A DNA stretch of 30,255 nucleotides from a virus. This document shows positions 1-30,255 of this stretch, piece by piece; position 1 is the stretch's first letter, and each line of letters opens with the position of its first letter. A program made the translations under genes and the position numbers. Location: positions 1 to 30,255 of IMG/VR virus record IMGVR_UViG_3300037117_000039; one strand, written 5' to 3'. Under the pieces are notes generated by a model. That model ran no database searches. It saw only the letters and a program-made list of their open reading frames with translations, and was not told the DNA's origin.

Positions 1-126
1 CCCCCGATGCCCGTGAGGTTACCACTGATGCCCGTGAGGTCACCCCTGATGCCCGTGAGGTCACCCCCGATGCCCGTGAGGTTACCACTGATGCCCGTGA
101 GGTCACCCCTGATGCCCGCAGGCTTT
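1..126. repeat. 21-bp tandem repeat array, left end
   Basis: About six head-to-tail copies of a 21-bp unit (core gatgcccgtgaggttaccact) with substitutions at a few fixed positions. The unit is seven codons long and stays in frame in the minus-strand gene that starts at 200. The same array occupies the right end of the window, so the window boundary lies inside the repeat. Joining the two ends directly leaves the array two bases short of a whole unit, so at least 2 bases, or 2 plus a multiple of 21, are missing. Confidence 0.97.
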
Positions 127-200
127 TGATTCTGAATTAACCCGCCAGACGAATCATAGTAGTAATAATTCGATCCGATTCTCGATAATGCTTTTTTCAT
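1..200 (-). CDS. Heptapeptide-repeat protein, N-terminal part (continues past the contig end)
   Basis: Partial gene: ATG at 200, preceded by AAATAAACGAAC with no Shine-Dalgarno. The protein starts MKKALSRIGSNYYYDSSGG, then enters tandem heptads of the form G-[ND]-L-T-G-I-[RSG] and runs off the window edge in frame. The remainder (more heptads plus an acidic C-terminal tail) is at the right end, 30080-30255. No signal peptide is evident. Such short hydrophobic/Gly heptads suggest a beta-solenoid-like fold, but that is inference. Similar heptad proteins occur as hypothetical proteins in uncultured phages as far as I recall; no function is known to me. The gene was missed by simple ORF calling because it is cut by the window edge. 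Confidence 0.85.
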   Translation of the reverse strand, partial: MKKALSRIGSNYYYYDSSGGLIQNQKPAGIRGDLTGISGNLTGIGGDLTGIRGDLTGISGNLTGIG

Positions 201-369
201 GTTCGTTTATTTTTCGATTGTGTAAAACAGCGATGTACAAAAAGACTTCGGAAAGCAAGGCGGGCGATTCTCCCGCGATAGAAGGGTTGCACGAAGCTCT
301 TGTCCTTTCAGGTATTGCCTCCATGCCTTCCGTTGTCAGTGAGTGCGCCAGATTCGATCTAACTGACAT
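154..369 (-). CDS. Possible small protein of unknown function
   Basis: A 71-codon reading frame from ATG at 369 (a GTG at 378 would add three residues). It overlaps the start of the repeat-protein gene by 47 bases in another frame. No domain is recognised; the composition is mixed, with a hydrophobic stretch (LLSEVFLYIAVL) in the middle. There is no clear ribosome binding site. If it is not real, 201-410 is a roughly 200-base leader for the repeat-protein gene. Confidence 0.3.
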   Translation of the reverse strand: MSVRSNLAHSLTTEGMEAIPERTRASCNPSIAGESPALLSEVFLYIAVLHNRKINEHEKSIIENRIELLLL

Positions 370-385
370 ACCGCGCACTCTGCCA

Positions 386-401
386 CGTAGTGGGTACTAC
401 G
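386..401. promoter_or_regulatory. Small inverted repeat (possible operator)
   Basis: CGTAGT, a GGGT spacer, then ACTACG: a perfect 6-bp inverted repeat in the spacer just downstream of the gene ending at 411 and upstream of the genes reading toward the contig end. A LexA-type DNA-binding protein is encoded about 800 bases upstream, so this could be an operator. It is too short to exclude chance. Confidence 0.25.
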
Positions 402-410
402 CGACTACGA

Positions 411-617
411 TCAATTATTATGAGCGCCGGCTCTGATGCCGAGCGTCGTGTCGCGCAGACGCGCACCGTATGCGTCCATTAATTTAGCTACCTCTGCGAC
501 CTCGTTACGCTCGATAGCCAGTGAGATGAGTGCTAGAACGCCGCCCAATGGCCGGAAGCGGCGGTCTTTCGCCATTTCGAACAGCCGGTCTGAAATCTGC
601 TTATCGGTGTACTTCAT
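411..617 (-). CDS. Small helical protein of unknown function
   Basis: A 68-residue protein. I chose ATG at 617 because a strong GGGAGGG Shine-Dalgarno lies just upstream, inside the end of the preceding gene; an upstream in-frame start at 635 would absorb that site. The sequence (MKYTDKQISDRLFEMAKD...) is rich in charged and helix-forming residues, with no cysteines or membrane segment. It follows the 167-residue gene by two bases, so the two are probably translated together. No family recognised. Confidence 0.65.
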   Translation of the reverse strand: MKYTDKQISDRLFEMAKDRRFRPLGGVLALISLAIERNEVAEVAKLMDAYGARLRDTTLGIRAGAHNN

Positions 618-619
618 GC

Positions 620-1123
620 TTAGTCCCTCCCCCAATTATCCGGCGCGACCGCGTATCCTTGGAAGTCCTCGCCGAAGATGTGAGTTCCGATGCTTTCGAT
701 TGTCACGCTGAAATGATTACGACCGCCGATAACGTCCTTGCCAACGTCCTTCGCTTTCGCCTCGATAAGCCATCGCGGAAAGCTGCCTGCGTCCGGTGAC
801 ATAGACTTTGGGAACCACGCGAGCCGTGCGATCACCTGTCCGGTGTGCGGCTCACACACGCGGGCGTGATAGGCGACCGCCTTCTCGCTGCTTCTGGCGG
901 GTGCGCCTAAGTCGATCAACTCATTGCGACGATCGGTCTCGGCTTGACGCTCGGACTGCTTGGCCTCGGCGTGTTGCGTCTTCGTAACTGCCTTATCAGC
1001 CGCCGCCTGTCCAGCCGGAGTGAGCGTCCCATCAGCACGCATCCATCGCCGCTGAATCCACGTCTGGCGGCCATCTTCCATCTCAATTAATAATGCCTTC
1101 GGTGTCTCTCGAATAGTTGTCAT
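620..1123 (-). CDS. Phage protein of unknown function
   Basis: A 167-residue soluble protein. ATG at 1123 is preceded by AGAGGT, an acceptable Shine-Dalgarno. The N-terminus (KALLIEMEDGRQTWIQRRW) resembles a short beta-hairpin motif in small phage accessory proteins, where a Lys-Ala-hydrophobic strand leads to Asp-Gly and Trp-Ile. A charged helical segment follows (about residues 40-75), then a C-terminal part with several aromatic residues (HFSVTIESIGTHIFGEDF). Function unknown. It sits in the accessory block downstream of the LexA-like gene. Confidence 0.7.
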   Translation of the reverse strand: MTTIRETPKALLIEMEDGRQTWIQRRWMRADGTLTPAGQAAADKAVTKTQHAEAKQSERQAETDRRNELIDLGAPARSSEKAVAYHARVCEPHTGQVIARLAWFPKSMSPDAGSFPRWLIEAKAKDVGKDVIGGRNHFSVTIESIGTHIFGEDFQGYAVAPDNWGRD

Positions 1124-1209
1124 TGTAGTACCTCTTGTGTTTGAGTGGCGGCTGAATTACCGCCCTTCATGGATACTTAAACGGGAGTAGCACCATGCGA
1201 GTTTCCGCA

Positions 1210-1455
1210 CTATCGAGAAATCTTCTTTTTATGAAAAGTAGCCCTTTCGAGCACCCTTATTCCACGTGCGATTCCCTTGTCTCTTTTGAGATAGCCTTTC
1301 GAAACGAGAGCCTTAATATGGTTCCGAATTCCGTTGTCGGATTTTACTCCAAGCTCGGAACGTATCTCATCGAGCGTAGGCGGATAGCCGCGCTCGCAGG
1401 CATGAATGATAATTTCAAGAACGCGCTTTTGTTTCTCCGGAAGATTATTTGTCAT
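1210..1455 (-). CDS. LexA-type winged-helix DNA-binding protein without protease domain
   Basis: An 81-residue protein corresponding almost entirely to the LexA N-terminal DNA-binding domain: KQKRVLEII, then GYPPTLDEIRSELGV (helix-turn-helix entry), then IRNHIKALVSKGYLKR (recognition helix and wing) and a basic end. Full LexA is about 200 residues with a Ser-Lys self-cleaving domain; that domain is absent here and no candidate follows in frame. ATG at 1455 has a GGAGG Shine-Dalgarno nine bases upstream. Likely a transcriptional regulator of phage or host genes. Without the cleavage domain it could not respond to RecA in the usual way; it might instead compete at LexA sites. The role is inferred. 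Confidence 0.85.
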   Translation of the reverse strand: MTNNLPEKQKRVLEIIIHACERGYPPTLDEIRSELGVKSDNGIRNHIKALVSKGYLKRDKGIARGIRVLERATFHKKKISR

Positions 1456-1645
1456 TTTTTCTTGCCTCCGCTTCGCCCCACCGGAGTATGTTCGTTAATT
1501 GGGAACCCTGCGAATCGAAATGGAGAATCCATTCAAGTTCCCGCGCTCGCGGATGCTCGGTTACGGAATCGAGAACTCTCACGTGCGGCATTATATTCTC
1601 TTTCAAAAGCTCCGGATCAACGAGTGCATATATGGAATATATCAT
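1445..1645 (-). CDS. Small protein of unknown function, first gene after the terminator
   Basis: A 66-residue protein. I prefer ATG at 1645, six bases after a GGAG Shine-Dalgarno, over a GTG at 1687 that would start at the edge of the terminator hairpin. Its end overlaps the LexA-like gene by 11 bases, suggesting co-translation. The start (MIYSIYALVDPE) faintly recalls GIY-YIG nucleases, and LEWILHFDSQGSQ resembles the helix often seen there, but the catalytic Arg/Glu signature is not evident. I leave the function open. Confidence 0.6.
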   Translation of the reverse strand: MIYSIYALVDPELLKENIMPHVRVLDSVTEHPRARELEWILHFDSQGSQLTNILRWGEAEARKNDK

Positions 1646-1690
1646 GCTACTCCGAACACGTGCGACTATTCGCAAGTTCCAGTTCACACA

Positions 1691-1720
1691 ATAAAAAACG
1701 GCGGAATTTCTTCCGCCGTT
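1691..1720 (-). terminator. Rho-independent terminator after the endolysin gene
   Basis: A perfect 10-bp stem (AACGGCGGAA / TTCCGCCGTT) with a 4-base loop. On the minus strand it is followed by a run of T (1693-1698). It lies 30 bases past the stop of the M15 peptidase gene and should end the late transcript, separating it from the accessory block that starts at 1645. Confidence 0.92.
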
Positions 1721-1750
1721 GTCGCCATCGTTCTTTCTACATTTGTGAGG

Positions 1751-2248
1751 TCAAGATTCGGAGGAAGCTTCTTCGGCGGGATCGTCCGCCACCGTTTCCG
1801 TGATCGGTGGAAAAATTGGTTCCTCTCCGCGTGACGCTTGCTCCCATGTATAATTCGGCGGTTGGAAATGCGGCAAATCTTTTGAATGAGTCCAATCGTC
1901 TCCCCAGTCAAGCCCGACCGAAGGAGCGAGGCTCCCAAGATTGCGATAATACGTTTCGTTCTCGGAATACTTCCCGTCCTCCTCGAAAAAAACATCGAAG
2001 GCCATACCCGGAGAATAATTGTGCAAACTCTGGCCAACATTCGCATGAGTGATAACCGGGCCGGGAGCGGAGCGTCCCTTCGCATAATCTTGCGCCTGGT
2101 CTCGCGCAGAGCGTACCGTTTGCGATAGCAACGGCTGCGGATCGTTCGGAAATTTTTCCTCGTATAAAGCGAACAGCATGTTCATACGCCGCTCTAATTC
2201 AGGGAATAGGTATTTCGGGTCACGGGAAGAGATCGCAGATGCTTGCAT
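1751..2248 (-). CDS. Endolysin, peptidase M15 family (peptidoglycan L,D/D,D-peptidase)
   Basis: A 165-residue protein with the M15/VanY-type zinc peptidase signature: SLHNYSPGMAFDVFF (about residues 74-88) supplies His76 and Asp85 as metal ligands, and DLPHFQ supplies Asp124 as catalytic base and His127 as third ligand. Phage M15 enzymes such as the T5 endolysin cleave peptide bonds in peptidoglycan stem peptides to release progeny. There is no signal peptide, so it should act after holin opening. It is the last gene of the late region, followed by a terminator. The C-terminal 30 residues are acidic and outside the fold. ATG at 2248 has no Shine-Dalgarno; the leader AAGCACCAATG recurs at the capsid gene. 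Confidence 0.9.
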   Translation of the reverse strand: MQASAISSRDPKYLFPELERRMNMLFALYEEKFPNDPQPLLSQTVRSARDQAQDYAKGRSAPGPVITHANVGQSLHNYSPGMAFDVFFEEDGKYSENETYYRNLGSLAPSVGLDWGDDWTHSKDLPHFQPPNYTWEQASRGEEPIFPPITETVADDPAEEASSES

Positions 2249-2334
2249 TGGTGCTTAGAATTGCGTAGGTTGAGTTTGTTTCGCTTCGGGGTAGTTTGGT
2301 AGGGGTACGGGGTTCGGCTTCGTCCTACGCGACT

Positions 2335-2520
2335 TTATTTTTTGAGCGTATCGGAAACCGCCTTCGTAATCGTATTGCTGAATCCGGCAACGGCAATTCC
2401 CGAAGGAATTAAAACCCCGGCAATGCCGAGTCCCGCGCCGGGGATAAGAACGGCGGTCGCTGCTCCGCCTACGATAAGCAGTGCGCCGAGAGTGAGTTGA
2501 ACTATCGCTTGGGTATTCAT
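2335..2520 (-). CDS. Small membrane protein, holin candidate
   Basis: A 61-residue, almost entirely hydrophobic protein. It has two predicted membrane segments (about residues 9-27 and 29-48), rich in Gly/Ala/Leu/Ile, and ends in a short basic tail (LKK). Size, topology and position just upstream of the endolysin fit a class II-like holin or pinholin. There is no sequence family I can name. Two other small membrane proteins are adjacent, so which one forms the lesion is unclear. Confidence 0.65.
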   Translation of the reverse strand: MNTQAIVQLTLGALLIVGGAATAVLIPGAGLGIAGVLIPSGIAVAGFSNTITKAVSDTLKK

Positions 2521-2525
2521 AATAG

Positions 2526-2783
2526 TTATCTTGGATAATACGGAGCTTCGTCCCTTTGATCGAGAGAATGCAACCGTCCCCGGTGATCGTCCAGCCGGTG
2601 ATCGGTGAGCGGCTCCCGCGTTCGCATGTCCCGAATCTCTTTCAAGATCAATCGTATCTGGATGATAAGCTTAAAAAGTCCAGTCGCAATTACACCGAGC
2701 AGAATATCCATCACGCTCTGCGTGAACGAGGGCGCGGCTACCTGCGCCAGAATATAGATAGGTATGAACAAAAGAAGCTTCAT
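2526..2783 (-). CDS. Small membrane protein, holin or spanin candidate
   Basis: 85 residues from ATG at 2783, one base after the stop of the preceding small gene; an upstream in-frame ATG at 2813 lies inside that gene and is less likely. An N-terminal hydrophobic segment (residues 2-17), a second one (about 25-45), then a highly charged soluble tail with many Arg, Asp and His. This layout could fit a holin with a cytoplasmic tail or a spanin-like protein. There is no lipobox cysteine to support an o-spanin. Confidence 0.6.
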   Translation of the reverse strand: MKLLLFIPIYILAQVAAPSFTQSVMDILLGVIATGLFKLIIQIRLILKEIRDMRTREPLTDHRLDDHRGRLHSLDQRDEAPYYPR

Positions 2784-2784
2784 T

Positions 2785-2952
2785 TTACAGGCTTCGCAAA
2801 AGCTGAACCGCAAAAACGCGAATTCCCAAAATGAAAACCGCGATTATTAAAAGAGTTACCGGAACCTTCGACTCGCGTGGCTGGGAGTAATTCGTTACCC
2901 CAGCCATCACGAGAAAGATTCCGAACAGGAAAAATAACAGCGTGTACATCAT
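2785..2952 (-). CDS. Very small membrane protein in the lysis block
   Basis: A 55-residue frame starting ATG-ATG at 2952 and ending TAA one base before the next gene's ATG. It begins MMYTLLFFLFGIFLVMAG (membrane segment 1), has a short polar turn (NYSQPRESK), then a second membrane segment (VTLLIIAVFILGI). A helical hairpin of this size suits a holin or antiholin. The tight spacing (1 base downstream, about 10 bases after the upstream stop) supports a real gene. Confidence 0.7.
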   Translation of the reverse strand: MMYTLLFFLFGIFLVMAGVTNYSQPRESKVPVTLLIIAVFILGIRVFAVQLLRSL

Positions 2953-2961
2953 GGTACAAAG

Positions 2962-3333
2962 CTACTGAACTCCTTCGTCAGCGAGTCCGGCCTGAATCGA
3001 ATTTACGATGTTAGCGAAATGCTCATCCGTTATCTTCGGAGCCGCAACATCCTTCACTAATTTTGCGAAGCTCGCGGCAGCGATTTCTATATTCGCAGTT
3101 GACTTGTCCGCGATATAGTTCTCAACCGCAACATCGAGCGTTTCTACATCCGTAATCTCTGCTGAGATCGCGGGGTCTTCACTCTCGATGAAATCACCGA
3201 GTGCTTTTACCGCGACTTCGCGGTTCTCCGGCGTGTCTGCATTCTTGCAAGCAACGGCGGCAGTGATAACCGGAACTAATCCGGCAAGTTTGCCGCGAAG
3301 AAAAATCGAAAGAATCCAACTGGGTATGTTCAT
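2962..3333 (-). CDS. Unknown protein of the lysis region
   Basis: 123 residues. The first 30 are amphipathic to hydrophobic (IPSWILSIFL, then GLVPVITAAVAC), followed by an acidic helical domain with repeated Asp/Glu. The N-terminus could associate with the membrane; it is not a standard cleavable signal peptide. The start is ATG at 3333, with the A/C-rich leader TTTACAAACACC and no Shine-Dalgarno. First gene after the glycine-rich tail protein and a 118-base spacer. No family recognised. Confidence 0.7.
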   Translation of the reverse strand: MNIPSWILSIFLRGKLAGLVPVITAAVACKNADTPENREVAVKALGDFIESEDPAISAEITDVETLDVAVENYIADKSTANIEIAAASFAKLVKDVAAPKITDEHFANIVNSIQAGLADEGVQ

Positions 3334-3372
3334 GGTGTTTGTAAATTAAATGGAATGTGAATTAAAAACTTT

Positions 3373-3450
3373 TTATGATGAATGAGTTCCGCTAATGTCG
3401 AATAACGGCTTCCGGCGACGTCGATCCCGAAAAATTAGGGCGTTGCTCAT
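3373..3450 (-). CDS. Possible 25-residue basic peptide
   Basis: ATG one base after the stop of the glycine-rich exported protein, then 25 codons with an Arg-rich core (FRDRRRRKPLF). It lies in the 118-base spacer 3334-3451, which otherwise holds nothing I can identify. The tight coupling is suggestive, but the frame is too short to call with confidence. Confidence 0.25.
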   Translation of the reverse strand: MSNALIFRDRRRRKPLFDISGTHSS

Positions 3451-3451
3451 C

Positions 3452-4396
3452 TTAGTTCTGGATATTTATGACATTGCCCGCGCTTCCGTCCGAACCATTC
3501 GCGCCCGTGCCGATTCCGGTTCCGTGTGAGCCGCCCGTTGCGGTTGCGGCATTTCCGGTGAAGGAATCGTAAATCAGGCACACGCCTCCACCTCCACCAC
3601 CCCCACCTCCACCGCCGTTATCGCCACCTGAATCCACGGCATTCGAGCCATTCCCGCCGTTAGCCGAGATTGTACCGCGATTAACGAGGGTTGAGGATGC
3701 AATGAGAAGAACGCCCGCGCCGCCACCGCCAGCACCAGACGTTGGGGAGCCTATGGAGAGCGTGAGTCCGCCGCCGCCGCCGCCCGAAGCACCTCTTGCA
3801 CCGGAAATTGTCGCTGCCCCCGTTAATATAATTGGAGAGAGCCACACACTTGGCGTGTGGAGCGTCCCGAATACAAATGAAGTCACCCCCGCGCCTCCGC
3901 CCGTATTAATACCTCCACCAGTCCCGCCATTGCCGCCAGCCGCCGCAAGGCATTCGAATGAAACAGACGTACTACCATTTCCAACCCCCGTTGTTGTGCG
4001 GCCCGCGCCGCCCGCAGTTGACCCTAAATAGACACCGGACGATGATGGAATCGCGGCACCCGGAGTTGTAGTTACGGCATTATTTCCATTCGCCTGTATC
4101 GCTCCCGAATCCGTGAGCGTCCCCGTACAAAAGATTCGATAATTCGCCGTCTTAATCGTCACGCCCGAACTCACCGTAATTCCAGAGCACGTAATATCCC
4201 GCGTGAGCGTGTAAACACTCGAAGATGGGGCCATGCCAAGAATCGTTGTCGTACCATCGAACCTAACCGAGCCATCAGAGCCGTCGCCATAGATTGCTTC
4301 TCCGTGCGAGGAGCCGAGTGCCGTCCCGGAGAGTAGTTTCGTTTGCGCTGAAACTATTCCCGGAACGAAAAGCAATAGGAAGAATAAGCGTCTCAT
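3452..4396 (-). CDS. Exported glycine-rich tail-fibre/adhesin-like protein
   Basis: 314 residues from ATG at 4396, which overlaps the previous stop (TAATG) and so fixes the N-terminus. Residues 1-17 are a Sec signal peptide (MRRLFFLLLFVPGIVSA) with Gln at +1. Next comes a beta-rich segment (about residues 55-105; ITVSSGVTIKTANYRIFCTG) like the leading part of phage fibre domains, then a long region of Gly clusters (GGNGGTGGG, GASGGGGGG, an 11-Gly run) interrupted by hydrophobic strands. Similar Gly-rich runs form polyglycine-II receptor-binding tips in T-even adhesins such as S16 gp38; that analogy is inference. An export signal on such a protein is unusual. Last of the tail block. Confidence 0.8.
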   Translation of the reverse strand: MRRLFFLLLFVPGIVSAQTKLLSGTALGSSHGEAIYGDGSDGSVRFDGTTTILGMAPSSSVYTLTRDITCSGITVSSGVTIKTANYRIFCTGTLTDSGAIQANGNNAVTTTPGAAIPSSSGVYLGSTAGGAGRTTTGVGNGSTSVSFECLAAAGGNGGTGGGINTGGGAGVTSFVFGTLHTPSVWLSPIILTGAATISGARGASGGGGGGLTLSIGSPTSGAGGGGAGVLLIASSTLVNRGTISANGGNGSNAVDSGGDNGGGGGGGGGGGVCLIYDSFTGNAATATGGSHGTGIGTGANGSDGSAGNVINIQN

Positions 4397-5331
4397 TAGT
4401 TTAGAGTCCACGAGCCGGACGATGTAACCATTTCCCACTCTAAGTTGGCGACAATGCAAATTATCATGCACGTCCCGTATTGATCCGTGCTCGAGATGTA
4501 ACCGCCTGTTCCCGTCGCGCCGGTAGTAGTGCCCGCGTGGAAAATAGAACCTGTTATTCCGACGAATTTAGCTCCCGCAGCATTCGAGCCGCCGATAACT
4601 TCGATTTCCGAACCCACTGCCGCCACTGCCGGAAGTGTGAGCGCGAGTTGGGAACCGCTTTTATTATTTACATAAATCACATTCACGGCGGCGGTTTGAT
4701 CGGCAGTGATCGCCGTTACCGTGGTGCTTGTCGGAGCCGCGCTTGTCCAATTCGTTCCATCCGAAGTGAGCACGTTGCCGCTCGAACCAGGCACGGCATA
4801 GGTTTCGGTCGAAGCAACCCAATTCGTTCCATTCGATACGATAATTTTTCGAGTCGTTGGAGTTGCCGCAGTTGGAAATGTCGGTGTAGTCCACGCCGGA
4901 ACGCCGGACGCGAGAGTGAGGAGCGTTCCATCCGAACCTTTCCCTAACCGGCTCCATACCGTTGTGGATGAAGCATAGAGAATATCACCCGCCGCCTGCG
5001 ATGCAATAATAAATCCAGCAGGAGTGCCCGTGGTAGTTTGGAGCGTCCCGGAAGTCGGAAGCGTTATGCTCGTGGTGTTCGTGAGTGTGAGGGTGCAAGT
5101 GTACGCGCCGGAAGTAGTAAGATTCCCGCCCAGCGTGATCGTGTTCGCGCCGTTGTTTACACCGGTTCCGCCATAGGTTCCCGAAATGAGAGAACCATTC
5201 CATGTTCCGGTATACGGGGTGAGGAATGTGTTGCCTTGCGCGGCGGTCTTGCCCGCCCACAAAGGAGTTTGTGCCCGCGCGGAGAGAACTCCGCCGAACA
5301 AAAGCAAAAGTAAAATCCCTAATTTTTTCAT
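4396..5331 (-). CDS. Exported tail-fibre-like protein
   Basis: 311 residues from ATG at 5331, two bases after the stop of the preceding gene. Signal peptide MKKLGILLLLLFGGVLSARA with Gln at +1. The mature part has modules typical of phage fibres: GTYGGTGVNNG, a GDILYASSTTVWSRLGKG unit followed by LASGVPAW, and two NGTNW/DGTNW repeats (SGNVLTSDGTNWTSA). The C-terminal 90 residues (LALTLPAVAAVGSEIEVIGG, then a GYIS turn) form a beta domain also seen in the next upstream gene. Very rich in Thr, Ser and Gly. It probably encodes a receptor-binding or surface-displayed fibre; why it is exported is unresolved. Confidence 0.8.
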   Translation of the reverse strand: MKKLGILLLLLFGGVLSARAQTPLWAGKTAAQGNTFLTPYTGTWNGSLISGTYGGTGVNNGANTITLGGNLTTSGAYTCTLTLTNTTSITLPTSGTLQTTTGTPAGFIIASQAAGDILYASSTTVWSRLGKGSDGTLLTLASGVPAWTTPTFPTAATPTTRKIIVSNGTNWVASTETYAVPGSSGNVLTSDGTNWTSAAPTSTTVTAITADQTAAVNVIYVNNKSGSQLALTLPAVAAVGSEIEVIGGSNAAGAKFVGITGSIFHAGTTTGATGTGGYISSTDQYGTCMIICIVANLEWEMVTSSGSWTLN

Positions 5332-5332
5332 G

Positions 5333-5770
5333 TTAGTTAAAAGTACATCCGTTAAGCATAGCATCATAAATGCCCGCGCCCATCGGATAGAGTGTGATCG
5401 AATCGTTGACATTTACACTTTGGATATAACCAGCCGTCCCGGTTGTTGTCGCGTTCACGTCACCGCTTATTGTAATTTGTTCCCCGTCTCTCTGGATGAT
5501 TTTCCAGCCGCCGAGATTATATCCCAAAATCGTTATCGGTGCGTCGCCGAAATTTGCAGTCACCGGAAGCGAGAACAGCACCCGGTCGTCGGGGTCGTTG
5601 GCGCGATAAACGGTGTTCTTTGCCATCGTAACATCATCCGTCGCATCCACGAAAAGTCCCACTCCGCTTATTCCCGGCGAACCTACCGGATTCACCGAAA
5701 TGGTTACCTCGCTCGGCTGAACAATTATGCTCGCAACATTCGGCTGAACGATAATAGTTACATCATCCAT
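5333..5770 (-). CDS. Tail-fibre-associated protein
   Basis: 145 residues without a signal peptide. The N-terminal 35 residues are repeated Val/Ile-rich strands (TIIVQPNVASIIVQPSEVTI). The rest (about 65-145) parallels the C-terminal domain of the downstream exported protein: a LPV/LPA strand, a Gly-Trp strand, then a GTAGYI turn and a final polar strand. This looks like a small trimeric fibre or cap domain. Its start overlaps the end of the upstream gene by eight bases. A/C-rich leader ACATAAAACAAACGC, no Shine-Dalgarno. Confidence 0.65.
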   Translation of the reverse strand: MDDVTIIVQPNVASIIVQPSEVTISVNPVGSPGISGVGLFVDATDDVTMAKNTVYRANDPDDRVLFSLPVTANFGDAPITILGYNLGGWKIIQRDGEQITISGDVNATTTGTAGYIQSVNVNDSITLYPMGAGIYDAMLNGCTFN

Positions 5771-6101
5771 GCGTTTGTTTTATGTTAAACGTTCCAGCCG
5801 CCCAACGCCTGTCCGCTCCGTTCGTGTCCGTGCTCCATAGCTCATACGCGCCGATCCATGATGCAGCAAGCTGCGCTTTCGTGAATGCGATGTTCAGCAC
5901 TCCCAATGTCGGACTTCCAACGAAAGTTGGAGTGATTTGAAATTCCGTTTGCCCAAAAACAGAAAGCCACCATCTCGGATACGCCGTTAGGTCGACCGCC
6001 GAACCGTCGCTGTTCTGAAATGTAAGGTTCCCCGAATCATCCGTGTTTTGATCCACGCTTATGTTCAGCGCACCCGGCTCGTTGAGATAGATGTTTGTCA
6101 T
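5763..6101 (-). CDS. Small tail/baseplate-type beta protein
   Basis: 112 residues, with a pattern of beta strands resembling the N-terminal immunoglobulin-like part of baseplate upper proteins and small fibre-connector proteins: an ISVDQNTDDSGNLTFQNSDGS entry, then VDLTAYPRWWLSVFG, then alternating strands ending GTFNIKQ. No signal peptide. The ATG overlaps the stop of the exported 501-residue protein by one base. It may be an adaptor or chaperone for the fibre proteins around it. Family assignment is weak. Confidence 0.6.
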   Translation of the reverse strand: MTNIYLNEPGALNISVDQNTDDSGNLTFQNSDGSAVDLTAYPRWWLSVFGQTEFQITPTFVGSPTLGVLNIAFTKAQLAASWIGAYELWSTDTNGADRRWAAGTFNIKQTHG

Positions 6102-7606
6102 TATTGCGTTTCAATCACATGATAAATCCATTTGTAAGTTGTGGCCGTCGCTCCGGGCGGAATGCTCGCCACGCCGATAGTAAATGAGCCGGTCGCCGTC
6201 GCGAATAGATACCCATGAATCAGCGCGGTCGTAGCATCGGCGGCAGTTAGCTCTACCATCGGGGTGGTCGTATAGGCGGCGTTGTATGTCACCGCTACGA
6301 TATTTCCAGCAGCCGGATTTACTCCACCCGGAAACAATGCTCCGTCCGTTGTGGAAACAGCAATCGTTCCGGCAACGTCCGTCGCGTGAGTGAGCGTAGC
6401 AACTGCCGCCGTTCCGCCCGCTCCGGCGATTCCGCAACCCGTGGGCTGAGTCGCGGCACTTGGAACTATCGTCTGTTGGGATTGCAGGTGTGAGTTCTTA
6501 ATCGTAAGTCCCGCATTCGTTACCGGCGATGCTCCGTTAAGAAGCACCGATGGAAAACCCTGAATGCCACTCCATGTATTCGCGTGGCTCAATGCGATTC
6601 CCAGCGTCCCCGTCGTTGTGATCGTCCCGCCCGTGAGCGTTGCGTCAGTAGCAACCGAAGTGACCGTACCAGTTCCGCTCGGAAGATCGCTTAGGGCAAT
6701 CGCTCGGAAGGCCGGAGCCGCCGAACCGCCGCCAATTATCCCGGCATAGAATTGATGATCGGTAACCGATACCGGCGAGAATGACAGCGCGGGAGTTGTC
6801 GTGGCTGTCGTAACGCCGGTCGTAAAGAGGGCGGCCAGTCCCGTGGCGGAAAAAGACGTGACGGTTCCGCCGCCATAATAAATGGCGTTTGAAGTTGCAA
6901 TAAGTTTCCAGCGATTCGCAAAAGAATTGTCGTACCAGAACATCGCCGTCTCTCCCGGATGCAGGGTTAAGTTGGAACCAATGTCAAAACGATTTGCTGC
7001 CGCACTGCCCGCGTTCTGATTATCGAACGTGACAGTATAAGCTCCGTTGTCAACGAAGGTAATTCTTTGAGCGTAGCCGCTTTGATAGAATCCGGTAAAC
7101 GTGACATTGGCGCTTGGTGCGGTCGTTCCGATGAATAGCCCCTCTGGTGGTATATTCGCATCGTTAAAAGTACCGCCCGCATCCCACATGGTCTCGTTCG
7201 TTGAGTAACCAAAATCGGCAGAAGATAGCCATGTGGGGTCGCCACTACTTTGCCCTAAAGTCTGCCACGTCGTTCCAATTCCCAACCGCGCAGGAACAAG
7301 AAATGAGTTCTCATAAATAATATCCCCTTCTGTTGTCATCGGATTCGTCATGCCCGAAGAGGTTGCGGAGGCCCACGTCGTCACTCCCGATCCGTTCGTT
7401 TGCAGAAAATAATTCGAGGTTCCCGCCGTCGTTGGTAACGTTAATGTCCACGGCGCGGAAAGCGTGGGAGCTTTTATTAGGAGCGTATCGGACAGGCCCG
7501 CTTTCGGATAGAGGACAAGCGCATTCCCGCGCAACAATTGAGCGCGAGACGTGTGTACCATGCTGCACAAAAGAACGGCGATTAATAAGTTCCGCAGCAT
7601 ACCCAT
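6101..7606 (-). CDS. Exported tail-fibre-like protein, large
   Basis: 501 residues. ATG at 7606 or 7600 lies within the last 25 bases of the upstream gene, so the signal peptide (MLRNLLIAVLLCSMVHTSRA, Gln at +1) is at the true N-terminus. Modules in order: a TLTLPTTAGTSNYFLQTNG unit; GDIIYENSFLVPARLGIG followed by GDPTW (shared design with the 311-residue exported protein); a beta domain with GSAAANRFDIGSNLTLHPGE that matches the C-terminus of the upstream tail protein; LTGGTITTTGTLGIALS fibre repeats; and a C-terminal domain ending in a YKWIYHVIETQ strand. Probably a receptor-binding fibre or a fibre-like surface protein. Confidence 0.8.
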   Translation of the reverse strand: MGMLRNLLIAVLLCSMVHTSRAQLLRGNALVLYPKAGLSDTLLIKAPTLSAPWTLTLPTTAGTSNYFLQTNGSGVTTWASATSSGMTNPMTTEGDIIYENSFLVPARLGIGTTWQTLGQSSGDPTWLSSADFGYSTNETMWDAGGTFNDANIPPEGLFIGTTAPSANVTFTGFYQSGYAQRITFVDNGAYTVTFDNQNAGSAAANRFDIGSNLTLHPGETAMFWYDNSFANRWKLIATSNAIYYGGGTVTSFSATGLAALFTTGVTTATTTPALSFSPVSVTDHQFYAGIIGGGSAAPAFRAIALSDLPSGTGTVTSVATDATLTGGTITTTGTLGIALSHANTWSGIQGFPSVLLNGASPVTNAGLTIKNSHLQSQQTIVPSAATQPTGCGIAGAGGTAAVATLTHATDVAGTIAVSTTDGALFPGGVNPAAGNIVAVTYNAAYTTTPMVELTAADATTALIHGYLFATATGSFTIGVASIPPGATATTYKWIYHVIETQ

Positions 7607-9939
7607 AAACTATCGTAAATAAATTCTGCTGTTTGTCCTACAAGAAGCGGAAAGTCCCCGCCCGCGATCGAGAACCGATTTGCCGCAGTGCTACCCGAAT
7701 CGAAATTTTTCAAGGTCACTACGTTGGTTCCCGTGTTCCGAATTTTCAGGAAAACGCAATTCGGTGTGGGTATAATTCCGGTGAGGTTATATGCCGACGT
7801 TGCCGATAATTGCAAATAGACATTCGGAGTGACCAAGCTCGCCGAAAGATTATCTGTATTGCCGGTGAGTGCATTCGCAGTAACCGACCACACGGACACC
7901 GACGATCCGGGGCTGCTCGCGGCATTCGAGCCGATGGAACCGTTCCCGGAACCTTCATTGCCGACTATCACCCATGAAAGCGGGAGCGCGATGGATTCTA
8001 CCTCCTCGAATATCACCTGGATTTCATCCATCACGATATCCCGTTCAATGGAAACGATCCGATAGGTTATTTCATCGAGCGCGGGAGTGAACAGATACGT
8101 TTGACCGAGCGCAATATCCGACCAATTCGGCGCGACAACCCCCCGAAATCCCGCCGTTAATTGCTTCCGGTTCCCGCGAATCGCTCCGCCGAACAGCATA
8201 GCGTACCCAAGCATAGGATTCTGTTGCCGAATCGCCTTTTCGTCATCCGTGAGCGTGGAACTTTCGTAGGCCGCATGAACCACGTAGTATTGCCGCCAAC
8301 CTTCGAACTGATAACACACTTCGCAGTCAGGATCGTAACCGAATGTCGTCCACGGATCGGCTGAACCGCGATTCAAAAAATCCGGGAGATGCAGATTTTG
8401 CACCGGGTACGTTTGCCCCGGAAAATCGAATAGCAACGATCCGACAACCCAGCCGTCCGGGTTTAATTCGTTCGTAGTAGTTCCCGCCAGCGCGGTTCGT
8501 TGACCGCACTTCCATTGCGATTCCAACGGAAGATTCGTATTGAGCGATAGCCGCGAAATGTCGAATGCCGGAGCCGAATTATATCCTATCGCATGAACGC
8601 CGAATGGAACTTCTATTGCAACGGGACTCAATGCGTTCGCGGGAACTACAATAGCTCCATCGAACCCGCGTTGCGTTACCGATACTCCGTCCGAATCCGT
8701 GATCGGAACGTCCTCGGATGAATCCGGTAATGGATCGAGCGCGGGCATAAGTGCGCCCGCTATCGTGATCGGCATAAATTTCAGAAGTGGAAGGCCGTCC
8801 GCATCGAACGAATCGCCCATGCTGACCCAGCACCCTAATTGGATCGCCACTCCGCGTATAACATCGAGCGCGAGTTGATCGGGACTCCACGTCGCCGGTG
8901 CTTTGAACGCCGTGCCATCGAGCCAGTTGTAACCGAATGCCTGATTGAATGAGAGTACTGGATCGGTAGTCACTCCCACTTCATCGTAGTAACCCATGTT
9001 GCCGCTTCCACCGCCCCATTTCACTATCGGGAATGTCATGGAACTGTTAAGTAGCCCGTCCCATGCCACCTGTGCAATCCCGCACATCTTTTGAACGACG
9101 ACGGACATTCGCACTCCCCAATTTCCCGCAGGGAACGTTCCCGCATTGCCAACGTGATCGAGTATCGACGCCGTGATAGCGCCCTTCGGATCGCAACCGT
9201 ATGCGGCAAGGTGAGTGCGGCCCGTGGCGGCAGGATTATCGAAGTCTGGAACTCCTCCGGTCACGCCTGCAAGCATATCCGTTAGAATGACGGGTGACAT
9301 CAGTGGGATCGCAGCACCGGGCGAACCAACGCCGTGCGAAACGAATCCTATTAGTTCCGGTTCGCATGTGATGGATGCAATAAATTCTTTTTGCCCGTCC
9401 ATATCCGATTCCGCCCATGTAATTCCACCGATAGGAACGCTTAATCGGAGCGCGGGAGAGAACGTGCATTTGACCGTATCGAATCGCCGTCCCGTTTTAT
9501 TTATCAGACGGTGAGCAACAGAATACGTTCCCGCATCCACGCTTCCGGCAAATACAAATTCCGTTGGCGGCAGTGTTACATCCTCGTAACGAGCGAGAAT
9601 AGCATGAATCAGTTGCCCGCTCGCTCTCGCATTCTCGAATTGCTCCCGGAAAATCGGCCCGAATTGTTCCACCATCGCATCGTCAAACCATTGCAGATTA
9701 GGAGCATCGTTAAATTCTATGTCCACTCCTTCCGAAAGCGAAGCAAGCTCCGCCGTTGGCCTCGATGATTTTATTTTGCCGAGGGTAACTATTGCATAGT
9801 CCCACTGCATATAGTAATACGAACCGCCCAGCGTATCGAGTTCGCCACTCCATTTTCCGGAACCATTAAAATTCAGACGCAACTGATACACTCCGCTTGG
9901 AGTGTTCAGTCCACCGATCCGAATTTGTGAGATTATCAT
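7582..9939 (-). CDS. Tail tip/baseplate protein
   Basis: 785 residues, directly downstream of the tape measure, the usual place for distal tail or tail-associated hub proteins. The N-terminal 200 residues are beta-rich (GLNTPSGVYQLRLNFNGSGK). The central part is long and aromatic-rich without a recognised enzyme motif, and about residues 600-660 look like a hub strand set (VVAPNWSDIALGQTYLF). The C-terminal 85 residues repeat a fibre module (STAANRFSIAGGDFPLLVGQ, then FIYDS) that also occurs in the exported protein downstream. No peptidase or lysozyme signature seen. Leader AGTTACACAATG, shared with the connector gene at 16306. Confidence 0.65.
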   Translation of the reverse strand: MIISQIRIGGLNTPSGVYQLRLNFNGSGKWSGELDTLGGSYYYMQWDYAIVTLGKIKSSRPTAELASLSEGVDIEFNDAPNLQWFDDAMVEQFGPIFREQFENARASGQLIHAILARYEDVTLPPTEFVFAGSVDAGTYSVAHRLINKTGRRFDTVKCTFSPALRLSVPIGGITWAESDMDGQKEFIASITCEPELIGFVSHGVGSPGAAIPLMSPVILTDMLAGVTGGVPDFDNPAATGRTHLAAYGCDPKGAITASILDHVGNAGTFPAGNWGVRMSVVVQKMCGIAQVAWDGLLNSSMTFPIVKWGGGSGNMGYYDEVGVTTDPVLSFNQAFGYNWLDGTAFKAPATWSPDQLALDVIRGVAIQLGCWVSMGDSFDADGLPLLKFMPITIAGALMPALDPLPDSSEDVPITDSDGVSVTQRGFDGAIVVPANALSPVAIEVPFGVHAIGYNSAPAFDISRLSLNTNLPLESQWKCGQRTALAGTTTNELNPDGWVVGSLLFDFPGQTYPVQNLHLPDFLNRGSADPWTTFGYDPDCEVCYQFEGWRQYYVVHAAYESSTLTDDEKAIRQQNPMLGYAMLFGGAIRGNRKQLTAGFRGVVAPNWSDIALGQTYLFTPALDEITYRIVSIERDIVMDEIQVIFEEVESIALPLSWVIVGNEGSGNGSIGSNAASSPGSSVSVWSVTANALTGNTDNLSASLVTPNVYLQLSATSAYNLTGIIPTPNCVFLKIRNTGTNVVTLKNFDSGSTAANRFSIAGGDFPLLVGQTAEFIYDSLWVCCGTY

Positions 9940-9950
9940 TGTGTAACTTG

Positions 9951-12900
9951 CTACACGCGAACCCGCGCTTGCATCTGCACGGCTTTTTCGTGATCAAGCA
10001 GCATCCGGTTCGAACTCATCACCATTGGCTTTGTCAGTCGCGCAATTTGAGCATCGTCGAACTTCATGGTCTGGCTCTGCTGCATGGAAGGTTCCGCGCC
10101 GGAATTTATCGCGTGTAATTGCGGTGCCCATTTCGAAGCAGCGCGGCTGTTAACTACAAATTCTTTGCGCGATAACATACGCGGGTTTTTATCGTCGCGT
10201 TCTCCGCCCGCGCCGCCAACGAATCCACCGTCCGCCATGCCAAACATTTTGGGAACTTCGACAGCGAGCGCAACGACACCGGCAACAGACGCGGCTGCGG
10301 CTAAGGCATCGAGCGGAAACGGTAGTGTTTCAAACGCATTATACACGGCTTTTGCTGCCGTTGCGATCCACGTTCCGGCTGCGCTGGCTGCGCTGGCAAT
10401 TCCTTCGGCAACATAAGTCGCTTCACGCTCAAGAAATCCGGCGTTCACGAGTGCCGTTTGTTTCGATTGCCCCATAAGTTGAACGGCCAGTTTTGTCGCT
10501 TCATTTATGGCGATATTTTGAAGCTCCTGGAGTAGGTACTGTTTTAACTTCGCGCCGCGCTCTTGCCACGTGCCGGTGGCCATCGTAAGTCCCTGCTGCA
10601 AATAGTTCTTCGCGGCATCCTCCTTCGCTTTCTCATCCTCGTTATACGCATCGGTTTCTTCCTTGCGATATTTTTTGCGGATCGCGGCTTTTTGCTGTTC
10701 CGTGAGATCGGCGTTTTCGAGTTCCCGCTTCCGGTCAAAATCAATAAGCGCCAATTTCTTATCGAGGCCATCTTTCATCGCATCGAGCGCGTCCTTATTA
10801 AGTCCGTTCTGGACAGACATTGCATCATTCGCAGCCTGCGCGGTGTTCTTGGCGGCATTGATGTTGTACGTCGCTTGCAGTTTGGCTTTTTGCTCATCGC
10901 CGTCCGCCATGAGCGAGATCTCCGTTGCGAGTCCGGCCTGTTCGATTTCAAATCTCTGCTTTGCAATTTGTTTATCGGTAAGACCCTCTTTTGCTCCGCG
11001 TAATTCGAGCGCGGAAATCGCATTCTCGGTTTTCGCCTGAGCGGCTTCGATAGTCGCGGCGCGATCGTCTATGGCCTGTTGCGTTTTGTCCTGTTTCAAT
11101 TTCGCGGCTGCGGAGCGATACGCGGTCGACGCTTCGCCATATTGCTTTTTAGCAATATCCGCCATTTCTTGCGCGTGAACTATTTCGGCGGCCATCTCGT
11201 CGGCCTTTGCCCTCTTGCCAGTCTCACCCAAGAGAATGATATTGTTTTTGGCGAGTTCTAATTCATTATCAGACTCCTCTCTTAAAATGGTGAACTTATC
11301 TTTCGCCGCTTTGGCTGCGGCCTTCGTCGCGCCCGCGTCTTTCTCTTTTGTTTTACCATAGATCGCATCCTCGGCGGCTTGCTTATCGGCATCCTGCTTA
11401 TCGGTGATCGCGCGTTGTCTCTGGCCGTACTCTGACCACTGCTGCAATCGCGTTTCGAGCACAGCCTTTTCCGCGCCGGTTGCCGTCTGTAACTTATTGC
11501 GAATATCGGCAACGGCAGAGATCGCATCGTCCTGGCCCTGCTTGGCATCCTTCGAAGCTTCCTCTGCATTTTTCTGGAGTGAATCGGTATAGTCCGCCGT
11601 GGCTTTTGTCGCTGCCGCCGTTGCCTTCGCAATATCTTCGAGGGATTTTTTATCGTCCTTGATCGCCTCAGTATGTTTTTTCGTTGCCGCTTCCGCTTTG
11701 CCGGTCACGCCCAAAAGTTCCAACAGCGCACCGCCCGCGTTCATCACGGTTTCGGCTGCTTTCTTAAACCAGTCTACTACTTCCTTCCAGTGATTGACCA
11801 AGAGAACTATTCCGCCGATAAGCGCGAGAACAGCGACTGCGATCCACACGAATGGATTGACCGCCATCGCTGCATTCAGTGCCCACGTCGTAATCGTTTG
11901 CACGTTCATGGCAACGGTGAGAATGCCGATCGCAATAGTAAGCTCCGGGAGAATGGGCTTGAGAACATTTAACCCTTCGAATACCGGAGTGAGCGCGAAC
12001 GACACTAATTTCAGCGCGGGAGAAAGTATGCTGCTCGCAATATCGCCGACCGTACCGATCAACGGAGTCACGTCTTTCAATACCGGCGCGAGTCCGGTTA
12101 GGAGAGTGTTCGCAAGTTCGCCCGCCGACTCCTCTACATCCTTTTGCGCGAGCGCGGCCTGCTGCGCGGGTTCCTGAGCCGTCTTCATCGCGCTGGCAAC
12201 AAGCGGCATACCCTCTTCCATCAGCTTTTGCATCCCGGCCTGCGACTGCAAAGACTTCGCGGAAATCTGAATGCCCGCTTGGTTCGCGGCGATATACGCC
12301 TGTGTGTATTTTTGGAGGTCAGCACCCTGCGCTCCCGTGGCGGCATGAATTTGCGCCATAAGTACCCCGGTCTCATCCTTCGTTTGACCGAATGCCGCGC
12401 CAATTTGTTCCGCTTGCTCTTTCGCCTTATCCACCCCGTCGCCGAACGAGACTTCCATTGCCTTGTTCGCGGCGGTAACTTCACCGGACTTCTCAACCAA
12501 CGTAGAGAGTCCCGCTGCCGCCGCGCCGAGCATAGCGACCTGCGGCATACTGATTCCGCCGCCGCTTTCCTTCGGTGCTATCTTCCGTTTCTCGGCCTCC
12601 TGTTGAATCGCAGCAGTTTCTTGCTTGGCTTCATTCAGCGCAGACGTTAACCTTTTTTTCTCTTCGGCATCGAACGACGCGGTGATTTTCTTTTGAAGCT
12701 CCTCTTGCTTGGCGGCAGAGGCTTCGAGCATCGAAAGAATTTCCTTATTGCCCGTCCCTTCGGCTTGAATTCGTTCCTGAATTTCCGCAAAAGTTCGACC
12801 GACTTTCTCCTGTTCTAACAGCCGGAACTGTTGTAATTCTTTTTCGTCTACATTAATGCGAGTTTGGTATTCGTTCTTGGCGGCGGCAACAGCCTCCTTA

Positions 12901-13355
12901 TCGCCCTCCTGGGTGAGCGTTCGAACCGTGTTGGCAAGCTGAACGCGCTCCTGCCGCACGGCTTCGTTCATCGAATGAATCTTGGCCCGTATATCGTCAA
13001 CGGACTTCGATTCGTATTGCGCCTTTAGTTCCGCCGCTCTTTTCACGGACGCGGCATCGTCGGCGGCATACGCCTCCATCGCGCGAGTGAGGGCCGAAGC
13101 TTGGGACTGCCGTTTCGCGTTCGCCGCTTCTTCTGTTGCCGCTATTTTCGCCGCCGTCTTTGCGGCTTCGGCGGCTAATTGATCGCCGGTTTTTGTGGCC
13201 GTCTCAACGGCATTCTGCGCGGACTTTGTAATACCGCCGTCGATCCCCATGCCAACCTTCGAGAACGCCTTCTCCCAATATGCCGCAGCGCGATCAATGA
13301 CTTGCAATAAGCCACTCTCATCTACTGCGAATCCTACATCGAGATTTACGGCCAT
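9951..13355 (-). CDS. Tail tape measure protein
   Basis: 1134 residues, the longest gene in the window, placed after the tail chaperones and before the tail tip as in siphoviruses. A long charged, Ala-rich coiled coil fills the first 280 residues. Hydrophobic segments at about 468-521 (ending VWIAVAVLALIGGIVLLVNHW) could be inserted in the host membrane during DNA entry. More coiled coil follows, with a second hydrophobic patch at about 1015-1035. Length sets tail length; at roughly 1.5 angstrom per residue this predicts a tail near 150-170 nm. ATG at 13355 overlaps the stop of the frameshifted chaperone fusion (TAATG). Confidence 0.93.
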   Translation of the reverse strand: MAVNLDVGFAVDESGLLQVIDRAAAYWEKAFSKVGMGIDGGITKSAQNAVETATKTGDQLAAEAAKTAAKIAATEEAANAKRQSQASALTRAMEAYAADDAASVKRAAELKAQYESKSVDDIRAKIHSMNEAVRQERVQLANTVRTLTQEGDKEAVAAAKNEYQTRINVDEKELQQFRLLEQEKVGRTFAEIQERIQAEGTGNKEILSMLEASAAKQEELQKKITASFDAEEKKRLTSALNEAKQETAAIQQEAEKRKIAPKESGGGISMPQVAMLGAAAAGLSTLVEKSGEVTAANKAMEVSFGDGVDKAKEQAEQIGAAFGQTKDETGVLMAQIHAATGAQGADLQKYTQAYIAANQAGIQISAKSLQSQAGMQKLMEEGMPLVASAMKTAQEPAQQAALAQKDVEESAGELANTLLTGLAPVLKDVTPLIGTVGDIASSILSPALKLVSFALTPVFEGLNVLKPILPELTIAIGILTVAMNVQTITTWALNAAMAVNPFVWIAVAVLALIGGIVLLVNHWKEVVDWFKKAAETVMNAGGALLELLGVTGKAEAATKKHTEAIKDDKKSLEDIAKATAAATKATADYTDSLQKNAEEASKDAKQGQDDAISAVADIRNKLQTATGAEKAVLETRLQQWSEYGQRQRAITDKQDADKQAAEDAIYGKTKEKDAGATKAAAKAAKDKFTILREESDNELELAKNNIILLGETGKRAKADEMAAEIVHAQEMADIAKKQYGEASTAYRSAAAKLKQDKTQQAIDDRAATIEAAQAKTENAISALELRGAKEGLTDKQIAKQRFEIEQAGLATEISLMADGDEQKAKLQATYNINAAKNTAQAANDAMSVQNGLNKDALDAMKDGLDKKLALIDFDRKRELENADLTEQQKAAIRKKYRKEETDAYNEDEKAKEDAAKNYLQQGLTMATGTWQERGAKLKQYLLQELQNIAINEATKLAVQLMGQSKQTALVNAGFLEREATYVAEGIASAASAAGTWIATAAKAVYNAFETLPFPLDALAAAASVAGVVALAVEVPKMFGMADGGFVGGAGGERDDKNPRMLSRKEFVVNSRAASKWAPQLHAINSGAEPSMQQSQTMKFDDAQIARLTKPMVMSSNRMLLDHEKAVQMQARVRV

Positions 13356-13878
13356 TATTCCGAATGTTCAGCACGCGAAAATTCTTCCAGAGTCAGCACT
13401 ACTATCGCCGCCTCTGGAATACTCATGTCTAACAGCGATTGGTAACCTTTTAAGTCGCCTCGGCAGCACCAGAGAAATCTGGCTCGGTCGCGGTGTTCGT
13501 CGGGGATTCGGATGTCAAGGGTTTTGCCAGAAGACTGGAGCCCAAATCCTTCTGAGCACTCAAAAGCTTGGTACCACGCTCCATATAATCCGTCGACAAA
13601 AAACCCAGCGTCTCCATGACTCCAAACGCTCCTTCCGAATCCGTCTCTTCATCGAAGAGGGACGCAACCAATTTGCCGGTGAGGAGCGCGGTCTTCGAAG
13701 CGTCATCGAGTGGAATCAATAGCTTCTCGATCGCTATTCGCTTCGATCCGCTTAGGTACGCGCCCGATTGTGATTGAGCGTAAATTCCTTCCGACAGCTC
13801 GAAATAAACGCGAGGCGTGAAGGGCTTAGCGCTATATCGCCAGCCCTTCCATTCAATAATTTTCTTTTCTTCCATCAT
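13355..13878 (-). CDS. Tail assembly chaperone fusion made by -1 frameshift (gpGT type)
   Basis: Translating 93 codons of the chaperone, then slipping back one base at 13598-13606, opens an 81-codon extension (reading FVDGLYGAWYQAFECSEGF onward, then RARFLWCCRGDLKGYQSLL) that ends at TAA 13357-13355, overlapping the tape-measure ATG. Total 174 residues. The -1 frame is closed by TGA about 40 bases before the slippery site and is open across it, so the shift point is well bounded. Lambda G/GT and many siphophages make the same pair: the long form binds the tape measure, the short form is needed in excess. Coupling of the extension stop to the next start supports it. Confidence 0.85.
13450..13878 (-). 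CDS. Tail assembly chaperone, short form (gpG type)
   Basis: 142 residues in the zero frame, starting at MMEEKK; the second Met is an equally possible start. It lies between the major tail protein and the tape measure, where siphophage chaperones are encoded. The sequence is a soluble alpha/beta protein (KGWRYSAKPFTPRVYFELS near the N-terminus, helical middle), with a Ser/Thr/Ala-rich end that looks like zero-frame read-through past the frameshift site. The similarity is positional and architectural rather than by motif. Confidence 0.8.
   Translation of the reverse strand: MMEEKKIIEWKGWRYSAKPFTPRVYFELSEGIYAQSQSGAYLSGSKRIAIEKLLIPLDDASKTALLTGKLVASLFDEETDSEGAFGVMETLGFLSTDYMERGTKLLSAQKDLGSSLLAKPLTSESPTNTATEPDFSGAAEAT
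13598..13606 (-). promoter_or_regulatory. -1 ribosomal frameshift slippery site
   Basis: On the minus strand the zero-frame codons are ctG GGT TTT TTG. The heptamer G GGT TTT fits X XXY YYZ exactly, and the codon GGT at 13605 is in phase with the ATG at 13878. Slippage moves translation into the only other frame open to the tape-measure start. I did not find an obvious strong stimulatory stem-loop or pseudoknot by eye downstream. Confidence 0.85.
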
Positions 13879-13889
13879 GTAATACGGTG

Positions 13890-14783
13890 TTATACAGCCG
13901 CTTCGTTGTCAATGAGTGTGAGTGTCGCGGTCGCGGGAACAGTGAAGTCAACGCGAGTGGCACCCTTTGCGATGAATGCTTTGATCGCAATTTTGACCGT
14001 GTGCTTATCCGCGTATTCCACGGTGGGAATTTTTCCGCCGCGTAACGTTACGAGGTTCACCTGGTCGCCGTTCCAAAAATAACAGGCGATAGTCGCGTTG
14101 CCGTTTGCGGCACCGAGAGCGGCATCCACATCCACTTTCGTGGTTTGCGCCATCGTAATATCGCCGGTCACATCCAGACCACTTAGAATCGGTCGGCCGC
14201 CCTGAACCATGGTTGAGCGGCCTTTGATAGAAAGATTGAAGTCCGCAATGGTTCCAACCGGAGCACCGCCAATAAGAACCTTTTGGATTCCGGGCCGTCT
14301 GCGCTTCGTCGGGTCTTCGCCCGCCGACCACGTGAGAACGGTCGTGGTCTTCTCGAGACCTTGGAACGTCGCCACACCCATCTCGCCGGTGAGCGTGTAG
14401 TTAAGCTGGGCTTCGTTGTTCTTCAGGGTGTACTCGAATTCAACTCCGAGTACCGTTTCGTCATCGAGCGTTTGCCCGGTGAATTCGTGATAGGTTGGCA
14501 GCGCGGATTTTGTCACGCACTGAACGACATCCTGAGCGAGCACGTAAACGGCCGCCAAATCTTCGATGCGATTCTGCAGTGCCTGCGCTTCGATCTTGAT
14601 ACGAACGGCATCCAGCAAATCGTTGTCGGAACTCATTCCGACAACAATAGGCTCAACGGTCATTTTCGTCGGCTTTTTAAGACCGAGTTCAACGCCGCCC
14701 GTGAACGTCGCTGCCGGAGCCGCGAGCGCGATAGCCGTAATAATCGGACTGGCTACATTAGCCGGGGTTAGAGTGAATGCCAT
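13890..14783 (-). CDS. Major tail (tube) protein
   Basis: 297 residues, immediately upstream of the chaperone pair and tape measure and downstream of the tail terminator, the standard siphovirus order. Beta-rich with regular polar/hydrophobic alternation: GVEFEYTLKNNEAQLNYTL, a LSIKGRSTMVQGGRPILSG region and a C-terminal ATRVDFTVPATATLTLIDN. No signal peptide; the N-terminal LTPANVASPIITAIALAAPA is mildly hydrophobic. Larger than the lambda tube protein core, so an extra domain may decorate the tail. ATG overlaps the previous stop (TAATG). The call rests mainly on position. Confidence 0.75.
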   Translation of the reverse strand: MAFTLTPANVASPIITAIALAAPAATFTGGVELGLKKPTKMTVEPIVVGMSSDNDLLDAVRIKIEAQALQNRIEDLAAVYVLAQDVVQCVTKSALPTYHEFTGQTLDDETVLGVEFEYTLKNNEAQLNYTLTGEMGVATFQGLEKTTTVLTWSAGEDPTKRRRPGIQKVLIGGAPVGTIADFNLSIKGRSTMVQGGRPILSGLDVTGDITMAQTTKVDVDAALGAANGNATIACYFWNGDQVNLVTLRGGKIPTVEYADKHTVKIAIKAFIAKGATRVDFTVPATATLTLIDNEAAV

Positions 14784-14935
14784 TACTTAGTCTCCGTGTT
14801 TGGTTGTGGAATTTCGGGTTTCGGCTGAGGCTTCGCGGGAGCCGGAGCAACGCGCCAGCCGCAGCGATTGCATTCGTTGTACTTCCCGCCGATCTCGCCG
14901 GGACAGTTTTTTACATTCGGATTGTTGCACTTCAT
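14783..14935 (-). CDS. Small zinc-ribbon-like protein in the tail operon
   Basis: 50 residues. Four cysteines spaced C3-x7-C11 and C22-xx-C25 (KCNNPNVKNC; NECNRCGW) suggest one zinc-binding site. The second half is a Pro/Lys/Glu tail (PAPAKPQPKPEIPQP). ATG at 14935 overlaps the stop of the tail-terminator gene (ATGA) and its stop overlaps the next ATG (TAATG), so it is tightly coupled on both sides and very likely translated. Function unknown; an assembly cofactor is possible. Confidence 0.75.
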   Translation of the reverse strand: MKCNNPNVKNCPGEIGGKYNECNRCGWRVAPAPAKPQPKPEIPQPNTETK

Positions 14936-15375
14936 GTTCTTGGCCCTCGCGTTAAATAATTAATTTCTAAGTCCAGCCGTGCGACAACGAAGCCGCGCGA
15001 ATCTTCTTGCGCTCCATCGAATCGCCGCAATGCCGTGTTCCTATCGAGCGTAGCAACCGTTTGATCCCACCAGAACCATTCGGCACTTGCGCGATCCTGC
15101 GGATTATCCAGAATGGTATTTATCACATCATGCGTGTAATCATACCACTCTCCGTTCGGCATGTCGCCACCGACGAAATAACAAACATAAAACTCCAGAG
15201 GCATCTTGCCTTCCACCGGAGCCTGCCCGTTGTATATTTGCAGGTCTTCGTTCCCAGCAAATATCGAAACGAACGATTTACCGCGCCCAAATTGCGGCTG
15301 CTGATAACCATACTCCGGCTGATAACCGATAAGCTTGTCGATAAAATACTGCAATATCGTTCGCTCTGGACTCAT
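14932..15375 (-). CDS. Tail terminator/completion protein candidate
   Basis: 147 residues in the connector-to-tail slot. The C-terminal RFDGAQEDSRGFVVARLDLEINYL reads as a final beta-hairpin typical of tail terminator (gpU-like) proteins. The N-terminus (RTILQYFIDKLIG) begins with a helix as in that family. It overlaps its neighbours on both sides by four bases (ATGA). Assignment by position and secondary structure; no catalytic function expected. Confidence 0.6.
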   Translation of the reverse strand: MSPERTILQYFIDKLIGYQPEYGYQQPQFGRGKSFVSIFAGNEDLQIYNGQAPVEGKMPLEFYVCYFVGGDMPNGEWYDYTHDVINTILDNPQDRASAEWFWWDQTVATLDRNTALRRFDGAQEDSRGFVVARLDLEINYLTRGPRT

Positions 15376-15782
15376 GCCGCAAACGCCCTTTCTCCGGCAG
15401 TCTTTAATCGGTCAAGCAGCGCGCCCTTAATATCCGAATCTGTTTCCGGGTAAAACTTCCGGTACTTTTGGTTCCCTTCCGCTTTCTTGCGGTTCGCGGC
15501 ATCTGGGCTAACGTGCCCAGCCCCTGCTATAATACCAACCGTTGCATCGTCCAGCATCTTTCCGGTCACTCGTAAATCCGGTGTCGTAGAAAGCCCGTGC
15601 TTCGCTCGAAACTTTTCATATTGCGGCGTGTACTTTTTTAGCGGTGCTCCAAAAATATCCTTTGAGGCTTTGGAGTTGTCGACCATCGCCTGCTTTAATT
15701 CCGCAGCCATCGCCATAGCGACCGCCGCAGCCCGAAGCTGTATCTTTCGCCGAACCGCCGTTGTGTCGATCGTCGATTTCAA
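15372..15782 (-). CDS. Virion morphogenesis/tail completion protein (HK97 gp10-like)
   Basis: 136 residues. An N-terminal amphipathic helix is followed by PLKKYTPQYEKFRAKHG and then TPDLRVTGKMLDD, the 'G...Y...K....G...L.LTG.M' layout of HK97 gp10-like and Mu virion-morphogenesis proteins that sit at the head-tail joint. It ends with a basic helix (ALLDRLKTAGERAF). Coupled by ATGA overlaps to the genes on both sides. Confidence 0.65.
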   Translation of the reverse strand: MKSTIDTTAVRRKIQLRAAAVAMAMAAELKQAMVDNSKASKDIFGAPLKKYTPQYEKFRAKHGLSTTPDLRVTGKMLDDATVGIIAGAGHVSPDAANRKKAEGNQKYRKFYPETDSDIKGALLDRLKTAGERAFAA

Positions 15783-16306
15783 AACGTTACCCTCACGGAA
15801 CTAAGTTTGTTGCTCCACTGCCGTTCCACGAACGTGAGTTGGCCATCCTGGTTCAGGTCGAACGCGAGAAGTGCCCATCGGCTTTCGAACGATTGAGTTT
15901 TCTTTTTCTCCCAGCGATCGAGTGCCTTGTCTATTGCAGTTCCCGCGTCCTCGTATTTGAACCGCATCCGAACTTCGCCCTCTTCGAGCATCGCGGCAAC
16001 GGAATAGATGACCCACGTTTCGTTCAGTACCGTCCAATTCGTGAGTGTCGCAAGTACATCGTCCGGTGAATTGAGCGAGGATGCGAGTACGCCGCCCGGA
16101 TAACTTCCCAGCGGCTGCATCCACTTCGCAATTTTTACGAGTAAATCAGAAATTAACTGAGTCCTCGCCTGAATGCCCTTTCGATCTACCAACACTCCGT
16201 TCGTCGTATCGTCCTGAGACGCTGACATAAGACCGACATCGGCCATTCTATCGAGTATGTCCGCGCTGGTTCCGAATTGAGATGTTGCCGGATCGAAATA
16301 ATCCAT
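15779..16306 (-). CDS. Head-tail connector protein with an EF-hand-like loop
   Basis: 175 residues, first gene of the connector group. Helical N-terminal half (SADILDRMADVGLMSASQ) resembles head completion/adaptor proteins. Near the C-terminus, residues 150-161 (DLNQDGQLTFVE) match the 12-residue EF-hand calcium loop at positions 1, 3, 5, 6, 8 and 12. A single such loop could bind calcium and stabilise the joint; this is inference from the motif. Leader AGTTACACAATG, no Shine-Dalgarno. Confidence 0.6.
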   Translation of the reverse strand: MDYFDPATSQFGTSADILDRMADVGLMSASQDDTTNGVLVDRKGIQARTQLISDLLVKIAKWMQPLGSYPGGVLASSLNSPDDVLATLTNWTVLNETWVIYSVAAMLEEGEVRMRFKYEDAGTAIDKALDRWEKKKTQSFESRWALLAFDLNQDGQLTFVERQWSNKLSSVRVTF

Positions 16307-16313
16307 TGTGTAA

Positions 16314-16790
16314 CTAGTTCGGCTTTCGAAGCCCGATTTTTTCTGTGTAGCTCGTGGCCGATACGGAATCGCCCGCGCCCGAGCTGAACACGTTGCGGAG
16401 TCGTATCTGAGCGCAATTTTGGAGCTTGTCTATTGCCATGCCCTGGTCGCGCAAGAATACACTTAGCACCTGCCCGGTATGAGCAGTACCCGCAAGCGTG
16501 GTGTCGGTAGGACGGCCCAGTGTAAGTCCGCGAACCGGAGCCACATCGAGCAGCCAGTACCCGTTAACTAATCCGTCCGTATGAATTTGCACCTTCGCGG
16601 AATCGGTTCCCGTCGTTGTGAATGCGAGACTCACAACCGGATAACCGCCCACGCTAATGGTGTTGCTCGTATCGGCCTGAGTAGACGCTTTGTAAAACGT
16701 CTGACTGGAGAAAGCGGTGTAATAACTAAGCTGCGCGTTTGCGTTTACCGCCATCAGCGACAACGCGAGGAGAATCAGTAATTTCTTCAT
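16314..16790 (-). CDS. Exported beta protein encoded in the head module
   Basis: 158 residues from ATG at 16790. The first 19 residues are a classic Sec signal peptide (KK, then LLILLALSLMAV) cut at NANA before Gln. The mature 139 residues look like a beta-sandwich (ISVGGYPVVSLAFTTTG; SAKVQIHTDG; IRLRNVFSSG) with no enzyme motif. It follows the capsid and an acidic small protein, where a decoration or head-fibre protein would be expected, yet the export signal would carry it out of the cytoplasm. It could be a surface-displayed phage protein, or a decoration protein added outside the cytoplasm. An upstream in-frame start at 16865 would bury the signal and is unlikely. Confidence 0.75.
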   Translation of the reverse strand: MKKLLILLALSLMAVNANAQLSYYTAFSSQTFYKASTQADTSNTISVGGYPVVSLAFTTTGTDSAKVQIHTDGLVNGYWLLDVAPVRGLTLGRPTDTTLAGTAHTGQVLSVFLRDQGMAIDKLQNCAQIRLRNVFSSGAGDSVSATSYTEKIGLRKPN

Positions 16791-16832
16791 CTTCGTTTTG
16801 TAGTTTGACTTCTTTGAGGTGTGGCTGAGTAC

Positions 16833-16858
16833 GGAAGAGAGCAATGTCGCTCTCCTCC
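16833..16858. promoter_or_regulatory. Hairpin in the 108-base spacer before the exported head-region protein
   Basis: An inverted repeat with GAGAGC/GCTCTC as core (6-base loop), extending by GGA/TCC across one mismatch. No T-run follows on the minus strand, so it is not a standard terminator; it may be a processing or regulatory stem. The rest of 16791-16898 shows nothing else I recognise. Confidence 0.45.
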
Positions 16859-16898
16859 GCTTCAATTATCTCGCCGTTGGTTGTATTGCGGAATTGCA

Positions 16899-17123
16899 TT
16901 ATGTCGTTGCATCGTCGGTAGAGTCTTCCTCCTCATCGTCCACCGGAGTGGCGAGCGGAGTCAGTGCATCGACTAAGTTATTCAGGAACGTTTGCGCGTC
17001 GGGATCGCCGTGCTCCTGATAGATCGTTTTCCCGTTTGGATTGACTACCTCACACGCGGTTAGCGCGTCTTCCGGATCGGCTTGAAGCCAATCGAGAACA
17101 AAATCAGCGTATTCTGGATCCAT
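16899..17123 (-). CDS. Small acidic protein next to the capsid gene
   Basis: 74 residues, strongly acidic, ending in a run of Asp/Glu (DDEEEDSTDD). The N-terminal half is helical (EYADFVLDWLQADPEDALTA), and KTIYQEHGDPDAQTFLNNLVDAL follows. It starts seven bases after the capsid stop, with leader TAATAACAAA and no Shine-Dalgarno. A capsid accessory or head-completion role fits its place; family not recognised. Confidence 0.65.
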   Translation of the reverse strand: MDPEYADFVLDWLQADPEDALTACEVVNPNGKTIYQEHGDPDAQTFLNNLVDALTPLATPVDDEEEDSTDDATT

Positions 17124-17130
17124 TTTGTTA

Positions 17131-18027
17131 TTAGAGTAAAGAGTTGCCGTTGCCGTCAGTGCCCGGTGCGAACGTACCGAGTGCCATGTTATCTTCCTTC
17201 GGAGCCTTCGCCGCGAACAGCAGAATGCCCTTTACATACGAAGCAAAATTAGCTTCGCGCTCGCCGGTCGTCGCTTCGCTGATGGCGCGAGCAACAGTAA
17301 GCGAAGAGTCCGGCGAACCTGCCATGACTTTGTAATTCGCTCCCACCATCGCAACTTGCGTCGAAACGTAAACGCCTTTGAATCCACCGGCAACAATTTC
17401 CATCTTGCCCGCGAGTACGCCGTACTGCGAGGTTTGATCGCCGCGCTGAGATAACTTTGCGCCGATCTCGATGAGAAGCGCATCCGCGAACCACGGTGGA
17501 ACTACCACGTTCAGGTTCGAGGTATCGCCATTAGCGATCGTGATAAGCCGCGACAAACGCGAGAGTGCGCGTGATGGCAGCACTTCACCGGCAACCTGAT
17601 TGAGTCCGACCGTGACCGGAGCCGCATCGAGGCCGTACAGGCTGGTGATGATCTGCGTGTGCAACCCGGCGAGATACGTGTCCACATCCAGCATAAGTTG
17701 GAGTGCAGCGTTCCTCGCGTAAATAGTTAACACGTCGATGATGGAACCTTGCTGTGCGTCTCGCGTGATTTGATCCGCGTAGTAACGCATCTGGTCGATG
17801 GTCAGCTGGCTGTTCGTCGTGCTCGGCGTTGAGAACGAAATGTCCGCGCCGGTATAAGCGGACGTAGTGGACTTGCCGGGGAGAACGATGTTGACCGTCT
17901 TATTCGCTTTCAACTCTCCTTCGTAGTGAGAGTTGCCTAACGCCTGCTCGAATATCGGCGTGGCATAATAGGTCTGCTTTTCAAGAATCAGCTTCCATGC
18001 CTGCGATTGCTGTGCAGTGAGTGCCAT
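17131..18027 (-). CDS. Major capsid protein
   Basis: 298 residues, after portal and scaffold genes. Features in line with an HK97-fold coat of the P22-like or N4-like group: DISFSTPSTTNSQLTIDQMRYYADQITRD (coat-protein strand then spine helix), LQLMLDVDTYLAGL (helix), LNVVVPPWFADALLIEIGA (P-domain strand and helix) and a C-terminal KGILLFAAKAP strand. There is no N-terminal delta domain or protease site; a separate scaffold gene is upstream instead. Preceded by a 200-base structured leader; starts with AAAGCACCAATG, without Shine-Dalgarno. Confidence 0.85.
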   Translation of the reverse strand: MALTAQQSQAWKLILEKQTYYATPIFEQALGNSHYEGELKANKTVNIVLPGKSTTSAYTGADISFSTPSTTNSQLTIDQMRYYADQITRDAQQGSIIDVLTIYARNAALQLMLDVDTYLAGLHTQIITSLYGLDAAPVTVGLNQVAGEVLPSRALSRLSRLITIANGDTSNLNVVVPPWFADALLIEIGAKLSQRGDQTSQYGVLAGKMEIVAGGFKGVYVSTQVAMVGANYKVMAGSPDSSLTVARAISEATTGEREANFASYVKGILLFAAKAPKEDNMALGTFAPGTDGNGNSLL

Positions 18028-18227
18028 TGGTGCTTTGGTTTAGAATGTGACATTGTATGCCTCGCTCTGCTGGGACGCTATCCCTCTAAACCAAGCCGCG
18101 TCGCAAACGCTTAAAGACTCGCTGAGTCGGCTTCTGGCTACATCCGCTGGATGCTTGTAGCTGTCGGTTGGCGGTGAACTGAATATGACTACGTTAACAC
18201 GTTCCGAATAGTTTCAACTATTTTTTT
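18028..18227 (-). ncRNA. Hairpin-rich leader of the capsid gene
   Basis: 200 bases without a gene. In the minus-strand transcript I see: AATAGTT/AACTATT near the 5' end; a GCTA..TAGC stem with an inner CATCC/GGATG stem; GACTC-AGC-GAGTC; and a 10-bp perfect stem TTGGTTTAGA (18085-18094) with TCTAAACCAA (18035-18044), enclosing a GGGA/TCCC hairpin. The last arm ends six bases before the capsid ATG. It could control capsid translation or protect the mRNA. No match to a known RNA family that I can name. Confidence 0.55.
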
Positions 18228-18440
18228 TTATTTTGCGAGTTCCATCGCTATCCCGGCAATCTCATCATCCGAATAATGCTTCTTTAGATAGACGGCGGCT
18301 TCGAAGAGTGGAACGGACTCCTCAGTCGGCAACAGCTTAACGAGCATTGCCAAAGCCCTTAGCTGCATATCACGCTCAAGTTCATCGAGCAGAAGTAGTA
18401 GTTCGCGAGCGCCATCAGTAAGCATCCCCTTGTACTCCAT
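18228..18440 (-). CDS. Small helical protein between scaffold and capsid
   Basis: 70 residues from ATG at 18440, one base after the scaffold stop; a longer frame start at 18518 would overlap the scaffold gene with an implausible Arg-rich stretch. All-helical, Leu-rich (GARELLLLLDELERDMQLRALAMLVKLL), ending YLKKHYSDDEIAGIAMELAK. It could assist head assembly. No family recognised. Confidence 0.65.
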   Translation of the reverse strand: MEYKGMLTDGARELLLLLDELERDMQLRALAMLVKLLPTEESVPLFEAAVYLKKHYSDDEIAGIAMELAK

Positions 18441-18441
18441 G

Positions 18442-18984
18442 TTACACAGTCGGCTTCTTGCCCGCCGTCTCTTTCTTTTCAAGCTCCGCAAGAAACGCGG
18501 TCGGATTTGTGTCGGCAAGCTTCAAGAGTTCCTCTTCCGTTTTCGGTGCTCCGTTGGCTGCAATGGCTCCTGGTGTCGTGCTCGTAAACGCCCGAACGAA
18601 GGTACGAAGTTGTAACAGAGGCAGATCTTTCGCGGCCTTGCGTTCTTCGGCTGGCAATTGTTCGACCAACTTGGTGCGCTCCACATGGTCGAACGATTTC
18701 ATTTGCTCCGCGAGCGGCTTGAATTTATCGCGCTCCTCGATCGTCGCGCGAAGCTGTTCTTTCAACTCCGCGATCGCAGCGTCCTTTTCTTCCGCCGTTG
18801 CTTTCGTCGTATCGAGTTCAGCCTTTAGTTCTTTGGCTCGAACACGCGCCGCAGCCTCCTTCTCGGCTCGGGCCTTCGCTGCCGGGTCTTTTACAATAAC
18901 AGTAGGCACGGCTGTTTTCTTTTTGAATGCAGCAAGGATCGCTTCTTTGGCTGCGGATGTATCGCGGGGAATTTTGATTGCCAT
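18442..18984 (-). CDS. Scaffold protein
   Basis: 180 residues between portal and capsid. A long charged coiled coil occupies about residues 35-100 (AKARAEKEAAARVRAKELKA, then AELDTT and further heptads). A Pro/Ala linker and a basic end (KKETAGKKPTV) follow; the short basic C-terminus is the usual coat-binding element of scaffolds. No protease domain. ATG overlaps the portal stop (TAATG). Confidence 0.75.
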   Translation of the reverse strand: MAIKIPRDTSAAKEAILAAFKKKTAVPTVIVKDPAAKARAEKEAAARVRAKELKAELDTTKATAEEKDAAIAELKEQLRATIEERDKFKPLAEQMKSFDHVERTKLVEQLPAEERKAAKDLPLLQLRTFVRAFTSTTPGAIAANGAPKTEEELLKLADTNPTAFLAELEKKETAGKKPTV

Positions 18985-20399
18985 TATAGTTTAGTTACAA
19001 CTGTTTGTGTCGGGTCTTTGTACTCTGCGAATTTCGACAACGCTTCCGCGTCAGTCACGTTTTGCAGTCCTAAATACTTTTGAGCGATGGTGGCCGGAGC
19101 GATCCATCCTAGCTGGAATCGCGCCGCGTCGTATTGCAGCGATGAAATATCGTCCATCGTTTCCGCCGTGAATTCAACACTGAAATACTTCGGATCGAAG
19201 AGAACGGAACGATTATGCAGTTTGGCGATCTTCGACACCAGCGTTGCCAAATCCATTTCAGCGCGGCGAATCGCTTGCTTATGAAGTTTGCGCTTCTCGT
19301 TCAATCTTCGCTGCATCACTAGCAACGCAATGCCGGTTGGCGGTGTCGCGCTCATGTCCACCATGAAAGAAGGAATTCCCTGATTGCGCTGGAACGCATC
19401 GAGCACCGATGTGCGAAATTTCTCAAGCTCCGTGAACTTGCCGTCCGGCGTTACATAAACGAACTCCGGCTTCGTGGAAGCATCGCTCATTATGTTGTTA
19501 GCCACTATTACGTGGCCGGGGCCGATTCGGGTTCCCTCGGCAAGATTCAAATTCGTAGCAAGCGCGGTCGAGAACGCCTGAGACATTCCGATCTTGGTAC
19601 TGAAATACCGAATGACATTCGACCATGCGTTGATCTCCGAAGCCTCTGTCATGCCCGCTCCATAAATATCATTCGATGGAATGAGCTTCATAAGAACAGC
19701 GGGCAATACTCCAAGCCCGTGTTCCACTTCATCGTAGAACCTTCCGTCACGGTAACGTTTCTCCACCGTTGGTGTCAGGATGCGCCAGGACATGGTTAGC
19801 TTTTCATCGCGCTCCAAAATCCATAGCTCCTCTTCCTGATTCGGCGTACCCGGCTGGTAACGAAACAAATCCGGGGTGACAACGGAGAGATGCAATCGCT
19901 TTTCCCAAGTGGGAACGATAGCAACGACATTCGTGAACAGCGCGGAACGATAGGCGTGTTGCATCGCGGTGTTCACATCCGCTTCCGCGTAAATGTCTTT
20001 GAACCCTTCCGTGACCGCCTCGGCGGTAGCGGCATCCAAATCCCCGAACGTGCGAACGGGCGGTTCGTTGTACAGGGTGCAAATGCAATCGGCAAGCGCG
20101 GGGCTGATAGACTCCACTCCGAGCAAAGACCACGAACGCATCATCTCGATGTCAGGAACGTCTATCGGCGATAGCGCGTGACGTGCGATAGCATAAGCGG
20201 AACGCCGCCGCGTTTGCAAATCGTCGATGTCCGCTTCGAGCCAGCACGTTTGCGCTCGCATGAATTGCAGATGCGGAACTTCGCGCTTCCACTTCGTCGT
20301 TCCCCATGTCGCATCGAATTCGTAACCCGCAGCAAAAACGAACCAGTCCGAGTTGTCGTAGGTGTTCGTGAAATTCTTTTCGGGGCGGAGAATGCTCAT
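18984..20399 (-). CDS. Portal protein
   Basis: 471 residues, after the terminase large subunit and before the scaffold. Features typical of portal proteins: a wing/stem region (GVLPAVLMKLIPSNDIYGAGMTE), SEINAWSNVIRYFSTKIG, the VLDAFQRNQGIPSFMVDMSA segment, then long helices (GIALLVMQRRLNEKRKLHKQ) and a clip-like C-terminal half (GWIAPATIAQKYLG). It forms the dodecameric DNA channel at one capsid vertex and docks terminase. Confidence 0.85.
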   Translation of the reverse strand: MSILRPEKNFTNTYDNSDWFVFAAGYEFDATWGTTKWKREVPHLQFMRAQTCWLEADIDDLQTRRRSAYAIARHALSPIDVPDIEMMRSWSLLGVESISPALADCICTLYNEPPVRTFGDLDAATAEAVTEGFKDIYAEADVNTAMQHAYRSALFTNVVAIVPTWEKRLHLSVVTPDLFRYQPGTPNQEEELWILERDEKLTMSWRILTPTVEKRYRDGRFYDEVEHGLGVLPAVLMKLIPSNDIYGAGMTEASEINAWSNVIRYFSTKIGMSQAFSTALATNLNLAEGTRIGPGHVIVANNIMSDASTKPEFVYVTPDGKFTELEKFRTSVLDAFQRNQGIPSFMVDMSATPPTGIALLVMQRRLNEKRKLHKQAIRRAEMDLATLVSKIAKLHNRSVLFDPKYFSVEFTAETMDDISSLQYDAARFQLGWIAPATIAQKYLGLQNVTDAEALSKFAEYKDPTQTVVTKL

Positions 20400-20427
20400 C
20401 GGTGGGGAATTGTGGGGAATTTGTACA

Positions 20428-20607
20428 TCATGGAGTACACGCGGCTTCTAAATTCTTCTCGAACTCCGCTTCCGATTCCGCTTCGCCGTCCGGCTTTGGT
20501 GAAATCATTCGCTCCGCGCTTTCGACTATCGAAAGAGATACATCCACTTCGGGCGGTTTTGGCGGCGGTGGATTGATCGGCGGAATGAGCGGAGCGTTTT
20601 CATGCAT
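20428..20607 (-). CDS. Small proline-rich acidic protein
   Basis: 59 residues from ATG at 20607; an in-frame start at 20652 lies inside the upstream small gene. An N-terminal Pro cluster (APLIPPINPPPPKPPEV) is followed by an acidic helix (DGEAESEAEFEKNLEAA). It may be a linker or binding peptide associated with packaging or the portal. Unknown family; real because it fits between tightly packed genes. Confidence 0.55.
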   Translation of the reverse strand: MHENAPLIPPINPPPPKPPEVDVSLSIVESAERMISPKPDGEAESEAEFEKNLEAACTP

Positions 20608-20620
20608 TACTCTGCCGGAG

Positions 20621-20782
20621 CTATTTGGGGAGCATTTTGATTGCCTGGGCAATAACTTCCGCGCCCTTCAGCACGGCTTTATCCGCAGACTCGGCCTCAA
20701 TGGGCATTGAGAACGAAAGATATTCGTTCGTGTCCAATTTCTCGTTCGAGGTTCCCGTGGAGATGCTTATTGAGTACTTCAT
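20621..20782 (-). CDS. Small protein between terminase and portal
   Basis: 53 residues: MKYSISISTGTSNEKLDTNE, then YLSFSMPIEAESADKAVLKG and a C-terminal helix (AEVIAQAIKMLPK). It starts three bases after the terminase stop (TAAACCATG). Beta strand plus helix composition; no cysteines, no membrane segment. Unknown function. Too short for standard ORF thresholds but well packed. Confidence 0.65.
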   Translation of the reverse strand: MKYSISISTGTSNEKLDTNEYLSFSMPIEAESADKAVLKGAEVIAQAIKMLPK

Positions 20783-20785
20783 GGT

Positions 20786-22015
20786 TTATTTAGTTTGTGT
20801 TTGCATTTTATCGGAGAGAACAACGCCGTCGACTTGATCGTCTTTGCGTATCTCGGTAGAATCTTCCCCGGTGAAACAGGCGCATTCCATAATAAATTCC
20901 GCGTTCCATTCGCCTTCCACCAAATAATAATTTCCGGCTTCGACTGCGGGAGCGAAGAACGCCTTTGCTCGATCCAGCTTGGAACCCTTTTCGGGAATCA
21001 ATGCGATCGCGTAATCCATCGAGGCCAGCACGGAACGATTCATGTCATTGGTGCGGGACTTCCATGCGTACTGCGGTGTCGGCCCGTATTTATCGTTGTC
21101 CGATTTGAGCACGGACTTCATCATCACGTCCCGCGTGTTCGGACTCCACTTGCCACGAGCTACATCCACCACGAATCGCCGTCCGTCTTTGTGCTTCGCG
21201 GTCAGCACTCCTGCCGTATAGTCCGCGCCTTTCGTTTCACCGCCCGCCGTGTCCCAGCCGCGTTTGAATGACAACTCTTTTTTATCCATGAGTTCCCAAA
21301 CCTGACGAGTAACGATTTTATTCTTCCACCATTCGGCGTGAATGAGTCCGCCGACTGGTGGCTGTTCCCAGCTCGCCTCGAATTCCGTGCGGAATTGGTA
21401 GCTCATCATGGTTCCCCGAAGCGATTCTAATTCAGCGGCAGGGACGACATCGGAGCTATGCCAAGTGTAGGATTTGATTCTATCGTTCGGAACTATTCCC
21501 TCGCTCCATAATCGTTTCAGCACTTCGATGTTCGGAGCGCCGTAACGCGGTATGCCGAGCACTATCATTTTTGCTTGCCGGTCAACCAGCATGGGTGCAA
21601 TGGTCGAATCGAATACGTCCGGCTTGTATTCGTGGAACTCATCGCAAATAATTCCGTCTATCGCAACGCCTTCGATGCGGGAGCTTTCATCGACTCCGGC
21701 AAACAATAGTTCGTGCCCCGTGAGCGTTCGAATAATAGGGATCGGACTGGCGCGAATGCTTTTCGTTATCGGCTTTAGAAACTCAATCATATCGAGCACA
21801 CCGATTCGCTCCGTTTGCGCTTGCGTTGGGCCGGTGAACAAGAATCGCTTTGGCGCGCACGGCTGCATCATCCACCGCCGCAGTATCCTTTTAGCGAGTA
21901 GCGTCTTGCCGCTCCGCCGTCCCGCTACTGCGATCTTGATGCGGTGTGGATCGCGCACATATTCCAATCGCACTCCGGTCGGGCCAATGCCGTTCGCCTC
22001 ATTAAATTCCCACAC
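20786..22015 (-). CDS. terL: Terminase large subunit (packaging ATPase/nuclease)
   Basis: 409 residues. Walker A AGRRSGKT (residues 31-38); Walker B ending in DE (IICDE, 122-126); an LGIPRYG coupling-like segment; the RNase H-like nuclease begins around residue 256 with GWDTAGGETKGADYTAG (first acidic residue), and a late DDQVDGVV supplies the last acidic pair. It cuts concatemeric DNA and pumps it into the prohead through the portal. It is near the short end of the family length range. ATG overlaps the small subunit stop (TAATG). Confidence 0.95.
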   Translation of the reverse strand: MWEFNEANGIGPTGVRLEYVRDPHRIKIAVAGRRSGKTLLAKRILRRWMMQPCAPKRFLFTGPTQAQTERIGVLDMIEFLKPITKSIRASPIPIIRTLTGHELLFAGVDESSRIEGVAIDGIICDEFHEYKPDVFDSTIAPMLVDRQAKMIVLGIPRYGAPNIEVLKRLWSEGIVPNDRIKSYTWHSSDVVPAAELESLRGTMMSYQFRTEFEASWEQPPVGGLIHAEWWKNKIVTRQVWELMDKKELSFKRGWDTAGGETKGADYTAGVLTAKHKDGRRFVVDVARGKWSPNTRDVMMKSVLKSDNDKYGPTPQYAWKSRTNDMNRSVLASMDYAIALIPEKGSKLDRAKAFFAPAVEAGNYYLVEGEWNAEFIMECACFTGEDSTEIRKDDQVDGVVLSDKMQTQTK

Positions 22016-22016
22016 A

Positions 22017-22394
22017 TTAAAGCTCCACGTTCATTTTTTCGAGAATCTTGGCAAGCTCCGTCACGTCTATCTGTCCGGCAATCTCCGTCCGATTCGGGTT
22101 CACCCAGCCGCCCTCATTATTCATCCATGCCAGCATCGAAGTTTGATACCGGGGATCGGTGGAGCTTTTGAGCGCGTTACTGAACGCTACATCCTTCATC
22201 ACATGGATTCGGCTGTTCATTGCCGCGCGACATTTAGCAGCGAACTCGGGATCGTTGTCGAGCCAGTTGTAATACGACTTGGGGTTAACGTTCGCGCCTT
22301 TGCAGGCGGTGGTGATCGACGTGTTCGCTGCGAGACTTTCGATTATCGCCGCCTTTTGTGCGATTGTCGTGGATTTTCTGTATTTTTTAACCAT
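22017..22394 (-). CDS. terS: Terminase small subunit
   Basis: 125 residues. N-terminal basic helix-turn-helix: QKAAIIESLAANTSITTACK, then GANVNPKSYYNWLDNDPEF, as in phage terminase small subunits and homeodomain-like packaging proteins. Middle helices follow (CRAAMNSRIHVMKDVAFSNA), with a C-terminal segment (VTELAKILEKMNVEL) that may bind TerL. It recognises the packaging site, which I could not locate by eye. It overlaps the TerL start by one base. Confidence 0.85.
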   Translation of the reverse strand: MVKKYRKSTTIAQKAAIIESLAANTSITTACKGANVNPKSYYNWLDNDPEFAAKCRAAMNSRIHVMKDVAFSNALKSSTDPRYQTSMLAWMNNEGGWVNPNRTEIAGQIDVTELAKILEKMNVEL

Positions 22395-22436
22395 TCAGCG
22401 AATCAACGGCTTTGAGGTTGGGTTTGGTTCGCCGTG

Positions 22437-23252
22437 CTAAAGAATATCGAAAAGACTCTCCGTGCTGCTGGCGACTTTTTTAGCAGAAGGAAGACGTGGA
22501 AACTCATCCCACGTTCTGCCATCGAGCATCCTTCCAGCTGAATGCGATATTGCTCCACCCCATTGCTTATGTAGGAAGCTCGTGCCGTTGGCCAGACAGG
22601 CATCTCGAAGCTCCCGCACCCAATCTACGCGGTCTTCTCTTGCGATCCATTTGCCATTGACTTTTCGAGCGAGTCCCCGACGTTCGCAAACTTTAGCATC
22701 GCCGAGATGAGTGCCGGATTCTCCTCCGGTGATGAGCCAGTCTATGCCAGAGAGGTTAATTGCCGTGAGTGGGCCGAGGAGCGGCTCTGCCGAAACGAAT
22801 CGTATCTCCGCCTGTATTGCGCGGAGCGTGTCCAGCCGTGAGAGCCAGCGTTGGTTCTCGATTGTCACGCCAGCCCAAAAATTGGGCGGGAGTTTTCTGC
22901 GCAAAGAATAGCGGAGCATGTTCTCCGGTCGTTTCGTGAGCACCTGATATTCGTGCTGAGGAGTTTGCTCCATCACGTCCAAAATCTTATCGCGGTATTC
23001 GTCTGGGATTTCTTCCCAGAATAAATCACTCATCGAATTCACGAAGATGAGCGTCGGTTCTTTGAGCGCGAACGGTTCTCGGAGTTTGTGAGGGCGAATA
23101 GTAAGATCGAAGCCCTTCGGAAACGCAGGTGTACCACGTTTATTCTCTGCCAACGTTTTAGCATAGCAAAATTTACAGCCCTCCGATACCTCGGTGCAAC
23201 CGGAAGCGGGGTTCCATGTTTTCTCTGTCCAGATTATTGCGGTGTCGTTCAT
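22437..23252 (-). CDS. DUF5131 (Gp37/Gp68) radical-SAM-like protein
   Basis: 271 residues from ATG at 23252; a GTG at 23273 would add seven residues but family members begin at about this Met. The motif TWNPASGCTEVSEGCKFCYAK holds Cys19, Cys26 and Cys29, the three-cysteine signature of the family (Pfam 'Phage protein Gp37/Gp68'). Other conserved family stretches are visible: NSMSDLFWEEIP, VLTKRPENM, FVSAEPLLGPL, DWLITGGESG and FLHKQWGG. The family is widespread in phages and prokaryotes and is thought to bind an iron-sulfur cluster; its reaction is unknown. It lies immediately before the packaging genes. Confidence 0.93.
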   Translation of the reverse strand: MNDTAIIWTEKTWNPASGCTEVSEGCKFCYAKTLAENKRGTPAFPKGFDLTIRPHKLREPFALKEPTLIFVNSMSDLFWEEIPDEYRDKILDVMEQTPQHEYQVLTKRPENMLRYSLRRKLPPNFWAGVTIENQRWLSRLDTLRAIQAEIRFVSAEPLLGPLTAINLSGIDWLITGGESGTHLGDAKVCERRGLARKVNGKWIAREDRVDWVRELRDACLANGTSFLHKQWGGAISHSAGRMLDGRTWDEFPRLPSAKKVASSTESLFDIL

Positions 23253-23273
23253 ATCTTCTTTACTATCAACCAC

Positions 23274-23495
23274 TTAACGGCGGTGTGCTTCGGCATGTGT
23301 CCTATTGAAATCGGTGCGATAAGAATGTATGATTTCTTCGTTCGTTCGAGTGGGTGGATAGATATGCTGCCGCAACGAAGCAAGCTCCCGGTATGATTCC
23401 ACTATTATCTCTAATATGATTTCGCGCACTGCTTTGTCCGGCTCGATCTTCAATCGCTCCGCGTATGCTTCGAATTGCTGGTGAGTGAGTGCCAT
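23274..23495 (-). CDS. Small helical protein of unknown function
   Basis: 73 residues, all-helical: an N-terminal ALTHQQFEAYAERLKIEPDK, then AVREIILEIIVESYRELASL and a polar end with His and Arg. Starts at ATG 23495 with leader TACAAACC, no Shine-Dalgarno. Could be a DNA-binding or partner protein for the neighbours; no family recognised. Confidence 0.6.
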   Translation of the reverse strand: MALTHQQFEAYAERLKIEPDKAVREIILEIIVESYRELASLRQHIYPPTRTNEEIIHSYRTDFNRTHAEAHRR

Positions 23496-23518
23496 GGTTT
23501 GTACTTCATGTTAGACAA

Positions 23519-23902
23519 TCATCGAAAATTCGCCTTTCTTTTATTCGGCGCTTTCTCCCTCAGTCCGAACATCTCACATACCGATTCGAATTCACCTTGC
23601 GTTTCCACGTATCGAATAATTCCCTGCTCTCGCAAAAATCCGTTCCAAAGTTTTACATATAATTCCCCGATGTTGATTCCGTTCTTAAAGAGAATCAGCA
23701 TCGAGGAACGAGTGCTTTGAACGTGGTGATCCGGCATACACGCGGGAACTGCAAGCGCGTCCGATCCGTCCGCGTATTTGATCGACCTCATGTGTGAAGC
23801 CGTCGCGGGCTTGCCGCATACGCAACAGGGTTGCGCCCGAACGTAATTCAGGAAGTCCGAACAGCAGAAGCGATCTTTTGACTTTTTAATTTCGAGGCTC
23901 AT
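23519..23902 (-). CDS. HNH-like zinc nuclease candidate (Ref/DUF968-like)
   Basis: 127 residues. FLNYVRAQPCCVCGKPATASHMRS supplies a CxxC-like zinc knuckle (C26/C27/C29) and His37; VPACMPDHHVQS supplies Cys55 and the His59-His60 pair. This order matches the Ref/DUF968-type phage HNH nucleases, which cut DNA in recombination. Usual hallmark residues are present, but the C-terminal half diverges. Overlaps the previous gene by 17 bases. Activity is inferred. Confidence 0.7.
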   Translation of the reverse strand: MSLEIKKSKDRFCCSDFLNYVRAQPCCVCGKPATASHMRSIKYADGSDALAVPACMPDHHVQSTRSSMLILFKNGINIGELYVKLWNGFLREQGIIRYVETQGEFESVCEMFGLREKAPNKRKANFR

Positions 23903-24179
23903 TTTTTAGGTTCCGTATTGCGTTTTGCATTGCCGCCCTAATAGGTGCTGTCTTACGATGTTCAGGAAGCTTTACCCACATTCGCTCACAGGCGGCAAGG
24001 TCGCTTTTATCGCTCGGAAGATATTGGCTAACGCCTTTAATTCCGTAGGCGAGGGATACGATGCTATTACTGCTCATCCCCCAATCGCGCTCGGAGCTAC
24101 ATTCAAGGCCACCAGCGCGATGAGCACGGGCCGCGAGGAATGCCACGTCCTCTAAAAGTTGTTGTCTCGTTTCTTTCAT
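23886..24179 (-). CDS. Unknown protein of the DNA-metabolism block
   Basis: 97 residues from ATG at 24179 (ATGA overlap with the preceding stop); an in-frame start at 24212 sits inside the previous gene. Mostly helical: QQLLEDVAFLAARAHRAGGL, then SIVSLAYGIKGVSQYL, then a basic end (RAAMQNAIRNLKNEPRN). No recognised motif. Confidence 0.6.
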   Translation of the reverse strand: MKETRQQLLEDVAFLAARAHRAGGLECSSERDWGMSSNSIVSLAYGIKGVSQYLPSDKSDLAACERMWVKLPEHRKTAPIRAAMQNAIRNLKNEPRN

Positions 24180-24487
24180 TTCTTTGGTTCCGTATTCCAA
24201 CAATCCATGCAAATAGTAAATTCTCTTCCTTCCCGCACTTTTTCCGAGTCACAAAAGGAACAGGCTCGATTGCTCCATTTCATCTTTTGTAACTTTTCCG
24301 CCGCCCCCGGAGGCCAGCCCCATTCCGGTAGGTCGTATGGCGGAGGCGGTTCGTGGTAAAATTCCCTTCGAGCTTCGAGCAGGGTCTTTAGTTCCGCGTC
24401 GTTTCGCGCCATCGCTATTCGAAGTTCCTTCTCCCTCTGAACTCGAAAGGCGATCTTCTTTTTCAGGAGTGCTAACGTCTCGTTCAA
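24176..24487 (-). CDS. Zinc-ribbon protein with coiled-coil start
   Basis: 103 residues if it begins at TTG 24487. An N-terminal coiled coil (ALLKKKIAFRVQREKELRIA) leads to a Pro/aromatic linker (PPPPYDLPEWGWPPG) and a C-terminal zinc ribbon: CSFC, 12 residues, then CMDC. A good ATG is lacking. The -1 frame begins at ATG 24551 overlapping the upstream stop and encodes a plausible start (MIEVWFAGHPVPIDEAIKRLP) before degenerating. This suggests a frameshift (real or sequencing) or an unusual start. Probably nucleic-acid binding. Confidence 0.55.
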   Translation of the reverse strand: MNETLALLKKKIAFRVQREKELRIAMARNDAELKTLLEARREFYHEPPPPYDLPEWGWPPGAAEKLQKMKWSNRACSFCDSEKVREGREFTICMDCWNTEPKK

Positions 24488-24547
24488 TGGGTAACCTTTT
24501 AATGGCTTCGTCTATGGGAACAGGATGTCCGGCAAACCAGACTTCGA

Positions 24548-24889
24548 TCATTTAGTGAGTGGATAGGCGGCAAGCTCGGCCTTTAGCTTTTGAATTTCAT
24601 CGAACCGCTCCTCTGAGGTTTCAGCGTATGCGGCGAGCACCTTATCGCTTGCATCGAGATTGAGCCGCGTCTCGGCAAGCTCGGCACGGAGCCTTAGAAT
24701 ATCCTCGGCATACGATACGGTAGCACTACCGAGCGAACTGGACTTCCCCCGTTCATTCGAGAGGGCCTCGAGGAGCGTGCGACAACTGGCGCGACATATT
24801 ATTAAATCTTCCGCCGTAATGTTGATCGGAGCTTTTTCCAGCTGCGCCGCGATCTCGCGCTCGGAAGGGGTTAGTAATTCTGAATTCAT
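24548..24889 (-). CDS. Coiled-coil protein
   Basis: 113 residues from ATG at 24889 (ATGA overlap with the helicase stop). An N-terminal SEREIAAQLEKAPINITAED, a cysteine-containing middle (ICRASCRTLLEAL), and a C-terminal coiled coil (AEDILRLRAELAETRLNLDA, then DEIQKLKAEL). Unknown function; it could pair with the helicase or the zinc-ribbon protein on either side. Confidence 0.65.
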   Translation of the reverse strand: MNSELLTPSEREIAAQLEKAPINITAEDLIICRASCRTLLEALSNERGKSSSLGSATVSYAEDILRLRAELAETRLNLDASDKVLAAYAETSEERFDEIQKLKAELAAYPLTK

Positions 24890-26574
24890 TCCATCATGGA
24901 CGGTTCGAACTGCCATCCGTTATTTGCGATTTTTGTAATGAGATTCGAAGCATCCCGAAACAGAAACTTTTCCGCGTCGGGAACTCCTTTGTCCCGTAAT
25001 AATTTCACCTGCTTTGGTGTGGCGAGATTTTGTTTCCACCGCTCACCAAGTCCACCGAGTATTTGCTTACCCTGAGTGCTCGAAAGTTGAGTGGGATCGT
25101 AACCCGCTTTTTGCAGTGCTCCGATCTGCCGCTCCGATAAACGCATACAGCCGTCCACCCGCGAGCTACGAACATTTGATACCTGAAAGAGATTGAATGG
25201 ATCGACGAACGAAGTGCGATAGCTCGCCTTGCCTTTTTGATATTCTTTCGCAGCTTTGATTCGCTCCCGCTCTTCCTCTTCCTTTGCAACTTTAAGCATC
25301 AGTTGAGCAATGTCCGCAGGCTTGCCGGACTTCCGAATACGCTTTACGACCTCCGCGTTTATAGCATCGTTCGCACCAAGTATATCTGCCGGTGTTATCA
25401 GCTTATGCTTGCCGGAGTTGCCCACGAAATCATGATAAGTGCCGAACGGCTTCATTGACAACGCGATTCGTTCCTTGCGGTCATCGGAGCCACCGGATAA
25501 GTCTATGTCCGGCCAGAGACGAGTAACGCGACCGAGCTTCTGCGCGAATGTAACGCGGCTTTTTGTGGGGGCGTTGTCAAAGACGTGCTGGATATAGGGG
25601 TTATCGTATCCTTCCGTGGCGACCATCACATTGACAAGGTGCTGAATCATTCCACCGGGAAGATAGGATTGGTAAATCTCGGTTCGTTTTTCTTCGGGCG
25701 TTTTTCCAATGATGAATGCCGCCGAACCGGGGCGTATTGCGTTCAGCGCATCTGTCAACGCTTCACATTGCCGAATGCCCGCGCAGAAGGTCAGGGTAAG
25801 TTCGCCATTGGGTGTGCGGGCGATCTCTTGGGCGACGGGAGCAACCTGTTTCAACAGCTCGTTTTCGAGTTGACTGGCGATGAAATCCCCGCCTCTCGAT
25901 TTGACCTCCGAGATATCATAACCCTCTAACTCATGGAACTGCACTTCGATAGGACACAGCCAACCGTCCTGTATCGCCTGCCGCAGTCCATAGGAATATG
26001 CAACGCTGCCAACCCTTAGCTTTTCACCGCTATGGGGATCGGGCGTTGCTGTGACGTAAAGGAATTTACATTCAGGATTGCGCTCGAACCATTTTATGCT
26101 TTGCTGAAATTCATCGCTAATGGAATGATGCGCTTCGTCAATAAGAATGGTTCCGAATTCTTCGGGCGGAAATTTTTCGAATCGTCTTTCGTTCTTCCCT
26201 GACCGCCCGGATTGAACGGTCATAAGAACAACGTCCCTCGCGAACATCGCAGAGCCTACACGGTACTCCCCCATCTCAACGTCGGGCTGATAGCCGATTC
26301 CCTTAAATGCTTCGTCGGCCTGCCAGAGTAGCTTGTCCCTGTGCGTGAGGAGCATAGTGCGCCCTTTGCCTTCTCGCATTCTCATGTCGGCAACGGCAAC
26401 CATCATAATAGTTTTTCCTACGCCGGTCGCTGCAACCAGCAGCGTACTCTGACCGCCCGTGATTTCCGTTCCCGTCGCATCGAGGCCGGTGAATTCGGGA
26501 TCCCAGCACTTTAATATGCCGGGGCCGAATTCACCGCCATGTATGGCCTCGATTTGACGTTCGCGGAGTTGCAT
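24886..26574 (-). CDS. SF2 DEAH-box helicase (ResIII type)
   Basis: 562 residues. Motif I AATGVGKT (48-55), motif Ia LLTHRDKL, motif II DEAH (146-149), motif III TAT (175-177), motif V near VATEGYDNP and motif VI QKLGRVTR (around residue 345). N-terminal LRERQIEAI is the usual Q-tip-like motif. The region after residue 390 is basic and helical and may bind DNA. Phages use such helicases in replication or recombination. No nuclease or methylase domain is attached, so this is not a restriction enzyme by itself. Confidence 0.92.
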   Translation of the reverse strand: MQLRERQIEAIHGGEFGPGILKCWDPEFTGLDATGTEITGGQSTLLVAATGVGKTIMMVAVADMRMREGKGRTMLLTHRDKLLWQADEAFKGIGYQPDVEMGEYRVGSAMFARDVVLMTVQSGRSGKNERRFEKFPPEEFGTILIDEAHHSISDEFQQSIKWFERNPECKFLYVTATPDPHSGEKLRVGSVAYSYGLRQAIQDGWLCPIEVQFHELEGYDISEVKSRGGDFIASQLENELLKQVAPVAQEIARTPNGELTLTFCAGIRQCEALTDALNAIRPGSAAFIIGKTPEEKRTEIYQSYLPGGMIQHLVNVMVATEGYDNPYIQHVFDNAPTKSRVTFAQKLGRVTRLWPDIDLSGGSDDRKERIALSMKPFGTYHDFVGNSGKHKLITPADILGANDAINAEVVKRIRKSGKPADIAQLMLKVAKEEEERERIKAAKEYQKGKASYRTSFVDPFNLFQVSNVRSSRVDGCMRLSERQIGALQKAGYDPTQLSSTQGKQILGGLGERWKQNLATPKQVKLLRDKGVPDAEKFLFRDASNLITKIANNGWQFEPSMME

Positions 26575-27554
26575 TAGAATGCTGTTTCCGTTTCTTCGAA
26601 TTGACCGCCTTCGCCCTCTTCGAACAGAAGAATCGTTCCATCCTTCAATTCGACCGTGCCGACCTTCGCATCCCAGGCGGTACTGATCGCGTCGGGATGA
26701 GCGACGTGGATGAAGTCAGAGAACCGTTTTTCGATCTTAGCTGGCTTCGATTCCTTTTTCGTATCGACGTGCTCATGCTCGAACTTCGAAATGAATCCGG
26801 TTCCCTTGCAGTGCGGACATTTTTTGCCGTCCACCTTCGTGGAACCTTTGCACGTCGGACAGAGGCAATACGGATCGACCATAGCGATCTGCCGTTTGAT
26901 GTCATCGAATATTTTTTTATTCGATAGCGTAACCGCTCGAAAAATCGGATCGCGTTTCTTGCCCTCGCCGTCACCGAGGCCGTCCCGGAACCAACGGGCG
27001 CGCTCATTGATGCCATCACGCGCCCACTTCGCCTCTTCCTTTGCTCGGTTCCATTCGGGAAGTATTTCATTCGGGATTTTTTTACCGAGTTCATCAAGCT
27101 CTGCAACCTCAGCATCCTTGACCTCTTGCTTTTTAACTTCCTTCTCGATTTCCTTAGCGGTAACTCTCTTCCCAGACTCCTTCACCGTCTCCATCACCTT
27201 CGCCCGTTTTTCTACCGGAGCCATTGCGAGGGCCAACGCTTGCCGTGGATTTTGTACATCATGTTGCACAGACTCCGGGAGCGACAACTTCGCTTCGTAC
27301 CCCTGAATAAATTGATACGCCCAGCCGCGCGTTTTGTTGAACGTCTCTTTAATAAACTCCTCGAAGGTTCCGGCGAAATCGCCTTCATCTCGAATGAGCT
27401 TAAGTTCCGCACCGAGAAGATTCCACTTCTCACCAATATCATTGAGATACCCGGTGATCGTATCGACGCGAGCCGCGAGCCGTCCGGCGATGCCTTCCTG
27501 CTTTACGACTGCGATGTTCTGATTCGTTTGTTCTGTCTTACTGCCTTTTTTCAT
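26574..27554 (-). CDS. Zinc-finger DNA-associated protein (ParB/DUF3102-like start)
   Basis: 326 residues. N-terminal LGAELKLIRDEGDFAGTFEE, then FIKETFNKTRGWAYQFIQGY, resembles the helical DUF3102/KorB-like domain found in phage and plasmid proteins that sit near ParB. A basic helical middle (EIEKEVKKQEVK) and a DnaJ-type zinc finger (CPTCKGSTKVDGKKCPHCKG; CxxC-x10-CxxC) follow. It may help replication initiation or transcription. TAATG overlap with the helicase; starts after a short gap from the previous gene. Confidence 0.65.
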   Translation of the reverse strand: MKKGSKTEQTNQNIAVVKQEGIAGRLAARVDTITGYLNDIGEKWNLLGAELKLIRDEGDFAGTFEEFIKETFNKTRGWAYQFIQGYEAKLSLPESVQHDVQNPRQALALAMAPVEKRAKVMETVKESGKRVTAKEIEKEVKKQEVKDAEVAELDELGKKIPNEILPEWNRAKEEAKWARDGINERARWFRDGLGDGEGKKRDPIFRAVTLSNKKIFDDIKRQIAMVDPYCLCPTCKGSTKVDGKKCPHCKGTGFISKFEHEHVDTKKESKPAKIEKRFSDFIHVAHPDAISTAWDAKVGTVELKDGTILLFEEGEGGQFEETETAF

Positions 27555-27557
27555 AGA

Positions 27558-27779
27558 TCAATGGTTGTGGTAGTGTTCGTTATCGAATTCCCGCTCGGCT
27601 TTTGCAAGCTCTTCGGGCGAGTTTAAATTTGGTTGAGGGTTGCCATCGAATCCGATGTCATCCTGAGCAGGATTCATCATTGTCTCTTCTGCAAGAGTCC
27701 TACTCCTCTTCGATGGTTCCCCGTTACCGGGTTCCCTCCCTCTTGCTCCCGTGGAAATTATACCTACCAATTTTTTCAT
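27558..27779 (-). CDS. Small polar protein, first gene of the replication block
   Basis: 73 residues. Hydrophobic start (KKLVGIIST), then polar and acidic with an Asn/Pro stretch and a His-rich end (EHYHNH). The ATG at 27779 has a weak GGGAAAA upstream. The stop is three bases before the next ATG. No function recognised; second Met (MMNPAQ) is an alternative start. Confidence 0.55.
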   Translation of the reverse strand: MKKLVGIISTGARGREPGNGEPSKRSRTLAEETMMNPAQDDIGFDGNPQPNLNSPEELAKAEREFDNEHYHNH

Positions 27780-27844
27780 AGAATTTTCCCGATCCGTTAC
27801 AGCCGATCGCGCTGATAAAAAAAATAAATCGTCCGGCCCAAGCG

Positions 27845-27854
27845 TGATATATCA
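27845..27854. promoter_or_regulatory. 10-bp palindrome upstream of the replication block
   Basis: TGATATATCA, a perfect 10-bp palindrome, located between the terminator at 27901 and the ATG at 27779. Plausible operator for the operon reading left. No convincing promoter boxes could be fixed by eye. The rest of 27780-27900 is AT-rich with no gene. Confidence 0.3.
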
Positions 27855-27900
27855 TGCAAGTAAATAGTGAGCCGGGTTAGAATGAACTTTGTCCGGGCGC

Positions 27901-27964
27901 AAAAAAAAAGGAGGAGCCATCGAATCGCCCGGTGTGCTGGCACCGTTTGAATCGTGACTCCTCC
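27901..27964 (-). terminator. Terminator of the early recombination block
   Basis: Minus-strand stem GGAGGAG/CTCCTCC (7 bp), containing the inner CGGTG/CACCG hairpin, followed by nine T at 27909-27901. It ends the transcript that includes the genes from 30073 to 28035. Confidence 0.8.
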
Positions 27965-28016
27965 AAATCGAATCGGAGGTACACTTTTGCAAACATCGTA
28001 CCAGCATACGATGGTT
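27901..28016 (-). ncRNA. Structured intergenic RNA with attenuator-like switch
   Basis: Reading the minus strand: hairpin 1 CATCGTA-TGCTGG-TACGATG; hairpin 2 CCTCC (27975-27979 complement) with GGAGG (27960-27964 complement); terminator GGAGGAG with CTCCTCC, holding an inner hairpin CGGTG-CCAGCA-CACCG, then nine T. Hairpins 2 and the terminator share the same GGAGG and cannot form together. The loops TGCTGG and CCAGCA are perfectly complementary, so a six-base kissing loop is possible. The layout is that of a transcription attenuator or a structured regulatory RNA; function unknown. Confidence 0.65.
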
Positions 28017-28034
28017 CCTATTGTCAATGAACTC

Positions 28035-28295
28035 TTAAACTTCGTCCTGCTCGAAAGAGTTTCCGACTTCCCGAAAATAATTCAGGGAATCTTTTACCCG
28101 GAGAACTCCCGCTTCCAATAGCTGTGGAGTCTCCCTGGCGTATTCCATTTGAATACTCGCATCCCGGAGCGTATCGAGCATGGCCCGCGTGACCGGACGG
28201 CTCGGCCCCTTGTGCTTCTTTTTGATCGGAAACGACCAGCGAATGATTTCATTCACTTCGGATCGAGCAAGTGGGTTTGGATTGTTAACTGTCAT
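28035..28295 (-). CDS. Small protein of unknown function, last gene of the early block
   Basis: 86 residues with a basic N-terminal third (SEVNEIIRWSFPIKKKHKG) and an acidic C-terminal helix (RVKDSLNYFREVGNSFEQDE). ATG at 28295 has a strong AGGAGAG Shine-Dalgarno, 7 bases upstream. No motif recognised. It lies directly before the structured RNA. Confidence 0.65.
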   Translation of the reverse strand: MTVNNPNPLARSEVNEIIRWSFPIKKKHKGPSRPVTRAMLDTLRDASIQMEYARETPQLLEAGVLRVKDSLNYFREVGNSFEQDEV

Positions 28296-28307
28296 AGTGA
28301 ATCTCTC

Positions 28308-28409
28308 CTATTTCGCGGCTCGCTCCTTCGACCACATCCCGACGAGGACAAGAATCAAAAGCGTTACGCAAACAATTAAGATATTGATAGTGCTGGTTTC
28401 AAGCGTCAT
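28308..28409 (-). CDS. Tiny single-pass membrane protein
   Basis: 33 residues: a short acidic N-terminus, one membrane segment (INILIVCVTLLILVLVG) and a basic tail (WSKERAAK). The start ATG at 28409 has AAAGGAG eight bases upstream; the stop TAG is inside the next gene's Shine-Dalgarno. Too short for usual gene calling, but the ribosome site and membrane pattern are convincing. It overlaps the end of the nuclease gene by 11 bases. Could modulate the host membrane. Confidence 0.7.
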   Translation of the reverse strand: MTLETSTINILIVCVTLLILVLVGMWSKERAAK

Positions 28410-29004
28410 GTGATACTCCTTTCAATTTAGATTCTACATTATGGCTCCGAACGAACGCGGCCAGATCGGTCGCGCATTTCTTCACATCCGAACTCATTCC
28501 CGGATAGGAATAAAATTTCAGTGAGTGATGAGCGCGAATGATATAATTGAAATCACTGCTGCGCTCCGGCGAACCCTCGAAGATACTGTATTCGAATTCG
28601 TTGGTTTCGAACAGCGTTAGATAGGCTCGCCATTGCATCGAGTCCGCGTAACGCTCCACGTCCAGGTGCGCCGTGAGCTTGTAGTCAACGATTCGGTTTC
28701 CGTCTATCGCATCCACTTTGCCAACGAGCATCACGCCGGGAATTATTTCCCGCTCGATTTTGAGTTCGCGCTGAGACGGGAGTGTAATTTCCGCGTCGCA
28801 TCGGAAAGCGAATTGATACCCTTCGTGAACGAGGAGGCTTGCCGAATTCGGCAATCGTTCCAGCGCGGCATGGAACGCGGAACCCGCTGCCATCGCCGGA
28901 CTCGGCTCGAATAGAGTAAGCCGGTCGATGAGCCATTCTGGCCCAGCATCATCCATGCTGAGCCAGTAAAGGTATTGGTCGAGATCGGTTACGGAGAGCC
29001 TCAT
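28399..29004 (-). CDS. PD-(D/E)XK nuclease (RecB/Cas4-like exonuclease)
   Basis: 201 residues from ATG at 29004, ATGA-coupled to the preceding small gene; the longer frame to 29253 would overlap two genes. Motifs: G41-x-x-x-H45 (AGSAFHAALE), Glu83/Glu85, Asp98 (VGKVDAID), Asp107-Tyr-Lys109 (RIVDYKLTAH), Gln124 (ADSMQWRAY). This is the RecB-type exonuclease layout, without the four-Cys iron-sulfur cluster of Cas4. Likely resects DNA for the annealing protein encoded just before it. Confidence 0.88.
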   Translation of the reverse strand: MRLSVTDLDQYLYWLSMDDAGPEWLIDRLTLFEPSPAMAAGSAFHAALERLPNSASLLVHEGYQFAFRCDAEITLPSQRELKIEREIIPGVMLVGKVDAIDGNRIVDYKLTAHLDVERYADSMQWRAYLTLFETNEFEYSIFEGSPERSSDFNYIIRAHHSLKFYSYPGMSSDVKKCATDLAAFVRSHNVESKLKGVSHDA

Positions 29005-29198
29005 AGTTCCCTCCTCATCCATTCGGCGACAAATGTAATTGTTGCGCGATATTCGATTTTCTCCGCATCGGTTAATCCGTTGTTCGAAAACGTTTCGTCC
29101 ATGAAGTTCCCGGCGCCGAGCTTCACCCCGTCGCCGAGCGTCACCCAGTCGCTGAGCTTCACGTCGCGGAATTTTCCAATGAGTTCTTTCCTTGTCAT
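29001..29198 (-). CDS. Small protein between annealase and nuclease
   Basis: 65 residues, start ATG 29198 with AAGGGGG upstream. It has WVTLGDGVKLGAGNFMDETF in the middle, then helices (TDAEKIEYRATITFVAEWMR). ATGA overlaps on both sides tie it to the recombination genes. Unknown; possibly a regulator or loader of the pair. Confidence 0.6.
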   Translation of the reverse strand: MTRKELIGKFRDVKLSDWVTLGDGVKLGAGNFMDETFSNNGLTDAEKIEYRATITFVAEWMRREL

Positions 29199-30073
29199 TC
29201 GAACACCCCCTTCGCCTTATCGAATTTGAATCCCAATTTCTTAGCTGCCGCAACCATCATGGCAGAGATCGTTTTGTTTTTCGTCTCCTTCGCCTTCGGG
29301 AACAAAATATTAAAATCCTCGGCGGTTTGGCACCGTTCGAAGCACACGCGCCATTGTTCCACGAGTTCCCGCGCTTCCGAATTCTTCGCATCCATTTTGT
29401 TCAGGGAATCTTTTGTTCGGGCGATGATCCCGGCAAAAAAACGCGGAGATATTGCGAGATCGGGAACTGCCTGCGCGGGAATCTTTGCGGGATTCTTCCC
29501 AAAAGACGTGTCGGTAGGATCGAAGCTCACGGTTCGGCTTCCGTTCGAGAACCACAGCTTGCCCATGAGGTCGGCCTGTTCGTAAATAAGGTTCCTCGAT
29601 GAACCCGGTGCGATTATCCGCTCCTTCGTTGTCGCGCCTTCCTCTTTTTCGTCGGTATGCGCGACAAAGATAATATCCATTTTGAACGAGCGCAGATAAG
29701 TTACCCAGGCATCGAAACGGCCCTTTAACTGCCCGTAGCCCTGCATCGTAAGCGAGCCGTTGAACCCCATCTTTGAGTTGGCGCGGATAATATCCAGACT
29801 CAGTGTTTTAAGACATCCACCCGCCGTGTCCACGATGATGGTTTTGTACGGCGCGAGATCGGATTGAGCGAGTTGCGCCACATCGTTCCAGTCGGTAATG
29901 CGAACGACATCACCTCTGAAGTCCGAGCGTTGTGCGCCCATGTCAAAATCCAGAAGAAGCGAATCCTCTGACGAACTCGCAAGAGATGTTTTGCCGCTAT
30001 AAGGCAGCCCGTAAATGCAGGTAACTATCGTAGTGATGTTTAGAGGCTCGGTGGCCTTTGTGATTTTTAGCAT
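29195..30073 (-). CDS. Sak4-like single-strand annealing ATPase (RecA-like fold)
   Basis: 292 residues. Walker A GLPYSGKT (residues 22-29), Walker B IIVD (79-82, followed by TAGG), a sensor-like FVAHTDEKEEG. RecA-core P-loop without RecA's C-terminal domain, as in phage Sak4/AAA_24 proteins. Together with the PD-(D/E)XK nuclease two genes on, it forms a phage recombination module. The leader AAATAAACGAACATG is the same as at the repeat-protein gene. It starts 6 bases after that gene's stop. Confidence 0.85.
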   Translation of the reverse strand: MLKITKATEPLNITTIVTCIYGLPYSGKTSLASSSEDSLLLDFDMGAQRSDFRGDVVRITDWNDVAQLAQSDLAPYKTIIVDTAGGCLKTLSLDIIRANSKMGFNGSLTMQGYGQLKGRFDAWVTYLRSFKMDIIFVAHTDEKEEGATTKERIIAPGSSRNLIYEQADLMGKLWFSNGSRTVSFDPTDTSFGKNPAKIPAQAVPDLAISPRFFAGIIARTKDSLNKMDAKNSEARELVEQWRVCFERCQTAEDFNILFPKAKETKNKTISAMMVAAAKKLGFKFDKAKGVFE

Positions 30074-30079
30074 GTTCGT

Positions 30080-30255
30080 TTATTTGATTAATTCTTCTAT
30101 TTCAATTACAGCCGCTCGCTCTTCGTCAGAAATCTCACATTCATCGAGGTTACCCCTGATGCCCGTGAGGTTACCCCTGATGCCCGTGAGGTTACCCCTG
30201 ATGCCCGTGAGGTTACCCCTGATGCCCGTGAGGTTACCACTGATGTACGTGAGGT
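30080..30255 (-). CDS. Heptapeptide-repeat protein, C-terminal part
   Basis: Partial gene entering from the window edge. The frame begins LTYISGNLTGIRGNLTGI, continues with tandem G-N-L-T-G-I-R units and ends in a short acidic helical tail NLDECEISDEERAAVIEIEE, then LIK, with stop at 30082-30080. The frame and unit match the N-terminal portion at 1-200; together they make one gene. The unit nearest the edge differs (Tyr for Gly). It is seven bases upstream of the annealase start. Confidence 0.85.
   Translation of the reverse strand, partial: LTYISGNLTGIRGNLTGIRGNLTGIRGNLTGIRGNLDECEISDEERAAVIEIEELIK
30147..30255. repeat. 21-bp tandem repeat array, right end
   Basis: About five in-phase copies of the same 21-bp unit as at the left end, more uniform than on the left (four units nearly identical), with one deviant unit at the very edge (gatgtacgtgaggt). 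Confidence 0.97.

Follow-up and report, generated by a model that had tools for sequence, protein, structure and literature searches.

Predicted Sec signal peptides on fibre-type proteins of a tailed phage and of phages unrelated to it

Four genes of a tailed phage, termed here sp1 to sp4, were found to encode proteins that begin with a Sec/signal peptidase I (SPI) signal peptide (SP) followed by Gln at +1, at the very positions where a first-pass annotation of this DNA had placed them; all four lie on the minus strand, which that annotation had left unspecified. Judged from their sequences, sp1-sp3 are very probably exported proteins of fibre type. Tailed-phage particles are understood as assembled wholly in the cytoplasm. 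SPs on fibre-type proteins are odd in that light, since tail construction is regarded as taking place within the cell, with no export step. The SPs are kept in a relative from an independent metagenome, and SP-fronted fibre genes appear to recur across unrelated phages, so that the oddity is wider than the first-pass annotation saw.

The window, that is, the whole stretch of 30,255 bases that was analysed, is an IMG/VR virus record and comes from a tailed phage, one that encodes a tape measure protein. Its features are as follows, where ^ marks the SPI site.

20786..22015, minus: terminase large subunit (phrog_2, Terminase_6C)
18984..20399, minus: portal protein (phrog_4142, SPP1_portal; weak match)
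17131..18027, minus: major capsid protein (phrog_267, E 1.6e-15)
16314..16790, minus: sp4, 158 aa orphan; SP MKKLLILLALSLMAVNANA^QLS; between capsid and head-tail genes
9951..13355, minus: tape measure protein (phrog_28, E 3.5e-7)
7582..9939, minus: g7582, tail protein of 785 aa that has no SP; C-terminal domain also present in sp3
6101..7606, minus: sp3, 501 aa; SP M(G)MLRNLLIAVLLCSMVHTSRA^QLL, ending HTSRA^QLL; fibre modules
5763..6101, minus: g5763, 112 aa; phrog_1084 domain, without SP
5333..5770, minus: g5333, 145 aa, without SP; its C-terminal domain is similar to the C-terminal end of the sp2 homologue in contig L123 (see below)
4396..5331, minus: sp2, 311 aa; SP MKKLGILLLLLFGGVLSARA^QTP; fibre repeat module and C-terminal adhesin-type domain
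3452..4396, minus: sp1, 314 aa; SP MRRLFFLLLFVPGIVSA^QTKLLSGT, then a beta-helix/polyglycine adhesin-like body
2335-2520 and 2526-2783: two small hydrophobic holin-like genes, beside the endolysin
1751..2248, minus: endolysin (peptidase M15; PF13539, E 2.5e-8)

Read along the minus strand, the genes run from terminase, portal and capsid through sp4, the head-tail and tail genes and the tape measure to g7582, sp3, g5763, g5333, sp2, sp1, a small gene, the two holin-like genes and the M15 endolysin, with the lysis cassette directly downstream of the SP fibre genes. The GC and GC3 of the SP genes match the rest of the phage, and they are therefore not recent acquisitions. Contamination or chimerism of the window was ruled out by the overlapping genes, the uniform GC3 and the same gene order in an independent contig. 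A DUF5131 gene (phage Gp37/Gp68-type; 22437-23273, minus strand) was also seen in the non-structural region.

The four SPs all consist of a charged n-region and an h-region rich in leucine, with Gln directly after the SPI site. They were scored with a home-made Sec/SPI scorer, not SignalP, at a cut-off of 4.6. Of the 35 window genes that encode 80 aa or more, six reached it, namely sp1-sp4, a holin-like protein and a hydrophobic small protein. When internal pseudo-starts in the genes of eight phage loci were scored, 10 of 2416 reached the cut-off; six of these ten lie in the window, all with Gln at +1, and are the start codons of SP genes inside longer ORFs. The starts of sp1, sp2 and sp3 had been described as pinned by their neighbours and are so: sp1 is fixed by an ATGA overlap with sp2, sp2 begins 1 nt past the upstream stop, and sp3 shares 25 nt with the end of g7582. 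The start of sp4 is not pinned, having a 108-nt gap and an in-frame TTG upstream. That the SPs are genuine, conserved and placed at true N-termini, and that the proteins are predicted to enter the Sec pathway of the host, is well supported.

Conservation in homologues had been set beforehand as a refuting test of the SPs, and they are kept in L123 (also L100; JAGWKM010000031.1, 1-13508), a 13.5-kb contig from an independent metagenome. Its gene order is the C-terminal domain of g7582, an SP-bearing sp3 homologue, another SP gene, an sp2 homologue and an SP gene in the slot of sp1. The sp2 homologue is 56% identical over its full length and keeps the SP, while the sp3 homologue (28% identity) has its SP and stands in the same place, as does the homologous C-terminus of g7582. 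The gene in the sp1 slot retains the SP and the QTKLLSGT motif, here before a body unrelated to that of sp1. Between the window and L123, the first 27 codons of this slot have a pS of 0.90 (saturated) and a dN of 0.22, and the SP of sp2 has a pS of 0.77 and a dN of 0.25, the mature part having a dN of 0.34. The SPs of the two thus evolve under purifying selection, with dN of about 0.22-0.25 and saturated synonymous sites. The contig has been placed in a Patescibacteria MAG (REEB161), probably through misbinning and not as a sign of the host. Searches of IMG/VR with the terminase, capsid, sp4 and sp1 found no relative.

The description of sp1-sp3 as fibre-like also stands, since they contain modules homologous to phage fibres and lie at the fibre locus. 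Residues 39-119 of sp1 match an SP-less phage ORF (L129), the sp2 module is found in 57 viral contigs, and an sp3 module is matched in an SP fibre of phage contig L008 (86% over 29 aa); in viral contigs the module homologues are mostly ordinary phage fibres. Foldseek matched the C-terminal domain of sp2 to a phage capsid spike and a tailspike, which we take as suggestive only because the model is of low confidence (pLDDT 56). No window protein directly matched the PHROG or Pfam fibre families; among the SP proteins, PHROG tail-fibre matches came only from those of contig L059 and prophage L132 (both below). In INPHARED, sp3 and sp1 matched only fragments, and neither sp2 nor the SP fibres of L059 and L077 matched anything. 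As for sp4, its assignment to the head module agrees with its position, but any structural role is putative; no homologue was found in PHROG, Pfam or IMG/VR, and an AlphaFold model was discarded (pLDDT 33).

By homology with the sp2 and sp3 modules, and then with the fibres so found, SP-fronted fibre genes were located on six unrelated phage contigs (L008, L054, L059, L070, L077 and L086), in a fibre or head-tail locus between baseplate/head and lysis genes. These contigs also carry baseplate, capsid, portal or endolysin genes; they have fibre modules in common with the window, and no backbone relationship was seen. L008 has three SP genes between portal and endolysin, L059 has three SP fibre genes, one of which matches the tail-fibre family phrog_863 (E 2e-10), and in L070 and L077 the SP fibres follow baseplate genes. 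Adjoining the SP fibres of L059 is a lipoprotein-like small gene (14292-14747), possibly an outer-membrane spanin. The SP form of these fibre modules is uncommon: 47 unique module homologues whose N-terminus is complete have no SP, which is the usual form. Neither about 36 Bacteroidota tape-measure loci, where only small genes with an SP and Gln at +1 (SP^Q) were seen, nor two Bacteroidota phage isolates yielded an SP fibre.

Cysteine content may be read as an independent sign of export in the SP fibres, whose mature parts have a median Cys content of 1.02 per 100 residues vs 0.15 in module-matched SP-less proteins (Mann-Whitney p=5e-7); SP-less genes of the same contigs have 0.5-1.3 Cys per 100. 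An even number of Cys was counted in 10 of 11 SP fibres from contigs unlike those of Bacteroidota phages vs 21 of 42 SP-less fibres, in a split by contig type that was chosen after seeing the data. Stabilisation by putative disulfides is supported in these relatives and not in the window, where the SP proteins contain 4, 3, 1 and 1 Cys and the paired-cysteine pattern is absent.

Sec/SPI substrates of Bacteroidota expose Gln at +1, known as the Q-rule (PMC5837995, PMC10653852), and the first-pass annotation had read the four SPs in this light. The reading fits a Bacteroidota host in two respects. SD-like sequences precede only 3 of 26 window genes, a scarcity expected for Bacteroidota, and a capsid search of Bacteroidota genomes led to a prophage (L132, G314; capsid 28% identity) whose tail operon ends with two SP^Q genes at the tail-fibre locus. 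The first of them (884 aa, with an ATGA overlap with the upstream gene) matches the tail-fibre family phrog_33450 (E 1.8e-19), and the second has short matches to tail-fibre/minor-tail families together with a phrog_1084 domain, which stands behind an SP here and without one in g5763 of the window. However, Gln at +1 is insufficient by itself to fix the host, because several of the unrelated contigs likewise use A^Q, which is found in SP fibres of high-GC contigs unlike Bacteroidota phages. The host of the window is probably a member of the Bacteroidota. Among Bacteroidota prophages, an endolysin (L127, 6325-6897) has an apparent Sec SP with Gln at +1 (MIKKMFLILLFLTGFVFS^QTKTTQ), and SP^Q proteins of about 180 aa are encoded shortly downstream of the tape measure (L196, complement 2899-3453; L194, complement 5041-5610).

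Display on the surface of the infected cell, which had been offered as a purpose of export, found no support. No T9SS C-terminal sorting domain was matched in Pfam by sp1-sp4 or ten related SP proteins, the four window SPs have no Cys in a lipobox (SPII) context, and sp1-sp4 matched no beta-barrel outer-membrane family in PHROG or Pfam. Surface display by T9SS or a lipid anchor was accordingly rejected, and because no surface anchor was found, the periplasm until lysis is the default location. That the SP fibre genes of the window stand directly ahead of the lysis cassette hints at late expression.

The explanation that we prefer as a whole, tentatively and with somewhat less than even confidence, is that these are exported accessory fibres. 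The tail-fibre-type adhesins sp1-sp3 and the head-region protein sp4 would be sent through the host Sec translocon, their SPs would be removed by signal peptidase I, and the Gln exposed by cleavage would, in a Bacteroidota host, be converted to pyroglutamate by glutaminyl cyclase. Late in infection the proteins would collect in the periplasm, as the lack of a surface anchor leads us to infer, and would be released at lysis. Such accessory receptor-binding fibres would fold outside the cytoplasm rather than being built into tails within it, and at lysis they might join virions through the short conserved mature N-terminus, or else surrounding cell surfaces; to this maturation and joining we give about a third of the weight. 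In favour of the preferred explanation we count the constant SP and QTKLLSGT before unrelated bodies, which is like the conserved N-terminus of ordinary fibres, and against it the presence of the same modules in host secreted proteins and the minority status of SP fibres. Within the exported reading, loading onto virions at lysis comes foremost and is still rather doubtful, a free decoy or receptor blocker is a more doubtful prospect, and a host-like adhesin is unlikely. That there is a recurrent class of tailed-phage fibres, exported, matured in the periplasm (disulfides/pyroglutamate) and mounted on or deployed around virions at lysis, is conceivable but rather doubtful.

The exported receptor-binding modules could instead act as free decoys or receptor blockers, occupying host receptors in the envelope or on post-lysis debris and so curbing superinfection, competing phages or the loss of progeny; Llp of phage T5 is a parallel in purpose, not in sequence. 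Free decoys rank nearly as likely as the accessory-fibre reading, although taken as a full account they would still be rather improbable. The common C-terminal adhesin-type domain of sp3 and the SP-less g7582 speaks for them, as does the resemblance of the SP-less g5333 to the C-terminus of the sp2 homologue, and L077 encodes an ordinary SP-less tail fibre (phrog_11303) adjoining its SP fibres, so that the exported fibres may not be virion parts. Yet a periplasmic protein with no visible surface anchor would meet outer receptors only after lysis, and a conserved N-terminus with variable bodies is more like docking.

Descent from Bacteroidota secreted fibre-like proteins, with the products still serving as surface or matrix adhesins of the infected or lysogenic host, is unlikely, even though a Chitinophagaceae chromosome (L124) encodes a non-phage secreted SP^Q protein with sp2 modules and some members of secreted-protein arrays (L138-L140) end in the C-terminal domain of g7582. 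A module pool shared by phages and hosts does exist, since the same modules recur in secreted proteins encoded on host chromosomes, but the phage-like GC and GC3, the embedding of overlapping genes in the tail operon of several phages, the predominance of ordinary phage fibres among the viral-contig homologues and the failure to find a T9SS domain all weigh against capture of host adhesins. We consider it very improbable that the hydrophobic N-terminus is a virion-anchoring or assembly peptide rather than a working export signal: it does sit where ordinary fibres attach to the virion, but the complete n-h-c architecture with SPI-type sites and Gln at +1 in all four proteins, the same architecture in distant phages and the more numerous Cys of the relatives, present in even numbers, argue otherwise.

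Conserved and selected export signals in unrelated phages would imply either assembly or maturation outside the cytoplasm or a secreted receptor-binding layer, and either alternative would alter what genomes are taken to say about host range, superinfection and phage competition. Maturation of virion fibres in the periplasm would give tailed phages a second assembly route, outside the cytoplasm. A search of the open-access literature brought up no account of exported tail fibres, which is not proof that none exists.

Precedent is known both for phage Q-rule SP genes and for an SP gene among tail genes. Phages of Porphyromonas gingivalis (Nixviridae) have five Q-rule SP genes, of unknown function and proposed as outer-membrane modifiers (PMC10367356); like those of the window, their Sec SPs expose an N-terminal Gln and are adapted to the Bacteroidota secretion pathway, but unlike sp1-sp3 they were not reported as tail-fibre-type (PMC10367356). 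Lom of phage lambda is encoded by an SP-bearing gene between the tail-spike and tail-fibre genes (PMC12309495) and in this resembles the window SP genes, whereas it is an outer-membrane beta-barrel and they encode fibre-module proteins with no match to a barrel family. Ordinary tail fibres (L002-L007, L011-L053 and others) have the same repeat/adhesin modules and stand on phage contigs, differing from the window SP proteins in having no SP and little Cys. The Bacteroidota secreted fibre-like proteins (L124, L138-L140), which in L138, L139 and L140 are encoded adjacent to one another in arrays on Bacteroidota chromosomes, combine SP^Q with the shared modules as the window proteins do, but they are chromosomal and lie outside phage operons.
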